A stretch of DNA of 64,000 nucleotides from Fodinicurvata sediminis DSM 21159 (GTDB taxonomy: Bacteria > Pseudomonadota > Alphaproteobacteria > Kiloniellales > DSM-21159), in contig NZ_ATVH01000014.1 in assembly GCF_000420625.1 (NCBI RefSeq), positions 62,001 through 126,000 on the forward strand, given 5' to 3'. Numbering within the stretch: the first letter of the stretch is position 1; every line of letters begins with the position of its first letter. The notes beneath the pieces were generated by a model. The model did not search any database. It had not been told where the DNA came from and saw only the letters and a program-made list of their open reading frames with translations. Below are positions 1 through 64,000 of the stretch, piece after piece. The translations under genes and the position numbers were made by a program.

Positions 1-1
1 C

Positions 2-871
2 GCCCTCCAGCGTACGCTCCACCGACTTCGGCCCAACAGCCAAAGCGGCTCGAAGCGCAACATTGCCTATCACTACGACCTGGGCAACGACTTCTACGCC
101 GCCTGGCTGGACAACAGCATGACCTACTCGGCCGCCCTGTTCGAAGGTCCGGGCCAGTCCTTGGCCGAAGCGCAGGTCGCCAAGTACCGACGCATGGCCG
201 AATATGCCGGGATCCAGCCGGGTGACAATGTGCTTGAGATCGGCTGTGGCTGGGGCGGCTTCGCCGAGTATATCGCCCGCAGCTACAATGCCCGGGTCAC
301 CGCCATCACCATTTCCGACGAGCAGTACGCCTACGCCCGCGCACGCATCCGGCAGGCCGGCCTGGACCATCTGGTCGAAATCCGCCACCAGGATTACCGC
401 GATGTGAACGAGCGTTTCGACCGCATCGTCTCCATCGAAATGTTCGAGGCCGTGGGCGAGCAGTACTGGCCGCTGTTCTTCGAGCGCCTGCGCGCCTGCC
501 TGAAACCCAAGGGGCGGGCCGCCCTGCAGGTCATCACCATCTCAAACCGCCAGTTCGAGCGCTATCGCCGCGGGGCCGACTTCATCCAGCGCTACATCTT
601 TCCGGGCGGCATGCTGCCTTCGCCCGAGGTGCTGCAGACTCACATCCGCCAGGGCGGTCTTGTCTGCACTTCGGACCGTGGCTTCGGCCAGGACTATGCC
701 CGCACCCTGGCCATCTGGCGCGCACGCTTCGAGGCCGCCTGGCCACGCCTCGATCATGCCAGTTTCGACGAGCGCTTCCGCCGTATGTGGAACTACTACC
801 TCTCCTATTGCGAGGCGGGTTTCCGCACCGGACGGATCGACGTGCGCCATGTCTCCCTGGCCCATAGCTGA
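2..871 (+). CDS. Cyclopropane-fatty-acyl-phospholipid synthase-like methyltransferase (5' end cut)
   Basis: The reading frame is open from the window edge, so about 289 C-terminal residues are visible. The family transfers a methyl group from S-adenosylmethionine to unsaturated acyl chains of membrane phospholipids. Visible family signatures are AYHYDLGNDFY near the left edge, the SAM-binding loop LEIGCGWGGF, IEMFEAVGEQYW, FIQRYIFPGG and the C-terminal SYCEAGFR with a conserved cysteine. The GPH transporter starts 8 bases after the stop, and a DUF3833 lipoprotein follows it, so the three are probably one operon. This neighbourhood matches photo-oxidative-stress clusters in other proteobacteria. 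In Rhodobacter sphaeroides a related methyltransferase makes methylated precursors of furan fatty acids, so the product may be a methylated rather than a cyclopropane fatty acid. That choice cannot be made from the sequence. Confidence 0.93.
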   Translation, partial: ALQRTLHRLRPNSQSGSKRNIAYHYDLGNDFYAAWLDNSMTYSAALFEGPGQSLAEAQVAKYRRMAEYAGIQPGDNVLEIGCGWGGFAEYIARSYNARVTAITISDEQYAYARARIRQAGLDHLVEIRHQDYRDVNERFDRIVSIEMFEAVGEQYWPLFFERLRACLKPKGRAALQVITISNRQFERYRRGADFIQRYIFPGGMLPSPEVLQTHIRQGGLVCTSDRGFGQDYARTLAIWRARFEAAWPRLDHASFDERFRRMWNYYLSYCEAGFRTGRIDVRHVSLAHS

Positions 872-879
872 CCAAATAC

Positions 880-2220
880 ATGTCCAGCTCTCACGGGAAC
901 AGGCGACTGTCCGCCAGGGTGCTGGCGGCCTATGGCCTGCCGGGCCTGCCGCTTGCGGCCCTTCAGTTTCCACTCTTCATCCATCTGCCGGCCTATTACG
1001 CTCAGGATCTGGGACTGGGCCTGACGGCTGTGGGCGCGGTCCTGCTGATCGCACGGCTGTGGGACGTGGTGACCGACCCGCTGATCGGCCTGCTGTCCGA
1101 TCGCACACCCGGCCGCTTCGGGCGGCGCAAGCCCTGGCTGCTGCTGGGTACGCCGTTGCTGCTGCTGGCCGCCTGGCAGCTGCTGGTGCCGGATCCCGCT
1201 GTGGGCTGGGGGCATTTGCTGGTCTGGACACTGGCGATCTATCTGGCCGGCACGCTGATCACCCTGCCCTATCAGGCCTGGGGGGCAGAACTGTCACCGG
1301 ACTACAACGAACGCAGCCGCATCTCCTCGGCACGCGAGGTCTTCGTGGTGGTCGGCACTCTGCTGGCCGCCGGATTGCCGGCCCTGTTCGGCAGCACGGC
1401 GGAAGAAAGCCTGAAGCTGATCGCGCTCGGGCTGTTCGTTACCCTGCCGCTGGCCATCCTGGCCTGCCTGGTCTTTGTGCCCGACGCCGCTGTCCGTTGG
1501 CGGTCCGCTTTGACCTGGCGCCAGGGCCTGCAGGCCCTGCGCGACAACGCACCCTTCCGGCGCCTGATTGCAGCCTACCTGCTGAACGGCATTGCCAACG
1601 GCCTGCCGGCCACGCTGTTCGTGCTCTTCGTGACCCGCTACCTGCAACTGCCCCAGGATCCCTGGGTTGGGATCCTGCTGTTCACCTATTTTTTCTGCGG
1701 CATCGCCGCCGTGCCCGCCTGGCTGTGGCTGTCCTATCGCTTCGGCAAGCACCGCGTCTGGGCCGGGGCCATGATCTGGGCCTGCCTGGTCTTCGCCAGC
1801 GTGCCGCTGCTGGGACCGGGCGACGTCTGGTGGTTCTTCGCCATCTGCGTGCTGACCGGCGTCAGTCTGGGCGCCGACCTGGTGCTGCCCGCCTCCATGC
1901 AGGCGGACGTTGTGGACCAGGACACGCTGCAGACCGGCGAGCGGCGGGCCGGCCTCTACTTCGCGCTCTGGGGTATGGTGACCAAGCTGGCTCTGGCATT
2001 GGCCGTGGGCCTGGCCTTTCCGCTGCTCGACCTGGCCGGGTTCCGGGACCAGGCCGCCAGTCAGGATGCCCTGGCCCGCTTCGCCTTGGCCGGGCTCTAC
2101 GCCCTGGTGCCCATCGCCTTCAAGATACCAGCCATCGCCCTCATTGCCCGCTTCCAGATCACCGCCGCGGAACAACTGCGCCTCCGCAGACTGATCGAGC
2201 GGCAGGCACAGACAAGCTAG
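880..2220 (+). CDS. MFS transporter of the GPH (MelB-like) cation symporter type
   Basis: A 446-residue polytopic inner-membrane protein with about 12 hydrophobic segments. The loop after the second segment reads DVVTDPLIGLLSDRTPGRFG, with a following RRKPW. This is the signature of the glycoside-pentoside-hexuronide cation symporter family. The ATG at 880 lies 8 bases past the methyltransferase stop, and the DUF3833 lipoprotein begins 9 bases after this gene, so co-transcription is likely. Although the family is best known for sugar symport, members embedded in CFA-synthase/DUF3833 clusters have no established substrate. A role connected with the modified lipid is only inference. Confidence 0.88.
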   Translation: MSSSHGNRRLSARVLAAYGLPGLPLAALQFPLFIHLPAYYAQDLGLGLTAVGAVLLIARLWDVVTDPLIGLLSDRTPGRFGRRKPWLLLGTPLLLLAAWQLLVPDPAVGWGHLLVWTLAIYLAGTLITLPYQAWGAELSPDYNERSRISSAREVFVVVGTLLAAGLPALFGSTAEESLKLIALGLFVTLPLAILACLVFVPDAAVRWRSALTWRQGLQALRDNAPFRRLIAAYLLNGIANGLPATLFVLFVTRYLQLPQDPWVGILLFTYFFCGIAAVPAWLWLSYRFGKHRVWAGAMIWACLVFASVPLLGPGDVWWFFAICVLTGVSLGADLVLPASMQADVVDQDTLQTGERRAGLYFALWGMVTKLALALAVGLAFPLLDLAGFRDQAASQDALARFALAGLYALVPIAFKIPAIALIARFQITAAEQLRLRRLIERQAQTS

Positions 2221-2229
2221 GACCGCCTC

Positions 2230-2832
2230 ATGACCCCCAGGTTTTTCCGCCTCGGACACCTTCTGAAAGCCTTCGCCGGCCTTCTGGCCATCACCTTCCT
2301 CTTGACGGGATGCAACAGCATGAAACCGGAAGACTTTGAGAACAAGGAGCCACGCCTGGTGCTCGAGGAGTACTTCCTTGGCGAAACCCGCGCCTGGGGC
2401 ATCTTCGAGGACCGCTTCGGCAACCTGCGCCGGGAGTTCGTGGTGGACGTGGAGGGCAGTTGGGACGGCGAGACCCTGGTCCTGGACGAACGCTTCCGCT
2501 ACGCCGATGGCGAGACCGACCGGCGCGTCTGGCGTCTGGAGAAGATCGACGATCACCGCTGGGAAGGCACCGCCGACGACGTACAGGGCATCGGCGTCGC
2601 CGAGGTTTACGGCAATGCGCTCAACCTGCGCTACACCCTGGCGCTGGAGATCGGCGGGCGGACCTGGAACGTCAACTTCGATGACTGGATGTACCTGATG
2701 GACGACGACGTCATCATCAATCGCGCCCGGGTCAGCAAGCTGGGCATCGAGTTGGGCCAGGCCACCATCTTCTTCAAGAAACCGGACGGCGGGGCGGCAA
2801 ACGACGACACTCAGCGCTCCGCCGCCGAGTAG
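2230..2832 (+). CDS. DUF3833 family lipoprotein
   Basis: A 200-residue protein with a basic N-terminus, a hydrophobic stretch and the lipobox LLTGC. Acylation at Cys23 and export by the Lol or Sec pathway are therefore expected. The body carries the DUF3833 pattern, including RREFVVDVEGSWDG, LVLDERFRYADG, RRVWRL and a DDWMYLMDDDVIINRA stretch near the C-terminus. No enzymatic activity is known for the family. It recurs beside CFA-type methyltransferases, SDRs, NTF2-like proteins and photolyases in clusters governed by ECF sigma/ChrR-type systems. Here it closes the operon begun by the methyltransferase and faces the convergent glutathione transferase gene 7 bases away. Confidence 0.85.
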   Translation: MTPRFFRLGHLLKAFAGLLAITFLLTGCNSMKPEDFENKEPRLVLEEYFLGETRAWGIFEDRFGNLRREFVVDVEGSWDGETLVLDERFRYADGETDRRVWRLEKIDDHRWEGTADDVQGIGVAEVYGNALNLRYTLALEIGGRTWNVNFDDWMYLMDDDVIINRARVSKLGIELGQATIFFKKPDGGAANDDTQRSAAE

Positions 2833-2839
2833 GTTCTGC

Positions 2840-3472
2840 TCAGCGCTTTTTGTCCAGGACACTGGCCTTGTTGCCGAGCATCACCTGGAAGGCATCCCGC
2901 TGCTTCAGTGTGTCTACCCATCTCTCAAGATTGGGGACAGGTTTGCGCTCTCCCGGGAACTCCAGACAACGTTTCAGGATCGGGCCAAGCGCCATGTCGG
3001 CCAGCGTCAGCCGGTTGAGCGCGAAGTAATTCTTGCCTTCCATATGGGCCTCGGCAAGGACCAGCAGGCCGTCGATCTGGCTGACAGCCGAGGCGAATGC
3101 AGCGCTGTTGCGCTCTTGCTCCGGTTTCTTGCTTTCCTGGAAAGCCGCCATGTAATGCGGATTGACGGAGGCCAGCAGCCAGTCCATCCAGCGTTCCACC
3201 TCTGCCGCCTGGGCGGGCGAACTGCCGTTCAACTCCGGATTATGGGTCGCTGCCAGATAGCGAAGGATGGTGTTGGATTCCCAGATGACGGTCTTGCCAT
3301 CGATCAGGGTCGGCACCTTCGCATTGGGATTCAGCGCAAGATACTCCGGGGTCTGGAGCTTGCCGAACTCACCGCCATAATCCTCGCGTTCGTATTCGAT
3401 ACCCAGTTCCTCCAACAGGAATATGACCTTCTGGACGTTCCCTGAGGTCTGGCGGCCGAGAAGTCTGATCAT
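2840..3472 (-). CDS. Glutathione S-transferase family protein
   Basis: A 210-residue cytosolic protein with the two-domain GST layout. The N-terminal thioredoxin-like half (about residues 1-80) contains LGRQTSGNVQKV, NPNAKVPTLIDG with the cis-proline, and WESNTILRYLA, which supplies the Glu-Ser pair that binds the glutathione gamma-glutamyl group. The C-terminal helical half has RLTLADMALGP, the usual N-capping box region. The residue after the first strand is Ser/Thr rather than Tyr, as in many bacterial beta- or theta-like GSTs. It probably conjugates or reduces electrophiles such as lipid oxidation products, which would suit the stress cluster beside it, but the substrate is unknown. It is convergent with the DUF3833 gene. 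Confidence 0.88.
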   Translation of the reverse strand: MIRLLGRQTSGNVQKVIFLLEELGIEYEREDYGGEFGKLQTPEYLALNPNAKVPTLIDGKTVIWESNTILRYLAATHNPELNGSSPAQAAEVERWMDWLLASVNPHYMAAFQESKKPEQERNSAAFASAVSQIDGLLVLAEAHMEGKNYFALNRLTLADMALGPILKRCLEFPGERKPVPNLERWVDTLKQRDAFQVMLGNKASVLDKKR

Positions 3473-3605
3473 CCGTTCATCTCCTTATGGTCAGCGACGA
3501 GCCTGGCTCGAGGCATTCAACGGACAGCCATGATCCCCTCCTGCCCCCTGTGGGGCAAGAGACGGAAGGCAGTGAACCAGGACTATCTGCTCTGACCCTC
3601 AAATC

Positions 3606-4427
3606 CTACAGGAAGCCGTTGAGCGCATCGATAATGGCCTCGGGCGCGTCCTCCTGCATCAGGTGGCCACAGTCGGGTATGGCGATGAAGCGAGCTTGGG
3701 GCATCAAGGCGGCCAGCTCGCGGCCGCGCTCGACGGGCACCCACTGGTCCTCCTCGCCCCAGAGGATCTGGACCGGGCAGTCGATCTCGCCATAGCGGTC
3801 CTGGACCGCGTCGGTATAGGCCAGGTCCATCTGGGCGATCTGGCGATAGAAGGCCGCCTGGCCGACCGGCCCCAGCCATGGGGCGATATAGCCCTCCAGC
3901 GTCTCGTCCGCCACCGCGCGATGCATGGCCGAGCGGATATAGGGCGGCAGGATGGCCTGGTGCATATAGGCCGGCATGCCGGCGAAGGCGGCCTCGTGGT
4001 CTTTCACGTGCTGCACCAGCGGTGAGCCCCAGGGTCGTACCGCCACGGGATCGATGAGCGTCAGCGAGCGATAACGGCAGCCGTCCAGCAGCCAGGCCCG
4101 CAGAGCCGTCGCGCCGCCGAAGTCGTGTGCCACCACATGGGGCCGGTCCACGCCCCAGTGGTCCAGCAGCGCGGCAAGCACCCGGTTCTGCCTGCCCAAC
4201 GAGACGTCCTGGCCGGCCTCCATGGACGAGTGGCCATAGCCCGGCATGTCGTGGAAATACACCCGATGGCGCTGCGCCAGCAGGGGCGCGATGCGATGCC
4301 ATTCGTAGGAGGAGAAGGGCGTGCCGTGCAGCAGCACCAGCGGCGGCGCTCCCTCGTCTCCCAGAATGCCGTAGCGAACCTCCTGACCGTCGAACGTGAA
4401 GGTCAGAGGCAGATCCCATCTGTCCAT
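3606..4427 (-). CDS. Alpha/beta-fold hydrolase with Asp nucleophile (haloalkane dehalogenase/epoxide hydrolase type)
   Basis: A 273-residue cytosolic alpha/beta hydrolase. It shows the oxyanion loop LLHGTPFSSYEW, a nucleophile elbow HVVAHDFGGA in which Asp replaces the usual Ser, an acid region ILWGEEDQWVP, and the catalytic His in PDCGHLMQEDAP. An Asp nucleophile is characteristic of haloalkane dehalogenases, epoxide hydrolases and fluoroacetate dehalogenases. The substrate cannot be told from the sequence. The start chosen is the ATG at 4427, because GGGAGCGGA lies just upstream. An in-frame TTG further upstream would overlap this ribosome-binding site. The gene is divergent from the CGNR zinc-finger gene across a very AT-rich 109-base gap, so that protein may regulate it. 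Confidence 0.85.
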   Translation of the reverse strand: MDRWDLPLTFTFDGQEVRYGILGDEGAPPLVLLHGTPFSSYEWHRIAPLLAQRHRVYFHDMPGYGHSSMEAGQDVSLGRQNRVLAALLDHWGVDRPHVVAHDFGGATALRAWLLDGCRYRSLTLIDPVAVRPWGSPLVQHVKDHEAAFAGMPAYMHQAILPPYIRSAMHRAVADETLEGYIAPWLGPVGQAAFYRQIAQMDLAYTDAVQDRYGEIDCPVQILWGEEDQWVPVERGRELAALMPQARFIAIPDCGHLMQEDAPEAIIDALNGFL

Positions 4428-4465
4428 AATTCCGCTCCCAATCAATTTTCTAACTGTTAATTTAT

Positions 4466-4482
4466 ATTATATAGGTTATAAT
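4466..4482. promoter_or_regulatory. Candidate operator/promoter in the hydrolase-CGNR divergent gap
   Basis: A perfect inverted repeat, ATTATA-TAGGT-TATAAT, lies in the AT-rich spacer between the divergent hydrolase and CGNR genes. A second small palindrome, TAACTGTTA, lies at 4451-4459. The TATAAT arm could itself be a -10 element for the rightward gene. No binding-site consensus is known to me for this CGNR protein, so assignment as its operator is inference from position and symmetry. Confidence 0.35.
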
Positions 4483-4536
4483 TCATCTGCAACCTATTTC
4501 TCAAGAGGCACGGTTTTTTACGGGAATAACAACAGC

Positions 4537-5145
4537 ATGGCGGAGAGTTTCGAACCCTGGAGAGCGGACAGCCTGGTCGGCGGTCACCCCTGCCTGGATC
4601 TGGTGAACACGCGCGGCGGTCCCACCAAGAAACGCGAGTTGGATCGCCTGGCTGAGTATGATGTCGCCTTAGCCTGGGCCCAGGCGACAGGTCTGATCAC
4701 GGCCGGAGAAGCCACGGAACTGGCAAGGAGTTCCGAGACGCAACAGCGCACCGCACTCACGCGTCTGCGGCGCTTTCGCGACAGCCTCTATACAATACTG
4801 ACCGGCATGGTCGAACAGCGCGTGCCCGAGCCCGCCCCCTGGAAGGCCGTGCAGGACACACTGCGCAAGGCCCACGGCAAGGCGATCCTCTGGCCCGACG
4901 GTCAACGCCTGCAATGGCTGGTGCCGATCAAGGGCGCCGGCCCCGACACCCCCTGCCTGCGCGCGGCACTCGCCGCCCAGGACCTGCTCACCGGCGAAGA
5001 GGTCACCCGCATCCGCAGCTGCGAGCGCTGCTCCTGGCTCTACATCGACCGCTCACGCGGCAAACCCCGCCGCTGGTGCTCCATGGCCATCTGCGGGAAC
5101 CGGGCGAAGGCGGAGCGGCATTACCGGCGGAGGAAGGGAATTTAA
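4537..5145 (+). CDS. CGNR zinc-finger (ABATE domain) putative transcriptional regulator
   Basis: A 202-residue protein. The N-terminal about 130 residues resemble the ABATE (putative stress-responsive regulator) domain, with GGHPCLDLVNTRGGPTKKRE at the front. The C-terminal 46 residues form a CGNR zinc finger: SCERC supplies the first cysteine pair, followed by a basic linker GKPRRWC and ICGNRAKAERHYRRRK. The four cysteines and the basic tail fit DNA binding. The start is the ATG at 4537. The open frame extends upstream into AT-rich noncoding-looking sequence. It is divergent from the hydrolase at 3606-4427, so that gene is the natural first candidate target. The family's ligands are mostly unknown. 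Confidence 0.85.
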   Translation: MAESFEPWRADSLVGGHPCLDLVNTRGGPTKKRELDRLAEYDVALAWAQATGLITAGEATELARSSETQQRTALTRLRRFRDSLYTILTGMVEQRVPEPAPWKAVQDTLRKAHGKAILWPDGQRLQWLVPIKGAGPDTPCLRAALAAQDLLTGEEVTRIRSCERCSWLYIDRSRGKPRRWCSMAICGNRAKAERHYRRRKGI

Positions 5146-5218
5146 TCAGCACACTACTAAAATACTGTTTTTATGGTATATTCGACAATTAAGGTAAATC
5201 GTTAAGAGTAGATTCAAT

Positions 5219-6100
5219 ATGCAATTAAATAGCTTGAATCACTTTAAATCCGTTACTTCGAACAAGTTTTTTATCACTCCGGCTGATCAAAATTACATTC
5301 TTGCGAGGTGGATGCTATGCAATGGATTTTACCCAGAGTATTTCTGGCAAGCATCACAAGCAATTGAGAAGTATTTAAAAGCGTCATTAATACTTAATAA
5401 TTATTCTGTTAAGAAAATTGGTCATAATTTATCAAATCTGTACAGCGCTCATTGTAGCGTCACAGGGGAGCTAGCGTTTAAATTATTTGAAAAGCCAAAA
5501 ATGCTTAACCAAGATAAATGGAGAAATGAAGATGTATCGCATTTTATTTCGAACGTTATGTCTATGGGGGACCCTAACACGCGATATGGTTTACTGAACT
5601 GGTGGAGGAATCCTGATGATCTATTTAAGCTTGATCAAATATGTTGGAATTTGCGTCGACTCACCATTGGCCTAGATTGGTTTATTGGAGAAGATTTCCA
5701 AATTTCACAAGATATTGAGCACAAATATGGCTCAACTTATCGCTATGTTTTGATCGAAGATCCTACATTTTTACCCCGAGGGGAAATTAATGATCTGGAT
5801 AAAGAAGTCTTCCACTTTGGAGATACACGGGCTGATATTCTGCATTCTTGGAATTTCGAGTTTGATAGAGAAGTCAGCGATAGAACTAAACAGGCACCCC
5901 CCACACTTGCACCTTTAATTGGCCCGATTCAAAACAGCTATCTGGGTCTCTACTGGGAGAAACTCATAGAAGTAGATAATTCTGGAAACTTAAAAAAATT
6001 AGACCCCATTTTCCGTGAAGGAATGGAATGGCTAATTCAATTTATTCCCCTAGGCCCAGCACAAAAATATATTCGGGAAAAACTGGATATAGCTCGATAA
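5219..6100 (+). CDS. AT-rich gene for a HEPN-domain-like protein with an unknown C-terminal half
   Basis: A 293-residue protein that I do not recognise as a named family member. Residues about 25-80 read like a HEPN helical domain: a helix with YPEYFWQASQAIEKYLKA, then KKIGHNLSNLYSAH. This is the usual 'QAxEKxLKA ... HxLxxL' pattern. I see no clear R-X4-6-H catalytic motif, so RNase activity is doubtful. The remaining about 150 residues match nothing I know. Base composition is strikingly AT-rich against its neighbours, and codons such as TTA, ATA and AAT are common, so recent transfer is likely. It stands alone between the CGNR and Lrp genes. No nucleotidyltransferase (MNT) partner is present. 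Confidence 0.72.
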   Translation: MQLNSLNHFKSVTSNKFFITPADQNYILARWMLCNGFYPEYFWQASQAIEKYLKASLILNNYSVKKIGHNLSNLYSAHCSVTGELAFKLFEKPKMLNQDKWRNEDVSHFISNVMSMGDPNTRYGLLNWWRNPDDLFKLDQICWNLRRLTIGLDWFIGEDFQISQDIEHKYGSTYRYVLIEDPTFLPRGEINDLDKEVFHFGDTRADILHSWNFEFDREVSDRTKQAPPTLAPLIGPIQNSYLGLYWEKLIEVDNSGNLKKLDPIFREGMEWLIQFIPLGPAQKYIREKLDIAR

Positions 6101-6141
6101 AAATAACTGGTCCGTTTTGGGTAGACTTACTAGCACCACAA

Positions 6142-6594
6142 TCACCCCCGCTCGTCCTTCGAGGAGTCCAGCACGACGTAGCTGGTCATCGAGGTAACCT
6201 GCGGCAGGGCGCCCAGGACTTCGGTGTGGAAGCGCTTGTAGGCCTTGATGTCGGCCACCTCGATGCGCAGCAGGTATTCCACAGTGCCGGTGATGTTGTG
6301 GCACTCCACCACCTCGGGCGCATGAGCGACGGCGCGTTCAAAGGCCTCCTGGCTGGCCTTGGAGTGCGCCGACAGGCCGACGGCGATATAGGCGAGGAAG
6401 CCGGCGCCGACCTGGGAGCGGTCGATGACGGCGCGATAGCCCTGGATCACCCCGGCCCGCTCCAGCTCCTGGACGCGGCGGAGGCAGGCCGAGGACGACA
6501 GGCCGACCCGTTCGGCCAGCCGCACGTTGGGCTGGCGCGCGTCGCGCCTCAACTCCTGCAATATTCGCTCGTCAATCTCGTCTATATTCGTCAT
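6142..6594 (-). CDS. Lrp/AsnC family transcriptional regulator
   Basis: A 150-residue regulator of normal family length. The N-terminal helix-turn-helix is IDEIDERILQELRRDARQ followed by LAERVGLSSSACLRRV. The C-terminal RAM/AsnC ligand-binding domain includes VVECHNITGTVEYLLRIEV and a conserved DIKAYKRFH. It is divergent from the LysE-type exporter gene, the classical arrangement for an amino-acid-responsive regulator controlling an exporter. An 8-base inverted repeat straddles the shared promoter gap. The effector is probably an amino acid, but which one is unknown. Confidence 0.92.
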   Translation of the reverse strand: MTNIDEIDERILQELRRDARQPNVRLAERVGLSSSACLRRVQELERAGVIQGYRAVIDRSQVGAGFLAYIAVGLSAHSKASQEAFERAVAHAPEVVECHNITGTVEYLLRIEVADIKAYKRFHTEVLGALPQVTSMTSYVVLDSSKDERG

Positions 6595-6645
6595 TCATTG
6601 CAAACTTTCTCTCTTTCTTCGTGAAAAAGCAACCATATGCAATGA
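6595..6645. promoter_or_regulatory. Candidate Lrp-type operator: spaced 8-base inverted repeat
   Basis: TCATTGCA (6595-6602) and TGCAATGA (6638-6645) are perfect inverted arms with centres 43 bases apart, close to four helical turns. The left arm abuts the lrp-like start codon and the right arm lies 22 bases before the exporter ATG. Lrp/AsnC proteins assemble as dimers of dimers and bind phased sites, so the spacing is suitable. Function is inferred from position. Confidence 0.45.
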
Positions 6646-6667
6646 GCCTCCCACTATTCTTGCGGGC

Positions 6668-7270
6668 ATGACTGACCTGACCGTGCTCCTGCCCTATATC
6701 GTCTTTTGCATCGTGATGACCGGCACCCCCGGCCCCAACAACGCGATGGCACTGGCTGCGGGCGTCAAGGTGGGGTTCTGGCGCTCCATGCCCCTGGTCG
6801 TCGGCATCGCGGTGGGCGTTGCCGTGCAACTCGTCATGATCGGCCTGGGGCTGGGCGCCGCCTTCGAGGCCTTTCCGCTGCTCCACGACCTACTGCGCGT
6901 GGCCGGCGCGGCCTACCTGCTGTGGCTGGCCTGGAAGATCGCGCGCAGCGGGCCGCTGCGCAGCGACGGCGACGAACGCCCGCCGCTGGGCTTCCTGGGC
7001 AGTGCTGTGTTCCAGTGGATCAATCCCAAGGCCTGGGCGATCACCACCAGCGCCGTGGCGGCCTACGTGCCGGCCGCCGACTTCCGGCTGAACATCGTGA
7101 TCGCCGCACTGGTGATGGTGCTGGTCTCGGTGCCCTGCGTCTCAGTCTGGGCGGCCGGCGGCATGGTCCTCAGACACTTCCTCTTCCAGCCGCTCTATGC
7201 CCGGGTCTTCAACGTCACGGTAGCTCTGCTGCTGGTCGCCACGACCGTCTCGATCCTGCTGGATGGGTGA
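6668..7270 (+). CDS. LysE family translocator (amino acid exporter)
   Basis: A 200-residue inner-membrane protein with about six hydrophobic segments. The family hallmark TGTPGPNNAMALAAG sits after the first segment. AAYLLWLAWKIARSG and FQWINPKAWAI match the conserved central region of LysE/RhtB exporters. These proteins export amino acids or related small molecules by proton exchange. The start is the ATG at 6668. A longer open frame runs upstream through the regulatory gap and the divergent regulator's start, so it is not used. The likely controller is the adjacent Lrp/AsnC regulator. Confidence 0.92.
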   Translation: MTDLTVLLPYIVFCIVMTGTPGPNNAMALAAGVKVGFWRSMPLVVGIAVGVAVQLVMIGLGLGAAFEAFPLLHDLLRVAGAAYLLWLAWKIARSGPLRSDGDERPPLGFLGSAVFQWINPKAWAITTSAVAAYVPAADFRLNIVIAALVMVLVSVPCVSVWAAGGMVLRHFLFQPLYARVFNVTVALLLVATTVSILLDG

Positions 7271-7292
7271 CGGGTCGCCTGACGAACTGTCC

Positions 7293-8171
7293 TCACCCCA
7301 GGGCCTGACTGGCGAGGCCATGCACCTGCAGGGCGCCCTCGCGGCCGTCAAGGGGATCGGGGCCGCGCTGCATGCGGGTGACCAGGCCCACGGCCGGCAA
7401 ACCCTGGGCCTGCACCCAGTCGGCCAAAGGGCTCTCGGCCGGCACGTCGAAGCGCACATGACAGCCACCGGGCGCCTCTGACAGGCAAGCGGCGGCCAGC
7501 GCAACGGCGCCGGCGTCACTGTCGGCCACGACGGGTCCGACCTGGACGCCGCGTCCGAACGGCCGACTGACGGCATAGCCGCGCAATCCGTTCTCGCCGT
7601 GCAGGCCGTAAAAGCAGCCCATTCGGGAGATCCCGGACAGCAGGTCGCGCCGGTCCGCACCGGTGGCCCGGGCGTCGAGCTCCACGATATCCTCCAGGGC
7701 GGACGGCTCCAAAATGCGCACAGCGCAAATGTCCTCGGACCGGGCAAAGCCCTGCTGCGGCGCTTCGCCCTGGCATTGCCGCACCTGCCCCACGGGCTTG
7801 AAGTCGAAGGCGCGATAGAGTGATACAGCCTGGTCAGTGGCGTGTAACAAAATGGTCGGCGCGTGGATCCGTGCCATCAGACGCATGAACAGGGCCTTGC
7901 CCAGACCGCTGCCCCGATGCTGCGAATGCACCAGCACCATTCCCACCGTCGAGACGGCTTCGCCGAACGGCCAGGCCATGGCCGTGCCGATCAGCTGCCC
8001 GCCATCGAAGGCCGCCAGACCTTCTCCCAGCTGCAGCATGAAGCGCCAGTCCTCCTCGCGATGCGGCCAACCCTCGGCGGCAGACAGCAGACATGCCTGG
8101 GGCAGATCCGCGTCACGCAATTCGACAAACCGCACGGCACTTGCCTTTGCGTTCTTCGGCTCGTGAGCCAT
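7293..8171 (-). CDS. GNAT family N-acetyltransferase with a second acetyltransferase-like domain
   Basis: About 292 residues. The first half is a GNAT domain: it contains GLAAFDGGQLIGTAM, a core strand leading to the acetyl-CoA loop HRGSGLGKALF (the R/Q-X-X-G-X-G/A motif), and LYRAFDFKPVG. The second half (after about residue 165) resembles the YitH/HslX-type C-terminal acetyltransferase domain, with GCFYGLHGENGLRGYAVSRP. I chose the ATG at 8171 because GGGAAGACGGGA precedes it. In-frame starts upstream (8195 and beyond) are possible. It is convergent with the LysE exporter. The substrate is unknown. Confidence 0.82.
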   Translation of the reverse strand: MAHEPKNAKASAVRFVELRDADLPQACLLSAAEGWPHREEDWRFMLQLGEGLAAFDGGQLIGTAMAWPFGEAVSTVGMVLVHSQHRGSGLGKALFMRLMARIHAPTILLHATDQAVSLYRAFDFKPVGQVRQCQGEAPQQGFARSEDICAVRILEPSALEDIVELDARATGADRRDLLSGISRMGCFYGLHGENGLRGYAVSRPFGRGVQVGPVVADSDAGAVALAAACLSEAPGGCHVRFDVPAESPLADWVQAQGLPAVGLVTRMQRGPDPLDGREGALQVHGLASQALG

Positions 8172-8308
8172 TCCCGTCTTCCCGACCTCGTTCATCGCTG
8201 GCCGTGCCTGTGTGCCAGAACGATCAGCAGAGCTGCAAACCATAGAAGTCCCCGCAGAAACCGAATCGCGGGCGCGATCAGCATCTCCTGTTGGCTCAAT
8301 CAACGACC

Positions 8309-9328
8309 CTACAGCCTCTCCAGATACGGCAGGTCCTCGGCGCTGAAGGTTCGGCGAATGGCCTCCACGCGGGCGACGGCCCGTTCCTGGGAGACCTGGA
8401 GATGCCGCCTCAGCGACTCTGCCGCAGCGTTGATCTCGTTGCGCTCCAGATGGCCCACCACCTCGAGATGCTCGGGCAGGAATGGCTCGGCCGCGAACAG
8501 CCGCGGCGTCCAGCGATAAAGGAAGCGATGGGCGACCAGAAGCGACTGCGGTTGCGTGATTGCCTGCATCAGGGCCTGGTTCCCGCAGAGTGAGAGGAAC
8601 TTGACGTGCAGGTCTTCCTCAAGCTGGTCGAGCACCGCGCCGTCCTGTTCGTTCCGCGCGGCCGCCTGTTCGAGGTTCCCTTTCATCGCCCCGATTATGG
8701 CCGCCGAGGCATTGGGCGCCGCCTTGGCCAAGGCCACCGGTTCCAGGATCGCCCGCAGTTCGTACAGTTCGGAAATGTGTTCGGGCGTCAGCGCCGGTGC
8801 CACCCAGCGCGAGCGTTCGTCCTTGCGCACTAGGCCGCGTTGCTGAAGGCGGGCCAGGACATCCCGGGCCACGGTGCGGCTGACGGCATAGTATTGCGCC
8901 AGCTTGGCCTCGTTAACCCGCCACCCGGCAAAGGAGATGCGCGCGATGATCTCGTCCTCGACCTCGCCATAAATCCTTTCCCAACTGGGCATGGATTGCA
9001 GGCGTGTGTCCTGCGGCGCAGGGGTGGCCTCGTCTCCAGGAGCGCTGTCTTCAGCAGAAAGGGGCAGCACGCGGTATCCGCGCCCCTTCTCCCGGCGCAA
9101 GAACCCCGTGTCTTCCAGCGTGGCCAGGGCCCGCCTTGCAGGCGCGCGGCTGATCCCGAAACGCTCGGCCACCGCAAGCTCGGTCAGGAAACTGTCGGCG
9201 ACTATCGTGCCATCGCGCATCTGGGCGACCAGAAGTTCGGCGGCACGTTCGTACAGGCGTGGGGCCGTCCCCGAACGCGGGGCCTCCCCATGCAAGGCTG
9301 CACCTGCCGGAGTGTCTTCGCTGGTCAT
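8309..9328 (-). CDS. GntR-family (FCD) regulator with two winged-helix domains
   Basis: A 339-residue protein, longer than the usual 220-250 residues of FCD-type GntR regulators. Residues about 24-90 are one winged helix (LAVAERFGISRAPARRALAT). Residues about 115-178 are a second (EAKLAQYYAVSRTVARDVLA). An FCD ligand-binding domain follows, with LYELRAILEPVALAKAA, EEDLHVKFLSLCGN and LRRHLQVSQERAVARVEA. FCD domains usually bind a sugar acid or other carboxylate through metal-liganding His/Asp residues. It is downstream of, and on the same strand as, the SDR at 9380-10153, so it probably regulates its own operon and the divergent SDR/Ldh/TRAP genes. Confidence 0.88.
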   Translation of the reverse strand: MTSEDTPAGAALHGEAPRSGTAPRLYERAAELLVAQMRDGTIVADSFLTELAVAERFGISRAPARRALATLEDTGFLRREKGRGYRVLPLSAEDSAPGDEATPAPQDTRLQSMPSWERIYGEVEDEIIARISFAGWRVNEAKLAQYYAVSRTVARDVLARLQQRGLVRKDERSRWVAPALTPEHISELYELRAILEPVALAKAAPNASAAIIGAMKGNLEQAAARNEQDGAVLDQLEEDLHVKFLSLCGNQALMQAITQPQSLLVAHRFLYRWTPRLFAAEPFLPEHLEVVGHLERNEINAAAESLRRHLQVSQERAVARVEAIRRTFSAEDLPYLERL

Positions 9329-9379
9329 GCTGTCGTTCTCCGTTCGTCCCAGCCAATCTTGCCGACAGCACGGACGGCG

Positions 9380-10153
9380 TCAAATGCCGGAAGAAAGATA
9401 GCCTCCATCGACACGCAACGTCGCTCCGCTGACGAAGCCGGACGCATCCGAGGCCAGGTACACGGCGGCCCCGGCCAGTTCGTCCACTTCGCCCATGCGT
9501 TTCATGGCATTGCGCGAGCGTGCTTCGGCCTTGCGCGTCTCGCTCATGCGATCACGGTTCAACTCCGTCAGGAAGAATCCCGGTGCGATGGCGTTCACGC
9601 GCACGCCCTGCTCGCCCCACTCGGCGGCCAGGGTCTGGGTCACGCCGGCCACGCCCCATTTGCTGGCGGAATAGGCAACCGCGTTGGCCCAGCCGGTGTG
9701 AGACGCCAGCGAGGTGATGTTGATGATCCGGCCCGCACCGCGCTGGACCATATGCTTGCCAAAGGCGGTGCAGGCGAAGAAGACGCTCTTCAGGTTGGTG
9801 TCGAGAATCGTGTCGTATTCCTCTTCGCTCAGCTCCAGGGCCGGCTTGATCGCAGTCGTCCCCTGGCAGTTGACCAGGATGTCTACCGGGCCGTGATCGA
9901 CCTCGATTTGGTCGGCCAGCGCCTTCAGGTCATCCGGTGCCCGCGCATCCACCGGATAGCTGTGGGCTGAGGCGCCCTCATGGCTCAACTCATTCACCGC
10001 GCGTTCAAGCTTTTCGCGGCTGCGGCCCGCCAGGATCACCCTGGCCCCGGAGGCCTGGAACGCTTGTGCGATGGCCAGGCCAATGGCACCGGCCCCACCG
10101 ATAACCACGGCATTGCGGCCCGATAGAGAAAATGAATTGGGATCGAAGCGCAT
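9380..10153 (-). CDS. SDR family oxidoreductase (gluconate 5-dehydrogenase-like)
   Basis: A 257-residue classical short-chain dehydrogenase. It has a Rossmann motif GGAGAIGLAIAQAF, an NCQG motif in place of NNAG, catalytic Ser in IINITSLASH, and Tyr/Lys in AYSASKWG. The C-terminal APGFFLTELNRDR and ASGFVSGATLRVDGGYL closely follow the gluconate 5-dehydrogenase/KduD branch, so a polyol or sugar-acid hydroxyl is the likely site of oxidation. It is divergent from the second SDR, and the GntR gene lies 51 bases downstream on the same strand. Confidence 0.88.
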   Translation of the reverse strand: MRFDPNSFSLSGRNAVVIGGAGAIGLAIAQAFQASGARVILAGRSREKLERAVNELSHEGASAHSYPVDARAPDDLKALADQIEVDHGPVDILVNCQGTTAIKPALELSEEEYDTILDTNLKSVFFACTAFGKHMVQRGAGRIINITSLASHTGWANAVAYSASKWGVAGVTQTLAAEWGEQGVRVNAIAPGFFLTELNRDRMSETRKAEARSRNAMKRMGEVDELAGAAVYLASDASGFVSGATLRVDGGYLSSGI

Positions 10154-10204
10154 CGTCTGCCCCCTTTCAGGTTGATCTTACCCATTGCGTCGCCTGTCTA
10201 CAAA

Positions 10205-10218
10205 TGTATAGTGTACAC
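10205..10218. promoter_or_regulatory. Candidate GntR operator between divergent SDR genes
   Basis: TGTA-TAGTG-TACA (10205-10217) overlaps the perfect palindrome GTGTACAC (10211-10218). Both sit in the 93-base gap between the divergent dehydrogenase genes. FCD-type GntR proteins typically recognise short TGT/ACA-containing palindromes, so this is the best operator candidate for the regulator at 8309-9328. Assignment is by symmetry and position only. Confidence 0.4.
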
Positions 10219-10246
10219 AAAAAACATGTGGCAACAGGGAAACGTC

Positions 10247-10990
10247 ATGACGGATCGTCTCAAGAACAAGTGCGCCTTCGTCACCGGTGCCGGCCAGGGC
10301 ATCGGCCGGGCCATCGCCCTGGCCTTTGCCGAAGAGGGTGCCCAGGTCATTGCGGCAAGCCGCACACACGAAAAGATGGCTGACCTGCCCCAGATTTCAC
10401 CGGCCATCACGCCGGTCGGGCTGGATGTCACGGACAGCCAGCAGATTGCAAAGGCCCTGGAGGACGCAGGGCCCGTCGACATTCTGGTCAACTGCGCCGG
10501 CTGGGTGCATGACGGCACGATCCTGGACTGTTCCGAGGAAGACTGGGCAAACAGCCTGGACCAGAATGCCACCTCTTGCTTTCGGGCCATTCGCGCCGCC
10601 CTACCGGCCATGATCGCGCGCGGCGGAGGCTCGATCATCAATGTTTCCTCGGTGGCCTCGTCGGTGACAGGTGTCGCGCGCCGCGCCGCCTATGGCGCCA
10701 GCAAGGCGGCGGTCATCGGCCTGACGAAGGCGGTGGCCCGCGACGTGATTCGTGACGGCGTGCGCGTGAACGCGCTCTGCCCCGGCACGACACACTCGCC
10801 CTCGCTGGAATCCCGGATATCCGCCACCGATGATCCGGAGGCGACACGGAAGGCCTTTACCGACCGGCAGCCCATGGGGCGGCTTGGCACGGTGGAGGAG
10901 ATGGCGGCTGCAGCCCTCTATCTGGCCAGTGACGAGTCCGCCTTCACCACCGGCACCGTGATGGTCGTCGATGGAGGACAGACGCTGTGA
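10247..10990 (+). CDS. SDR family oxidoreductase (DHRS6/2-keto-3-deoxy-L-fuconate dehydrogenase-like)
   Basis: A 247-residue short-chain dehydrogenase with TGAGQGIGRAIALAF, VNCAG, INVSSVASS and AYGASKAAV for nucleotide binding and catalysis. LCPGTTHSPSLESRI followed by RQPMGRLGTVEEMAAAALYLASDESAFTTG strongly resembles the DHRS6/BDH2 branch. That branch includes bacterial 2-keto-3-deoxy-L-fuconate dehydrogenase. The ATG at 10247 was chosen because CAGGGA precedes it and the frame upstream runs into the operator. Its TGA overlaps the GTG start of the Ldh-type gene, so the two are translationally coupled. Confidence 0.87.
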   Translation: MTDRLKNKCAFVTGAGQGIGRAIALAFAEEGAQVIAASRTHEKMADLPQISPAITPVGLDVTDSQQIAKALEDAGPVDILVNCAGWVHDGTILDCSEEDWANSLDQNATSCFRAIRAALPAMIARGGGSIINVSSVASSVTGVARRAAYGASKAAVIGLTKAVARDVIRDGVRVNALCPGTTHSPSLESRISATDDPEATRKAFTDRQPMGRLGTVEEMAAAALYLASDESAFTTGTVMVVDGGQTL

Positions 10991-12084
10991 CGGGGATCGA
11001 CGATACTCTGGGCGAGGTGGTTGGGCGCGTCTTGGCGGGAGACCTTGAGCGCTTCTGTCGCGATGTTCTGACTGCCGCCGGCGCCGACAAGGAAACGGTG
11101 GATGCAGCGGCCCGGGCCATGATGCATGGCACCCGGCTGGGGGTCGACAGCCACGGGGTGAGACTGCTCGACCATTACGTTACGGCCCTGACCGGCGGGC
11201 GCGTCAACGTCCGGCCGGACCTGCGCCTCACAAACGAAATGGGCGCAGTGGCGACACTGGACGCGGATAACGCACATGGAGCCTATGCCGCCTATAGCGG
11301 GATGGATCATGCAATACGCCTGGCCGGCACCAACGGGATCGGGGCCGTCGCCATCCGCAACAGCTCTCATTTCGGCCCGGCCGGCGCCTATGCCTTCGCC
11401 GCCGCGAAGGCGGGCATGATCGGGATTGCCATGTGCAACTCCGACAGTTTCGTGCGGCTGCACGACGGGGCCCAACCCTTTCACGGCACCAACCCCCTGG
11501 CCTGCGCCGTCCCGGCCAACGGTGGCTCACCCTGGCTGCTCGACATGGCCACCAGTGCCATCACCTACAATCGCATCCAGCTGTTCAAGAGCCTAGGCCA
11601 GGACCTGCCGCAGGGCACGGCCTCCGATGCCGAGGGCCAGGACACCCAGGACGCAGAGAACGCCAGCATGCTGGCTCCGCTCGGCGGCAGTTTCGGCTTC
11701 AAGGGCGCCGGCCTTGCGGGCCTGGTGGAGATCTTCAGCGCCGTCCTGACGGGCATGCAGCTCAGCTTCGACATTGCCCCCATGGCCGGTCCCGATTTTT
11801 CCACACCGCGCGGCCTCGGCGCCTTCGTCCTGGCGATCAAGCCGGACGCCTTCGTCGACCAGGCAACCTTCGAGGCGGGGATGGCCCGATATCTGGAGCA
11901 GCTGCGCGCCTCTCCCGCACGCAATGGGGCCCGGGTCATGGCACCCGGGGATCGCGAATGGCAGGAAGTCGACCGCCGGGCCAGGAACGGCGTTCCGCTC
12001 GACCCGGCAACGAAGGCGGCCTTCATGCGCCTATCCGAGAATTTCGGCATTGCGATGCCGCAAGAGGTGGCGGCGGAAGCCTGA
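10987..12084 (+). CDS. Ldh family (malate/L-lactate/L-sulfolactate dehydrogenase type) oxidoreductase
   Basis: A 365-residue member of the non-Rossmann malate/lactate dehydrogenase family, which reduces or oxidises 2-hydroxy/2-keto acids (and some imino acids) with NAD(P). Family marks are GVDSHGVRLLDHYVTAL near the N-terminus, IRNSSHFGPAGAYAF, LLDMATSAITYNRI and PLGGSFGFKGAGLAGLVEIF. It starts with GTG at 10987, overlapping the TGA of the SDR. Together with two SDRs and a TRAP system it suggests conversion of a hydroxy acid or polyol, but the substrate is not determined. Confidence 0.9.
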   Translation: MTGIDDTLGEVVGRVLAGDLERFCRDVLTAAGADKETVDAAARAMMHGTRLGVDSHGVRLLDHYVTALTGGRVNVRPDLRLTNEMGAVATLDADNAHGAYAAYSGMDHAIRLAGTNGIGAVAIRNSSHFGPAGAYAFAAAKAGMIGIAMCNSDSFVRLHDGAQPFHGTNPLACAVPANGGSPWLLDMATSAITYNRIQLFKSLGQDLPQGTASDAEGQDTQDAENASMLAPLGGSFGFKGAGLAGLVEIFSAVLTGMQLSFDIAPMAGPDFSTPRGLGAFVLAIKPDAFVDQATFEAGMARYLEQLRASPARNGARVMAPGDREWQEVDRRARNGVPLDPATKAAFMRLSENFGIAMPQEVAAEA

Positions 12085-12152
12085 ACCACCCCGGTTCAAC
12101 CGGCACTGTCGCCAGATAACAAGAAGAGAGGACAGAAAAGGAGGAAATGGAG

Positions 12153-13142
12153 ATGAAAACGCTTTTCAAAGGTCTATCGACGCTCTGCGCCGCCGCGGCG
12201 GTCACCATGACGTTTTCGGCCGCCCAGGCACAGGACGAATACACCCTGCGCTTCAATCACGTACTGGGGCCAAGCGAGCCCTTCCACGAAGGGTTCCTGG
12301 ACTGGGCCGAACGGGTCGAGGAACGCACAGACGGCGGCCTGACAATCGAGGTCTTCCATAGTGCTCAGTTGGGAGTGGAAGAGGATATCATCGAGCAGAT
12401 CCGCCAAGGGGCAAACATCGGCCAGAACACCGATGCCGCGCGCCTTGGCAACTACGTACCGGGAATTGCCGTGGTCAACGGGCCCTACTTCCTGGACTCG
12501 ATGGAACAGGCTTTCGCACTTGCCGACTCGCCCACCATGCAGGAGTGGCAGCAGGAGCTCGCTGACGAGCACGGTCTGAAGGTCGTCTGCTTCGACTGGG
12601 TGCAAGGTTTCCGGCACTTCTTTACCAACGAGCCGATCAAGACGCCTGAGGATCTCGACGGGCTGCGCGTCCGTACGCCCCCGGCACCGATCTGGCAGGA
12701 ATCGATCCGGGCCCTGGGTGCGGAACCGACGGCCATGAACTTCACGGACATCTATCCCGGCCTGCAGCAGCGCGCCGTGGACGGGGCCGAGCTGGTCTAT
12801 CCCAACATCACCGCGGCCGACCTGAACGAGGTTCTCAGCCATGCCAACGAAACGGGGCATATCCTGCTGGTGAACTTCCAGGTGGTCAGCTCCCAGTGGT
12901 TCAATGACCTGCCGGAGGACTACCAGACCGCCCTGGTCGAAGAATGCCGCACAGCCGGTCAGGAAACCTCAAAGGTGGTGAAGCAAGCCGTCGAGGAGGC
13001 CAAGGCCGAGGTCATCGATCGCGGCATGACCATTGTCGAGGATGTCGACATGGAAGCCTTCCGCGAAGCCGGCAACCAGGCCTATGAAGAGCTCGATCTG
13101 ATCGAGGCCCGCGACAAGGTCCAGAGCGAGCTTTCAGACTGA
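12153..13142 (+). CDS. TRAP transporter substrate-binding protein (DctP family)
   Basis: A 329-residue periplasmic binding protein with a signal peptide ending SAAQA before QDEYTLRF. The DctP core is visible: LGVEEDIIEQIRQGA, GLRVRTPPAPIW with the arginine that grips the ligand carboxylate, and FTDIYPGLQQRAVDGAE. ATG 12153 is preferred over ATG 12147 because AAAGGAGG sits 8 bases before it. It lies 68 bases after the Ldh gene and is followed by the matching DctQ and DctM genes. The ligand is probably an organic acid. Confidence 0.93.
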   Translation: MKTLFKGLSTLCAAAAVTMTFSAAQAQDEYTLRFNHVLGPSEPFHEGFLDWAERVEERTDGGLTIEVFHSAQLGVEEDIIEQIRQGANIGQNTDAARLGNYVPGIAVVNGPYFLDSMEQAFALADSPTMQEWQQELADEHGLKVVCFDWVQGFRHFFTNEPIKTPEDLDGLRVRTPPAPIWQESIRALGAEPTAMNFTDIYPGLQQRAVDGAELVYPNITAADLNEVLSHANETGHILLVNFQVVSSQWFNDLPEDYQTALVEECRTAGQETSKVVKQAVEEAKAEVIDRGMTIVEDVDMEAFREAGNQAYEELDLIEARDKVQSELSD

Positions 13143-13187
13143 TCGCGCCTGGCAACAAGAACCTGAGTTCCGGCGAGGAGGACTGGC

Positions 13188-13688
13188 ATGCGAACCATCT
13201 ATGACTGGATGCTGCGCATCGAGGCGATCCTCGCCGGAACTTTCCTGCTCATCATGGTGGCCATGATCTTTCTGGGCGGTGTCGCCCGCATGCTTGGCCA
13301 TCCGCTCAACTGGACAATCGACCTGGCCACCTGCTCCTTTGCCTGGGGCTGCTTCCTTTGTGCCGACATTGCCTGGCGGCGGGATACACTGATCTCGATC
13401 GATTTCCTGTCAAGCCGGCTGCCCCCGCGCCTGTCACGAGCGATACATTACCTGAACCATGTCGTCATCGCCGGTTTCCTGGTCTATGTGATCTTTGCTG
13501 GCGCCTGGCTGTCCTGGGTCAGTCGGGCGCGCAGCTTCCAGGGCATTCCCGGCGTCAGCTATTCCTGGGTGACCGCAAGCATCGTGGTGGGAGGGTTGCT
13601 GCTTCTGCTCACGACCCTGCTGAAGATTGCGCGTTCCCTGCGTGAGGACGAACTGCTGCCCGGCGACCAGCGACTGCGAGGGAGATAA
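13188..13688 (+). CDS. TRAP transporter small permease (DctQ family)
   Basis: A 166-residue membrane protein with four predicted transmembrane segments. The first spans about residues 13-33, then there is a SFAWGCFLCADIAWRR stretch typical of DctQ, and two segments follow in the C-terminal half. The gene sits between the binding-protein and large-permease genes, with two bases separating it from dctM. It forms the membrane complex with DctM for sodium-driven uptake of the ligand delivered by the DctP protein. Confidence 0.92.
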   Translation: MRTIYDWMLRIEAILAGTFLLIMVAMIFLGGVARMLGHPLNWTIDLATCSFAWGCFLCADIAWRRDTLISIDFLSSRLPPRLSRAIHYLNHVVIAGFLVYVIFAGAWLSWVSRARSFQGIPGVSYSWVTASIVVGGLLLLLTTLLKIARSLREDELLPGDQRLRGR

Positions 13689-13690
13689 CA

Positions 13691-14971
13691 ATGCTGATTG
13701 TCGCCGTCGCCTTTGTCGTCTTCCTGCTTCTGGGCATGCCCATCGTCTTTGCCATCGGCATTTCCGGTGCGCTCTATTTCATTCAGAACCCGGAACTGCC
13801 CTTTACCATTCCGGTGCAGGTCACGGTCTCGCAGACCCAGAATTTCGCTTTGCTTGCCATTCCGCTGTTCATCATGGCGGGCAACCTGATGAACCGGTCG
13901 GGAATCACCGACCGCCTGCTTGATCTGGCTTCGGTCATGACGGGACACCTCAAAGGCGGCCTGGCCCAGGTTTCGGTTGCGCTTTCCGCACTGATGGGAG
14001 GCGTTTCGGGATCGGCCATCGGCGATGCAGCCATGCAGGCGCGCATGCTCGGCAGCGGCATGGTGGAACGCGGCTTCAGCCGCGGCTTTGCCGGTGGCGT
14101 GCTGTCCTATGGCGCCGTCCTGACCCCGATCATCCCGCCCGGAATCGGCATGATCCTCTATGGCACGATCGGCCAGGTCTCGATCGGCCGGCTGTTCGCC
14201 GCCGGTTTCCTGCCGGCCTTCCTGTTGTGGCTGGCGCTGGGTCTCGCCATCCGGATTACGGCCGGCCGCCGCGGCTATCAGCCGGAACGGAAGAAAGCGG
14301 CCAGCGCGCCAGAGATCGGTCGTGCCGCCATCGCCAGCATCTGGGCGATCCTCTTTCCGGTCTTCCTCCTGCTGGGATTGCGCATGGGCGTATTCACGCC
14401 CTCGGAGATCGGTGCCTTTGCCGTCCTCTATGCGCTGTTCATCGGCATTCTGGTCTACCGGAAAATGAAGGCGAAGGATTTCCTCGAGGGGTTGGACGCA
14501 ACACTCGCCGATGTCGGCTCCATCATGTTCCTGATCGCACTCTCGGCGATCTTCAGCTACGGCATCGTGATGGACCAGGTGCCCCTGGCGGTCTCGGGTG
14601 TGATCACCGGGCTGACGGAGAATCTCTACGGCGTCATGATCCTGGTAGCGCTTTCGGTGCTTGTTGTCGGCTTCTTTATCGACGCCACCGTGTTGATCAT
14701 CATGCTCACTCCGATCTTCCTGCCGTTGATCGAGCAGCTTGGCGGCAACCCGGTGCATTTCGGGATCGTGTTCATCTTGGCTGCAACCATCGGCAATTTC
14801 ACGCCACCTGTCGGAGCAGCAATGTATGCGGTCTGCTCCATCATGAAATGTCCCGTGGCAGAATACACCCGGGAGTCGATCCCGCTCTTCCTGGCGGTCT
14901 CGCTTGTCACGCTTCTCCTGATCTTCCTGCCCGGTGTCGTCCTGTTCCTGCCCAGGCTCATTTTTGGATAA
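13691..14971 (+). CDS. TRAP transporter large permease (DctM family)
   Basis: A 426-residue, very hydrophobic protein of usual DctM length with about 12 membrane segments. Family signatures include LLAIPLFIMAGNLMNRSGI, MGGVSGSAIGDAA, TPIIPPGIGMILYG and the C-terminal GNFTPPVGAAMYAVCSI. It is the ion-coupled translocation subunit. It closes the operon, and a convergent NTF2-like gene ends 31 bases downstream. No clear terminator hairpin is seen in that short gap. Confidence 0.95.
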   Translation: MLIVAVAFVVFLLLGMPIVFAIGISGALYFIQNPELPFTIPVQVTVSQTQNFALLAIPLFIMAGNLMNRSGITDRLLDLASVMTGHLKGGLAQVSVALSALMGGVSGSAIGDAAMQARMLGSGMVERGFSRGFAGGVLSYGAVLTPIIPPGIGMILYGTIGQVSIGRLFAAGFLPAFLLWLALGLAIRITAGRRGYQPERKKAASAPEIGRAAIASIWAILFPVFLLLGLRMGVFTPSEIGAFAVLYALFIGILVYRKMKAKDFLEGLDATLADVGSIMFLIALSAIFSYGIVMDQVPLAVSGVITGLTENLYGVMILVALSVLVVGFFIDATVLIIMLTPIFLPLIEQLGGNPVHFGIVFILAATIGNFTPPVGAAMYAVCSIMKCPVAEYTRESIPLFLAVSLVTLLLIFLPGVVLFLPRLIFG

Positions 14972-15001
14972 GCAGAGGGATCAGCCTCAGGCTTCCGGAG
15001 A

Positions 15002-15439
15002 TCAGTCCACCTGAAGCCGCCGGCGCACCAGGCGCAGCAGCCCGCCAAGGACAGGCAGGCGTTCATAGAGCTGTCCGGCGGCGTCCCAGTGATCGATATG
15101 CATCTGCACACGCCCATCGTCGGCCAGGAGGATCTCGCTCATACCCTCGATGCACTGCTCGGAACCCTGTTTGCGCCGGTAGATCATGCTCCAGCGCAGG
15201 TAGGCCGCCCTGTCGCTGCAGGCCAGGTCATGCACCTCGAAACGCACGTCGTCCAGCAGGTCGAACATGTGCCGGAAGGCCCGCTCCATAAGCGGCCGTC
15301 CGATGAAGTCGTTGAAGGGGTCGCGGAAATGAACCTCCTTCGTTACGTACCGGTCCAGGTCGGGCAGCGTCTCGGGCGAGAGTGCCTCGAAGTAGGCGGC
15401 ATAGCGCCGGGCCGCCGCCAAGCGATCTTCAGTGTTCAT
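15002..15439 (-). CDS. Nuclear transport factor 2 (NTF2)/SnoaL-like protein
   Basis: A 145-residue cone-fold protein with YAAYFEALSPETLPDLDRYV, HFRDPFNDFIG and the run RWSMIYRRKQGSEQCIEG, which fit NTF2-like proteins. The catalytic role is unknown. Such proteins accompany SDRs, photolyase and CFA-type methyltransferases in singlet-oxygen-response clusters. Its ATG overlaps the upstream SDR stop as ATGA, so it is the last gene of a photolyase-SDR-NTF2 operon. Confidence 0.85.
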   Translation of the reverse strand: MNTEDRLAAARRYAAYFEALSPETLPDLDRYVTKEVHFRDPFNDFIGRPLMERAFRHMFDLLDDVRFEVHDLACSDRAAYLRWSMIYRRKQGSEQCIEGMSEILLADDGRVQMHIDHWDAAGQLYERLPVLGGLLRLVRRRLQVD

Positions 15440-16218
15440 GATGTCTCAGCTTCCGGACGACGCAGCATGCGGGCCGTGACGGCCAGCTTCAGGGGATACG
15501 GCAGGATGCGCAACAGCTTCACCATATAGGTGAAGCGTCGCGGAAAGGTGATCTCGAAGCTGTTCCGCGACAGCCCCTTGTAAAGCGCGCATGCGGCATC
15601 CTCGACGTCCATCAGGAAGGGCATGGGGAAATCGTTCCGGTCGGTAAGCGGCGTGCGCACGAAGCCCGGATTGACCACCTGCACCGTGATGTTGTCCGGC
15701 TTCAGTTCCACACGCAGGGCCTCGCAGAGATTGATCAACCCGGCCTTGGTCATGCCATAGGCCGAGGCCTGGGGCAGACCGGTATATCCGGCCACCGAGG
15801 CCACCACGGCTATGCGCCCGGCCCGACGCGCACGGAAACGTTCGATCAGAACCTCCAGGCAGTGGATGGTGCCCATCAGGTTCAGATCCACAAGCTTGCG
15901 GAAATCCGAAGCCTTGAATTCGTTCGCAGGGGTCGGCTGATGCGTGCCGGCATTAAGGACCGCCTGGTCGACAGGCCCAAGTTCGCTCTCGATCCGCGCC
16001 ACCGTTCGGTTCACGGCCTCCGCGTCGGTCACGTCCAAGGGATAGGCGACAACCCCACCCCGGGCGCCCGCGGCCTCGCTCACCAGACTGTCCAGTTTCT
16101 CGGCAGAGCGGGCCGAGACGGCAACGCTCCAGCCATCGCGCGCCATCTGCAGCGCCAGTTCCCGGCCCAGCCCGCTGCTGGCGCCAGTGATCCAGGCGCA
16201 TTTCGCAGCTTCGCTCAT
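15436..16218 (-). CDS. SDR family NAD(P)-dependent oxidoreductase
   Basis: A 260-residue short-chain dehydrogenase: WITGASSGLGRELALQM for cofactor binding, LNAGTH for the NNAG position, VASVAGYTG for the catalytic Ser and AYGMTKAGLI for Tyr/Lys. A basic C-terminal tail (RRFTYMVKLLRILPYPLK) may be membrane-associated. ATG 16218 is used because AAGGAG lies 7 bases upstream and the ATG overlaps the photolyase TGA by four bases. A GTG two codons earlier lacks proper spacing. It is an SDR of the type found in photo-oxidative-stress clusters, with unknown substrate. Confidence 0.9.
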   Translation of the reverse strand: MSEAAKCAWITGASSGLGRELALQMARDGWSVAVSARSAEKLDSLVSEAAGARGGVVAYPLDVTDAEAVNRTVARIESELGPVDQAVLNAGTHQPTPANEFKASDFRKLVDLNLMGTIHCLEVLIERFRARRAGRIAVVASVAGYTGLPQASAYGMTKAGLINLCEALRVELKPDNITVQVVNPGFVRTPLTDRNDFPMPFLMDVEDAACALYKGLSRNSFEITFPRRFTYMVKLLRILPYPLKLAVTARMLRRPEAETS

Positions 16219-17765
16219 GTCCACTCTCCTTCTTCGGCATAATCCAGGCTATCCAGGAACATCCGGGCTTGGCTCTGCATGTCCGTCAGCTTCTGCCGCT
16301 TCATGCGGTTCAGCGCGCTCAACGGCATCGCCATGCGGGGATTGCTGTGGAAGCGTTGTTCATGCCGCGCGATGAAATCCCAATAAAGGTAATTGAAGGG
16401 GCAGGCGTCGTCGCCCGTCGCCTGTTTCACGTCGTATCTGCAGTGCCGGCAATAGTCCGACATGCGATCGATATACTTGCCGCTGGCGGCATAGGGCTTG
16501 CTGGCCATAAGGCCGCCATCGGCATGCAAGGCCATGCCATGGGTGTTGGGCAGTTCCACCCATTCGTAGGCATCGGCATAGACCACCATGTACCAGGCAT
16601 TTACCGCCCTGGGATCCAGTCCGGCCAGCAGGGCAAAGTTCCCTGCCACCATCAGGCGCTGGATATGATGTGCATAGGCATTGGCACGAGTCTCGCCGAC
16701 CACCTGGTGCAGACAGTTCATCTCGGTCTCGCCCGTCCAGTAGAAGGCCGGCAGCGGCCGCTTGGCCGCCAAGGCATTCAACTCTGCATAGCCTGGCATC
16801 TCCTGCCAATAGAGGCCGCGCACGTACTCGCGCCATCCCAGGATCTGCCGGATGAAACCCTCGACGGCATTCAGGGGCACCCGTCCCGCTTGCCAGGCTT
16901 CTTCCGCCCGGCGGCAAACCTCCAGCGGATCCAGGAGGCCGATGTTTATGTAGGCCGAGATCATGGCATGGAACAGGACCGGCGCATTCTGCTTCATGGC
17001 GTCCTGGTAATCGCCGAAGGACGGCAAGCCGTGATCCAGAAAGTACGTAAGGGCTATGTCGGCCTGATCCGCCGTGACCGCCAGGTCAAAAGGCTCAAGC
17101 ATCCCGAAATGCCTGTCGAACTCTCGCCCAACGAGTTGCAGGACTTCGCGCGTGATCCCATCCGACTCAAAACTCGGGACCTTTGGCAACGCGATGTTTT
17201 GCGGAAGGGCCTTGCGGTTCTCCCGGTCGTAATTCCACTTGCCACCCGCCGGCCGGTCCCCTTCCATCAACAGCCCCGTTTCCCGGCGCATTTCTCGATA
17301 GAAGTGCTCCATGCGCAGGGACTTGCGTCCTCGGGCCCAGCGGGCAAAACGATAATGGGAACAGATGAACCGCTGGTCTTCGCGGATTTCAACCGGAATG
17401 CCGAGTTCCGCCTCCCAATCCTCCATCTCTGCGCGCAATCGCCATTCCGAAGGCTCGGTTACCACCAAGCGGGAAATACGCAACTGCGCAACCGCGGTTC
17501 GTACCGCTTCCAAGAGATTCGCATGGACTGGCGGCTCATCGTAGCGGCGATATATCAGCTTGTGACCTTCGCTCTCCAGGCGTTCGGCAAAATGGCGCAT
17601 GGCCGAGAAAACCAGGGCAATCTTCTTCTGGTGATGGCGAACATAGTTGGCCTCGGCCTTCACTTCCGCCATCAGGACCAGGTCGTGCTGAGGTTGTGCA
17701 TCCTGGAGGCTGGAGATATGAGGTGAGAGCTGATCCCCCAGAATCAGGCGCAGGCAACGGTCCAT
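16215..17765 (-). CDS. Cryptochrome/photolyase family protein of the iron-sulfur (FeS-BCP, PhrB-like) class
   Basis: A 516-residue protein. The N-terminal LRLILGDQLSPHISSLQ is typical of the photolyase-related class (DUF523-like deoxyribodipyrimidine photolyase-related) that repairs (6-4) photoproducts in Agrobacterium PhrB. The C-terminal FAD domain includes FIRQILGWREYVRGLYW, HHIQRLMVAGNFALL and NTHGMALHADGG. The cysteines in DYCRHCRYD and DDACPFN, with one more in the FAD domain, would hold the 4Fe-4S cluster. ATG 17765 is chosen, and an in-frame TTG lies 12 bases upstream. It uses light to repair UV damage and heads the SDR/NTF2 pair. Confidence 0.92.
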   Translation of the reverse strand: MDRCLRLILGDQLSPHISSLQDAQPQHDLVLMAEVKAEANYVRHHQKKIALVFSAMRHFAERLESEGHKLIYRRYDEPPVHANLLEAVRTAVAQLRISRLVVTEPSEWRLRAEMEDWEAELGIPVEIREDQRFICSHYRFARWARGRKSLRMEHFYREMRRETGLLMEGDRPAGGKWNYDRENRKALPQNIALPKVPSFESDGITREVLQLVGREFDRHFGMLEPFDLAVTADQADIALTYFLDHGLPSFGDYQDAMKQNAPVLFHAMISAYINIGLLDPLEVCRRAEEAWQAGRVPLNAVEGFIRQILGWREYVRGLYWQEMPGYAELNALAAKRPLPAFYWTGETEMNCLHQVVGETRANAYAHHIQRLMVAGNFALLAGLDPRAVNAWYMVVYADAYEWVELPNTHGMALHADGGLMASKPYAASGKYIDRMSDYCRHCRYDVKQATGDDACPFNYLYWDFIARHEQRFHSNPRMAMPLSALNRMKRQKLTDMQSQARMFLDSLDYAEEGEWT

Positions 17766-17777
17766 CGAGATGATCAA

Positions 17778-18488
17778 TCAGGTGCCCGAGCGGCCATCGA
17801 CGCCGGCCGAGGAGAGAGGCGTACGCAGATAGCGCACCGGTTTGCCGCGCGCCTCGAACTCCAGTCCGCTCCAGCGCCCTTCCCGGTCATACCAGATATC
17901 CAGGTTCAGATCGCCGGTGACACTATAGCGGGTGGCCTCGACCGATCCTTCTTGCGTGTCCAGGTTTTCACGGCCCTGTTCGTCCACCTGCAACTCGACA
18001 ATGCGCCCGAACTGTGTATCCAGAAGGCGTTCGCGCTCCATGGCATCGGGGTTCCAGTAACTGGTTGTCAGCATGTCTGCCGGTGCAGTGAATTCCCCTT
18101 CCTCGCTGGAGTTTACCTGCAGGCCATCATCCGTAGCCTGGACTTCCACCTGATACTGCGTGCCGTCATCATCGGTTTCGCTGGACAATGAGACCAGCTT
18201 GCCATCCTGCCAGACTTCGTGGTTTCGGTGGCTGTAGCTGTAAACGGGAATGAAGGCCAGGTTGACCTCCAGTTCGATCTCGACGAAGACATGCAGTTCT
18301 TCGCCATGCTCCTCGAATCGCAGGCTGTGGGTGCCGATGTCATTGCCATCGCGCCGGACCTGAAAGTCCAGAGTGTTCTCCTCGGGAATCGCGGCGAACA
18401 CAGGAGCCACGACCAGGGTCAGCATCAAGGCCAGACCGCCCCAACGGCGTGCACCAGCGGTGGCCTGCTTCAATCTACATCCAGACAC
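17778..18488 (-). CDS. Exported DUF6134 family protein
   Basis: About 236 residues with an N-terminal signal-like hydrophobic stretch GGLALMLTLVVAPVFAA, so it is probably periplasmic. The mature part is a beta-rich acidic domain with LDFQVRRDGNDIGTHSL, PVYSYSHRNHEVW and TTSYWNPDAME, patterns of the DUF6134 family, whose function is unknown. A GTG at 18488 is preferred because GGGAAAG lies 8 bases upstream, and a GTG at 18530 is also in frame. The stop is 12 bases from the photolyase ATG, so it is probably the first gene of the photolyase-SDR-NTF2 operon. Confidence 0.78.
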   Translation of the reverse strand: MSGCRLKQATAGARRWGGLALMLTLVVAPVFAAIPEENTLDFQVRRDGNDIGTHSLRFEEHGEELHVFVEIELEVNLAFIPVYSYSHRNHEVWQDGKLVSLSSETDDDGTQYQVEVQATDDGLQVNSSEEGEFTAPADMLTTSYWNPDAMERERLLDTQFGRIVELQVDEQGRENLDTQEGSVEATRYSVTGDLNLDIWYDREGRWSGLEFEARGKPVRYLRTPLSSAGVDGRSGT

Positions 18489-18655
18489 GGCGAATTCTTT
18501 CCCATCTCGGGTGGATCGCAGGCCGTTCACCGTTTTGGCAAGCCGGCCTCGTCCAGCGCGGTCAGGATCGACCCGCTTTCCGACCGCTCTTTACGCAGCC
18601 GGTTGCCGTCTGGATCGCTTCAGTCTTTCAAGGAGATCAGCCTCTGCACAGAACG

Positions 18656-18898
18656 TCAGTCTTTTCCCTGCAAACGCTTCTTTACACGCCCGGTCATGCG
18701 ACCGGCAAAGCGCATAGGATTATCCGAAGGCCGGGTCTGGGAGGCCTGCTCTTCCCAGTCCTTGCGCAGCGTCTGGCTGGTTTCCACCATCTTCGGCTGC
18801 ACCTGACTCTGATAGACGTCCTTGGCCTTGGCCCGCACGCGAGGGTCCGAGGCAGCGCGGCGGGCGGCGCGCATCAAGAAGCTTCTGACAAGGGTCAT
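18656..18898 (-). CDS. Small basic conserved hypothetical protein
   Basis: An 80-residue, strongly basic protein beginning MTLVRSFLMRAARRAASDPRVRAKA and ending GRMTGRVKKRLQGKD. It has no membrane segment or known motif. It looks like a small alphaproteobacterial conserved protein, probably largely helical (KDVYQSQVQPKMVETSQTLR). A start at ATG 18896-18898 fits. It lies upstream of the DUF6134 gene on the same strand but 167 bases away, so operon membership is uncertain. Confidence 0.65.
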   Translation of the reverse strand: MTLVRSFLMRAARRAASDPRVRAKAKDVYQSQVQPKMVETSQTLRKDWEEQASQTRPSDNPMRFAGRMTGRVKKRLQGKD

Positions 18899-18992
18899 GA
18901 CGGTTTACCTGCTGCCTTTTCTGTTCCTCCACTCCAATATAGTGCGAAAAGGAACAGCTGTAAAAGAGGCAGAAAACTAGACTGGAACCAGA

Positions 18993-20105
18993 TCACCCGG
19001 ACTCTGCCAGGCATCCGGCAATCTGCTGTCCCAGGTTGCGCATCAGTTGATAGTAGGCAGATGGCCCTGGATCAAGGACAGCGCCCAGCGGGTCCAGCTC
19101 CGCTGTGCGCACCTCAGTGCCTTCGATCAGGCTGGAAACCAGACGCGGCTCGAACTGCGGCTCGCTGAATACGCAGACCGCTTCCAGCTGCTCCACCTTC
19201 TCCCTCAGCTCTGCCATGCGGCCCGCGCCTGGCTGGCGCTCGGGGCTCAAGGTCACCGAGCCGACGGCATTCAGACCAAAGGCCTCCTCGAAATAGCGAT
19301 ACGCATCGTGGAAGACGATGTACGGACGGTCGGCAACACCACTCAGCTGCTCCTTGAGTTCAACCTCCAACTCGTCCAGATCCTTCAGGGCTGCGTCCGT
19401 GTTTGCGTGATAGGCCTCGCTATGCGCCGGATCGACCGCGATCAGGGCATCCCGAATGGCCGTCAGCATGGCAGCTGCATTGTCCGGCGACAGCCAGATG
19501 TGCATGTCATAGTGCCCGTGTGCATGTTCTTCACCGTCGGCATATCCCCCGCCGTGGGAATGCCCGCCCTCGTCATGGTCGTGGTGCCCATCGTCGTACT
19601 GGTCATCCTCATGGCGCCCGTCTTCATGATGGGTGTCCTCATGGTGAGCATGCGTCTCGTCATGATCATGATGGCCGTGGTCATTACCGCTCGTATGATG
19701 AGCGTCGTCATGGCCGTGGTCGTGGTGATCCCAGGTTCCCTCACTGCGGTTTTCCAGAAGATGGATCCCTACGCTCTGCGACAGAGGGACGACCCGGGCA
19801 TCGCTGCTCAGGGATTCGAGGGATTGCGGCAGGAAGGACTCGAGCGATTCCCCCACCCAGAAGACGACATCGGCCTGCTCCAGGGCCCGTGCCTGGGAGG
19901 GACGCAGGCTGTAGCTGTGGGGCGAACCGCCCCCCTCGACCAGCAGGTCAGGCGCACCCACGCCCTCCATTACCTGGGAAACCAGGCTATGGACCGGCTG
20001 AATCGAGGCCACCACCTGGGGTGCATCCTGGGCAGACAGAGGGCTCGAGAACAGGACGACGCTCGTCAGGACGCCACCGAGCAGGCTGTGTTTGAGACTT
20101 TTCAT
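18993..20105 (-). CDS. znuA: Zinc ABC transporter substrate-binding protein ZnuA
   Basis: A 370-residue periplasmic protein with a signal peptide ending near SPLSAQ. Zinc ligands are expected at VASIQPVHSLV, MHIWLSPDNA and IVFHDAYRYFE, the three conserved His positions of the cluster A-I family. A long insertion (about residues 126-200) is packed with some two dozen His and many Asp residues, the metal-collecting loop of ZnuA proteins, here unusually long. It is divergent from zur-znuC-znuB with a Zur box in between, so it should be derepressed under zinc starvation. Confidence 0.95.
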   Translation of the reverse strand: MKSLKHSLLGGVLTSVVLFSSPLSAQDAPQVVASIQPVHSLVSQVMEGVGAPDLLVEGGGSPHSYSLRPSQARALEQADVVFWVGESLESFLPQSLESLSSDARVVPLSQSVGIHLLENRSEGTWDHHDHGHDDAHHTSGNDHGHHDHDETHAHHEDTHHEDGRHEDDQYDDGHHDHDEGGHSHGGGYADGEEHAHGHYDMHIWLSPDNAAAMLTAIRDALIAVDPAHSEAYHANTDAALKDLDELEVELKEQLSGVADRPYIVFHDAYRYFEEAFGLNAVGSVTLSPERQPGAGRMAELREKVEQLEAVCVFSEPQFEPRLVSSLIEGTEVRTAELDPLGAVLDPGPSAYYQLMRNLGQQIAGCLAESG

Positions 20106-20178
20106 TGGGCTGGTTCATTCCGGTGTTCGAGGAAGATGCCGCTGCCCAGTCTGGACGGCGGCAGCGCGATTCCAGAAG

Positions 20179-20193
20179 TGTTATATTATAACA
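20179..20193. promoter_or_regulatory. Zur box
   Basis: TGTTATA-T-TATAACA is a perfect 15-base palindrome, 74 bases before the znuA start and 63 before the zur start. It matches the TGTTATA-type Zur operator of proteobacteria. It should let Zur with zinc bound repress both divergent units, including its own gene. Confidence 0.85.
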
Positions 20194-20255
20194 TATTTAT
20201 CTCGACAAGCCTGCTCTTTTGTCCTATTTCTCGCCCGTGACAAGGATTCCATGCC

Positions 20256-20720
20256 ATGCCGTCTAACGATCACGATCATGACCGCTGCCTGAACGAAGCG
20301 CTCGACCGCGTCCAAGCCGTCTGTTCCGAGCGCGGTCTCAAGCTGACCGAGATGCGCCGCCGTATCCTGGAACTGATCTGGACCAGCCATCGCGCTTACG
20401 GCGCCTATGACCTGCTCGAAATGCTGCGTGCCGAACGTGGGCGGGTCGACCCGCCAACGGTTTACAGAGCGCTTGATTTTCTGCGTGACCAGGGCTTCAT
20501 ACACCGTATCGAAAGCCTGAATGCCTTCGTTGGCTGTCCCCTGCCGGATCGCAGTCACAATGGACAGTTCTTCATCTGCGACGACTGCGGAACAACACTT
20601 GAAGCCCAGGACAACAGCATCTCCAAGGCCCTGCAACGCAGTGCCGAGGAACAGGGCTTTCGCGTACAGCAGAAGATCGTGGAGTTGCGCGGTCTCTGCG
20701 CAAACTGCCGAACGGACTGA
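20256..20720 (+). CDS. zur: Fur family zinc uptake regulator Zur
   Basis: A 154-residue Fur-type regulator. The winged-helix part contains LKLTEMRRRILELIWTSHRAYGAYDLL and RVDPPTVYRALDFL. The regulatory part has HNGQFFICDDCGTT and a C-terminal LCANC, the two CxxC pairs that hold structural zinc. It heads the operon with znuC and znuB and is divergent from znuA, which identifies it as Zur rather than Fur. Confidence 0.95.
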   Translation: MPSNDHDHDRCLNEALDRVQAVCSERGLKLTEMRRRILELIWTSHRAYGAYDLLEMLRAERGRVDPPTVYRALDFLRDQGFIHRIESLNAFVGCPLPDRSHNGQFFICDDCGTTLEAQDNSISKALQRSAEEQGFRVQQKIVELRGLCANCRTD

Positions 20721-20730
20721 GACGATTCCC

Positions 20731-21528
20731 ATGACCGACAATCCTTCCCTGCTGGTCGAGACTTCCGGCCTCGGCCTGGCTCTGGGCGGCCGTCAGATCC
20801 TGGAATCCATAGACCTGGGCATAGCGCCCGGTGAGATCGTTACGGTCATCGGGCCGAACGGCGCCGGCAAGACCAGTCTGCTGCGCATTATCCTGGGTCT
20901 GCAGAAGCCTGACAGCGGGAAGGTTCACCGACGTTCCGGTCTGCGCCTCGGCTATGTTCCCCAGCGCATGTCTGTCGGGCCGACCCTGCCCCTGTCGGTT
21001 CTGCACTTCCTGTCCCTGCCGGATCGTCAACCACGCCGAAAACGCCTGGACGCACTGAACGAACTGGGCATCGGTCATTTGGCTGATGCCCAGTTGCACA
21101 GCCTCTCGGGTGGCGAGTTCCAGCGTGTACTGCTTGCGCGCACGCTGCTGCGCGATCCCGACCTGCTTGTGCTGGACGAGCCGGCGCAGGCCATCGATTT
21201 CGTCGGACAGACCGAGCTCTACCAAATGATCGACCGAGTGCGGCGCGAACGCGGCTGTGGCGTGCTGCTGGTCTCGCATGACCTGCACCTGGTCATGGCC
21301 GCCACGGATCGGGTCATCTGCCTGAACCGGCACATCTGCTGTTCCGGGGAACCCGAGACCGTCAGTCAGCACCCCGAATACCTGTCCTTGTTCGGTCCAC
21401 GCGCGGCCCAGGCACTGGCCATTTATCACCATCACCACGATCATCAACACGACCTGGACGGAGCACCGATCCAGGAAGATGGCACCAGCACCAAGCAGCC
21501 TGAGAAGCAGGAGAGCCATCATGCTTGA
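20731..21528 (+). CDS. znuC: Zinc ABC transporter ATP-binding protein ZnuC
   Basis: A 265-residue ATPase with Walker A GPNGAGKTSLL, signature LSGGEFQRVLLA, Walker B LLVLDEPAQAID and switch His in LLVSHDLHLV. The His-rich tail YHHHHDHQHD is typical of zinc transporter ATPases. The ATG at 20731 follows zur by 10 bases. Its last codons overlap the znuB start by 8 bases, so the two are translationally coupled. Confidence 0.95.
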   Translation: MTDNPSLLVETSGLGLALGGRQILESIDLGIAPGEIVTVIGPNGAGKTSLLRIILGLQKPDSGKVHRRSGLRLGYVPQRMSVGPTLPLSVLHFLSLPDRQPRRKRLDALNELGIGHLADAQLHSLSGGEFQRVLLARTLLRDPDLLVLDEPAQAIDFVGQTELYQMIDRVRRERGCGVLLVSHDLHLVMAATDRVICLNRHICCSGEPETVSQHPEYLSLFGPRAAQALAIYHHHHDHQHDLDGAPIQEDGTSTKQPEKQESHHA

Positions 21529-22318
21529 TGATTTTCTCGTCCGCGCCTTCCTGGCCGGCGCGGGTGTTGCTCTGGTTGCCGGTCCCCTTGGCTGTTTCGT
21601 GGTCTGGCGACGCATGGCCTATTTCGGCGACAGCCTATCGCACACCGCCCTGCTGGGCATCGCACTCGGTTTCCTGCTGGGAATCGACTTGCAGTTGGGA
21701 GTCATGGCCAGTTGTATCGCCATGGCCATCCTGGTCGTCGGCCTGCAACAGCAGAAACGCCTGCCCACCGACACCCTGCTGGGTATCCTGGCGCATTCGG
21801 GTCTGGCTCTGGGCCTGGTGGCCATCGCCTTCCTGGACCGCCTGCGCATCGACCTGATGGGCTATCTCTTCGGTGACATACTGGCGGTTTCCACCACCGA
21901 TCTGGCCTGGATCTACTCTGGCGCCACCCTGGTCCTTGCCTTGCTGATTTTCTTCTGGCGCCAGCTGCTGTTCGCCACCCTGCATGAAGACCTGGCGCGC
22001 GCCGAAGGCGTTCGGGTCCTGCCGCTGCGTTTGCTCCTGATGCTCACCATGGCCGTCACCATTGCTGCAGCCATGAAGATTGTCGGCGTCTTGCTGATTA
22101 CTTCGCTCCTGATCATTCCGGCCGCTACCGCCCGCCGCTTTGCCACCACGCCGGAACAGATGGCAGTCATGGCAGCTGTTGCCGGTATCCTCTCAGTGGC
22201 CGGAGGGCTTTGGGGCTCCCTGATCTATGACACGCCCTCAGGACCCAGCATCGTCGTCTGTGCGCTGCTTCTCTTTCTGCTCAGCCTCGGTCTCGGCGGT
22301 CTGCTGCGCCGGGCCTGA
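21521..22318 (+). CDS. znuB: Zinc ABC transporter permease ZnuB
   Basis: A 265-residue membrane protein of the ABC-3 family with about eight segments. Conserved stretches include VAGPLGCFVVWRRMAYFGDS, HTALLGIALGF, and AAMKIVGVLLITSLLIIPAA. It starts inside the end of znuC. The final 81 bases overlap, on the opposite strand, the end of the Na/Pi transporter gene. Both genes retain proper coding sequence there. Confidence 0.95.
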   Translation: MLDDFLVRAFLAGAGVALVAGPLGCFVVWRRMAYFGDSLSHTALLGIALGFLLGIDLQLGVMASCIAMAILVVGLQQQKRLPTDTLLGILAHSGLALGLVAIAFLDRLRIDLMGYLFGDILAVSTTDLAWIYSGATLVLALLIFFWRQLLFATLHEDLARAEGVRVLPLRLLLMLTMAVTIAAAMKIVGVLLITSLLIIPAATARRFATTPEQMAVMAAVAGILSVAGGLWGSLIYDTPSGPSIVVCALLLFLLSLGLGGLLRRA

Positions 22319-23992
22319 TTCCGAATGCGCCTGGGCCTCCTTCTGCTCGAAGGCCCTGAGGCGCGAATCGAGCAACTCACCGTGGCTTTTCAGAATGGGG
22401 TGCGCAAAGGACGTCAGGTGCGCGGTGATGCGCTTGAAGTCGCGCAGGATATCGAGGTGCAAGGCACTGGTCTCAATGCTCTCCATCTGGCCGTGGCGCA
22501 GACGCTCCATGTGACGTTCCGAGGCGTCCTGCTCCCAATCGCGAATCTTGTCCTTCTCGCGCACTAACTGGCGCGCCATCTCGATATCGCGGCTGAAAAA
22601 GACCGTCATGGCCAACTGCATCTGGGCAACCACCAGGCCATGGAACTCCTTGATCTCCTGCCAGCCTTCCTGGGAGAACTGCAGACGGTTGCGCAGGCGT
22701 TTGCTGGCCGTGCGCAGCAGATTCTTGTCGATGACGTCCCCAATATGCTCCAGGTCCGTCGTCATCGCCATGATGTCGAAACAACGCTTCATCTCGTCTT
22801 CCGACAACTGATTGCGCATGACCTTGGCGACGTAGAGCTTGATGGCTTCGTGCAGCCGGTCAATGTCGTTGTCACGCCGACTGATCGTATTGATGGATTC
22901 CTGCTCGTTCGCCTTGAAGGCATCCATGGTCTGCCGCAGCATGGTTTCCACTAGGTCCGCCATGCGCATCATTTCGCGCGTGGCACAAGCCAGCGCCATC
23001 GAAGGCTGGTCGATCACCGACTCATCCAGAAACCTCGGTTCGACACGCTCCTCGCTGAGTGATTTCTCTTCCGGCACCGCCTTTTCCAGAAAGCGTGCCA
23101 TGGGCCCGATAAGCGGCACGAAGGCCAGCGCCAACGCTATGTTGAACAGCGTGTGGAAGTTGGCCAGCTCACGTGCTGGATTGTCCTCCAGCATTCCGAG
23201 CCCGGCCGATATGGGCTCCAGAAACGGCAATACAATCAAGGCGCCGCTCAAGCGGAACAGAAGATTGCCTATGGGCAGGCGCTTGGTCGTGGCATCCCCT
23301 TGTGCGGTCAGGCCGATCATCACCAGGCCCGAACCCACATTGGCGCCCAGTACCAGCGCCAGGCCCAGGGTTCCCGGAAAGACACCGGACATCGACATGA
23401 TCAGCAGAACGATGGCGGCACTGGAATGTGACAGCCAGGTCAGCAGCGCCGCTATCACAAGGGCCAGAACCGGCTGGCCGGACAAGCTGTCCAGGACCGT
23501 CTTGACCAGTTCGCTCTCGCGCATGGGCTCGGTCGCCTCGACGATCATGTTGAGCGAAAGAACGATCAGGCCGAGCGCCAGGATGATCCGCCCCAGGTTG
23601 CGCAACCAAGCGAACTGCCCTGCCGAAAAGGCCAGGAAGCCGGTGATCAGCAGTCCGGGCGCCAAAAAAGAGATGTCGAAGGACAGGATCTGGACCACGA
23701 CGGTGGTGCCTATGTCGGCGCCCAGCATGATGGCCAGAGCTGGGGCCAGCATCACCAATCCCTGCTGCAGGAAGGTCACGAGAAGAAGCGCCGTGGCTGT
23801 TGAGCTTTGCAGCGCGGCTGCAACACCGGTGCCCGTCACGCAGGCAAGCCAGCGGTTCTGGGTGGCGCGTGAAAGATAGCGGCGGAAATCCGCTCCGAAA
23901 GCCTCGCGGACATAATGGGACACCATCTTCGTTGCCCAAAGCAGAAGGGCAACGCTTCCCAAAAGATTTATGAGCCAAAAATCTTCCGACAT
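22238..23992 (-). CDS. Na/Pi cotransporter family protein with PhoU-like C-terminal domain
   Basis: A 584-residue protein. The membrane half holds the duplicated Na/Pi-cotransporter unit, with a QSSTATALLLVTF motif in the first repeat and SHSSAAIVLLIMSMS in the second. After about residue 330 there is a cytosolic PhoU-like helical domain with MTTDLEHIGDVIDKNL. A charged C-terminal tail (EAEQKEKQRTDDD) is encoded inside the end of znuB on the other strand. It probably moves phosphate with sodium; substrate and direction are not proven. It may be regulated by the sensor kinase gene upstream on the same strand, but this is only adjacency. Confidence 0.9.
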   Translation of the reverse strand: MSEDFWLINLLGSVALLLWATKMVSHYVREAFGADFRRYLSRATQNRWLACVTGTGVAAALQSSTATALLLVTFLQQGLVMLAPALAIMLGADIGTTVVVQILSFDISFLAPGLLITGFLAFSAGQFAWLRNLGRIILALGLIVLSLNMIVEATEPMRESELVKTVLDSLSGQPVLALVIAALLTWLSHSSAAIVLLIMSMSGVFPGTLGLALVLGANVGSGLVMIGLTAQGDATTKRLPIGNLLFRLSGALIVLPFLEPISAGLGMLEDNPARELANFHTLFNIALALAFVPLIGPMARFLEKAVPEEKSLSEERVEPRFLDESVIDQPSMALACATREMMRMADLVETMLRQTMDAFKANEQESINTISRRDNDIDRLHEAIKLYVAKVMRNQLSEDEMKRCFDIMAMTTDLEHIGDVIDKNLLRTASKRLRNRLQFSQEGWQEIKEFHGLVVAQMQLAMTVFFSRDIEMARQLVREKDKIRDWEQDASERHMERLRHGQMESIETSALHLDILRDFKRITAHLTSFAHPILKSHGELLDSRLRAFEQKEAQAHSESGPAQQTAETEAEQKEKQRTDDDAGS

Positions 23993-24183
23993 CGTCAGAG
24001 GCGATCAACACTATTCCAACGGAGAGACGGGTAACCTGCCGGGCGCAGCCGACAGGCAACTGTCATGAATGTGAAACACAATCTCACTATGTCAGACAAT
24101 TCAGATTTGTCCATTGCCCAGCGGGGACATCGTACACGTGCCAAAGCCGGACAAGCCGGCCATGACGACACGCAGCTGGGAAA

Positions 24184-26979
24184 TCAGCTCCCCCCTGACA
24201 GCAACTGCCCGATCTTATCTGCAAGGTCAGAGCGGCGATAAGGCTTGTGCAGGACCCCGAACCCGTCTGGCAGGTCTTTTTCATCCTCAGCAATTCTCTC
24301 CTCAGTGTAACCCGAGGTGAACAGGACCTTCAGGCCAGGCACGTGTTCCTGTGCCTTTTGTGCCAGCTGCCGCCCATCCATGCTGCCGGGTATGACGATG
24401 TCAGTGAACAGCAGGTCGAAATCCGGTGCTGCTTCCAGCGCCGCCAGCGCCGCCGCGGCATCGCGCACCGCAACAACTTCGTGGCCCAGGCTTTCCAGTT
24501 GGCTCTCAGCATAGCTACGGACCAGTTCGTCATCCTCCACCACCAACAGCTTGCCGCGTGCGCTCAACTGACTTCGCGGGTTCGAGGACGGCACCGAAGC
24601 ATGCAGTGCTGCCTCTGTCGAGCGCGGCAGGTACATACGGATCGTGGTGCCTTTACCCGGCCGGGAATCGATATGAACATGGCCTTGCGACTGGCGCACG
24701 AAACCATAAATCATGCTTAAGCCCAAACCACTCCCCTGCCCGATGTCCTTGGTGGTGAAGAAGGGCTCGAAGGCACGCGCCTCGACCTCGGGCGACATGC
24801 CCGATCCATCGTCGGCGACGGCAATCATGACATAGTCGCCGACAGCTATTTGCAGGGAGTCAGCCGTTTCGGCGCCGAAGGCGACGTTCGAGGTCTCGAT
24901 ACGGACATGACCTCCGGCAGTCATCGCATCACGCGCGTTGATGACCAGGTTCAGCAAGGCCACCTCCAGCAACACCGGATCCACGTAAGTCATCCAGACG
25001 TCTTCGGAAAAATGGGTGGTGATCTGGATATCCTCACGGAGCGTGCGCTGGAAAAGCGCATCGAGCCCAACCACGAGATCGTTGGGATTCACCAGTCTTG
25101 GTTCCAGGGTTTGCCGACCGGCAAAGGCCAGCATGCGCCGGGTCAACTCGGATCCGCGCTCGGCTGCGTTGGCCGCCGTCTCCGCCAACTCACGCAGATA
25201 GGGATCCTCCAGGCGATTCCCCAGAACCTCGGTATTGCCAAGGACTATGGTAAGCAAGTTGTTGAAGTCATGCGCCACTCCACCCGTTAGTTGTCCCAGG
25301 GCCCGCAGGCGTTCTGACTGGATCAGTTCCTCCGCCATCTGCCGGCTGCGCAACATACGGCCCACGTGATCCGCCACGCCATCAATCAGATCGCGTTCTT
25401 CTTTCAACAGGACAGCTTCGCCCCGTCCCCGCGCCTCTTCGGCATCGCGCGGACCAGCCTCGATGATGCCGATCTGACCGTAAACACCCTGTATGGCAGC
25501 CATGTAGCTGGCCGCAGGCCTGGACCAATTGCGAGAGGGACAATCTTCCCCCTCTACCTCGATACGTACAGCCGGTGTGTGCAGTTGGATCAAGCTGTTT
25601 TCAAGCACCTGCGCGATGTCCCGGCAAATCTCTGTCGACGGCCGGGAACGGTTCGACGTCAATTCCATCACGTCATAGAGGCATCGCAATTCGGTCATGC
25701 GCTCGCGCAGTGTCAGACGCAGGTGTTCGATGGATTCGTTGAGCTCCTCCATCTCCTTGACGCTGGTCCTGCGCCGCGCAGGTGCAGAGAAATCGAGATC
25801 GGCGATGCGGCCAACATCACTGGCCAGACGCTCGACAGGCCGTGCCAGGGCCTTGCCTGCCAACCAGACAACAGGGATCACCAACAGCATGACGACACCG
25901 AAAGTCTGCAGCAGGCGCGCGCGCAGTTGTCGCGATCCGGCAGCCAGCTCCTGCATGGGCGCTGCCATCACGAAGGTGGTTCCGCGTCCGTTCAGGGGCA
26001 CCAGTGTGGCCAGCCAATCCTGCTCCTCCACCGTAAGAGTTCCGGTAAAGTCTTCCTGTAGCCCCTGGCTTCGCTCTGACAGGGCGGTCAGGATCGGAGC
26101 ACCAACCCTTTCTGCCTTAGGCAGGGCTTCGAGTGTACTCATATCCTTGCTGGTCCCGCTGCGCACCACGTTCCGTAGGCGTTCGATATCGCTATAGGCC
26201 AGGACACTGCCCTGCGGATCCAGGATGGCAGCCTCGGTTGTGGGGGCATTGCGCCCCGTCAACAGACTGTCCGACAGTTCCCACAGGGATAAGTCAACAC
26301 CCGCCACTGCACCCGATTGGGCGCGCCGTGCCGCTGTTATGCCGGGCTCCCGGGTCGTGAAAAAGACATAGGGCATGGTGACGATGGTTTTGTCGCTCTG
26401 CCGTGCTTCATTGTACCAGGGGCGCTGACGCGGATCGAAGTCGTAGTCCACCTTGTTGCGAACTTTGATTATGTCCAGCGCGCGATCCAGGAATTCGAAG
26501 CGCGCGCCATCTCTGTCTGCCCATTGTGCCAGCCATTCGGCCTCGTCGGGCGCATCAAGCTGTTCCTCGTGGCGTCCAACGGGACGCAGCAACAGGAAAT
26601 CGCCATCAGGCCACCCCACATAGGCGGCAGAAACGCCGGGTACAGCCCGCAGCACTGTTGCCAGGGCATGAAACTGCTGGCCGCGCTCCTGCTCATCCCG
26701 GGTTTCGATTATTGGGTTCGATGCAAGCGAATCGGCGGCCGAGCGGGCCGTGTCCTGCAACTGGTGCAATTTCAGCAGCGCAAGCGCTGCGCTTTTGTGA
26801 AATGAAGTGGAAACCGTTTCGTCCACAAGCTGCTGGCTGCTGCGGCTTGCAACCGTCCCCAGCACCAGGCCCAGAAGCGCAAAGAGGAAAAGAAATAGCA
26901 GGATGATATTCACGCGCAACGGGATGCGAAGTCCCGCCTTCCGCGCGTGCCTGTCGCCTCTTGCGCTCGCTCGTGCCAT
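24184..26979 (-). CDS. Hybrid sensor histidine kinase with dCACHE sensor and receiver domain
   Basis: A 931-residue membrane kinase. A first membrane segment is at about 22-44. A periplasmic double-CACHE domain, including the DPRQRPWY signature, runs to about 350. A second segment is at about 359-377, then HAMP and a GAF-like region. The H-box GGVAHDFNNLL has the phospho-His at about 570, followed by an ATPase domain (NARDAM, DDGSGMSPE, GSGLGLSMIYGF) and a receiver domain with the acceptor Asp at about 860 in LFTDIVIPG. ATG 26979 is preferred, since a longer frame runs 60 codons upstream through unlikely basic sequence. No separate response regulator is adjacent, so the output partner is elsewhere. 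The ligand is unknown, but CACHE domains often bind amino acids or organic acids. Confidence 0.9.
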   Translation of the reverse strand: MARASARGDRHARKAGLRIPLRVNIILLFLFLFALLGLVLGTVASRSSQQLVDETVSTSFHKSAALALLKLHQLQDTARSAADSLASNPIIETRDEQERGQQFHALATVLRAVPGVSAAYVGWPDGDFLLLRPVGRHEEQLDAPDEAEWLAQWADRDGARFEFLDRALDIIKVRNKVDYDFDPRQRPWYNEARQSDKTIVTMPYVFFTTREPGITAARRAQSGAVAGVDLSLWELSDSLLTGRNAPTTEAAILDPQGSVLAYSDIERLRNVVRSGTSKDMSTLEALPKAERVGAPILTALSERSQGLQEDFTGTLTVEEQDWLATLVPLNGRGTTFVMAAPMQELAAGSRQLRARLLQTFGVVMLLVIPVVWLAGKALARPVERLASDVGRIADLDFSAPARRRTSVKEMEELNESIEHLRLTLRERMTELRCLYDVMELTSNRSRPSTEICRDIAQVLENSLIQLHTPAVRIEVEGEDCPSRNWSRPAASYMAAIQGVYGQIGIIEAGPRDAEEARGRGEAVLLKEERDLIDGVADHVGRMLRSRQMAEELIQSERLRALGQLTGGVAHDFNNLLTIVLGNTEVLGNRLEDPYLRELAETAANAAERGSELTRRMLAFAGRQTLEPRLVNPNDLVVGLDALFQRTLREDIQITTHFSEDVWMTYVDPVLLEVALLNLVINARDAMTAGGHVRIETSNVAFGAETADSLQIAVGDYVMIAVADDGSGMSPEVEARAFEPFFTTKDIGQGSGLGLSMIYGFVRQSQGHVHIDSRPGKGTTIRMYLPRSTEAALHASVPSSNPRSQLSARGKLLVVEDDELVRSYAESQLESLGHEVVAVRDAAAALAALEAAPDFDLLFTDIVIPGSMDGRQLAQKAQEHVPGLKVLFTSGYTEERIAEDEKDLPDGFGVLHKPYRRSDLADKIGQLLSGGS

Positions 26980-27279
26980 TCCCGCTGCCCCACTACCCGA
27001 GGCAGCGAGAGCCCTGCCTGCTCCTGATTGCCTCCGGTTGCCCGGTCGCACCGGCTGCCTGCCAAGCGACCTTTTTCTTGCAGACCAAGTTATACCAGCC
27101 CTTTTCACAAGGCTAGCGCGAACATACTGGTTCACAACCTTTGAGGTCGCCGGGACCACGTGAGCAAGCCAAGGGCGCAGGCTATACAGTATTGCGCGTA
27201 ACCGGCGAGCCGATAGACTGTGCCCCTATCAAGACACAAGGCTTGAAGCAGCTATCAAGCAATCGATGTGAAGGGTATC

Positions 27280-28773
27280 ATGCCGGACGTTGCAACCCCA
27301 CCCGCCATACCGACCGAATCCTTCACGGATGCCGAGGCTGCGGCAAATCGCATCCGCGAGATTTATGAACGCAACACAGCCTTCCTGCGGGAATGTTTCA
27401 AAGCCTACCTGAGCGGCGATACACAGCTGCAAGCCAGCCGCGCCACCTACCCTTTCGTGCGGGTGGCCACCACCTCCCATGCGTTGGTCGATTCCCGCTA
27501 TGCCTATGGTTTCGTTTCACGACCCGGTATCCACGAGACGACTGTGACCCGGCCCGATGTTTTCGGGAACTATCTGCATGAACAGATTGCCTTGCTGATG
27601 GAAAACCACGAGGTCGAGGTTCAGATCGGCGAGTCCGACGAGCCGATCCCGGTACACTTCGCCTTCAAACGGGACATCAACCTGGAAACCGGCCCCCTGC
27701 AGCAGGATCCGGACGCCATAACGCAGCCTTTGCGGGACCTGTTCGACGTTCCGAACCTGGCAGGCATGGATGACTCCATAATCAATGGAACACTGGAAAC
27801 CGATGACAATGCGCCCCAGCCCCTGGCCCTGTTTCGGGCGGGCCGGATCGACTATTCGCTGCATCGCTTGCTCCACTACACCGGCACCAGCCCCACCTGG
27901 TTCCAGAATTTCGTGATCTTCACCAACTATCAGTTCTATCTCGATTCCTTCGTGCGCATCGGGCGTGAGCGGGTCGAGCGCGGCGACCCCGGCTGCCTGG
28001 CCTTTGTCGAGCCGGGCAACGTGGTAACCCAGCGCAAGGAGGGCGGTCGGGTCGAGACCACGGGACAGCCGCCCGAACGCATGCCTCAGATGCCGGCCTA
28101 CCACCTGGTCGGCACCAACAATTCCGGGATCACGATCATCAACATCGGCGCCGGCCCTTCCAACGCGCGGACAATGACGGATCACGTGGCCGTCCTGCGC
28201 CCCCATGCCTGGCTGATGCTGGGTCACTGCGCGGGGCTCAGGAACACCCAGAAGCTGGGGGATTATGTTCTGGCGCACGGCTATGTGCGTGAGGATCATG
28301 TGCTGGACGAGGACCTGCCGACCTGGGTTCCGGTTCCGGCCTTGGCGGAAGTGCAGGTTGCGCTCGAGAAAGCCGTGGCCGAAGTGACCGGCCTGTCAGA
28401 CTATGACCTGAAGAAAGTGATGCGTACTGGAACCGTGGCCAGCGTGGACAATCGCAATTGGGAGCTGAGCGAACACAAGGCCGTCATGCGCCGGCTGTCG
28501 CAGTCGCGCGCCATTGCTCTGGATATGGAATCCGCCGCCATTGCAGCCAACGGCTTTCGCTGCCGGGTTCCCTACGGCACGCTGCTCTGTGTTTCCGACA
28601 AGCCCCTGCACGGAGAGATCAAGCTGGCCGGCATGGCCGGGGAATTCTATCGCCAGCGCGTGGACCAGCACCTGGAGATCGGCCTGAAGGCCCTGGAAAG
28701 TCTGCAGAGCCAGGAACGCGAACGCCTGCATTCCCGCAAGCTGCGCAGCATCACGGAAGTCGCCTTCCAGTAG
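27280..28773 (+). CDS. amn: AMP nucleosidase
   Basis: About 497 residues. The enzyme hydrolyses AMP to adenine and ribose 5-phosphate and helps to set the adenylate pool. The family-specific N-terminal domain is followed by a nucleoside-phosphorylase fold with INIGAGPSNARTMTDHVAVL, WLMLGHCAGLRN and the catalytic-site DMESAAIAANGFR. ATG 27280 is used, with a GTG at 27268 as an in-frame alternative. A strong hairpin follows the stop. The neighbouring convergent gene is inorganic pyrophosphatase, another nucleotide-metabolism enzyme. Confidence 0.94.
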   Translation: MPDVATPPAIPTESFTDAEAAANRIREIYERNTAFLRECFKAYLSGDTQLQASRATYPFVRVATTSHALVDSRYAYGFVSRPGIHETTVTRPDVFGNYLHEQIALLMENHEVEVQIGESDEPIPVHFAFKRDINLETGPLQQDPDAITQPLRDLFDVPNLAGMDDSIINGTLETDDNAPQPLALFRAGRIDYSLHRLLHYTGTSPTWFQNFVIFTNYQFYLDSFVRIGRERVERGDPGCLAFVEPGNVVTQRKEGGRVETTGQPPERMPQMPAYHLVGTNNSGITIINIGAGPSNARTMTDHVAVLRPHAWLMLGHCAGLRNTQKLGDYVLAHGYVREDHVLDEDLPTWVPVPALAEVQVALEKAVAEVTGLSDYDLKKVMRTGTVASVDNRNWELSEHKAVMRRLSQSRAIALDMESAAIAANGFRCRVPYGTLLCVSDKPLHGEIKLAGMAGEFYRQRVDQHLEIGLKALESLQSQERERLHSRKLRSITEVAFQ

Positions 28774-28806
28774 AATCTGCCCGCAACTGTATGGCCCGAA
28801 ACGTGA

Positions 28807-28845
28807 AAGGCCCGGTGCGCCTCTATTCGGAGCGCACCGGGCCTT
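28807..28845. terminator. Hairpin terminator between amn and ppa
   Basis: A perfect 14-base stem (28807-28820 with 28832-28845) around an 11-base loop, AAGGCCCGGTGCGC paired with its complement. It lies 33 bases after the amn stop and 20 bases from the end of ppa on the other strand, so it may serve both convergent genes. Stem quality is high, although the downstream T-run is short. Confidence 0.75.
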
Positions 28846-28865
28846 CGTCTGAACTGCTTTTTCCG

Positions 28866-29408
28866 TCAGGCCGCGGACGAGGTTTCGTTGGCGCGCTTCA
28901 TTGCCTCTTCGATCATCTTGCGGGCCTCGGCATCATCGCCCCAGCGCTTCACCTTCACCCATTTCTCCTTCTCCAGATCCTTGTAGTGCTCGAAGAAGTG
29001 CGTGATCTGGTCCAGCAGAATGTCCGGCAGCTCGGTGTAGGTATGAACATCACTGTAATAGGGATGCAGCCGGTCGGAAGGCACGGCCAGGATCTTTTCG
29101 TCCTCGCCCTTTTCATCCTCCATGATGAGCACGCCGATGGGACGGGCCGACACGACGGCGCCTGGCAGGATCTGCCGACGCGAGACGATCATCACATCGA
29201 TGGGATCGCCGTCGTCCGACAGGGTGTGCGGAATGAAGCCGTAGTTGCAGGGATAGTGCATCGCTGTGTGCAGGAAGCGATCCACGAAAAGCGCCCCGGA
29301 GTCCTTGTCCAACTCGTACTTCACCGGCGAGCTTCCGATCGGAACCTCGATCAGAACGTTGCAGTCTTCCGGCGGGTTCTCGCCGACGGGAATTTTGTTG
29401 ATGTCCAT
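28866..29408 (-). CDS. ppa: Inorganic pyrophosphatase
   Basis: A 180-residue soluble family I pyrophosphatase. The catalytic signature [10 protein letters not shown] and the ligand stretches [25 protein letters not shown] and KWVKVKRWG are all present. It hydrolyses pyrophosphate to phosphate, driving biosynthetic reactions. It is convergent with amn across a shared hairpin. Confidence 0.96.
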
Positions 29409-29595
29409 CTTCTACTCCGCGATTGATCGCTTGGAATTCCAAATGGCGTCACAAGGAACATCGAGCCCTGGTCACGTCAAGGAAAGTTTTGCAGTGCAAC
29501 ATCAAAAGACCCGGTTGAGATCGTGGACTCCAACCCTGTTTCACTCTACATGCGAAGGGTCGCATTGACCCAGAGGCTATAATATCAGGTAAGGC

Positions 29596-30297
29596 ATGCC
29601 CGCAGACCCCGCGCAGAACAATTCTTCACCTCCTCCGCCGCCAAGTCAGCCGGCCCTGAACATGCCGCGCACCATCATGATCCTGCTGCTGGTCATGGGC
29701 GGAGTCAGCCTGCTGCGCGCTGTCCTGCCGGCAAACCTTGATTATCAGTTCATCGTCTGGTTTGCGCTCTATCTTTTCGTGAATGGCCAGTTCATCTGGG
29801 AGCGACTCTACAGCCTGGTCACCTCTGTCTTCATCCACGAGGGACTGCTGCATCTTCTGTTCAACGGTTTCTGGATCGCCACCATCGGTACTCTGGTACA
29901 GAGAACGCTGAACGGCCGGGATTTCCTTCTGCTCTTCCTGGGCAGCGCGATTGCCGGGGGCATCCTCTTCGTGGTGTTGAACTGGGGCGTAACCGCCATT
30001 GCTGTAGGAGCTTCGGGAGGCGTCTTCGGCCTGCTGGGCGCCTTCGGGCATATCGGCGTGGCACGCCCCTGGGAGGACAGGCCGACGCGCTGGCGCAAGC
30101 TGGCAGTCTTCACGGCGGTGATGATGGCCATCAACATCGCCTATGCCATGCTGGGCGGCGTGGGTGGCTCCCAATCGCCCTCCATCGCCTGGGAAGCCCA
30201 TGCTGGTGGCTTCTTTGCCGGCCTGTTCCTCTATCCCTGGCTATTGAAACGCCAGCTGGAACGCTTGGAGAAATCCCGTTTCCACGTGGTGGACTAG
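29596..30297 (+). CDS. Rhomboid family intramembrane serine protease
   Basis: A 233-residue membrane protein. The expected motifs are present: HEGLLHLLFNGFW (the conserved His and Asn), GASGGVFGLLG with the catalytic Ser, and EAHAGGFFAG with the catalytic His. A proline-rich N-terminal tail (SSPPPPPSQP) precedes the first segment. All active-site positions are kept, so it is probably an active protease, though the substrate is unknown. Its last four bases overlap the end of the convergent TauE/SafE gene. Confidence 0.9.
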   Translation: MPADPAQNNSSPPPPPSQPALNMPRTIMILLLVMGGVSLLRAVLPANLDYQFIVWFALYLFVNGQFIWERLYSLVTSVFIHEGLLHLLFNGFWIATIGTLVQRTLNGRDFLLLFLGSAIAGGILFVVLNWGVTAIAVGASGGVFGLLGAFGHIGVARPWEDRPTRWRKLAVFTAVMMAINIAYAMLGGVGGSQSPSIAWEAHAGGFFAGLFLYPWLLKRQLERLEKSRFHVVD

Positions 30298-31055
30298 CCG
30301 CTATAGGCACGCCAGACGAAAGACAAGCCGATGACCACCAGAACCAGCAGCACCACGGTCTGGAAGCGTGCCTGCGAGACGAACCTGCGCACCCACTGCC
30401 CCAGGAAGACACCACCGAAGACCGGAAGCACTGCGAAGGCAGACAGCAGAAGCTCGTACCAACCCAGGATGCCGTGCAGCGCTAGCGCGGTATAGAGCGG
30501 AAAGGAATTGATCAGGAAGAAGATCGATATCGCGCTGATGAAGAAGGTCTTCTCCAACCGCAGGGCAACAAGATAGAGCGCAAGAGGCGGGCCGGGCAGA
30601 TTGGAAACGCCCCCCAGTACCCCGGCCCCGAAACAGACCGCGAGACCCACCGGCCGCTCCTGGGAAGGCTTCAGAGTGAAGCGCGGACTGGACAGGGTCA
30701 GCAACGCCATGCCGGTTATGGCAATGCCCAGCAGCAGGTAGAGCAGTTGGGGATCCAGAGAGATCAGGAGCTGCACGCCCAGCAGCACGCCCACGACCAG
30801 GGCCAGCATGACCGGCCAGAAACGCTTGATGACACCCAGGAAATAGCCCCCCTGAAAGGCCTGGACCAGGTTGCTCAATATCACCGGCAGCGAGAGAACC
30901 GTAATAGCTTCCGGCACGGGCATCATGTAGGCCAGCACGGGTAAGGCCACCAACGGCAGGCCCATGCCGATCACGCCCTTGACGAAGCCGGCCAGGAGCA
31001 ATCCGCAGAACCCGGCGATATAGAGGACAAGTGTATCGGCTGTCAGGGGCTCCAT
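30294..31055 (-). CDS. TauE/SafE family sulfite-exporter-like permease
   Basis: A 253-residue membrane protein with about eight segments. It shows the duplicated TauE/SafE pattern, including LLLAGFVKGVIGMGLPLVAL in the first half and CFGAGVLGGVSNLPGPPLAL in the second. Members export or import sulfite, sulfoacetate and other sulfur-containing or carboxylate anions. There is no specific evidence for the substrate here. It is convergent with the rhomboid gene, with which it shares a four-base overlap. Confidence 0.88.
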   Translation of the reverse strand: MEPLTADTLVLYIAGFCGLLLAGFVKGVIGMGLPLVALPVLAYMMPVPEAITVLSLPVILSNLVQAFQGGYFLGVIKRFWPVMLALVVGVLLGVQLLISLDPQLLYLLLGIAITGMALLTLSSPRFTLKPSQERPVGLAVCFGAGVLGGVSNLPGPPLALYLVALRLEKTFFISAISIFFLINSFPLYTALALHGILGWYELLLSAFAVLPVFGGVFLGQWVRRFVSQARFQTVVLLVLVVIGLSFVWRAYSG

Positions 31056-31166
31056 GGGAATTTGCCGTGCTGTTGAGAAAGGCGGGCCGGGCGAGAAACC
31101 GACAGCATAAGCTTTGCGCCCGACAGGAAAAGCCCCTTGCCATGGCGTGACGACGCGAAGAGCGGC

Positions 31167-32735
31167 TCAGGCGCCACCGTCCGGAATATCCAGTTGGTCG
31201 CGGGCCACCGCCAGGACAGCATCGGCCCCCTCGCCAGCAGACAGTCGCAGCCAGTCGATGTTGCCTGGATCGTATGTCAATTGCTTCTCCAAGACGGAAA
31301 CATCCGCATCCGAGCTGTCGTTGCGCCGGGCCCGGACCCTGGCCTCCAGCGTTTCACGGGGGGCTTCCAACCAGACCCCCTGGAAGGTCGCGCCGGCGGC
31401 ATCGGCCAGGGCCTGCAGGCGGTTGCGCTCCTCCGGCCTGGCCCAGACCGCATCCGCGATCACGCTGTGGCCTGCCTGCAGTGCTGTCTCCGCTTCGGAA
31501 AACAGGGTGTCATAGACCTGTTCGTTCATGCTGGGGCTGTAGGCCTCTGCAGGCAGCTTCGTTTCCGGGGCCACGTCATTCAAGCGTTTGCGGATCACGT
31601 CGCTGCGCAATTGCAGGGCTCCGGGGACGCGCCCCAGATCCGGCGCCAGCCGGGCGGCCAGCGTCGATTTTCCGGTGCCCGAGAAGCCGCCCACTGCGAT
31701 CAGCCTGGGTCTGTTGTCGGGACGCAGGAAGTCCAGGGCCAACGCAAAGAATCCCTGGGCGGCAGCTGCCAGCTTCTCAGCTTCTTCAGGCTCGTCCTGG
31801 CCTTCAACTGCTGCAGCCGTCACCTTTGCACGAATGGCCGCCCGCACGCTCAGCATCAGGGGCAGGGCTTGCAGAGCCTGCGGCTGCCCCATACGGCCGA
31901 AGTAACGGTTCATTGCCAGGTTGGCCAAGTCAGGGCGCCCCCGGTTGACCAGGTCCATCAGCAGGTAAGCCAGGTCATAGACGACATCGATGCCGGCAAT
32001 GCGCTGACTGAACTCGATGCAGTCGAAGGGGGTCGCGTGTCCTTGCCAGAGCACCACGTTCCCCAGGTGCAGATCTCCATGGCATTGCCGTACCCAGCCG
32101 TCCGCACGACGCCGGTCCAACAGGTCCGCAACATGTCCCAGGCTCTCACGGCTGCGCGTCGTCAGATCCGCCACGGCCTCAGGACTGAAGGTTTCGGACA
32201 GGGCCTGCATGTCCTGAGCATTCTCCTCGATCACATTGCCCAGGCCCTCGGCCCCACCGTAAGGTTCGGACAAGCGCTCGGCCTGCTCATGCAACTCATA
32301 GACCCGGTCGACCAACTCGACGACATGCTCCCGGGTCAAGCGGTCCTGCTCGATCAGATGGTCGAACATAAGGTCTTCATCGAAACGGCGCATCTCGATG
32401 ACCCACTCTACAGGGGAGCCGTTTCCGTCGATCTCCAAGCCGCCATCTTCGCTGCGGTTTATCGAATGCACACCCAGGTAGATGTCCGGCGCTGTCCGGC
32501 GATTGAGCTCGACCTCGCGCCGGCAAACCTCTTCGCGGGCCTCCAGGTCGGTGAAGTCCAAGAAGGAGTAAGCCACCGCCCGCTTCATCTTCCAGGCGCG
32601 ATTTTCGGTCAGGAAGACATGTGCCACATGGGTCGTGACATGCCGGACGGCTTCCGAGGCACCCTCGTGGTTTTCCGGTGCCTTCAGGAAGGCAACCACC
32701 TCTTCCTGCAAGCTTTCCCTGTCTTCTGTTTCCAC
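31167..32735 (-). CDS. Fusion of aminoglycoside phosphotransferase-like kinase and AAA-type P-loop kinase
   Basis: A 522-residue cytosolic fusion. The first about 320 residues form an APH-type kinase fold, with catalytic loop CHGDLHLGNVVLW. The last about 190 residues have a P-loop GGFSGTGKSTLAARL and resemble small-molecule kinases such as zeta-toxin or gluconate-kinase-like ATPases. The arrangement is known from proteobacteria as 'bifunctional aminoglycoside phosphotransferase/ATP-binding protein', but substrates are not established and resistance should not be assumed. GTG 32735 is the probable start, with GGGG eight bases before it. Confidence 0.85.
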   Translation of the reverse strand: METEDRESLQEEVVAFLKAPENHEGASEAVRHVTTHVAHVFLTENRAWKMKRAVAYSFLDFTDLEAREEVCRREVELNRRTAPDIYLGVHSINRSEDGGLEIDGNGSPVEWVIEMRRFDEDLMFDHLIEQDRLTREHVVELVDRVYELHEQAERLSEPYGGAEGLGNVIEENAQDMQALSETFSPEAVADLTTRSRESLGHVADLLDRRRADGWVRQCHGDLHLGNVVLWQGHATPFDCIEFSQRIAGIDVVYDLAYLLMDLVNRGRPDLANLAMNRYFGRMGQPQALQALPLMLSVRAAIRAKVTAAAVEGQDEPEEAEKLAAAAQGFFALALDFLRPDNRPRLIAVGGFSGTGKSTLAARLAPDLGRVPGALQLRSDVIRKRLNDVAPETKLPAEAYSPSMNEQVYDTLFSEAETALQAGHSVIADAVWARPEERNRLQALADAAGATFQGVWLEAPRETLEARVRARRNDSSDADVSVLEKQLTYDPGNIDWLRLSAGEGADAVLAVARDQLDIPDGGA

Positions 32736-32910
32736 GACAGATGCCCCTTTATCTGTAGGTTCATTCCTATGTAGTGACGGCTATTCCCGCCTGCCCTGTC
32801 CCTCATGCAGTCCACCCCTGCAGGATTGGCACTTACCCCGTCTGTCGAAACAGGGCTACAAATCCAGGACGGGAAGACGATAGAACAATCCATTCGCCTT
32901 CGGGGGCTCC

Positions 32911-33813
32911 ATGTCAACGCAACTGCAATCTGTCAACGCGCTGTCCATCGCGGCAGCCAACCGCAGGGGCATCTTCTGGATGCTGTTCGCGGTCTTCCTG
33001 TTCGTCAGCATGGACGCCATCGCCAAGACCCTGTCACAGAGCTACGACGTGGCCCAGATCGTCTGGGCACGTTACACCTTCCACGTCCTGATCATGGTGG
33101 CACTGCTGAACCTGCGTCTGCCGGCCCTGCTGTACACGCGGCGTCTGCCCTTGCAGTTGTTCCGCTCGCTGATGTTGCTTGTGACCACCAGTCTCTTCTT
33201 CCTGGGAATTTCCCATATTCCTCTGGCCGAAGCGGCCGCGGTCATGCTGGCGGTTCCCCTGATCGTGACGGCCCTGTCCATGCCGCTGTTGGGCGAGCCC
33301 GTTGGCATTCGTCGCTGGACCGGTGTTTTCCTGGGCTTTGCCGGGGCCCTGATCATCATCCGTCCGGGCAGCGATATCTTCGATCCGGCCACGCTCTATG
33401 TCCTGGCCGCTGCCTGCACCAATGGCCTCTACCACATCAACACACGGCAACTGAGTCAAAGCGAAGCGCCCATGACCACGCTGACCTACAGCGCCCTGGT
33501 GGGAATGATCGTGATGTTCTTCGTGGTGCCCTTCTTCTGGACCACGCCCGACCTTTGGGGATGGGTCGGCCTTATCTCCATCGGTGCCATTGGAGGCGCC
33601 AGTCACTTCTGCATCATCAAGGCCTACCAGGCCGCAGCTGCGGCCGTGGTCGCCCCCTTCAACTATTCGAACATGCTCTGGGCCACTTTCTATGGCTTCC
33701 TGCTGTTCGGTGACCTGCCCGACGGCTTTACCGTGCTGGGGGCAGCCATCCTGATTGCCAGCGGACTCTACGTTTTCTACCGCGAACAGAAGAAGCAGGC
33801 TGCAGTCCAATAA
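32911..33813 (+). CDS. DMT family transporter (EamA domains)
   Basis: A 300-residue inner-membrane protein with ten predicted segments in two EamA repeats. Typical marks are MLFAVFLFVSMDAIAKTL at the front, ARYTFHVLIM, and a glycine-rich second repeat ending AILIASGLYVFYREQ. Drug/metabolite transporters export varied small molecules, and the substrate here is unknown. ATG 32911 follows a weak purine-rich site. It lies in front of the groES promoter region. Confidence 0.85.
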   Translation: MSTQLQSVNALSIAAANRRGIFWMLFAVFLFVSMDAIAKTLSQSYDVAQIVWARYTFHVLIMVALLNLRLPALLYTRRLPLQLFRSLMLLVTTSLFFLGISHIPLAEAAAVMLAVPLIVTALSMPLLGEPVGIRRWTGVFLGFAGALIIIRPGSDIFDPATLYVLAAACTNGLYHINTRQLSQSEAPMTTLTYSALVGMIVMFFVVPFFWTTPDLWGWVGLISIGAIGGASHFCIIKAYQAAAAAVVAPFNYSNMLWATFYGFLLFGDLPDGFTVLGAAILIASGLYVFYREQKKQAAVQ

Positions 33814-33852
33814 CTTCCTGACTGTGCTGTATTCTTTTTCGCCTGAAGCCAC

Positions 33853-33918
33853 TTGAAAAAGTTTCAGGACGGTCGTACATACAGTTCGCCTTAGCACTCG
33901 CCGAATGGGAGTGCTAGC
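33853..33918 (+). promoter_or_regulatory. CIRCE operator (33892-33918) and possible sigma-32-type promoter of groES
   Basis: TTAGCACTC, a nine-base spacer and GAGTGCTAG form the CIRCE inverted repeat at 33892-33918, with one mismatch at the last base. CIRCE is bound by HrcA, which represses groESL without heat stress. Upstream, CTTG (33853) and CGTACAT (33875) with 18 bases between them loosely resemble an alphaproteobacterial heat-shock sigma promoter, which is less certain. Confidence 0.85.
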
Positions 33919-33962
33919 AACTCTTCTCTTAAACACGTCAGTCTCTATTGGGAGGACGATCT

Positions 33963-34277
33963 ATGAAGTTCAGACCGCTTCATGACCGCGTGGTGGTTCG
34001 GCGCATCGAGGAAAACGAGCGTACCGCCGGCGGCATTATCATTCCGGATACGGCCAAGGAAAAGCCGATGCAGGGCGAAGTCGTCGCCGTCGGACCCGGT
34101 GCGCGCAATGACAAGGGCGACCTCGTCGCCCTGGATCTAAAGGAAGGCGATCGAATCATTTTCGGCAAATGGTCCGGCACCGAAGTCAAGATCGACGGTG
34201 AAGACCTGCTGATCATGAAGGAATCCGACATCATGGGCATCCTCGAGGGCAAAAAAGCCTCGAAGAAGGCCGCTTAA
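33963..34277 (+). CDS. groES: Co-chaperonin GroES
   Basis: A 104-residue co-chaperonin with the standard start [16 protein letters not shown], the mobile loop [15 protein letters not shown], and C-terminal YE-like [15 protein letters not shown]. The true start is ATG 33963 after GGGAGGACG, although the frame extends a few codons upstream. It caps GroEL and is transcribed with it from the CIRCE-regulated promoter. A run of Lys/Ala residues ends the protein, which is common in this family. Confidence 0.97.
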
Positions 34278-35930
<1,653 letters not shown>

Positions 35931-35959
35931 GCGGGTTGCCAACCTGAAAAGAAGCTACG

Positions 35960-35990
35960 GGCCGGCATGGCAACATGCCGGCCTTTTCTT
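35960..35990 (+). terminator. Rho-independent terminator of groESL
   Basis: A ten-base GC-rich stem, GGCCGGCATG (35960-35969) with CATGCCGGCC (35974-35983), has a four-base loop and is followed by TTTTCTT. It lies 29 bases past the groEL stop. Confidence 0.9.
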
Positions 35991-36062
35991 TGGCGTTGGA
36001 AGTTGCCCTCTTCAGCCCCAATATCCGGAGTCAAATGCACCTTTCAGCAAGGATGATATGAC

Positions 36063-36467
36063 ATGACAGCCGAAAAGCAGAGCGACCAATTCGACCTTTC
36101 CCATCTGACCCCCGAACAGCGGGAAGTCACCCAGAACGAGGGAACGGAACGCCCCTTCACGGGCGCACTCTACAACGAGAAGCGTCTAGGAACTTACACC
36201 TGCATTGTCTGTGGAACACCGCTGTTTTCCTCGCAGCACAAGTTCGAGAGCGGAACAGGCTGGCCGTCGTTCTGGCAACCGATCAGCGATGACGCTGTCG
36301 GCACCAAGGAGGACCGCAAACTCTGGATGAGCCGTACCGAAGCGCACTGCACGAACTGCGGCGCCCATCAGGGGCATGTTTTCCCAGATGGTCCCGAGCC
36401 CACCGGGTTACGCTACTGCATCAACTCCGCCGCCCTGGACTTCATCCCTGAAGCACAGGAGGACTGA
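36063..36467 (+). CDS. msrB: Peptide-methionine (R)-S-oxide reductase MsrB
   Basis: A 134-residue repair enzyme that reduces the R-epimer of methionine sulfoxide in proteins. The structural zinc cysteines appear as CIVC and CTNC, SGTGWPSFW forms the active-site wall, and RYCINSAAL carries the catalytic Cys. The N-terminus is cytosolic with no signal peptide. It is four bases before the next SDR gene, so co-transcription is likely. Confidence 0.95.
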   Translation: MTAEKQSDQFDLSHLTPEQREVTQNEGTERPFTGALYNEKRLGTYTCIVCGTPLFSSQHKFESGTGWPSFWQPISDDAVGTKEDRKLWMSRTEAHCTNCGAHQGHVFPDGPEPTGLRYCINSAALDFIPEAQED

Positions 36468-36471
36468 GTCC

Positions 36472-37239
36472 ATGAGTGGCGCCGAAAGGCACCAAGACAG
36501 TTATCCGAAAAATGCTCTGGTGACAGGTGCAGGCCAGCGACTCGGACAGGCCATGGCTCTGGAATTGGCCGCCCGTGGATATCGCGTTGGCCTGCACTAC
36601 AACAGCTCCCGTCAAGCCACCGAGAGAACCGCCGAGGACATCCGCCGCAACGGTGGAGAGGCCATTCTGTTCCAGGCTGACCTGTCCCTGGAAGAGGAAA
36701 CAGTTCAACTGGTCGAGGACGTGGATCGTGAACTCGGACCTCTCGGGGTGCTGGTCAACAATGCGGCTACCTTCGTGCGCGATGAATGGGACGACACGAC
36801 TCGAGACAGCTGGGACCTCCACATGGAGCCCAATCTGAGAGCACCCTTCATCCTGACCCAGGCCATGGCCCGCAACCTGCCCAATGACAGCGGCGGTCTG
36901 GTCATCAATCTGCTGGACCAGCGAGTCTGGAACCTGACTCCCCACTTCATCAGCTACACACTCAGCAAGAGCGGCCTCTGGACCCTGACCCGAACCCTGG
37001 CCCTGTCCTTGGCGCCACGAATTCGGGTCAACGCGATCGGCCCTGGACCGACCCTTCCCAGCCCCAACCAGACCCAGGCGCAATTCGATGCCCAGGTCCG
37101 AAAAGTCCCCCTGCGTCGGGGCCCCGACATGGACGAAGTGAGGAACACGCTGGCTTTCCTGCTGGGTGCCGGTTCGGTAACCGGGCAGATGATCGCACTC
37201 GATGGCGGACAGCACCTCGGTTGGGGGCAAGTGAACTGA
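36472..37239 (+). CDS. SDR oxidoreductase, pteridine-reductase-like (FolM type)
   Basis: A 255-residue short-chain dehydrogenase: TGAGQRLGQAMALEL for cofactor binding, VNNAATFVRD, and YTLSKSGLWTLTRTLA with the catalytic Tyr/Lys. The catalytic Ser position reads LLDQR, i.e. Asp/Gln, as in pteridine reductases rather than classical SDRs. VNAIGPGPTLPSPNQ also fits the FolM/pteridine reductase branch, so dihydrofolate or dihydromonapterin reduction is the likeliest activity. It follows msrB closely. The start is ATG 36472. Confidence 0.85.
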   Translation: MSGAERHQDSYPKNALVTGAGQRLGQAMALELAARGYRVGLHYNSSRQATERTAEDIRRNGGEAILFQADLSLEEETVQLVEDVDRELGPLGVLVNNAATFVRDEWDDTTRDSWDLHMEPNLRAPFILTQAMARNLPNDSGGLVINLLDQRVWNLTPHFISYTLSKSGLWTLTRTLALSLAPRIRVNAIGPGPTLPSPNQTQAQFDAQVRKVPLRRGPDMDEVRNTLAFLLGAGSVTGQMIALDGGQHLGWGQVN

Positions 37240-37611
37240 CTTTGTCGCTTGACTCACCGAAAGTTTTGCACATCGCCCAAGGAAACCAGGCGGTATCCCG
37301 TTTGAGCTTAATATTCTTCCTAAGTGACAGTTTCATGAAGATTGACAAAGGAAATAATTTTTAAAATCAATAAGTTAATATTGTGACTAAAAAATAGGCA
37401 ATCTATAGAAAGTCTTGATTCTCTTGGGCCTCAGCTTTGACAAGACGAAGATAACCACAGAGTTATCCACAGATTTCGTGGATAGCGCCCGCAAGCCCCG
37501 AGATTCCGCCCGATTCCAAAAAATCGGGCCTGTGAAGGCTTGCAGGACTCCAACCGTCGGTCCCAATTAGAACGGACCGAAAGGCATTCTGGAACCCGGA
37601 TCCGACCATTC
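37240..37611. other. 372-base gene-free gap before uvrC
   Basis: The only gap above 300 bases. The part around 37,300-37,400 is strongly AT-rich (runs such as AATAATTTTTAAAATC), quite unlike the rest of the window. DnaA-box-like sites follow at 37,451-37,483. No tRNA, terminator hairpin or small ORF with convincing codon use was found. It probably carries the uvrC promoter, but I see no clear -35/-10 pair or SOS box. Confidence 0.7.
37451..37485. promoter_or_regulatory. Cluster of DnaA-box-like sequences before uvrC
   Basis: TTATCCACA at 37463-37471 is a perfect match to the DnaA box. ATAACCACA immediately upstream (three bases away) matches it at seven of nine positions, and CGTGGATAG just after, read on the other strand as CTATCCACG, also matches at seven. 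They adjoin an AT-rich tract. This could be a DnaA-regulated promoter element, or an origin-like region, although neighbouring genes give no support for an origin. Confidence 0.5.
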
Positions 37612-39630
37612 ATGGCAAAGGCAAAAGGCAACCGACGTATCAAGGACCCCTCGGCCGGTGGGAAGCGTGCACCGCAGTTCCATGACGACGCCTCCGAATC
37701 ACTGGGTATTACTGGAGCGACTCCGGGGCTGGCCGAAGCGGGCATGTCATTCGAAGGTCAGGCCCAAGCCGAAGGTGAAGCCTCCCTGACCCAAGGCGTC
37801 GCAGTGCTGGAAAAGGCCGTGAAGACGCTGCCGGAAAGTCCCGGTGTCTATCGCATGCTCAACCGACGCAATGATGTGCTCTATGTGGGCAAGGCAAAGA
37901 ATCTGCGCAAGCGGGTCTACAACTACACCCAGATTGCTAAGCAGCCGCGGCGCCTGCAGCGCATGATCGCCGAAACCTGCGGACTGGAGATCGTGCGCAC
38001 CAACAGCGAGGTCGAGGCCCTGCTGCTGGAAAGCAACCTGATCAAGCGCTTCATGCCGCGTTACAATGTGCTGCTGCGCGACGACAAGTCCTTCCCCTAT
38101 ATCTATCTTGGCAGCGATCACGATTACCCGCGCCTGACCAAGCATCGCGGTGCCCATGAACGCGAAGGCAACTATTATGGACCCTTTGCGTCAGCAGGCG
38201 CCGTCAATCGCACTCTGACCGCACTGGAAAAGGCCTTCCTGCTGCGCTCCTGCTCCGACCACGTCTTTGCCAATCGGACACGCCCCTGCCTGCTGTATCA
38301 GATCAAGCGCTGCTCGGCCCCCTGTGTCGGCCGTATCAGCCAGGAGGACTACGCACAGCTGGTCCAGGCGGCCCAGGACTTCCTCTCCGGCAAGGACAGC
38401 GCCATCCAGGGTGAATTTGCCCAGCTCATGCAGCAGGCCTCGGAGAATCTGGATTTCGAGACGGCGGCCCGCTACCGCGACAGGATTCGCGCCCTGGCTC
38501 ACATCCAGTCCAACCAGGATGTGAATGTGGAAGGCGTAAATGATGCCGATGTCATAGCCCTGCACCAGGAAGGCGGCCAAAGCTGCCTGCAGGTCTTCTT
38601 CTTCCGGGCGGGACGCAATTACGGCAATCGCTCCTATTTTCCGGGCCACGACAGCAACCTGGACCCGACAGAGGTGCTGGGCGCGTTCCTGGCCCAGTTC
38701 TATGACAACAAGCCTGTGCCCGCTCTGGTCCTCCTGAGCCACGAGCCCTCGGAGAAGGATCTTCTGCTGGAAGCGCTCGAGTTGCGCGCAAACCACCGCA
38801 TTCGCATGCAGGTGCCGCAACGCGGGGAAAAGCGCAAGCTGGTGGACACCGCCCTTTTGAATGCCCGCGAGGCCCTGTCACGCCGCCAGGCCGACATCAC
38901 CGCCCAGAGCCTGCGCATGGAAGAACTGGCGCGGCTGCTCGATCTCGATGCCCCGCCCGAACGCATCGAGGTCTATGACAACAGCCATATCCAGGGCAGC
39001 AATCCCTATGGCGTGATGATCGTGGCGGGCCCCGAAGGCTTTCGCAAGAACGCCTATCGAAAGTTCTCCATTCGCACGCTGAAGGACAAGGACAGCGTCG
39101 GCGACGACTACGCCATGATGCGCGAAGTCCTGACACGGCGCTTTTCCCGCGCCATCAAGGAAGACCCCGACCGCGAGGGCGGACAGTGGCCGGATCTGGT
39201 CCTTCTAGATGGAGGGCGCGGTCAATTGGGCGTGGCCGAAGAGGTCTTCGCCGAACTGGGCATCGAGGATATGCCCGTGGCGGGTGTGGCAAAGGGGCCC
39301 GACCGGGATGCAGGACGGGAACGTATTTTCCTACCGGGCCGCGCACCTTTCCTGCTGACGCCGGATACACCGCTGCTGCATTATATCCAGCGCCTGCGCG
39401 ACGAAGCTCATCGCTTCGCCATCGGCACCCACCGTGCCGGCAGAAGCAAGAGCCGCCTGACCTCAAGCCTGGATGATATTCCGGGGATCGGGGCCAAACG
39501 CAAGAAGGCCCTGCTGCTCCACTTCGGCTCGGCCAGAGCAGTGGAACAGGCAGCCCTGACCGATCTTGAAGCCGTGGAAGGAATCAGTCATGCCGTTGCC
39601 CGAAAGATCCATGAGCATTTTCATGCATGA
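37612..39630 (+). CDS. uvrC: Excinuclease ABC subunit UvrC
   Basis: A 672-residue nucleotide-excision-repair nuclease. The GIY-YIG domain begins at about residue 74 (LPESPGVYRML ... VLYVGKAKNLRKRV). The UVR region FETAARYRDRIRAL binds UvrB. The RNase H-like nuclease domain has EVYDNSHIQGS and LVLLDGGRGQL. Helix-hairpin-helix motifs (DDIPGIGAKRKKALL, DLEAVEGISHAVARKI) close the protein. It makes the 3' and 5' incisions at damaged DNA. An N-terminal extension of about 65 residues precedes the nuclease domain. ATG 37612 is chosen, and ATG 37744 is a possible alternative. Confidence 0.96.
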   Translation: MAKAKGNRRIKDPSAGGKRAPQFHDDASESLGITGATPGLAEAGMSFEGQAQAEGEASLTQGVAVLEKAVKTLPESPGVYRMLNRRNDVLYVGKAKNLRKRVYNYTQIAKQPRRLQRMIAETCGLEIVRTNSEVEALLLESNLIKRFMPRYNVLLRDDKSFPYIYLGSDHDYPRLTKHRGAHEREGNYYGPFASAGAVNRTLTALEKAFLLRSCSDHVFANRTRPCLLYQIKRCSAPCVGRISQEDYAQLVQAAQDFLSGKDSAIQGEFAQLMQQASENLDFETAARYRDRIRALAHIQSNQDVNVEGVNDADVIALHQEGGQSCLQVFFFRAGRNYGNRSYFPGHDSNLDPTEVLGAFLAQFYDNKPVPALVLLSHEPSEKDLLLEALELRANHRIRMQVPQRGEKRKLVDTALLNAREALSRRQADITAQSLRMEELARLLDLDAPPERIEVYDNSHIQGSNPYGVMIVAGPEGFRKNAYRKFSIRTLKDKDSVGDDYAMMREVLTRRFSRAIKEDPDREGGQWPDLVLLDGGRGQLGVAEEVFAELGIEDMPVAGVAKGPDRDAGRERIFLPGRAPFLLTPDTPLLHYIQRLRDEAHRFAIGTHRAGRSKSRLTSSLDDIPGIGAKRKKALLLHFGSARAVEQAALTDLEAVEGISHAVARKIHEHFHA

Positions 39631-39706
39631 CCACAGCCGTCATTTTGCGTATTAAGGCAGAGGAACGCCACGCAGCGCCCCGGTTCCCAAGCAGAGCGGA
39701 GACTTC

Positions 39707-40264
39707 ATGCTGACCAGCCTGCCCAATCTCCTGACCCTGGGACGAATCCTGGCCATTCCCGCTCTCATCATCCTGCTCTATGTGAACGAGCCAGGTACGC
39801 GCTGGGCTGCGCTGCTGCTGTACATCCTGGCCTGCGTGACCGACTGGCTGGACGGCAAGCTGGCCCGTTCCATGGGCGAGGTCTCACCGCTCGGACGATT
39901 CCTGGATCCCATTGCCGACAAGCTGCTGATTGCATCGATCATCATCATGCTGGTGGCACTTGGCGACATCAGCGATTTGTCTCTTCTGGCCGCAATCATC
40001 ATCCTCTGCCGTGAGATCCTGGTCTCGGGCCTGCGCGAATACCTGGCCGAGCTGCGTGTGCCCATGCCGGTCAGCCGGCTGGCCAAGTGGAAGACCATGG
40101 TCCAGATGACGGCACTGGGTGTCCTGGTATTGGGCCCGGCCGGACCGCCCCTGCTGATGCTCCCTGTGGTAGGCGACCTCTTGCTGTGGATTGCGGCTGC
40201 GCTGACCCTGATCACGGGATATGATTACCTCATGCGAGGAATCGCTCACATGAAAGCGCATTGA
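39707..40264 (+). CDS. pgsA: CDP-diacylglycerol-glycerol-3-phosphate 3-phosphatidyltransferase PgsA
   Basis: A 185-residue inner-membrane enzyme that makes phosphatidylglycerol phosphate. The CDP-alcohol phosphotransferase signature is complete in DWLDGKLARS followed by GRFLDPIADK (DGxxAR...GxxxDxxxD). Several hydrophobic segments follow. It lies 76 bases after uvrC and 15 before mobB, an order common in alphaproteobacteria. Confidence 0.95.
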   Translation: MLTSLPNLLTLGRILAIPALIILLYVNEPGTRWAALLLYILACVTDWLDGKLARSMGEVSPLGRFLDPIADKLLIASIIIMLVALGDISDLSLLAAIIILCREILVSGLREYLAELRVPMPVSRLAKWKTMVQMTALGVLVLGPAGPPLLMLPVVGDLLLWIAAALTLITGYDYLMRGIAHMKAH

Positions 40265-40279
40265 GGCAAGACGGACAGG

Positions 40280-40840
40280 ATGTCGTGTGAGAAGAAGCTA
40301 ATCGGACTGGCGGGCTGGAGCGGCAGTGGCAAGACAACGCTGCTTTCGAAGCTTCTGCCCGAATTGACGAAGCGTGGCCACAGGGTGTCCACGATCAAGC
40401 ATGCCCATCACAAGTTCGATGTGGACAAGCCGGGCAAGGACTCCTGGGTCCATCGCCAGTCAGGCGCCAGCGAAGTGCTGATCTCCTCGAGCCAGCGCTG
40501 GGCCTTGATGCATGAACTGCGCGATGAACCCGAGGCCACGCTTGATTCTCTGCTGGCCCGGCTCTCACCGGTCGATCTGGTAATCGTCGAGGGTTTCAAG
40601 CGTGAGCCCCACGACAAGCTGGAAGTTTACCGCCCCGACCTCGGCAAGCCCATGCTGGCCGCTGAAGATCCCGACATCGTTGCCCTGCTGACCGACAAAG
40701 TGATCGACTCGGAAGGGCTGCACGTAGGTCCCCAGCGCCTCGACCTCAATGATATTCCGGCGATAGCGGACTTCATCGAGCGCCACTGCGGCCTGGAGAA
40801 CAAGTTGAAACGGGAAAGCCTTCATGGCCCAGCTGAGTGA
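40280..40840 (+). CDS. mobB: Molybdopterin-guanine dinucleotide biosynthesis protein MobB
   Basis: A 186-residue P-loop protein: GWSGSGKTTLLSKLLP, then a switch-like STIKHAHHKFDVDKPGKD and VIVEGFKREPHDKLEVYR. It is a GTP-binding helper of MobA in attaching GMP to molybdopterin. moeA starts within its last codons, so the genes are translationally coupled. Confidence 0.93.
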   Translation: MSCEKKLIGLAGWSGSGKTTLLSKLLPELTKRGHRVSTIKHAHHKFDVDKPGKDSWVHRQSGASEVLISSSQRWALMHELRDEPEATLDSLLARLSPVDLVIVEGFKREPHDKLEVYRPDLGKPMLAAEDPDIVALLTDKVIDSEGLHVGPQRLDLNDIPAIADFIERHCGLENKLKRESLHGPAE

Positions 40841-42086
40841 CGACTGCTTTGCACACGGCGGGCCGCTCATGCGCTTCGACAGCGCGCTTGAGTTGCTCAC
40901 CCAGCGCCTGGCAACGGTCACCGAAACCGAATCCTTGCCGCTGCAGCAGACCCTGGGACGCATCCTTCGCCAGGACCTTGTTTCTCCCCTGGACGTACCG
41001 CCAGGCGACAACTCGGCCGTCGACGGTTATGCCCTGCGTCATCAGGACCTGGACTCAAGTCAGGACACCCGTTTGCGACTGGCCGGGCGCGCCGCGGCTG
41101 GGCACCCCTGGCAGCAGGAGGTCCAGCCCGGCACAGCGGTGCGCATCTTTACCGGCGCTCCCATGCCACCGGGCGCCGATACCGTCATGATGCAGGAGGA
41201 CTGCAAGGAAGAGAATGGCTGGGTTGAAGTCCGCCCCGGCATCAAGCCAGGTGCCAACCGCCGCCTGAGCGGAGAGGACATCAGGACAGGCACGACAGTT
41301 CTGCCGGCCGGGCGCAGGCTGAGCGCCGTCGATCTGGGCCAGGCCGCTGCCATAGGACAAAACGAACTTGTGGTTTCCCGCCCCTTGCGTGTTGGCCTGC
41401 TTTCGACGGGCGACGAACTTTGCGAGCCCGGCGAGACGCTTGCGCAAGGACAGATCTATGATTCGAACCGGCAGGTCCTGGCCGGCCTGCTGCAGAGCCT
41501 TGGCTGTGTGGTGACGGATCTGGGAATCCTGAAGGATGAACGTACATCGCTGGCGAAATCCCTGGAAAGCACAGCTGCACAGCACGATCTGATCGTGACC
41601 TCGGGCGGTGTTTCCGGCGGCGAAGAGGATCACGTGAAGCAGGCTGTCGAGCAGGCAGGCGGCCAACTGCATTTCTGGCGCCTTGCCATCAAGCCAGGCC
41701 GGCCGGTGGCCCTTGGGCAGATCGCACGTGTGCCCGTGATCGGCCTGCCCGGAAACCCGGCAGCGGTTGTGGTGACTTTCCTGCAGCTGGCGCGCCCCCT
41801 GATCCTGCAGCTCATGGGGGGACCCCCCCAGCGCCCGCCGCAGTTTCCTGTCACGGCCAATTTCTCCCATCGCAAGAAGAAGGACAGGCGGGAGTGGCTG
41901 CGCGTACACATAACCCATGACCAGAACGGCTTTCCCATGGCCGAGAAGTTCGCGCGCGATGGTGCCGGAATCCTCAGTTCGCTTGCCGAAACCGACGGCC
42001 TGGCTGAACTGCCGGAAGACTTGACCAATCTGGAACCCGGGACCACGCTGTTCTATACACCTTACAGTGCGCTCTTCCACGGTTGA
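40824..42086 (+). CDS. moeA: Molybdopterin molybdenumtransferase MoeA
   Basis: A 420-residue enzyme that inserts molybdenum into adenylylated molybdopterin. The start MAQLSDDCF resembles other alphaproteobacterial MoeA proteins. Family stretches include PPGDNSAVDGYALR, TGAPMPPGADTVMMQED, STGDELCEPGE, TSGGVSGGEEDHVK and GLPGNPAAVVVTF. It overlaps mobB by 17 bases at the front and is followed 20 bases later by the moaD start. Confidence 0.95.
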   Translation: MAQLSDDCFAHGGPLMRFDSALELLTQRLATVTETESLPLQQTLGRILRQDLVSPLDVPPGDNSAVDGYALRHQDLDSSQDTRLRLAGRAAAGHPWQQEVQPGTAVRIFTGAPMPPGADTVMMQEDCKEENGWVEVRPGIKPGANRRLSGEDIRTGTTVLPAGRRLSAVDLGQAAAIGQNELVVSRPLRVGLLSTGDELCEPGETLAQGQIYDSNRQVLAGLLQSLGCVVTDLGILKDERTSLAKSLESTAAQHDLIVTSGGVSGGEEDHVKQAVEQAGGQLHFWRLAIKPGRPVALGQIARVPVIGLPGNPAAVVVTFLQLARPLILQLMGGPPQRPPQFPVTANFSHRKKKDRREWLRVHITHDQNGFPMAEKFARDGAGILSSLAETDGLAELPEDLTNLEPGTTLFYTPYSALFHG

Positions 42087-42106
42087 ACGGCACAAGGGAT
42101 CTCGGC

Positions 42107-42358
42107 GTGAAACTGCTATATTTTGCCTGGCTGAAGAACAAGATCGGGGCCGACAGCGAAGAGGTCACACCTCCGAAAGAGGTGGTTGACGTCGCCAGTC
42201 TGCTGGAGTGGCTGCATGGCCAGGGCCCTGCCTACGCCGAGGCGCTGGGGGACCGCCGGCGTATTCGCGTTGCCGTGAACCAGGAATATGCTCGTCCCGA
42301 CACGCCCCTGACCGAGGGCGATGAGGTGGCGCTTTTCCCGCCCGTCACCGGGGGCTAG
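42107..42358 (+). CDS. moaD: Molybdopterin synthase small subunit MoaD
   Basis: An 83-residue ubiquitin-fold sulfur carrier. The C-terminal VTGG ends with the Gly-Gly that becomes thiocarboxylated and donates sulfur to precursor Z. GTG 42107 (VKLLYFAWLKNKIG) is the best start, with AAGGGA about 8 bases before it; the frame continues eight codons further upstream. It is paired with moaE, five bases downstream. Confidence 0.92.
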   Translation: MKLLYFAWLKNKIGADSEEVTPPKEVVDVASLLEWLHGQGPAYAEALGDRRRIRVAVNQEYARPDTPLTEGDEVALFPPVTGG

Positions 42359-42363
42359 CATCC

Positions 42364-42819
42364 ATGACGGTACGGATCCAGGAAGAGGATTTCGATCCGG
42401 GGAGTGAACTCGAGAAGCTGACAGGCGGGCAAACCGCCATTGGCGGAGTGACCTCGTTCATCGGATTGGTACGCGACATGGCCGGGGATCAGCCCGTCAC
42501 AGGGATGACCCTGGAACATTACCCCGGCATGACGGAAAAGATGCTGGAACGCATCGAGGCCGAAGCCCACGAACGCTGGCCCCTGAATGCCAGTCTCATC
42601 ATTCACAGAGTTGGCCCTCTCGAGGCCGGTGACCGCATCGTGATGGTGGCCACCGCCAGCGCCCATCGCCAGGCGACTTTCGACTCCTGCCATTTCCTGA
42701 TCGATTGGCTGAAGACCAAAGCCCCCTTCTGGAAGGCAGAGCGGACACGCGAAGGCCAGGAGCTCTGGGTGGAAGCCCGTGAAAGCGATGATGAGGCCAG
42801 CGAACGCTGGAACCGCTGA
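42364..42819 (+). CDS. moaE: Molybdopterin synthase catalytic subunit MoaE
   Basis: A 151-residue catalytic subunit. Conserved stretches include GGVTSFIGLVRDMAGD, LEHYPGMTEKML, IIHRVGPLEAGDRIV and SCHFLIDWLKTKAPFWKAE with active-site lysines. With MoaD it makes molybdopterin dithiolene. moaA, moaB and moaC are not in this window. A hairpin follows the stop. Confidence 0.95.
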   Translation: MTVRIQEEDFDPGSELEKLTGGQTAIGGVTSFIGLVRDMAGDQPVTGMTLEHYPGMTEKMLERIEAEAHERWPLNASLIIHRVGPLEAGDRIVMVATASAHRQATFDSCHFLIDWLKTKAPFWKAERTREGQELWVEARESDDEASERWNR

Positions 42820-42827
42820 AACAGGAA

Positions 42828-42854
42828 GCGGCGGATCCCGGAAGGATCCGCCGC
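42828..42854. terminator. Hairpin terminator between moaE and ilvE
   Basis: An 11-base perfect stem, GCGGCGGATCC (42828-42838) with GGATCCGCCGC (42844-42854), has a five-base loop, lies 8 bases after the moaE stop and is near the end of the convergent ilvE. The following T-run is weak, so termination is probable rather than certain. Confidence 0.65.
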
Positions 42855-42882
42855 ATGGATTTTCTGCTCGATGTGAGCCTGC

Positions 42883-43788
42883 TCAGGCTGCACTGGTGGA
42901 GGTCTGAGCCGCCATTCCGTGGGTCCGATTGACCAGGGCATCGTAGTCCTTCATCAGGTTCAACGTAATTTCCCCGGGCGTGAAGCTGTAGTTGTCGATT
43001 TCCTTGACCGGAGTCACTTCCACAGCGGTGCCGCAGATGAAGACCTCCTGGGTCTTGGCAAATTCTTCCGGCATGATCGCGCGTTCGATCACCTCGTAGC
43101 CACGCTGCCGCGCCAGATCGATGACGGTCTGACGCGTTATGCCGTTCAGGAAACAATCCGGTGTCGGCGTGTGCAGCTTGCCGTCCTGGACCAGGAAGAT
43201 ATTCGCTCCTGTGGCTTCGGCCACCTGCCCGCGCCAGTCCAGCATCAGGGCATCGTTGAAACCCTGCTGCTCGGCTTCGTGCTTGGACAGCGTGCAGATC
43301 ATGTAAAGACCGGCGGCCTTGGAATGCACGGGGGCTGTACGCGGATCCGGGCGCCGGTACTTGCCTTCGGTCATGCGGATACCTTCAAGGCGCGCTTCCG
43401 GCGAAAAGTAGGTCGGCCACTCCCAGGCTGCTATCGCCAGGTGGATGCGCGTTTTCTGAGCCGCCACGCCCATCATCTCGCTGCCGCGCCAGGCGACCGG
43501 ACGGATATACCCATCCGAGATGCCGTTGGCCTCCAGAACCTCAGCTGCAGCCGCGTCGATCTCCGCGACGCTGTAGGGAATTTCGAAGCCCATGATCTCG
43601 GCGGACTTGTGCAGACGCTGATGGTGTTCCGTCGCCTTGAAGATCTGGCCACCATAGGCCCTTTCGCCTTCGAAGATACAGCTTGCATAGTGCAGGCCAT
43701 GCGTCAGAACGTGTAGATTGGCGTCGCGCCAGGGCACCAGCGCGCCGTCGTACCAGATAAGACCGTCACGATCGTCGAAAGGAAGCAT
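42883..43788 (-). CDS. ilvE: Branched-chain amino acid aminotransferase IlvE
   Basis: A 301-residue class IV PLP enzyme for the last step of Leu/Ile/Val synthesis. The sequence contains LHYASCIFEGERAYGG, the PLP-lysine region PVHSKAAGLYMICTLSKHEA, EATGANIFLV and NGITRQTVIDLA. It is divergent from the MarR-type gene, with a 210-base gap that is modestly AT-rich near the MarR start. No leader-peptide attenuator was evident. Confidence 0.93.
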   Translation of the reverse strand: MLPFDDRDGLIWYDGALVPWRDANLHVLTHGLHYASCIFEGERAYGGQIFKATEHHQRLHKSAEIMGFEIPYSVAEIDAAAAEVLEANGISDGYIRPVAWRGSEMMGVAAQKTRIHLAIAAWEWPTYFSPEARLEGIRMTEGKYRRPDPRTAPVHSKAAGLYMICTLSKHEAEQQGFNDALMLDWRGQVAEATGANIFLVQDGKLHTPTPDCFLNGITRQTVIDLARQRGYEVIERAIMPEEFAKTQEVFICGTAVEVTPVKEIDNYSFTPGEITLNLMKDYDALVNRTHGMAAQTSTSAA

Positions 43789-43998
43789 GGAAAACTGGGG
43801 TCCTTAGGCCCTATAAAAGACAAGCAAACATGGGCTCCCCTCTTGGCGGGGGTGAAACACGTACAGACTCTGTTACAGGATGTTCCGCCGATGAAGTCAA
43901 GCGCAGCGGACCAAGGAATTTCCTGCTACACATAGATTTTGTTAGATTATGTCACCAATGACCTTGAACAGGTAACAACTTTAGCCAATTAAGTCAAT

Positions 43999-44511
43999 AT
44001 GACTGACGTAAAAACCGCAATCAATCCCCTTTTCCTGCGCGAGGAAGAACTGCGCCAGGCCATAGAGCTTCTGTTCTTCGCCTATCGCGATTCAACGGCC
44101 GAACCCGACCGGATCCTGGCCAAGTACAATTTTGGCAGGGCCCATCACCGCGTCATCTATTTCGTCGGTCGCAACCCCGACCTGCCGGTCAGCGAACTGC
44201 TGCGCATCCTCAAGATCACGAAGCAGAGTCTCTCCCGCGTTCTCAGCCAACTGGTGGAGGAGGGTTTCATCGAGCAGAAGCCGGGGCACCACGATCGGCG
44301 CCAGCGTTTGCTTCGCCTGACCGAAAAGGGACGCAACCTCGAACAGCAACTGAGCGAAGCGCAGCTGGCGCGCTTCGCGCACGCCTATCGTGCAGCGGGC
44401 GCGGAGTCCGTCGTCGGCTTCCGAACGGTCCTGCTCGGTCTGATCAACGAGGAAGACCGGAAACGCTTTCTGGCCGACCGTGATTCCCAGCGCCTTCCGG
44501 GCGAACACTGA
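43999..44511 (+). CDS. petP: MarR family transcriptional regulator (PetP-like)
   Basis: A 170-residue winged-helix regulator. NPDLPVSELLRILKITKQSLSR gives the recognition helix region and QKPGHHDRRQRLLRLTEKG is the wing. The MarR gene is directly followed by an OmpR-type response regulator, the order of petP-petR in Rhodobacter capsulatus and relatives, where the pair supports expression of cytochrome bc1. The symbol rests on that order and the family, not on function. It begins 17 bases before the response regulator. Confidence 0.75.
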   Translation: MTDVKTAINPLFLREEELRQAIELLFFAYRDSTAEPDRILAKYNFGRAHHRVIYFVGRNPDLPVSELLRILKITKQSLSRVLSQLVEEGFIEQKPGHHDRRQRLLRLTEKGRNLEQQLSEAQLARFAHAYRAAGAESVVGFRTVLLGLINEEDRKRFLADRDSQRLPGEH

Positions 44512-44528
44512 CAGCATCTCTTGAATTC

Positions 44529-45227
44529 ATGACAATGCATGACAATCAGGCTCATATCCTCGTCGTCGATGATGACAAGCGGTTACGCGAACTCCTCCAT
44601 CGCTACCTGAGTGACCAGGATCTGCGTGTCAGCACCGCGGCGGATGCCGAAGAGGCCCGTGGCAAGCTTTCGGGACTGGACTTTGATCTGATCGTGCTGG
44701 ATGTCATGATGCCGGGGGAAAGCGGATACGACCTGACCCGTTGGCTGCGCCAGCAGGAACGCCAGATCCCCATACTGATGCTGACCGCCATGGAGGAAGT
44801 CGAAAGTCGTATCACGGGTCTGGAATCCGGGGCTGACGACTACCTTTCCAAGCCCTTCGAGCCGCGAGAATTGATCCTGCGCATCAATGCAATCATGCGG
44901 CGCGCCGGCCAGGCCCAGACCGACAGTGGTGGCGACAAGATATTCTTCGGCGGTTTCTCCTTCGACCTGGCGCGATCCGAACTGCGCCGCGGAGAGGCCT
45001 ATATTCACCTGACGTCGGCGGAAAGCTGCCTGCTGAAAGCCCTGGCCGAAACGCCGGGCATTCCGGTCAGCCGCGACCGCTTGGCTCAGGCCAGTCCGGA
45101 AATCGGCAACCAGCGCAGCATCGATGTCCAGATGACCCGACTGCGCCGCAAGATCGAGCCCGACAAGAAGACGCCGCGTTACCTTCAAACCGTCCGCGGA
45201 ACGGGCTACGTTCTGATGCCAGATTGA
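44529..45227 (+). CDS. petR: OmpR-family response regulator (PetR-like)
   Basis: A 232-residue two-domain regulator. The receiver domain has acidic pocket VVDDDKRLRELL, phospho-acceptor Asp in LIVLDVMMPGESG and the conserved Lys in DDYLSKPFEPREL. The C-terminal winged-helix DNA-binding domain ends VRGTGYVLMPD. It sits between the MarR and histidine-kinase genes, with the kinase as its probable partner. Its ATG could be 44529 or 44535. Confidence 0.9.
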   Translation: MTMHDNQAHILVVDDDKRLRELLHRYLSDQDLRVSTAADAEEARGKLSGLDFDLIVLDVMMPGESGYDLTRWLRQQERQIPILMLTAMEEVESRITGLESGADDYLSKPFEPRELILRINAIMRRAGQAQTDSGGDKIFFGGFSFDLARSELRRGEAYIHLTSAESCLLKALAETPGIPVSRDRLAQASPEIGNQRSIDVQMTRLRRKIEPDKKTPRYLQTVRGTGYVLMPD

Positions 45228-45300
45228 CCCAGCGCACCGTGCAGAAAGGAAGTCTCATGGAACGCCTTCCGGCCACGAGCACTCCGGACCGCCGGATAGC

Positions 45301-46686
45301 ATGAGCGACGACCCCAAGAGCATACGCCGCCCTCGCGCCCTGGGGGGCGGACAGGCAGGCCGCCGGCGCACGCGCTTCAAGCTGAAGCGGCTGATCCCGC
45401 GCAGTCTCCTGGCGCGTTCGCTGCTGATCATCATCATGCCCCTGATCCTGTTGCAGGGCATATCGACCTGGGCGTTCTATGATCGGCATTATCAGTCCAT
45501 CACCCGGCGCCTCAGCCAGGCCGTCGCCGGTGAAATCGCCTCGGTCATCGACGTTCTGGAACGCGAATCGCGCACCATGACCAACGTCCAGATGTTTGCC
45601 TTGGCGGACGCACACATGTGGCTCAACATGCGTCTGCTGCCGGATCAGGAACTGAAAGAGGTGGAAAACAAATTCTGGCCCTCTCTCCTGGACAGCCGGC
45701 TGACCCATGCCCTGCGCGAACAGCTCTGGCATCCCTATGTGGTCGATAGCCAAAGCCTGAAACATTACGTGGAGATCCAGGTGGATCTCGGCGACTCTGT
45801 CCTTCAGGTCCTGGTCCCGCGCCGCCGGCTTTTCAGCTCGACGATCTATATTTTCCTGCTTTGGATGTTTGGAAGCTCTCTGGTGCTTTCCGTCGCGGCA
45901 ACCCTCTTCATGCGCCACGAGGTTCGCCCCATACGGCGCCTGGCAAAGGCGGCAGACAACTTTGGACGCGGAGTCGATGTCACCGGCTTCCGTCCCGAGG
46001 GCGCAACGGAGGTGCGCCTGGCCGGCACGGCCTTCCTGCAGATGCAGGATCGCATCAAGCGCCAAATCCAGCAGCGCACGGACATGCTGGCCGGCGTCAG
46101 TCACGACCTGCGCACACCGCTGACCCGCATGAAACTGGAACTCGCCATGCTGGGGGATGATGCCGCCACGGAAAGCATGCGTGCGGACATCCAGCAGATG
46201 GAGCGCATGATCGAGGGCTATCTGGCGTTCGCGCGTGGAGAAGGCAGTGAGAACCCGCAGGAATGCGACATCAGTGAAATCCTGCGTCAGGTGGTCGACG
46301 AGGCACGTCGAGACGGGGCACAGGTGGACCTGCACATTGAACACTCGATGCCGACCGTTGCCCGCAAGGAGGCGTTGCGTCGCTGCCTGGCCAATCTGAT
46401 CAGCAATGCCCGCCGCTATGGAGGGAACATCTCGATCACCGGCCAGTGGTATCGCAAGGGCGTTCAGATCCTGATTGATGATGACGGCCCCGGAATTCCT
46501 GCGGAGAAGCGCGAGGATGTCTTCCGCCCCTTCTACAGGCTCGACAGTTCGCGCAACCCGGAAACCGGAGGCACGGGCCTGGGGTTGACGATCGCTCGAG
46601 ACATGATCCGCAGCCAGGGCGGTGACCTGAAACTTGAGGGCGCACCCGGCGGTGGGCTGCGTGCCAACATCTGGCTGCCGGGCTAA
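45301..46686 (+). CDS. Sensor histidine kinase (EnvZ-like)
   Basis: A 461-residue membrane kinase with two segments (about 39-61 and 180-202) around a short periplasmic domain. HAMP (RHEVRPIRRLAKAADNFGRG) is followed by the H-box GVSHDLRTPLTRMKLE, the N-box LANLISNARRYG, the G1 box DDDGPGIP and GGTGLGLTIARDM. It should phosphorylate the response regulator encoded just upstream. The signal is unknown. A basic N-terminal arm (RRPRALGGG...) precedes the first segment. Confidence 0.92.
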   Translation: MSDDPKSIRRPRALGGGQAGRRRTRFKLKRLIPRSLLARSLLIIIMPLILLQGISTWAFYDRHYQSITRRLSQAVAGEIASVIDVLERESRTMTNVQMFALADAHMWLNMRLLPDQELKEVENKFWPSLLDSRLTHALREQLWHPYVVDSQSLKHYVEIQVDLGDSVLQVLVPRRRLFSSTIYIFLLWMFGSSLVLSVAATLFMRHEVRPIRRLAKAADNFGRGVDVTGFRPEGATEVRLAGTAFLQMQDRIKRQIQQRTDMLAGVSHDLRTPLTRMKLELAMLGDDAATESMRADIQQMERMIEGYLAFARGEGSENPQECDISEILRQVVDEARRDGAQVDLHIEHSMPTVARKEALRRCLANLISNARRYGGNISITGQWYRKGVQILIDDDGPGIPAEKREDVFRPFYRLDSSRNPETGGTGLGLTIARDMIRSQGGDLKLEGAPGGGLRANIWLPG

Positions 46687-46726
46687 AGCGCCCGGCGCCA
46701 AAGCATTTTAGCTGGTAACCTGCGGC

Positions 46727-47080
46727 TCAGTGCATGCGCGAGCCGTTGGGAACCTTCTGGTTGGGTTCAGCCAGGACAACGGCTCCGTCTTCATCGGCAA
46801 ACCCCAGAACCAGGACCTCCGAAACAAACTTGCCAATCTGCTTGGGCGGGAAATTCACCACGCCCATCACCTGGCGTCCCACCAGGTCTTTGGGTGTGTA
46901 ATGCTCGGTTATCTGGGCGGACGTCTTCTTCTCACCGACCTCTGGACCGAAATCCACCCACAGCTTGTAGGCGGGTCGACGTGCCTCGGGATAAGGTTCG
47001 CAACGCACCACCGTTCCGGCGCGTATATCGACCTTTAGAAAGTCGTCGAAGGTGATGTCGTCTACTTTTTTGTCTGCCAT
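46727..47080 (-). CDS. csaA: tRNA-binding protein CsaA-like
   Basis: A 117-residue OB-fold protein with the hallmark DIRAGTVVRCEPYPEARRPAYKL, followed by GEKKTSAQITEHYTP and LVGRQVMGVVNFPPKQIG. This is the EMAP-II-like tRNA-binding fold. CsaA-type proteins bind tRNA or act as secretion-related chaperones. ATG 47080 is chosen, since the frame upstream lacks a good ribosome site. It lies convergent with the histidine kinase. Confidence 0.9.
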   Translation of the reverse strand: MADKKVDDITFDDFLKVDIRAGTVVRCEPYPEARRPAYKLWVDFGPEVGEKKTSAQITEHYTPKDLVGRQVMGVVNFPPKQIGKFVSEVLVLGFADEDGAVVLAEPNQKVPNGSRMH

Positions 47081-47124
47081 CTGTCGGGCCCCTGCCAGTT
47101 TACCGAAAAACAGACCAGCAGGGC

Positions 47125-47148
47125 CCCGGGTGCATGATGGCACCCGGG
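47125..47148. terminator. Candidate hairpin terminator after phasin
   Basis: CCCGGGTGC (47125-47133) pairs with GCACCCGGG (47140-47148) around a six-base loop. On the minus strand, where phasin is transcribed, the hairpin is followed by a TGTTTTTCGG stretch, so it may end the phasin transcript before csaA. Confidence 0.55.
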
Positions 47149-47239
47149 TTCTCTTCATTCACCACTGGCCTGAGACGGCTGGAACCTAGCAGGCCTCGCC
47201 CCGGGCATAAAGACACCCCAGACAGGCAGATGCAGGCCG

Positions 47240-47731
47240 TTATTTCTGTTCGCCGCGCTGTGTCTTTACCTCGTCAGACATCTTCTGGATCGTGCCACGC
47301 ACTTCCTCGATGCTTTCCGAAACACGCTTGTTGATCAGGTCCTGCGCTTCGCTGTTGGACTTGGCGCCCATCTCGGCCAGCTCACGCATGTTGGCAATGG
47401 CCTTCTCGAACGCCTGGCGGCAGAGTTCGGCCTGTTTCGCCATGCGATCTTCTGGCGCGCCTGAAGCGGCCATTTCGTTCATGACCTTGCTGGCTTCTTC
47501 CATGGTGGTCTGGAAGATTTCGGCCTGGCGCTGGGCCATGGCCTGAGCGCCCTCATAGGCCACACGGTTGGCATTGGTGATGGCCTCGATGTTCTTGCGC
47601 TGAGCTTCCAGAACCTGCTGGGGATCAAACCCGGGCACCTGCCAATTCTCGGCCATGCGGGAAAAGTCCATCATCTTCTGGAAATCGGTATCCAGAAAGG
47701 GATTGCTGTAGGTCTTGTCTGACTTGGCCAT
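47240..47731 (-). CDS. Phasin family protein
   Basis: A 163-residue amphipathic, largely coiled-coil protein. FLDTDFQKMMDFSRM, a long helix AQRQAEIFQTTMEEASKVMNE and LINKRVSESIEEVRGTI are typical of phasins that coat polyhydroxyalkanoate granules. ATG 47731 follows GGAGAACG. It neighbours a TetR/COQ9-like gene on the same strand, so that protein could control it. Confidence 0.85.
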   Translation of the reverse strand: MAKSDKTYSNPFLDTDFQKMMDFSRMAENWQVPGFDPQQVLEAQRKNIEAITNANRVAYEGAQAMAQRQAEIFQTTMEEASKVMNEMAASGAPEDRMAKQAELCRQAFEKAIANMRELAEMGAKSNSEAQDLINKRVSESIEEVRGTIQKMSDEVKTQRGEQK

Positions 47732-47829
47732 GATCGTTCTCCTCAAGCCGTGGGTGACATTCTATCGCGCATGGTAACAAGTTATGCTGCGCCGCACAAT
47801 AATGAATATTGTGCACCGCAACATAACTG

Positions 47830-48471
47830 TCAACCGGGGGCTCCTGCGCTGCCTTCCTGGCCTGCAGGCTGATCCTGTGTGGTCCGGGTCCGGCGTCGGC
47901 TGCGCAGACGCCCCAGGAAGTTATCCGCTCGTGCCAGGGCTTGATCCAGGGCGGCCATGGTCTTGGCCATGTCTTCGCTTCCATCCTTCAACCAGACCCT
48001 CAGAACCGAGAGATAGATTGCCGAAAGCCCCTTCACACGTACCACCCCGCGCCAGCCACCGGCCGACAGTCCTGCCGCTTCCAACATCCAGGCCATGGAA
48101 CGCCCCAAACCTGGCAATGAACAAAGCGCGCTTACCGGCTGACAACGATAGGAATCGAGGATATTGCCGATTGCCGCCTTGTGACGGGACAACTCGTCGA
48201 AGCGGCGCATTATCACATCGAAGAGCCGGTCCCTGGCAGAGCCATCCATGTCTATGGCAGCGCTGTCCGCCAGGACGGCTGCATCGACTTCACGCGCATA
48301 GGCCGAGAGGATGGCCTGCTTGTTGCCGAAACGTTCGTGAATCGCTGCCAACGTCACGCCGGCCTCGCTGGCGATCTCGGACAGGCTTATATCCAGCCAG
48401 TCGCGTTGTGCTGCCAGCTTGAGGGTGGCGTCGATGATCTTTCGATTGGGATCCTGTTTACGGGTCGCCAT
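47830..48471 (-). CDS. TetR-like protein with a COQ9-like C-terminal half
   Basis: A 213-residue protein. The N-terminal HTH (KIIDATLKLAAQRDWLDISL, SEIASEAGVTLAAIHERFGN) follows the TetR pattern. The C-terminal LSAIYLSVLRVWLKDGSED followed by TMAALDQALARADN is reminiscent of the COQ9/ubiquinone-biosynthesis family, which shares the TetR fold. It could be a transcription factor for the adjacent phasin gene or a lipid-binding COQ9 relative. ATG 48471 is preceded by AAGGAGG. Confidence 0.75.
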   Translation of the reverse strand: MATRKQDPNRKIIDATLKLAAQRDWLDISLSEIASEAGVTLAAIHERFGNKQAILSAYAREVDAAVLADSAAIDMDGSARDRLFDVIMRRFDELSRHKAAIGNILDSYRCQPVSALCSLPGLGRSMAWMLEAAGLSAGGWRGVVRVKGLSAIYLSVLRVWLKDGSEDMAKTMAALDQALARADNFLGRLRSRRRTRTTQDQPAGQEGSAGAPG

Positions 48472-48528
48472 AGCGTCACGCCTCCTTGTTCTCCCCAACA
48501 GGTAGGCACAACAAGGCCGGAATCCAAG

Positions 48529-49011
48529 TCAATCGCGGCGAATGTCGCTGTAGTCCGTTTCGGTCACTTTGGCCAATTCAGCAGGCGTAAGGCGAAAAAC
48601 GGCGTTCGGCGTGCCTGCAGCCGCCCAGATCTCCGAATGAAGCTTCAGATCCTGATCCAGAAGGATTCTTGGCTGCTGGCTATGCCCAACCGGCGGGACG
48701 CCTCCAATGGCGTATCCGGTCTTCTCGCGCACGAAGGCTGCATCGGCCTTTGCCACCGCTTGCCCCAACAACTGTTCCAGCTTGCCCTCATCGACACGAT
48801 TGACGCCACTGGCCACGACCAGCAGCGCCTCATCCCGCTCGGGCAATCGGAAGATCAGGGATTTGGCAATCTGGGCAACGCTGCAGCCGATCGCGCTCGC
48901 CGCCTCCTGAGCCGTACGCGTACCTTCTGGAAAGCTGCGTATGTCACAGTCCAGTCCATGTGCCGCCAGCGCTTGTTGAACGCGGCCAGCCGCCCGCGCC
49001 AGGATGGACAT
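48529..49011 (-). CDS. YbaK/EbsC family aminoacyl-tRNA deacylase
   Basis: A 160-residue protein with SIGCSVAQIAKSLIFR, LLVVASGVNRVDEGKLEQLL and YAIGGVPPVGH, the conserved pocket of YbaK/ProX deacylases that clear mischarged tRNA. The preferred substrate (Ala-tRNAPro or Cys-tRNAPro) cannot be assigned. Its start overlaps the proC stop by one base, so the two are likely co-transcribed. Confidence 0.92.
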   Translation of the reverse strand: MSILARAAGRVQQALAAHGLDCDIRSFPEGTRTAQEAASAIGCSVAQIAKSLIFRLPERDEALLVVASGVNRVDEGKLEQLLGQAVAKADAAFVREKTGYAIGGVPPVGHSQQPRILLDQDLKLHSEIWAAAGTPNAVFRLTPAELAKVTETDYSDIRRD

Positions 49012-49829
49012 TACGACGCAAGCTCGCGGCTGCGCCGCGTGGCCTCGGCAATGGCCTTCACCATCAAGGGCTCCAGACCGTCTTCGGCCATAAGTACGGC
49101 AAGCGCCTCGACAGTCGTCCCCCCGGGACTACTGACATTCTTGCGCAGCTGTGCCGGGGTTTCCGAAGACTGGTGCACAAGTTCGCCGGCGCCCGTCACT
49201 GTTGCACGGGCTATGCGTTCGGCGACCTCCTTGGGCAGCCCGGCCTCTTCTCCCGCCTTGGCGAGGCACTCGATCATGTAGAAGACATAGGCTGGACCAC
49301 CCCCTGAAACGGCGGTCACGGCATTCATCTGATCCTCGTCCTCGACCCAGTCGGCCACCCCCACAGCCGACATGAGTTCCTGGCAGAACTGGCGTTGCGT
49401 CTTGCCAACGGCTGCATTGGCCACCAAGACACTGACCCCGCGTCCGACAGCCGCCGGAGTGTTGGGCATGGCACGCACGATAGCCGCTTCATCGCCTAGA
49501 TGGCTCTCGAAATAGTCGATGGTCTTGCCAGCCGCTATGGACAGGAAGACCGTATCCGGATTCACAAGGCCGCGCAGCTGTGGCAGGGCCTCGTCCATCT
49601 GCTGCGGCTTGACCGCCAGCATGACCAGCGCCGGTCTTAAATCCGCAGGCAACTCGGAAACTGCCCCCACATGATTGAGGGAGGCGGAGCCAAAGGGCTC
49701 CAGGGCGGCAGGATTGGGATCAACGATATAGACATCCTTCGCGTCGACACCGCGCTCCAGCCAGCCTGACAGCAACGCACCTCCCATCTTGCCACAGCCG
49801 ATCAGCAGCAGCGGACCCGTAACCTTCAT
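49011..49829 (-). CDS. proC: Pyrroline-5-carboxylate reductase
   Basis: A 272-residue enzyme that makes proline from pyrroline-5-carboxylate with NADPH. The N-terminal Rossmann motif is LLIGCGKMGGALLSGW. MLAVKPQQMDEALP, RAMPNTPAAVGRGVSVL and GGGPAYVFYMIECLA are all as in the family, and SPGGTTVEALAVL forms the catalytic C-terminal helix region. It sits between the YbjN and YbaK genes in one operon. Confidence 0.95.
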   Translation of the reverse strand: MKVTGPLLLIGCGKMGGALLSGWLERGVDAKDVYIVDPNPAALEPFGSASLNHVGAVSELPADLRPALVMLAVKPQQMDEALPQLRGLVNPDTVFLSIAAGKTIDYFESHLGDEAAIVRAMPNTPAAVGRGVSVLVANAAVGKTQRQFCQELMSAVGVADWVEDEDQMNAVTAVSGGGPAYVFYMIECLAKAGEEAGLPKEVAERIARATVTGAGELVHQSSETPAQLRKNVSSPGGTTVEALAVLMAEDGLEPLMVKAIAEATRRSRELAS

Positions 49830-49835
49830 CTTGTC

Positions 49836-50336
49836 TTATGCCTCTCCAATCGTGTCCATCATGGCGGCCGTCAGGGCCTCATCAACCGGGCGGCCGCCCC
49901 ACACCACCATCTGCAGTGCAGGATAGAGACGTTCGCATTCAAGCAACGCCGTGTCGAGCAGGTCTTCAAGCTGCTCGACCGATATGCCGCTCGTGCCACG
50001 CAAGGGAATGGTATGGCGGAACAGGATCGCGCCATCGTCAGGGCCATAATCGAAATGGCCCAACCAGAGACGTTCGTTTGCAGCGGCCAGCAATTCGAAC
50101 ACGGCACTGCGCCGGGTCGCGGCCACACGCGCCTCGATATGACACGAGAGATACATGGCGCCGACATCTGCCTGCCAGAGTGCGCAGACATTGTAGTCAC
50201 ACCACTGTCCAGCCACCTGGACGATCAGTTCCGAGTCGCTGGAGCGGTCATGAATCCAGTCATTGGCAGCAACCAGCTCCTCGAACAGATCGAGTGGATT
50301 GGCGGAAATACGGGACGGTTCGACAAGCAGACTCAT
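49836..50336 (-). CDS. YbjN domain-containing protein
   Basis: A 166-residue protein of the YbjN family (a chaperone-like fold resembling type III secretion chaperones). SRISANPLDLFEELVAANDW, DYNVCALWQADVGAMYLSCHI and ANERLWLGHFDY are typical. Function is unknown; family members affect motility and stress responses in enteric bacteria. Its stop is seven bases from the proC start. Confidence 0.85.
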   Translation of the reverse strand: MSLLVEPSRISANPLDLFEELVAANDWIHDRSSDSELIVQVAGQWCDYNVCALWQADVGAMYLSCHIEARVAATRRSAVFELLAAANERLWLGHFDYGPDDGAILFRHTIPLRGTSGISVEQLEDLLDTALLECERLYPALQMVVWGGRPVDEALTAAMMDTIGEA

Positions 50337-50491
50337 GGAGTGCCTCCACTTTGCGCCCAGACGCTGATCCGGAAGCGATCAGGTATTTCAGGGCCTTGCC
50401 GGGGGTAGCCCTAGATGTCGTCAACCCGAGGGATCACCCCACCAGATATAGCGTGCCAAATTCCCTGAAGGGACGCAACACAGGATAGCGC

Positions 50492-50878
50492 TCAACTTGA
50501 GTCTTTCTTCGCCCCGGTCCTGCTCCTGCTTGTCGATGCGGCAGCACCGGACGTAGCTGAGGCGCTCTTGCCTGACGCTGAGCGAGTCGACGTCTTCTTG
50601 CCGGTCTTGCTGGCTGAAGACGGCTTTTCGAGTTTGGCCAACCTCGTTTCCAAAGCAGCCACGCGTTCGGCCAGGTCTTCCTGTTCCGCACGGGCCTTTG
50701 CCGCCATGGCCTCGACAACTTCATATTCCTCGCGCGTCACCAGATCCATGCCGGCCAGCATCTTTTCCAGGTGGGCGCGCAGCCGCCCCTCGGCCTCGGC
50801 ACGAACATCGCTGGCGACACCTGCAGCGCCGCCGAACACCCGTGCCAGGTCATCGAACAGTCGATTCTGGGATTGCAT
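50492..50878 (-). CDS. Ubiquinone biosynthesis accessory factor UbiK family protein
   Basis: A 128-residue BMFP-family protein. The N-terminal amphipathic part MQSQNRLFDDLARVFGGAAG is followed by a coiled coil (EEYEVVEAMAAKARAEQEDL then RVAALETRLAKLE), both typical of the UbiK/BMFP family that helps the ubiquinone-making complex. A Ser/Lys/Ala-rich tail of about 40 residues follows and is probably disordered. Start ATG 50878 is chosen. It is divergent from lgt. Confidence 0.85.
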   Translation of the reverse strand: MQSQNRLFDDLARVFGGAAGVASDVRAEAEGRLRAHLEKMLAGMDLVTREEYEVVEAMAAKARAEQEDLAERVAALETRLAKLEKPSSASKTGKKTSTRSASGKSASATSGAAASTSRSRTGAKKDSS

Positions 50879-51017
50879 CAACCGCACTCCTTCTTGCTCC
50901 CGTGACAGGCTCAGGGTAACGCAGGCGCGCGATCTTGCCACTGCCCTTTTCTTGCGTCATGGCGCCGCCTATAACAAACGGCATAACCGCTTGCTGAATA
51001 AGGATCGACGGACCGCA

Positions 51018-51842
51018 ATGCAGGATCTTCTACTCTGGGGCGCACTTACCTTCCCGCAATTCGACCCCGTGGCCCTGGAGATCGGCCCGCTTGCCATTCG
51101 CTGGTATGCGCTTTCCTATATCGTTGGCCTGCTCGGCGCCTGGTTCTATTGCCGTTACCTGGTCACCGTTTCCCCGGCTGGCCTGACACGCGAAGCCATC
51201 GACGACTTCCTGCTGTGGGCAACGCTTGGCGTGATCCTGGGGGGCCGACTGGGATATGTGCTCTTCTATCAGCCAGGCTATTATGTTCACCATCCCCAGG
51301 AAATCCTCTACCTCTGGCAGGGCGGCATGGCCTTTCACGGCGGGTTGATTGGCGTGATTGTTGCCATCATTCTGTTCGAGCGCAAACGTGGCGTGGCCTT
51401 CATGTCCCTGACGGACATCGTTGCTTGCGCGGCGCCGATTGGATTGTTCCTCGGACGCATCGCCAATTTCATAAACGGCGAGCTCTTCGGCCGACCAAGT
51501 GACGTTCCCTGGGCGATGGTCTTTCCCGGCGGAGGACCGGAGCCACGCCACCCCAGCCAGCTTTATCAGGCTGGCCTCGAAGGCCTGTTGCTGTTTCTTC
51601 TGCTTTTCATCCTGATGCGTTTCGGAGCCTTGAAATGCCGGGGCCTGCTTTCTGGCAGCTTCCTTGCCGGCTATGGCCTGGCGCGTTTCATTGGCGAATT
51701 CTTCAGGGCTCCTGATGCCCACCTGGGCTATCTGACCGGCGGCCTCACCATGGGACAGTTGCTATCACTTCCCATGCTTCTCGCCGGCTTGGCCCTTGTG
51801 GTCTGGGCACGACGCAACTGCGCAGGAGACCGTGCCTCATGA
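51018..51842 (+). CDS. lgt: Prolipoprotein diacylglyceryl transferase
   Basis: A 274-residue inner-membrane enzyme that attaches diacylglycerol to the lipobox Cys of lipoproteins. LAIRWYALSYIVG is at the front, and MAFHGGLIGVIVAI with GRIANFINGELFGRPSDVPW form the Lgt signature, including the conserved His/Asn/Glu. It starts at ATG 51018 and overlaps the MidA-type gene through ATGA at its end. Confidence 0.96.
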   Translation: MQDLLLWGALTFPQFDPVALEIGPLAIRWYALSYIVGLLGAWFYCRYLVTVSPAGLTREAIDDFLLWATLGVILGGRLGYVLFYQPGYYVHHPQEILYLWQGGMAFHGGLIGVIVAIILFERKRGVAFMSLTDIVACAAPIGLFLGRIANFINGELFGRPSDVPWAMVFPGGGPEPRHPSQLYQAGLEGLLLFLLLFILMRFGALKCRGLLSGSFLAGYGLARFIGEFFRAPDAHLGYLTGGLTMGQLLSLPMLLAGLALVVWARRNCAGDRAS

Positions 51843-52957
51843 GCAATGCGCTCTGGGATAGCCTCGTTCGGCGCATACGCGCGCAAGGCCCGATCACGGT
51901 TGCCGACTACATGAGCGAGGCGCTTTCGCATCCAGAGCACGGCTACTATCAAAAGCAGGATCCATTCGGTCACGCCGGCGACTTCATCACAGCGCCCGAG
52001 ATAAGCCAGATGTTCGGCGAACTTATCGGATTGTGGTGCGCTGACACCTGGCAGGCCCAGGGAAGCCCCCAAGCCTGCGCCTTGGTGGAACTGGGGCCAG
52101 GGCGCGGCACCCTGATGTCCGATGTTCTGCGTGCCGCCCGGACTCTGCCTGAATTCGGGCAGGCCCTGGAGGTGCATCTGGTCGAAACCAGCCCGGTCTT
52201 GCGCCGCTTACAGCAGGAAAATCTGGCGGCGCAGACGCAACCAACCTGGCACGAAGGTCTCGAGTACCTCCCGCGCCGCCCGGCTTTCTTCCTGGCCAAT
52301 GAATTCTTCGATGCCTTGCCGGTTCATCAGTATCAGCGCAGCGAAACCGGATGGCATGAACGCCTGGTAGGCCTGGAGGATGACGGCCAGAGCCTGGCGT
52401 TCGGCCTGTCAGGGCCGCTGCCGGACTCCCTGTGCCAGGATTTTCCCGATTGCAGCCCGGGCGAAGTTGTGGAGGTTTGCCCGGCGGCACGAAGCTATGC
52501 GGATATCATGGCACGGCATGTCTGCCGGTATGGAGGCGCGGCCCTCTGGATCGATTACGGTCATGACCGCACGGCTGCAGGCGACAGCTTGCAGGCCGTG
52601 AAGCAGCACAATTACCATCCCGTTCTCACGGATCCGGGCGAAGCCGACCTGACGGCCCATGTCGATTTCGGCGCTTTGAAAAGGACTGCAGAATCCGCCG
52701 GCGCAAGGCCCCACGGCCCCATTGGGCAAGGCCCATTCCTCAAGTCCCTGGGCATCGAGACTCGCGCCAGCCTTCTGGGCGAAGCTGCAACTCCGGACCA
52801 GCGCGCGGTCCTGGCCGCTGCGCTGCAGCGCCTGACAGCTCCCGAGCAGATGGGTACACTCTTCCGTGTCATGGGCGTAACGCACCCCCACGCACCGACA
52901 CCCGCCGGTTTTCCGGTAACCGAGGCTGACAGCACCGAGGGAAGGGCCACTGGATGA
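51839..52957 (+). CDS. MidA/NDUFAF7-type SAM-dependent methyltransferase
   Basis: A 372-residue methyltransferase: GPITVADYMSEALSHPEHGYY, then LVELGPGRGTLMSDVLRA for SAM and FFLANEFFDALPVHQY, the signature of the DUF185/MidA family. The human relative NDUFAF7 methylates an arginine of complex I, so a complex I role is plausible, not shown. It overlaps lgt and pgeF by four bases each (ATGA), so the four-gene run is a single operon. Confidence 0.92.
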   Translation: MSNALWDSLVRRIRAQGPITVADYMSEALSHPEHGYYQKQDPFGHAGDFITAPEISQMFGELIGLWCADTWQAQGSPQACALVELGPGRGTLMSDVLRAARTLPEFGQALEVHLVETSPVLRRLQQENLAAQTQPTWHEGLEYLPRRPAFFLANEFFDALPVHQYQRSETGWHERLVGLEDDGQSLAFGLSGPLPDSLCQDFPDCSPGEVVEVCPAARSYADIMARHVCRYGGAALWIDYGHDRTAAGDSLQAVKQHNYHPVLTDPGEADLTAHVDFGALKRTAESAGARPHGPIGQGPFLKSLGIETRASLLGEAATPDQRAVLAAALQRLTAPEQMGTLFRVMGVTHPHAPTPAGFPVTEADSTEGRATG

Positions 52958-53721
52958 AACTGACGTCTCCTGTCCTGACCGAGCGGGCCGAAGTGAAGCA
53001 TGGCTTCTTCACGCGACAAGGCGGCGTGAGCGAAGGCATCTACGCATCGCTCAACTGCGGCCTGGGCAGCCAGGACAATCCCGAAGCCGTTGCCGAGAAC
53101 AGGCGACTGGCTGCAGAGCAATTGGGCATCATCTCGGAGTGCCTTCTGACCTGTTATCAATTCCATTCGACGGAAGTGGCCCGGGTAAAGCACCCCTGGG
53201 GACCGGATGGTCCGCAGCGCGCCGATGCCCTGGTCACGGACCGGCCCGGACTGGCCATCGGCATTCTGACAGCCGATTGCCTTCCTGTCCTGCTGGCCGA
53301 CGGCCAAGCAGGCGTAATCGGGGCTGCACATGCAGGTTGGAAAGGCGCATTGACAGGCATACTGGAAGCAACCCTGCAGGCGATGCAGGATCTGGGCGCT
53401 CGGTTGGACCGGATTACGGCGGCCACAGGCCCCGCCATAGCTGTCGAGTCCTATGAAGTCGGGCCGGAATTCCGCGACCACTTCCTGGAACAGGATCCGG
53501 CCCATGATCACTTTTTCACAACCGGTCCGGCAGAACGGCCGCATTTCGACCTCAAGGCCTTTGCCCAGGCAAGGCTGCACGCCAGCGGGGTTCGTGACGT
53601 GGACGTCCTGCCTCAGGACACCTGCAGCGAACCGGATCAATTCTTCAGCTATCGCCGTGCCACCCATCGCGGGGAGACGGACTACGGACGCAGCCTTTCA
53701 GCCATCTGTCTTGCCGAGTGA
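52954..53721 (+). CDS. pgeF: Peptidoglycan editing factor PgeF (YfiH/polyphenol oxidase family)
   Basis: A 255-residue protein: KHGFFTRQGGVSEGIYASLN, then ADCLPVLLADG and GAAHAGWKGALTGIL, the His/Cys metal site of this family. It was once called a laccase-like enzyme; PgeF is now known to prevent incorporation of L-Ser for L-Ala in peptidoglycan precursors. It starts at the ATGA overlap with the methyltransferase gene. Confidence 0.92.
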   Translation: MKLTSPVLTERAEVKHGFFTRQGGVSEGIYASLNCGLGSQDNPEAVAENRRLAAEQLGIISECLLTCYQFHSTEVARVKHPWGPDGPQRADALVTDRPGLAIGILTADCLPVLLADGQAGVIGAAHAGWKGALTGILEATLQAMQDLGARLDRITAATGPAIAVESYEVGPEFRDHFLEQDPAHDHFFTTGPAERPHFDLKAFAQARLHASGVRDVDVLPQDTCSEPDQFFSYRRATHRGETDYGRSLSAICLAE

Positions 53722-53750
53722 GGCCTGGTTCATAACGGGGAGAAGAAAGC

Positions 53751-54902
53751 GTGCCCTTACATTTCAGCGAATCCGAGTTCGAAGAGCGGCGTCAGCGCTG
53801 CTGTGCAGCGATGACACGCGAAGGCCTGGATGGCCTGCTGGTCTTCCGGCAGGAATCCATGTACTACCTGACGGGGTACGACACCTTCGGCTATGTCTAT
53901 TTTCAATGCCTTGTGCTGAAGGCTGACGGCAGCACCGCCCTGTTGACCCGGGCGCCTGACCTGCGCCAGGCGCAACAGACCTCGACCGTCGAGGACATAC
54001 GCATATGGGTGGATGATCCCGGCACCAACCCCGCCGAAGAACTGCGCAGCCTGCTTCGCGAGCAAGGCCTCGATGGCTGTCGCCTGGGCGTGGAATACGA
54101 AGCCTACGGCCTGACAGGCTACAACTGCAAACGGCTGGAAGCCGCACTCGGCGAATTCTGCCAGTTGGAAGATGCCTCCTGGTTGGTCAGCCGCCTGCGG
54201 GTCGTGAAAAGCCCCACCGAAATCGAATACCTGCGTAAGGCGGCCGCACTGGCCGATGCCGCCGGGGACGCGGCCCTGGAACGGACAGGCCCCGGTGCCT
54301 ACGAGGGAGACATTCTGGCCGACATGCATGCCTGCATCTTCCGCGGTGGCGGCGACGATCCGGCAAACGAGTTCATCATCGGCTCCGGCCCCCAGGCCCT
54401 GCTTTGCCGCTATCACAGTGGTCGCCGGTATCTGGATGCTCAGGACCAATTGACGCTCGAGTGGGCCGGCACCTATCGCCACTATCACGCTGCCATGATG
54501 CGCACTGTTCCCCTTGGCACCTGTCCGCCGGAACAGAAGGAGATGTTCGAGGCCGCGCGCGATGCTCTTCTGGCCGTGGAAGAAGCCCTTGCACCCGGCA
54601 ACACTGTCGGCATGGCTTTCGATGCCCACGCCCGCACCCTAGATCAGGCCGGCCTGAGCGCACATCGGATGAATGCCTGCGGTTATTCCATGGGCACCAC
54701 CTTTGCGCCAAACTGGATGGACTGGCCTATGCTCTATCACGGCAATCCGGTTGTCATAGAGCCCGGCATGGCCTTCTTCGTCCACATCATCATCTTCAAC
54801 AGTGACAAGGGACTTGCCATGACGTTGGGGCGATCCTCCCTGGTCGGAAAATCGGGCTCGGAAAGCCTGTCCAAGGCGCCCCTCGAGCTGATCGTCAAAT
54901 AG
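53751..54902 (+). CDS. M24 (pita-bread fold) family protein with non-canonical metal-site residues
   Basis: A 383-residue protein with a creatinase-like N-terminal domain and an M24 C-terminal domain. The usual metal ligands look altered: LEWAGTYRHYHAAMMRT stands where Asp-containing motifs are normal, and GYSMGTTF replaces the usual GHGIG. This resembles the metal-independent creatinase/ectoine hydrolase (DoeA) side of the family more than Xaa-Pro aminopeptidases. It starts with GTG 53751 after GGGGAGAAG. It is 30 bases after pgeF, so it may be the last gene of the lgt operon. Confidence 0.8.
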   Translation: MPLHFSESEFEERRQRCCAAMTREGLDGLLVFRQESMYYLTGYDTFGYVYFQCLVLKADGSTALLTRAPDLRQAQQTSTVEDIRIWVDDPGTNPAEELRSLLREQGLDGCRLGVEYEAYGLTGYNCKRLEAALGEFCQLEDASWLVSRLRVVKSPTEIEYLRKAAALADAAGDAALERTGPGAYEGDILADMHACIFRGGGDDPANEFIIGSGPQALLCRYHSGRRYLDAQDQLTLEWAGTYRHYHAAMMRTVPLGTCPPEQKEMFEAARDALLAVEEALAPGNTVGMAFDAHARTLDQAGLSAHRMNACGYSMGTTFAPNWMDWPMLYHGNPVVIEPGMAFFVHIIIFNSDKGLAMTLGRSSLVGKSGSESLSKAPLELIVK

Positions 54903-54912
54903 GACAGCCTCC

Positions 54913-54981
54913 GTGCCGCATCTCATCCTCTTTGTCTGCTTCATGATGCTGGGGCTACTGGCAACCTGCGTGATGATGTAA
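54913..54981 (+). CDS. Possible 22-residue hydrophobic peptide coupled to the next gene
   Basis: GTG 54913 opens a 22-codon frame reading MPHLILFVCFMMLGLLATCV then MM, essentially one membrane segment. AGGA lies 8 bases before the GTG. Its stop forms TAATG with the start of the lipoprotein gene, which itself lacks a clear ribosome-binding site. That supports translational coupling, but such a short frame may be fortuitous. Confidence 0.35.
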   Translation: MPHLILFVCFMMLGLLATCVMM

Positions 54982-55976
54982 TGCGTCTTGCCGGACCTCT
55001 GATACTGCTGCTTCTCCTACTCGGTGGCTGTGGAGAACTGCCCCGCCCTTTCAGCCAGGCAGACCAGCAAGCCTTTGACCTTCGCCTGGCGCGGGAGCGC
55101 AACACGATCCACGTCCGAGCGCCCAACAGCCTTCCGGGCCAACAGAAGGCCGAGTTCGAGCAGAGGATCGTCGAGGGGCTGCGTGCGAACGGACTCTCCG
55201 CCCGGCGGTCTGCCTCCCCACGACCAGGTTTTGCCCGACTTCTAGCCGAGAGCAGCCTTCAAGCAGATGGTGCGGACGGGGGCAGGCTGAAGCTTTCCTG
55301 GAAGCTCTTTTCCATGGACGGCGATCTTTTGCTGAATCCTGTTCAGGAGCGTTCGATTCGCAAGGATGCCTGGCCTGGGGGCGACAGGGATCTTCTGACC
55401 TCACTGAGTGACGAGTTGGTCTCCGAAATCGCCGACAACCTTGGCCTCACCTATCGTCCGCCGGCACTGGCACCTGACGAACTCGCCGACACAGCGAATG
55501 AATCGGAGCCTTCCCCGGAAGGTCAGCCGGAACAAAGCATGGCGGCAACAACGCACGAAGACCCAGCCGATCCCACCCCGCAGCGGAACGAACAGCGCAG
55601 CGGCGAGGTCGTCGTCCTGCCCATCGAGGAAGCGCCCGGCGATGGCCGCGAGAGCCTGGAGATCGCCATGATGCAGGTTCTTCGGGATGCCGGTGTTCCG
55701 GTGCGGCGTGTGCCGGAAATCCAAGATTTCCTTCTGGAAGTAGATGTCGAAGTGGGGGCGCCGCGTGAAGGGCGGCAACGCGTGCAGATCATCTGGACTC
55801 TCCTGTCCGCGCGCGACTTCTCGGAAATCGGTACCCTGACCCAGGACAACCAGATCCCGGCCGGCAGCCTGGACGGTGAATGGGGGGATACGGCCTATGC
55901 CATCAGTCGTGCGGCGGCCGATGGCCTTGTTGAATTGCTCAAGGAAACAGGCTTAGCCATCACATCAGGAGGGTAA
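54981..55976 (+). CDS. Lipoprotein with two similar domains, function unknown
   Basis: A 331-residue protein with signal peptide and lipobox LLGGC, so a membrane-anchored lipoprotein. Two halves resemble each other: N-half (about 30-160) has EFEQRIVEGLRANGLSARR then LKLSWKLFSMDGDLL, and C-half (about 210-328) has ESLEIAMMQVLRDAGVPVRR then VQIIWTLLSARDFSEIG. A Pro/Glu/Thr-rich linker lies between. I do not recognise the family. It follows the possible 22-residue peptide with a TAATG junction. Confidence 0.82.
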   Translation: MRLAGPLILLLLLLGGCGELPRPFSQADQQAFDLRLARERNTIHVRAPNSLPGQQKAEFEQRIVEGLRANGLSARRSASPRPGFARLLAESSLQADGADGGRLKLSWKLFSMDGDLLLNPVQERSIRKDAWPGGDRDLLTSLSDELVSEIADNLGLTYRPPALAPDELADTANESEPSPEGQPEQSMAATTHEDPADPTPQRNEQRSGEVVVLPIEEAPGDGRESLEIAMMQVLRDAGVPVRRVPEIQDFLLEVDVEVGAPREGRQRVQIIWTLLSARDFSEIGTLTQDNQIPAGSLDGEWGDTAYAISRAAADGLVELLKETGLAITSGG

Positions 55977-56080
55977 AAACCATTGGCCATAGGTAATATC
56001 TTTATATCGGTTACAAATCTGATTATAGGCGGCAAGTCATTGATCTGTTGGCTCAGCAAGAGATTTTCCGAAAGAGCCGG

Positions 56081-57076
56081 CTAGGTTTTTTTGCCACCAA
56101 TGAATTTACCATCATGTCGGTAAAGTCCTGCTATGTCAGTAAGACTCCCAAGGTTTAAGAATATTGGCTCTTTGGCTACGCCGCCATGGAGCGGAAACCA
56201 TAGGAATCTATATTCACGCTGAAAAGCGTATCGAAAGTCCTTGCTTGTCCCTGGATCAATATCCTCCTTAGGTGTCCATTCATAGGGGTCAAAATAACGG
56301 ACAGGGATGTAGTGAAAGTACCATCCCTTGAGGTGTTGGGCTGCAGCGATTTCCAGCCTTCGTGCAAATGCATCGATGTCCCATATCACAACGAAGGCAT
56401 TGGCAGGCTCTCCGCTACTGTTTGGGAAAGCCGGATACAAACGGCTGTCATGCTCTGTGGAACAACAAAGCGTATAATAATTCACACTATATGATGTGGT
56501 GCGCTGCACATCACCGATTACTCGTATTGTTGAACCATCTTGCTTAGTAATGCGTGTTAGATCCCCTCGCAGAAAACGATGTTTGTTTAACTCATCATCG
56601 CGGCGATCTTCATTTAAGTGTTCTCCACGATAAGAGGATGCTGGGGCAATACGCACCGTACCGTTCATGACAAAGTCAGACAAAAACCGTTCTTCGCTGT
56701 ATCGAACCACAAAATCGCTGGCATTTGGATGTCGTGGGATGCTTACTGGTTGTACGCTAGGGGTATCGGGGACTTCAGTTTTATCCGATGAAGGAGGTGC
56801 ACTCCCTCGTAGCTGATATTCGTAGTTTAGGTGTACGAACTTTCGAAGCCACCACCAAGTACTAAGAAAATGAGCTTTGATTGGCACTGAATCGCGAAGA
56901 GGGCAAACGAGGTACCGAATATTGCGGCAAATAGCAATGTATCGATCTGCAAGATGATCTTCTGTCGTGTTCTTCAGATATCTGTTACAATCATATTCAA
57001 ATTTCCAAAGCTCTGTGTCGAATCGCTCATCGTGAAGACGCCAGCCCAGAAAATCTTCGAGAGAAACTCCACTCAT
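56081..57076 (-). CDS. AT-rich accessory gene, DUF2971-like protein of unknown function
   Basis: A 331-residue cytosolic protein that I cannot assign firmly. The stretches RYSEERFLSDFVMNGTVRI, ASSYRGEHLNEDRRDDE and RYAFQREYRFLWFP recall DUF2971-type proteins, which turn up in bacterial accessory regions. The codon use is much more AT-rich than the flanks and the gene lies between unrelated housekeeping-type genes, so horizontal transfer is likely. The ATG at 57076 is preferred, and a GTG at 57091 is also in frame. No partner toxin, integrase or repeat is seen next to it. Confidence 0.7.
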   Translation of the reverse strand: MSGVSLEDFLGWRLHDERFDTELWKFEYDCNRYLKNTTEDHLADRYIAICRNIRYLVCPLRDSVPIKAHFLSTWWWLRKFVHLNYEYQLRGSAPPSSDKTEVPDTPSVQPVSIPRHPNASDFVVRYSEERFLSDFVMNGTVRIAPASSYRGEHLNEDRRDDELNKHRFLRGDLTRITKQDGSTIRVIGDVQRTTSYSVNYYTLCCSTEHDSRLYPAFPNSSGEPANAFVVIWDIDAFARRLEIAAAQHLKGWYFHYIPVRYFDPYEWTPKEDIDPGTSKDFRYAFQREYRFLWFPLHGGVAKEPIFLNLGSLTDIAGLYRHDGKFIGGKKT

Positions 57077-57209
57077 ACGAGCAAGACTCACTTTTGAGTT
57101 TTTACAGTTTTCCTATCTCGAGGTGAATACTATCTCACAATGACCTAACTTCTCAAGAAACGGGCCTGGCCATCACACCATGGGGCGAAGCCCATTAGTC
57201 CAGTTCTTA

Positions 57210-58130
57210 CTATTGCCGTATCTGCTTTCCACCATGAAAAATGCCGTGGAAACGATAGACGCGCAGGTGTCCGCTTTCCATGGCCGCGGCCCGCCCGGTC
57301 CAGAGTTCGGCTTCGGACATCATCACTTTGGCCAGTTCCTCTTCGGGACGCTGGTTATGGGTGTGGTCCAGATATTCGGCCCATGCCGAACGAATCATCT
57401 GGACGAACCGATGGGTGATATCCTCCTGGACACGTATCTCGATGTTCCGGGACACCAGGTTCTTTTGGTATTCCGCTGCCGTCCAGGGGTGCGGTGCCAT
57501 CGGCTCCCTCTGCAGCCATTCGCTTAAATCTCCATCCAGGGATTCCGGGCTGTCCACGACGTAATCAGTAAACAACACCTGACCACGTGGTTTCAACGCT
57601 TTGACCAGGTGATCCAGCAGGTGCTGTTTGTCGATAATGCGGAAAAAGGCGTCCTTCGAGAAAATCGCATCGTATCCGCGCTGCTTCAGCTCGGCTTCCG
57701 ACAGGTTTGCCTGCGTAACAGGCGCCCGACGCCCCATACCGGCGGCTTCCGAAAGAGCGGCTCCTGCTTCGGCAAGCGCGACATCCTCCTCCAGCGCCGT
57801 TACCCAGGCGCCAAAGGACTCCGCCATGACCCGTGCACAGCCGCCAAGTCCCGCGCCCATGTCGAGAACACTCATCTCGTTGTTGAGCCCCAGAGGTTTC
57901 ACCATGTCCTGGACAAATTCAGGATCGCCGGGTGAAATCATTCCGGAGCCCCAAAGAGCCTGGGCCAACTCGATGCGCGCGGTTTCCCACGGCATCTTCT
58001 CACGTTCGTAGGTAATGTTGTGGGCAGGTGGCTCCTCGTCAGGTACTTCGACAGGGCGTTCCTTCAGGCGCAGGTCATACCCCTGCCACCAAGCCTTCAG
58101 CCGCATGCTGATAGGGATTCTTCTGGTCAT
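57210..58130 (-). CDS. Class I SAM-dependent methyltransferase
   Basis: A 306-residue methyltransferase. SAM motif I is VLDMGAGLGGCARVMA, and the post-motif DAIFSKDAFFRIIDKQHLLD is like the phosphoethanolamine/phospholipid N-methyltransferase group, but the substrate is unknown. ATG 58130 is preferred because AGGGA precedes it. A basic N-terminal arm (RRIPISMRLKAWWQGYDLRL) may be a membrane contact. It is divergent from the PAS-domain gene. Confidence 0.85.
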   Translation of the reverse strand: MTRRIPISMRLKAWWQGYDLRLKERPVEVPDEEPPAHNITYEREKMPWETARIELAQALWGSGMISPGDPEFVQDMVKPLGLNNEMSVLDMGAGLGGCARVMAESFGAWVTALEEDVALAEAGAALSEAAGMGRRAPVTQANLSEAELKQRGYDAIFSKDAFFRIIDKQHLLDHLVKALKPRGQVLFTDYVVDSPESLDGDLSEWLQREPMAPHPWTAAEYQKNLVSRNIEIRVQEDITHRFVQMIRSAWAEYLDHTHNQRPEEELAKVMMSEAELWTGRAAAMESGHLRVYRFHGIFHGGKQIRQ

Positions 58131-58364
58131 CGACCATTCCCTTCTGTCGCACGCTTGCACAAGTCGCAAACCACTCCTGAAATGAGTAAAATCGCAAGAC
58201 CTTCAACCTAATGGCAAGTGGTAAAGCCTCTGTTAACTCTTACCCCACGACGCTATCCCCTTTCCGCCTTTCAACTGTTGCAAAATGGCTGCCATGAGCG
58301 AAAGTCACTTGGCCTTTGCCCCTTTTTTGTGATTCACCTAGGGGGTCATATCTTGGGGGCTATT

Positions 58365-58811
58365 ATGACCAATCAGGACTCGGGCCTTAGCCTGCGCCAT
58401 CCGCAACTGAAATCCCTCTACAGGGAATGGGTAAAACTCTGTGGAGAGGGCACCTTTCCCATGGCGGCCGACCTGGATCCGCGCGACCTGCGTCCCTGGC
58501 TCGACCATCTGGTTGTCATACGCATCACCGCAGACGGCCGCTTCGTCTACGGCTATTATAACCCTAACTATGCCGAGATTTTCGATGGAGACAGGGTTGG
58601 CCAGTCTCTGGAATCCCTGCCCGAGGAGCAACGGCGTCTGCTGGAAGCCGAATACCGGCAGGTCCAGCAGGAACGCCTGCCCACCTCACGCATCTACACG
58701 GCCCTGTTCTACGGAGAGGAACAGAGCTGGGAACGTCTGGTTCTTCCATTCTTCACACCCAAGGGACGCGTCGAGAAAATGCTTGTGGGCGCCTACAGGC
58801 TGAACCAATGA
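58365..58811 (+). CDS. PAS_5-type domain protein
   Basis: A 148-residue protein that is nearly all one PAS-like domain of the PAS_5 type found mainly in alphaproteobacteria: HPQLKSLYREWVKLCGEG, DPRDLRPWLDHLVVIRI, then YNPNYAEIFDGDRVGQSLES and a C-terminal VLPFFTPKGRVEKMLVG. No output domain follows. ATG 58365 is used after GGGGG. It overlaps the next gene by four bases (ATGA). Confidence 0.82.
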   Translation: MTNQDSGLSLRHPQLKSLYREWVKLCGEGTFPMAADLDPRDLRPWLDHLVVIRITADGRFVYGYYNPNYAEIFDGDRVGQSLESLPEEQRRLLEAEYRQVQQERLPTSRIYTALFYGEEQSWERLVLPFFTPKGRVEKMLVGAYRLNQ

Positions 58812-59230
58812 CATCTGGACCCCTATCCTTCTTTCGCTCGCGTATCCGCAAGGACCCCAGGCGGGAATTGACCCAGGCCGCCACAGTCCTCGAGACGGAG
58901 GAGTTCAATCTCTGGTGCGCCATGAATGACCGCCCTTTCCGGCTGCGTCTGGTCGAGGTGGATGGCGAACAGCCCGAATGGTGCATCGAGGCCGAACCTG
59001 GCACAGCCAACGCCCGGATCGTCTATGCCACCGGCACAGGGTCCGAAACCGCTGCAGTGGCCGTGGCCTATGGCTTTGTGGCCGGAGTCGAATGGCTGGA
59101 AGTGCTCCAGGAGGCAGAACAGCAGGAGGCCGAGGAAGCCGAAGCGGAAGCCTTCCGCCAGGCCGAAAGCGAAGAGGCCGGTGATGAAGAGACGCAGGAC
59201 GCGGACGCAGACGGACAGGAAAGCACCTGA
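58808..59230 (+). CDS. Conserved hypothetical protein with acidic tail
   Basis: A 140-residue protein. Residues up to about 100 are a compact domain (EEFNLWCAMNDRPFRLRLVE, WCIEAEPGTANARIVYATG). The last about 40 residues are almost all Glu, Ala, Gln and Asp. It starts inside the PAS_5-like gene stop, so the two are coupled and may act together. I know no function. Confidence 0.75.
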   Translation: MTSGPLSFFRSRIRKDPRRELTQAATVLETEEFNLWCAMNDRPFRLRLVEVDGEQPEWCIEAEPGTANARIVYATGTGSETAAVAVAYGFVAGVEWLEVLQEAEQQEAEEAEAEAFRQAESEEAGDEETQDADADGQEST

Positions 59231-59241
59231 CGGCACACGGT

Positions 59242-60249
59242 ATGTCGGAAACACGAACAGAACTGGTCCATGGCGGTGATCTCGACACTGCCCGCCTGCG
59301 CCATCCCGAGGCAGGCGACAGCTGGATTGACCTCTCCACGGGAATCAATCCCTGGCCCTATCCCATCCCCAGCATTGCCGACAACGACTGGCAGCGCCTG
59401 CCTGGGCGACGAGCCCGTGATGAACTGCTTCAGGCGGCACGTCATACCTATGGCCTTGCTCCGGAAGCTGGCATCACGGCCGCCCCGGGGACCCAGCTTC
59501 TGATCCAACTGCTCCCGCGTCTGTTTGCCCCGACAGAGGTGGAAATTACAGGCTTCACCTACGGTGAGCACCAACGCTGCTGGTCGCTTGCCGGCCACAG
59601 GGTCACAATCCGCCAGCCAGAAGACTCTTTGGCCGAGGACACGCAAGTCCGTGTCGTGACCCGCCCCAACAATCCGGACGGACGGATTCTTCCACGCGAA
59701 ACCCTGCTGGACTGGGCAGACCGGCTTGCCGAGCGGGGCGGTATTCTGGTCGTGGACGAGGCTTTTGCGGATGTGATCCCGGAATGCAGCCTCGCGCCGG
59801 ATGCCGATCACCCTGGGCTGTGCATTCTACGCTCCTTCGGAAAGTTCTTTGGCCTTGCCGGGCTCCGGCTCGGCTTCGCTCTGGGCCCCCCTGCCCTCCA
59901 GGCCAGGTTGACGGATGCCATGGGTCCCTGGGCCGTGGCCGGACCTGCCATGAGCATCGGCAGAACCGCCCTTGCAGATCAGCAATGGAGTGAAGAAACG
60001 CGTCAAGCACTGCAGAAACAATCCGGGCAGCTGGATGCAGTACTCCAGAAAGCCGGTTTGGATATTCTGGGCGGCACATCGCTTTTTCGGCTCTGTGCCC
60101 ATGATTCTGCAAGCGAGATTGCCGAAAGCCTTGCGGCCCGGGGCATCCTGGTGCGCAGTTTTCCTGAAGCGCCGCGCTGGCTACGCTTTGGTCTGCCCCC
60201 CGACACTTCCGCCCTGCAACGCCTGACCCAGGCCCTCGCGCATGGCTGA
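59242..60249 (+). CDS. cobC: Threonine-phosphate decarboxylase (CobC)
   Basis: A 335-residue PLP enzyme of the aminotransferase fold. HGGDLDTARLRHPEAGDSWI and DLSTGINPWPYP are the family start. RPNNPDGRILPRETL, VVDEAFADVIPE and the PLP-lysine region RSFGKFFGLAGLRLG follow. It makes aminopropanol phosphate for the cobalamin nucleotide loop. It overlaps cobD by eight bases. ATG 59242. Confidence 0.9.
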   Translation: MSETRTELVHGGDLDTARLRHPEAGDSWIDLSTGINPWPYPIPSIADNDWQRLPGRRARDELLQAARHTYGLAPEAGITAAPGTQLLIQLLPRLFAPTEVEITGFTYGEHQRCWSLAGHRVTIRQPEDSLAEDTQVRVVTRPNNPDGRILPRETLLDWADRLAERGGILVVDEAFADVIPECSLAPDADHPGLCILRSFGKFFGLAGLRLGFALGPPALQARLTDAMGPWAVAGPAMSIGRTALADQQWSEETRQALQKQSGQLDAVLQKAGLDILGGTSLFRLCAHDSASEIAESLAARGILVRSFPEAPRWLRFGLPPDTSALQRLTQALAHG

Positions 60250-61207
60250 GGCCGCGCTGGTCCTCTTGGTGGCCCTGGTCCTGGACGCCCTGATCGGCGA
60301 CCCGGACTGGCTCTGGCGCCACCTGCCTCACCCGATCACACTGATCGGACGCTTGATCAGCCATTTCGATCGAGAGTTCAACCTGGAGGACGCGGCCGAG
60401 GGCACACGGCGTCGCCTGGGGATCCTGGTCATCCTTCTACTGCTTGCCGGCGCCATCGTCTGCGGGATGGCCCTGGCATTTCTCTTCAAGATGCTGCCCT
60501 TCGGCTGGGTTCCCGAAACGCTCCTCGTCGCCGTCCTCCTGGCCCAGCGCAGCCTCTGTCAGCATGTTCTGAGCGTTGCTCGGGGATTTCATGACAATGG
60601 CCTGTCGGGCGCCCGGCGCGCCGTGGGAATGATCGTCGGTCGAGATCCCGAAAAACTCGATGAATCAGGGGTCTGCCGTGCGGCCATCGAATCCCTGGCC
60701 GAGAACTTTTCGGACGGGGTCATTGCGCCGGCTTTCTGGTACCTGCTGGCCGGCCTGCCCGGATTGCTGGCCTACAAGGTGCTCAACACCGCCGATTCCA
60801 TGGTGGGCCATCGCAATGAGCGCCATGCAGACTTCGGCTGGGCAACCGCCCGACTGGACGACCTGGCCAACCTGCCGGCATCGCGTCTCAGCGCCCTGTT
60901 GATCCTGCTGGCGAGTGCCCCGTCAGGCTGGCACAGGATTTTCCGCAGCATATGGCAGGATGCTCCGAAGCATCGCTCGCCCAATGCCGGCTGGCCGGAA
61001 GCGGCCATGGGGGCAAGCCTTGGCCTGGCACTCGCCGGACCGCGCAGCTATGGCGCCCAGCAGGTCGAGGATGCCTGGATGAACGAAAAGGGGCGGCAGG
61101 CAGCGAACCCGCAAGATATCCGAAGGGCTGTTGCCCTCTGCTGGCGCAGCTTTGTCATTCTGCTCCTGCTGCTTGCCCTGATTGCCGCCGGCGAAATGCT
61201 CTTCTGA
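60242..61207 (+). CDS. cobD: Adenosylcobinamide-phosphate synthase (CbiB/CobD)
   Basis: A 321-residue membrane enzyme that joins aminopropanol phosphate to adenosylcobyric acid. Visible marks are LVLDALIGDPDWLWRHLPHP, RRAVGMIVGRDPEKLDE, GVIAPAFWYLLAGLPG and MVGHRNERHADFGWATARLD. It starts inside cobC and ends back to back with the convergent cobQ stop, without a gap. Confidence 0.93.
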   Translation: MAEAALVLLVALVLDALIGDPDWLWRHLPHPITLIGRLISHFDREFNLEDAAEGTRRRLGILVILLLLAGAIVCGMALAFLFKMLPFGWVPETLLVAVLLAQRSLCQHVLSVARGFHDNGLSGARRAVGMIVGRDPEKLDESGVCRAAIESLAENFSDGVIAPAFWYLLAGLPGLLAYKVLNTADSMVGHRNERHADFGWATARLDDLANLPASRLSALLILLASAPSGWHRIFRSIWQDAPKHRSPNAGWPEAAMGASLGLALAGPRSYGAQQVEDAWMNEKGRQAANPQDIRRAVALCWRSFVILLLLLALIAAGEMLF

Positions 61208-62686
61208 TCACCCGACGTCAGCTGATGTCGCGATCTCGAGCAGGCGATCGGCATCGACATGGACCTCCAGGTGATCGGCCAGGGCGTCCAGCGCGTTGTC
61301 CACCTGGATTTCATAGGCAAGCCCGGAGTTCGCGCGCTGGCACAGGCTGCCCAGGTAGGCACTGCGGAAGTCATCGGCCTGGAAGAGACCGTGCAGATAG
61401 CAGCCCATAACCCGGCCATCCGCCGAAACGGCACCATCGGAGCGCGCGGGCTCGAGTTGCAGGAAGGGTGCTTGTGTACCTGGACCTTCTGTATGGCCCA
61501 AGTGCATTTCGTATCCCAGAACCGGCAGCCCGCTGAGCAGATGACGGCCGCGCATTTCCACCAGCGTCTTGTCCGGCTTCATGGTCGTCTCGACCTCCAG
61601 AAGGCCCAGCCCCTCATGGGAGCCACCACCGCTTTCCAATGCATCCGGATCATGCAGGCGGCGTCCCAGCATCTGGTAACCGCCACAGATGCCCAGCACC
61701 CAGCCTCCACGGCGCAAATGGGCCCGCAGGTCGATATCCCAGCCCTGCTCCCGGAAGAAAGCAAGGTCGCCCAGAGTGGATTTCGATCCCGGCAGAATCA
61801 CGAGGTCGGCCGTCCCGGGCAAGGCACGACCCGGCTCCACAAACTCCAGCAGGACATCCGGTTCCTGTGCCAGAGGATCGAAATCGTCAAAATTGGCAAT
61901 GCGCGAGAAACGGGGGACCACGATGTGAATGCGCCGCTCGGCGTCGCCTGAAGAACTCTGTGATAACGAGACTGCATCCTCGGCCGGCAGATAGCCCGCC
62001 TGTGGCAGGAAGGGTACCACCCCCAAAGCCGGCCATCCGGTTTGCTGGGCGATCAAGTCCATTCCATCGTTGAACAGGCTGGTATCCCCCCGAAACTTGT
62101 TGATCAGAAACCCACGAATGCGCGCCCGTTCCTCTTTGCGTATGACAGCATGGGTTCCCACCAGGCTGGCGATCACGCCGCCACGGTCGATATCCCCAAT
62201 CAGGATGACAGGGCAGTCGGCGGCCTCGGCGAAGCCCATGTTGGCAATGTCCCCGGCCCTCAGATTGACCTCGGCCGGACTGCCAGCACCCTCCACCAGG
62301 ACCAGATCGGCTTCCTCGCCCAGCCTGTGATAGCTCTCCAGGACCGCCTGCAGCAACTCGGGCTTGCGCGCGGAATAATCCCGTGCTTTCAGGGTAGCCC
62401 AGCGCTGCCCCTGCACGATCACCTGCGCCCCCAGATCGCTTTCGGGCTTCAGCAGGACGGGATTCATGTCTATGGCTGGCGCCACGCCGCAGGCGCGCGC
62501 CTGCAGGGCCTGGGCACGTCCGATCTCTCCGCCGTCAGCGGTCACGGCAGCATTGTTGGACATGTTCTGCGGCTTGAAAGGCCGCACGGACAGGCCCCTG
62601 CGGGCAAACAGGCGGCAGAGTCCGGCAACCAGCACCGATTTGCCCACGTCGGACCCGGTGCCCTGGAACATCAGGGACGCTGTCAT
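61208..62686 (-). CDS. cobQ: Cobyric acid synthase CobQ
   Basis: A 492-residue amidotransferase that amidates four carboxyls of adenosylcobyrinic acid diamide. The ATP-binding N-half has [20 protein letters not shown] and [14 protein letters not shown]. The glutaminase half has [10 protein letters not shown] with the catalytic Cys and GCYLHGLF with the catalytic His. It is on the same strand as cobO and the partial cobN. cobQ's stop touches cobD's on the other strand. Confidence 0.95.
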
Positions 62687-62708
62687 GGCAAATCCTGAGA
62701 CAGCTGCT

Positions 62709-63335
62709 TCAGAACTCGATGCCGGCCTGGGCCTTCACGCCATCGCGGAAGGGGTGCTTCACCATGGTCATCTCGGTCACCAGGTCGGCGATCTCGATCA
62801 ACTCGTCTTTGGCGTTGCGGCCGGTGATCAGCACGTGGGTGTCCTTCGGCTTCTCCTCCTGCAGGAAGGTCACCACCTCGTCGATGGGCAGGTAGTCGTA
62901 GCGCAGCACTATGTTCAGTTCGTCCAGCAAGATCATGCGGTAATTGGTGTCGCGAATCATCTCCTTGGCCTGCTCCCAGGCGGATCGGGCGGCGTCAATG
63001 TCGCGCTGACGATCCTGGGTGTCCCAAGTAAAGCCCTGGCCCATGGTCTTGATGGTCACCTGCTCTGGAAAGTGCTCCAGGATCTGGCGCTCGCCGGTTT
63101 CCCACTTGCCCTTCACGAACTGGACGACACCAACCTTGAAGCCATTGCCCATGGCCCGCATGACCAGGCCGAAGGCCGCCGTGGACTTGCCCTTGCCCTT
63201 TCCCGTATGGACCATCAGCAGGCCTTTCTCGATGGTCTTGGTGGCCAGGATCTTCTCCCGCGCGGCCTTCTTCTTGGCCATCTTCTCGGCGTGCCGCGCG
63301 TTGATTTCCTCTTCGGTCATTCCCTCGGTCTTCAT
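62709..63335 (-). CDS. cobO: Cob(I)yrinic acid a,c-diamide adenosyltransferase CobO
   Basis: A 208-residue ATP-binding enzyme. The P-loop [33 protein letters not shown] and [16 protein letters not shown] are hallmarks of the CobO/CobA corrinoid adenosyltransferase. It adds the upper adenosyl ligand to the corrin ring. Its start lies three bases past the cobN stop, and cobQ follows 22 bases after. Confidence 0.95.
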
Positions 63336-63338
63336 GGG

Positions 63339-64000
63339 TCACATTCCCTTCCCGGTAATCTCGTTCAGGCGAGCATAGGCCGTATTGGCCCTGGGTTTCC
63401 AGAGCCCGCGCTCCAGCGCCTCGTTCATGCGCTCCGCCATTTCCTTCAGCGCCTCCGGATTGTGGCTTTCCAGGAAGTCCAGGACCTCGGCATTGTCCAG
63501 ATAGGCATCGAACACCGCATCGAAGTGATGATCGCGCACGGCATGGGTCGTCGCCGCAAAGGCAAAGAGGTAGTCCACGGTGGCCGCCATCTCGAAGGCG
63601 CCCTTGTAGCCATGGCGCATGACCCCCGCAATCCACTTGGGATTGACCACTCGGGCCCGGACAACGCGGCCGATCTCTTCCTGCAGGGTGCGGATGACAG
63701 GCCGCTCCGGGCGCGAATGGTCGTTATGATAGACCGTGGGCGCCTTGCCCGACAGCGATTCGATGGACACGGACAGCCCACCCTCGAACTGGTAGTAGTC
63801 ATCCGAGTCCAGCAGGTCGTGCTCGCGGTTGTCCTGGTTGTGCACCACGGCTTCGACGGCCCCCAGACGCTCCTCGAACAGATCGTGCTCGGCGGCCCCT
63901 TCCGCGCCCTGGCCATAGGCATAGCCGCCCCAGGCCACATAGGCACGCGCCAGGTCGTCCCCGCTGTCCCAGCCCTTCTCGTCGATCAGCGCCTGCAATC
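63339..64000 (-). CDS. cobN: Cobaltochelatase subunit CobN (C-terminal part; cut by window edge)
   Basis: The last about 220 residues of a large protein, open to the window edge. RAYVAWGGYAYGQGAEG, EAVVHNQDNREHDLLDSDDY and ARVVNPKWIAGVMRHGYKG are typical of the CobN C-terminus. CobN, with CobS and CobT, inserts cobalt into hydrogenobyrinic acid diamide in the aerobic pathway. Its stop is three bases before cobO, so they form one operon. Confidence 0.95.
   Translation of the reverse strand, partial: LQALIDEKGWDSGDDLARAYVAWGGYAYGQGAEGAAEHDLFEERLGAVEAVVHNQDNREHDLLDSDDYYQFEGGLSVSIESLSGKAPTVYHNDHSRPERPVIRTLQEEIGRVVRARVVNPKWIAGVMRHGYKGAFEMAATVDYLFAFAATTHAVRDHHFDAVFDAYLDNAEVLDFLESHNPEALKEMAERMNEALERGLWKPRANTAYARLNEITGKGM

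Follow-up and report, generated by a model that had tools for sequence, protein, structure and literature searches.

A TRAP transporter and dehydrogenase gene cluster of Fodinicurvata sediminis with a predicted, unusual relative of L-2-keto-3-deoxyfuconate 4-dehydrogenase

Hemiketal recognition in the L-2-keto-3-deoxyfuconate (L-KDF) 4-dehydrogenase family was described in 2024, together with the residues of the clamp, the cofactor site and the C6 pocket, where Trp252 reads the C6 methyl; the arginine clamp is also found in a sulfonate-binding short-chain dehydrogenase (SDR) (PMC11199699). In the characterised L-KDF 4-dehydrogenase, whose NADP/NAD ratio is 0.00004, the D41S/I42R exchange raises this ratio to 46. 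As described in the part of the source used here, the L-gulonate pathway of Haemophilus influenzae combines TRAP uptake of the hexonate (HiGulPQM), C5 dehydrogenases, and KdgK and KdgA, which lead to pyruvate and glyceraldehyde 3-phosphate (PMC5788505). The UctMPQ/UctR regulon of Thermotoga maritima is devoted to a hypothetical sugar, which the sections drawn on here left unassigned in 2013 (PMC3750489).

We have analysed a 64-kb stretch of the genome of F. sediminis DSM 21159, called the window below. A preliminary description of this DNA reported two SDRs, one Ldh-type dehydrogenase and one dctPQM set. ORF calls and Pfam bear out these six genes with their coordinates and strands, and a GntR/FCD gene, which had been left out, belongs to the same unit:

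8309..9328, minus strand: GntR/FCD-type transcriptional regulator (PF00392 and PF07729)
9380..10153, minus strand: SDR1, short-chain dehydrogenase, an optional member (PF13561; both SDRs are supported by PF13561/PF00106)
10203..10227, plus strand: operator-like site AATGTATAGTGTACACAAAAAACAT in the divergent promoter region (pattern scan of genomes)
10247..10990, plus strand: SDR2, predicted NADP(H)-type variant of 2-keto-3-deoxysugar-acid 4-dehydrogenase (PF13561/PF00106; relatives; residues)
10987..12084, plus strand: Ldh_2-family dehydrogenase, predicted to act on a sugar acid at its C2 hydroxyl (PF02615)
12147..13142, plus strand: DctP, TRAP substrate-binding protein (PF03480)
13188..13688, plus strand: DctQ, TRAP small membrane subunit (PF04290)
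13691..14971, plus strand: DctM, TRAP large membrane subunit (PF06808 and TIGR00786, over cut-off)

This gene set is a real unit. Its clustering is not due to chance, since the gene order is kept in other genera and the stop of the SDR2-type gene overlaps the start of the Ldh gene by four bases (RTGA) in all eight clusters inspected, two of which are from Thermus. The full gene order is seen again in two other genomes, and the core common to the six alphaproteobacterial clusters that we read is SDR2-Ldh-TRAP, with DctP, DctQ and DctM in a single gene row (12147-14971, plus strand, in the window). The start of SDR2 was taken at 10247, where its homologues begin to align; a longer ORF is possible from a TTG at 10172. 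The regulator gene is included because its homologues stand beside SDR1 (L039, 61%; L040, 49%) or beside SDR2 (Nitratireductor L003, 63%), and because the gap between the divergent genes contains the operator-like site.

The dehydrogenases are fed by one TRAP transporter and are not accompanied by carbon–carbon cleavage, as first described. BLAST against our reference set detected no related kinase, aldolase or dehydratase in the window. That absence does not extend to the related Thermus clusters, which carry a 2-keto-3-deoxygluconate (KDG) kinase and a KDPG aldolase (kdgK and eda); a dedicated aldolase in homologous clusters was among the things that the preliminary description had named as evidence against its own reading. 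It is important to note that the quick gene caller loses some true genes at overlapping frames (SDR2 and Ldh of L040, for example); absences were rechecked by tblastn in the window and in L001, L003, L032, L035, L039, L040 and L045.

The best solved relatives of SDR2 are L-KDF 4-dehydrogenase (8y11/8xwk) and human DHRS6 (2ag5), at about 241 bits. SDR2 has the catalytic residues S135, Y149 and K153 and the complete R-T-R-R clamp (R146-T181-R190-R207) of type 1 L-KDF 4-dehydrogenase. Its cofactor position is occupied by Ser38-Arg39, the pair that D41S/I42R introduces into the characterised enzyme, and Ser-Arg is present in all six alphaproteobacterial cluster copies, whereas the five other alphaproteobacterial homologues of the KDFDH type have the NAD-type Asp-hydrophobic pair (Asp41 in the characterised enzyme). 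The hydrophobic residue facing the C6 methyl is missing as well: Gln245 stands at the position of Trp252 (Gln in 6/6 cluster copies, Trp in the four other homologues that could be read), and T182 replaces Ile184. SDR2 is, judging from these residues, an unusual relative of L-KDF 4-dehydrogenase, and it is predicted to use NADPH.

The Ldh protein matches PF02615 with E 3.3e-99 (332.6 bits, gathering cut-off 38.8), and has 1z2i as its best solved relative (511.9 bits); at a threshold of E 0.001, the host genome has no second match. Five NCBIfam equivalogs, covering ureidoglycolate, L-sulfolactate, malate/lactate/ureidoglycolate and 3-dehydro-L-gulonate dehydrogenases, all scored far below cut-off (200.5/356, 185.2/500 and 150.2/316, for example). 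The top model of SDR1, gluconate 5-dehydrogenase, reaches 224.7 bits for a cut-off of 279 and is the best of many models below their cut-offs; the earlier label "gluconate 5-dehydrogenase-like" goes no further than that. SDR1 ends beta2 with A-G-R, an NADP(H)-type motif (AGR, AGR and AAR across three copies), and has homologues in L039 (70%) and L040 (63%). The earlier proposal of opposing dehydrogenases that epimerise the substrate is consistent with NADP(H)-type motifs in both SDRs, as expected for paired oxidation and reduction. However, SDR1 is outside the shared core: the tblastn recheck detected no homologue of its kind adjoining SDR2(-Ldh) in L003 or in Azospirillum L032 and L035.

DctP is closest to 2hpg (350.7 bits), followed by 4p1e (179.1 bits). 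We take 2hpg to be TM0322, the binding protein of the T. maritima Uct regulon, and several of the best solved relatives of DctP are presumably sugar-acid binders. A structure model of DctP built from two sequences was too poor for use (mean pLDDT 36.3). The imported compound is an acid, probably a sugar acid.

In F. fenggangensis (L001), the same locus contains Ldh and a 34-codon remnant of SDR2 only. We considered that F. sediminis had gained the cluster by insertion, and rejected it: L001 retains the stretch upstream of SDR2 and its first and last codons, from which we deduce that L001 has lost cluster genes. Ldh homologues that are 60-68% identical also occur in clusters whose TRAP set is a different one and which lack an SDR2 of the Ser-Arg/Gln kind; these, and the lone Ldh of F. 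fenggangensis, indicate that Ldh need not act in series with SDR2. In the Ldh tree, both contexts cluster more than they do under random relabelling, in which 10 and 12 of 500 shuffles came out as low; the Thermus and outgroup rows of this tree carry a long-branch warning. Context-specific clades were nevertheless rejected, neither context forming one clade (three changes each) and both lying inside one 15-row clade.

The host genome contains the operator-like pattern a single time, as do three of five other genomes, while a reversed control pattern is absent from all six. The site is also present at L039, L040, L003, L021 and L002, with a decayed copy in L001. In L002 and L021, where GntR homologues (50-53%) adjoin Ldh, it precedes Ldh, and both clusters also have genes for hexonate enzymes, namely UxuB together with UxuA or UxaA.

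We tentatively propose that the unit is a GntR-controlled module for the TRAP uptake and oxidoreduction of a six-carbon sugar acid, which would leave it as KDG. The TRAP transporter would bring the acid into the cell, and Ldh_2 would oxidise (or reduce) it at C2, giving a 2-keto acid able to form a furanose hemiketal. SDR2 would hold this hemiketal through the R-T-R-R clamp and reduce its C4 keto group with NADPH, or equilibrate it, and SDR1, where present, may correct a further centre. The product would be KDG, which KdgK would phosphorylate and Eda cleave, both being encoded outside the unit; this supposes a substrate that is 3-deoxy from the start or undergoes dehydration outside the unit.

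Besides the residues of SDR2, four observations count in favour of this proposal: the SDR2-Ldh overlap, the operator-like site before Ldh in the two hexonate clusters, the host's own adjacent eda-kdgK-SDR genes on contig 15, and the Thermus clusters, which have kdgK and eda but no annotated dehydratase and whose flanks differ between T. thermophilus HB8 and T. oshimai. The host Eda is over its cut-off (180.3 for 156.05), and the best KdgK models are below theirs (183.3 for 400). Against the proposal, no enzyme that would form the C4-keto substrate could be identified confidently. A shared operator was also rejected: the host's sole operator-like match is the dehydrogenase cluster itself, and its absence before eda-kdgK means that co-regulation of the cluster with the proposed exit is not supported. 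KDG has other possible sources, since a host altronate-dehydratase homologue (UxaA) adjoins another TRAP set. An enolase-superfamily gene near eda-kdgK was dropped as a candidate KDG-forming dehydratase: its best structure matches are named muconate cycloisomerase, and its best NCBIfam match, below cut-off, is a muconate-cycloisomerase-family model.

In another reading, which we consider rather unlikely, the substrate that the unit interconverts would be a non-deoxy hexonate or 2-ketohexonate (L-idonate, L-gulonate or 2-keto-L-gulonate, for instance), with Ldh acting at C2, SDR1 at C5 and the product passing to a dehydratase encoded elsewhere, for which the UxaA homologue of the host is a candidate. 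UxaA homologues are indeed present in all six genomes searched, Ldh homologues lie near idonate-5-dehydrogenase-like genes, UxuA, UxuB or UxaA in Rhizobiaceae, Paracoccus and Qingshengfaniella, and both the operator-like site common to L002 and L021 and the top model of SDR1 fit it. However, the TRAP binding protein of those clusters is not the same (about 30% identity), the KDFDH-type SDRs that L021 and L023 have at 7-11 kb from Ldh belong to the ordinary Asp/Trp kind, and the clamp of SDR2 is known from 3-deoxy acids. At E 1e-20, UxuA matched two of six genomes, the host not among them.

It is improbable that SDR2 is an ordinary catabolic 4-dehydrogenase whose product, 2,4-diketo-3-deoxyhexonate, is split into pyruvate and glycerate by the host's FAH-family hydrolase. 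Contig 15 does carry such a hydrolase (61% to a Neorhizobium homologue), and its neighbours there are an IlvD-type dehydratase, a further SDR and the host's second SDR2-like enzyme, but the last has the NAD-type Asp and the Trp, so that this locus has its own 4-dehydrogenase-like enzyme, whereas the NADP-type pair of the window's SDR2 favours reduction. By tblastn, two FAH references had no match in the window, L003, L032, L035, L039 or L040.

A C3 sulfonate (sulfolactate or dihydroxypropanesulfonate), which two dehydrogenases would interconvert before desulfonation, is very improbable as the substrate; the preliminary description had allowed a sulfonate. In its favour, L-sulfolactate dehydrogenase belongs to Ldh_2 (NF040650, 185.2 bits for a cut-off of 500), HpsO is one of the many SDRs that SDR1 matches (8wwf, 139.2 bits) and the clamp also occurs in the sulfonate-binding SDR mentioned above. 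Against it, Xsc exceeded the curated cut-off in none of six genomes (a search without positive control, 0/14 control genomes matching either); with the UxaA query, an indirect test for SuyB, the host showed no second match of the SuyB kind at E 1e-10; none of the nine proteins scanned around the cluster was recognised as a desulfonating enzyme; the isethionate-binding protein resembles DctP only distantly (103.4 bits); and the solved relatives of DctP presumably include sugar-acid binders.

Returning to the exit as KDG, a broader version of it is doubtful: a dehydratase-free route, reaching from Alphaproteobacteria as far as Thermus, and perhaps also present in Thermotoga, would take up acids already devoid of the C3 hydroxyl and funnel them to KDG, Ldh acting at C2 while an NADPH-dependent 4-reductase that reads the furanose hemiketal resets C4 through 2,4-diketo-3-deoxyhexonate. 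The proposed function of the unit gives an orphan transporter type testable content, the Uct regulon cited above, around what we take to be a close relative of DctP, having had its sugar left unassigned in the sections used. The residues of SDR2 also predict a cofactor-switched, C6-polar branch of the L-KDF 4-dehydrogenase family (PMC11199699). Examples of acids without the C3 hydroxyl are the metasaccharinic acids, which arise from sugars with heat or alkali, and epimeric 2-keto-3-deoxyhexonates; heat-formed metasaccharinic acid from glucose is described in the part of the source used here (PMC13280894). Our literature searches returned nothing joining metasaccharinic acid, a dehydrogenase and a transporter, nothing combining at least three of five terms on TRAP, KDG, Ldh and SDR, and, for metasaccharinate, no bacterial pathway among the matches listed, as far as their summaries go.

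Compared with type 1 L-KDF 4-dehydrogenase (H. huttiense C785_RS13675; 8Y11, 8Y46) and human BDH2/DHRS6, SDR2 is alike in its catalytic Ser-Tyr-Lys and R-T-R-R clamp, and differs from the former by Ser-Arg for Asp-Ile, Gln for Trp252 and Thr for Ile184. It is coupled to Ldh_2 and TRAP genes, whereas L-KDF 4-dehydrogenase is coupled to fuconate dehydratase and a FAH hydrolase. The H. influenzae L-gulonate pathway is similar in its TRAP uptake of a hexonate but uses UxuA, and the genes listed in the part of the source used include no Ldh_2 or KDFDH-type SDR (PMC5788505). The rhizobial Ldh-GntR-SiaPQM-IdnD clusters (five Rhizobiaceae loci read, L002 and L018-L021) have an Ldh that is 62-68% identical, and L002 and L021 share the GntR homologue and the operator-like site; these clusters have their own, different TRAP set and no SDR2 of the Ser-Arg/Gln kind, some contain UxuA, UxuB or UxaA, and L002 and L021, unlike the window, carry a hexonate dehydratase and UxuB.

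The TRAP-SDR-Ldh-KdgK-SDR cluster with Eda of Thermus pTT27 and pTHEOS01 has a related DctPQM (DctP 57%, DctM 50%), a clamp-bearing SDR (47% to SDR2), an Ldh_2 and the same SDR-Ldh stop-start overlap; it differs by the extra KdgK, Eda and SDR, and by an IclR regulator instead of GntR. Its Ldh is only 35% identical to that of the window and branches apart in the tree, and its SDR2-type enzyme (two copies) has Thr-Leu at the cofactor pair and Met at the Gln position; the Thermus cluster may therefore differ in substrate. The DctP match lacks the N-terminal part in 12 of the 23 Thermus plasmid records found, and in T. thermophilus HB27 this loss is a deletion, which makes HB8 and HB27 a nearly ready-made natural contrast for growth.

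The cluster lies on contig 14 of the genome of F. sediminis (3.69 Mb, 20 contigs) and consists of the following genes:

8309-9328, minus strand, GntR/FCD regulator
9380-10153, minus strand, SDR1, divergent from SDR2
10247-10990, plus strand, SDR2
10987-12084, plus strand, Ldh (Ldh_2)
12147-13142, plus strand, DctP
13188-13688, plus strand, DctQ
13691-14971, plus strand, DctM

These genes and coordinates agree with the preliminary description, which had however omitted the GntR/FCD regulator. The order GntR-SDR1-SDR2-Ldh-DctPQM is found again in one locus from the same family (L039) and one from another family (L040); the Nitratireductor cluster is without SDR1, and two Azospirillum loci (L032 and L035) have DctPQM-SDR2-Ldh, with neither SDR1 nor a GntR of this kind alongside. 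The elements shared by all six alphaproteobacterial clusters read are SDR2, Ldh and the TRAP genes rather than the two SDRs. Genome G560 encodes a 60% identical DctP with its own DctQ and DctM, and SDR2 and Ldh are absent from the 19.9-kb stretch read. Ldh has matches at E 1e-60 in 5 of 385 genomes of the class, and DctP at E 1e-70 in 3 of 398 genomes of the phylum (host counted in both), so that the cluster is rare and patchy. It is a real, conserved and regulated unit, made of known families in a combination without assigned function, and it includes one well-marked enzyme variant. Read in 2-kb steps, the G+C content of the window is 0.57-0.66, except at 4001-6000 (0.52) and 56001-58000 (0.51), two stretches which may be acquired DNA.

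The enzyme variant is SDR2, whose best solved relatives are L-2-keto-3-deoxyfuconate 4-dehydrogenase (KDFDH; 8y11, 241.8 bits, and 8xwk, 241.7 bits) and human DHRS6/BDH2 (2ag5, 240.7 bits). According to a 2024 study of KDFDH (PMC11199699), the substrate is a furanose hemiketal gripped by Arg148, Arg192 and Arg214, Thr183 is important, and Trp252 reads the C6 methyl; L-KDGal, D-KDP and, to a small extent, D-KDG are further substrates, each bearing a 4(S)-hydroxyl, and D41S/I42R converts the enzyme's NAD preference into an NADP preference. We mapped the KDFDH positions onto 13 SDR2 homologues: the six alphaproteobacterial cluster copies (the two from Azospirillum being close to each other), two from Thermus and five others, including the host's own paralogue. 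The clamp and catalytic residues are conserved in all 13. The cofactor site is Ser-Arg in all six cluster copies, Thr-Leu in the two Thermus sequences and Asp-Ile or Asp-Leu in the five others. Position 252 is Gln in the six cluster copies, Met in Thermus and Trp in four of the five others (the fifth sequence is incomplete), while position 184 is Thr in the six and Val or Ile in the remaining seven. From the residues at these mapped positions, we predict that SDR2 depends on NADP(H) and acts on a 2-keto-3-deoxysugar acid, or a similar hemiketal, whose C6 is polar, with a C6 hydroxyl being preferred. SDR1 has A-G-R or A-A-R at the beta2 end in three of three copies, which by the usual rule goes with NADP(H) and points to the same cofactor for this enzyme.

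At E 0.001, the host genome has no match to Ldh beyond the gene itself. It matches PF02615 strongly, all five NCBIfam equivalogs score far under their cut-offs, and its best solved relative (1z2i, 511.9 bits) is called a malate dehydrogenase. The characterised members of the Ldh_2 family act at the carbon beside the carboxyl, and C2 is therefore taken as the site of Ldh. In the route that we propose, a sugar acid would be taken in and Ldh would act at C2; the resulting 2-keto acid, as a furanose hemiketal, would be the form used by SDR2, at C4 and as a reductase; SDR1, where present, would reset a further centre, and the end product would be 2-keto-3-deoxygluconate (KDG). We put forward this whole reading, from sugar-acid uptake through C2 and the C4 reduction to KDG, tentatively and at somewhat less than even chances. 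The previous idea that opposing dehydrogenases could epimerise or interconvert a hydroxy acid or diol is retained, in an altered form.

A possible but rather unlikely alternative is a plain hexonate interconversion, whose product would go to a dehydratase encoded elsewhere. Proteins 60-68% identical to Ldh occur in loci from Rhizobiaceae, Paracoccus and Qingshengfaniella, with a different TRAP set, whose binding protein shares about 30% identity with DctP of the window; most of these loci have idonate-5-dehydrogenase-like genes and several have UxuA, UxuB or UxaA. UxuA itself has no match in the host at E 1e-20. When 23 Ldh proteins are placed on a tree, the two contexts lie within one supported clade of 15 rows (97/98); the context labels show clustering, with 10 and 12 of 500 shuffles giving values as low, yet they require three changes each, and thus a single type of sugar-acid substrate may well be used by Ldh in the two contexts. 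Two of the loci with the other TRAP set, L021 and L023, also have an ordinary Asp/Trp KDFDH-type SDR and an FAH gene, 7-11 kb from Ldh. Oxidation by the cluster, followed by FAH cleavage, is improbable; the NADP type of SDR2 suggests reduction. That the substrate is a sulfonate is very improbable; Xsc is over the cut-off in none of the six genomes searched, nor in any of 14 control genomes, hence this search has no positive control.

Regarding the exit from KDG in the proposed route, homologues of KdgK and Eda are present in all six genomes searched. On contig 15 of the host, eda and kdgK are adjacent and are accompanied by an SDR that, within the reference set, matches the second SDR of Thermus best (39%). 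Next to this group (L062:1850-8024) is a row that encodes a binding protein and a fused permease, both identified by eye, as well as a muconate-cycloisomerase-like enzyme, an oxidase resembling D-amino-acid dehydrogenase and a further SDR. Another row on contig 15 (L074:7388-11732) comprises an IlvD-type dehydratase, the NAD-type SDR2 paralogue (KDF-dehydrogenase-like), another SDR and an FAH hydrolase, and is likely an ordinary non-phosphorylating sugar-acid route. On contig 16 (L079:5003-10953), a GntR, a SiaP-type TRAP set and a UxaA (altronate-dehydratase) homologue resemble the Ldh-holding clusters of Qingshengfaniella and Rhizobiaceae.

The gap between SDR1 and SDR2 carries AATGTATAGTGTACACAAAAAACAT at 10203-10227, which we read as the putative operator of the GntR protein. 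Six genomes were searched for AATGTNTAGTGTACACANNANACAT with at most 3 mismatches, the reversed pattern being used as a control. The pattern occurs once in each of the host, G159, G128 and Nitratireductor, always at the cluster, and is absent from G560 and F. fenggangensis at this threshold; the reversed pattern does not occur in any of the six. Across the loci (1.14 Mb, overlaps included), the distinct sites with at most 3 mismatches are these four and those of L021 and L002, where the site is flanked by the gene for a GntR homologue, with 50-53% identity, and by an Ldh gene; the Azospirillum loci have no such site. The regulon of this predicted operator is local. The host eda-kdgK operon lacks the site, which counts against a tight coupling of the cluster to the proposed KDG exit.

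The nearest named relative found is F. fenggangensis, whose flanking proteins are up to 97% identical. The flanks of its locus (L001) are those of the window, with Lrp, LysE-like and GNAT genes on one side and SnoaL-like and SDR3 genes on the other; Ldh alone remains between them, and GntR, SDR1 and the TRAP genes have no match within the 21-kb locus. Upstream of Ldh, a decayed copy of the operator-like site is still present, and so is an in-frame remnant of SDR2, a 34-codon open frame (L001:9900-10004) which starts with MTKRLKD (MTDRLKN in the window), ends with GGQTP-stop (GGQTL-stop in the window) and overlaps the GTG of Ldh at 10001, as SDR2 overlaps Ldh in the window. The decayed site and the remnant therefore indicate that the cluster was lost in F. 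fenggangensis, not gained in the host. A search for SDR2 in the remaining F. fenggangensis genome gives one paralogue (51%). From its retention, Ldh seems to be useful even without SDR2. There is a second difference between the species at this locus: a large gene (window 16215-17777, by eye photolyase/cryptochrome-related), between SDR3 and the gene at 17778-18530, gives no match in L001; the genes on either side of it are contiguous there.

As for the transporter, the closest solved relative of DctP is 2hpg (350.7 bits), which we take to be TM0322 of Thermotoga maritima, followed by 4p1e (179 bits), 4o8m (152), 4n6k (140), 4ovt (140) and 4pc9 (130); 4o8m, 4ovt and 4pc9 were presumably solved with L-galactonate, L-fuconate and D-mannonate, respectively. 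In a paper on Thermotoga regulons, UctR/TM0326 and UctMPQ are listed as a hypothetical-sugar system whose pathway is uncharacterised (PMC3750489). A literature search by the names UctR, UctP and UctMPQ gave no other work on this system among the matches listed.

On plasmids, DctP matches of at least 55% identity come from 4 Azospirillum and 23 Thermus records; in 12 of the latter the match begins only at residue 91. The order on pTT27 of T. thermophilus HB8 is eda, iclR (minus strand), dctP, dctQ, dctM, SDR, Ldh, kdgK, SDR; in T. oshimai it is dctP-dctQ-dctM-SDR-Ldh-kdgK-SDR, iclR, eda (minus strand), near plasmid partition and replication genes. Compared with HB8, pTT27 of HB27 is short of about 1.2 kb by a deletion that reaches from the last part of eda through iclR into the first part of dctP. 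The annotated plasmid lists of HB8 and T. oshimai, whose gene tables are incomplete, contain no dehydratase, so that, if the Thermus set is complete, either a dehydratase encoded on the chromosome takes part or the compound has no hydroxyl at C3 when it is imported. That 3-deoxy sugar acids are handled by a route without any dehydratase, a version which overlaps with the reading in which KDG is the product, is doubtful. The preliminary description had found nothing leading to carbon-carbon cleavage, which is untrue of these related clusters, with their kdgK and eda. Compared to the proteins of the window, those of Thermus are 57% identical for DctP, 50% for DctM and 47% for the SDR, but only 35% for Ldh.
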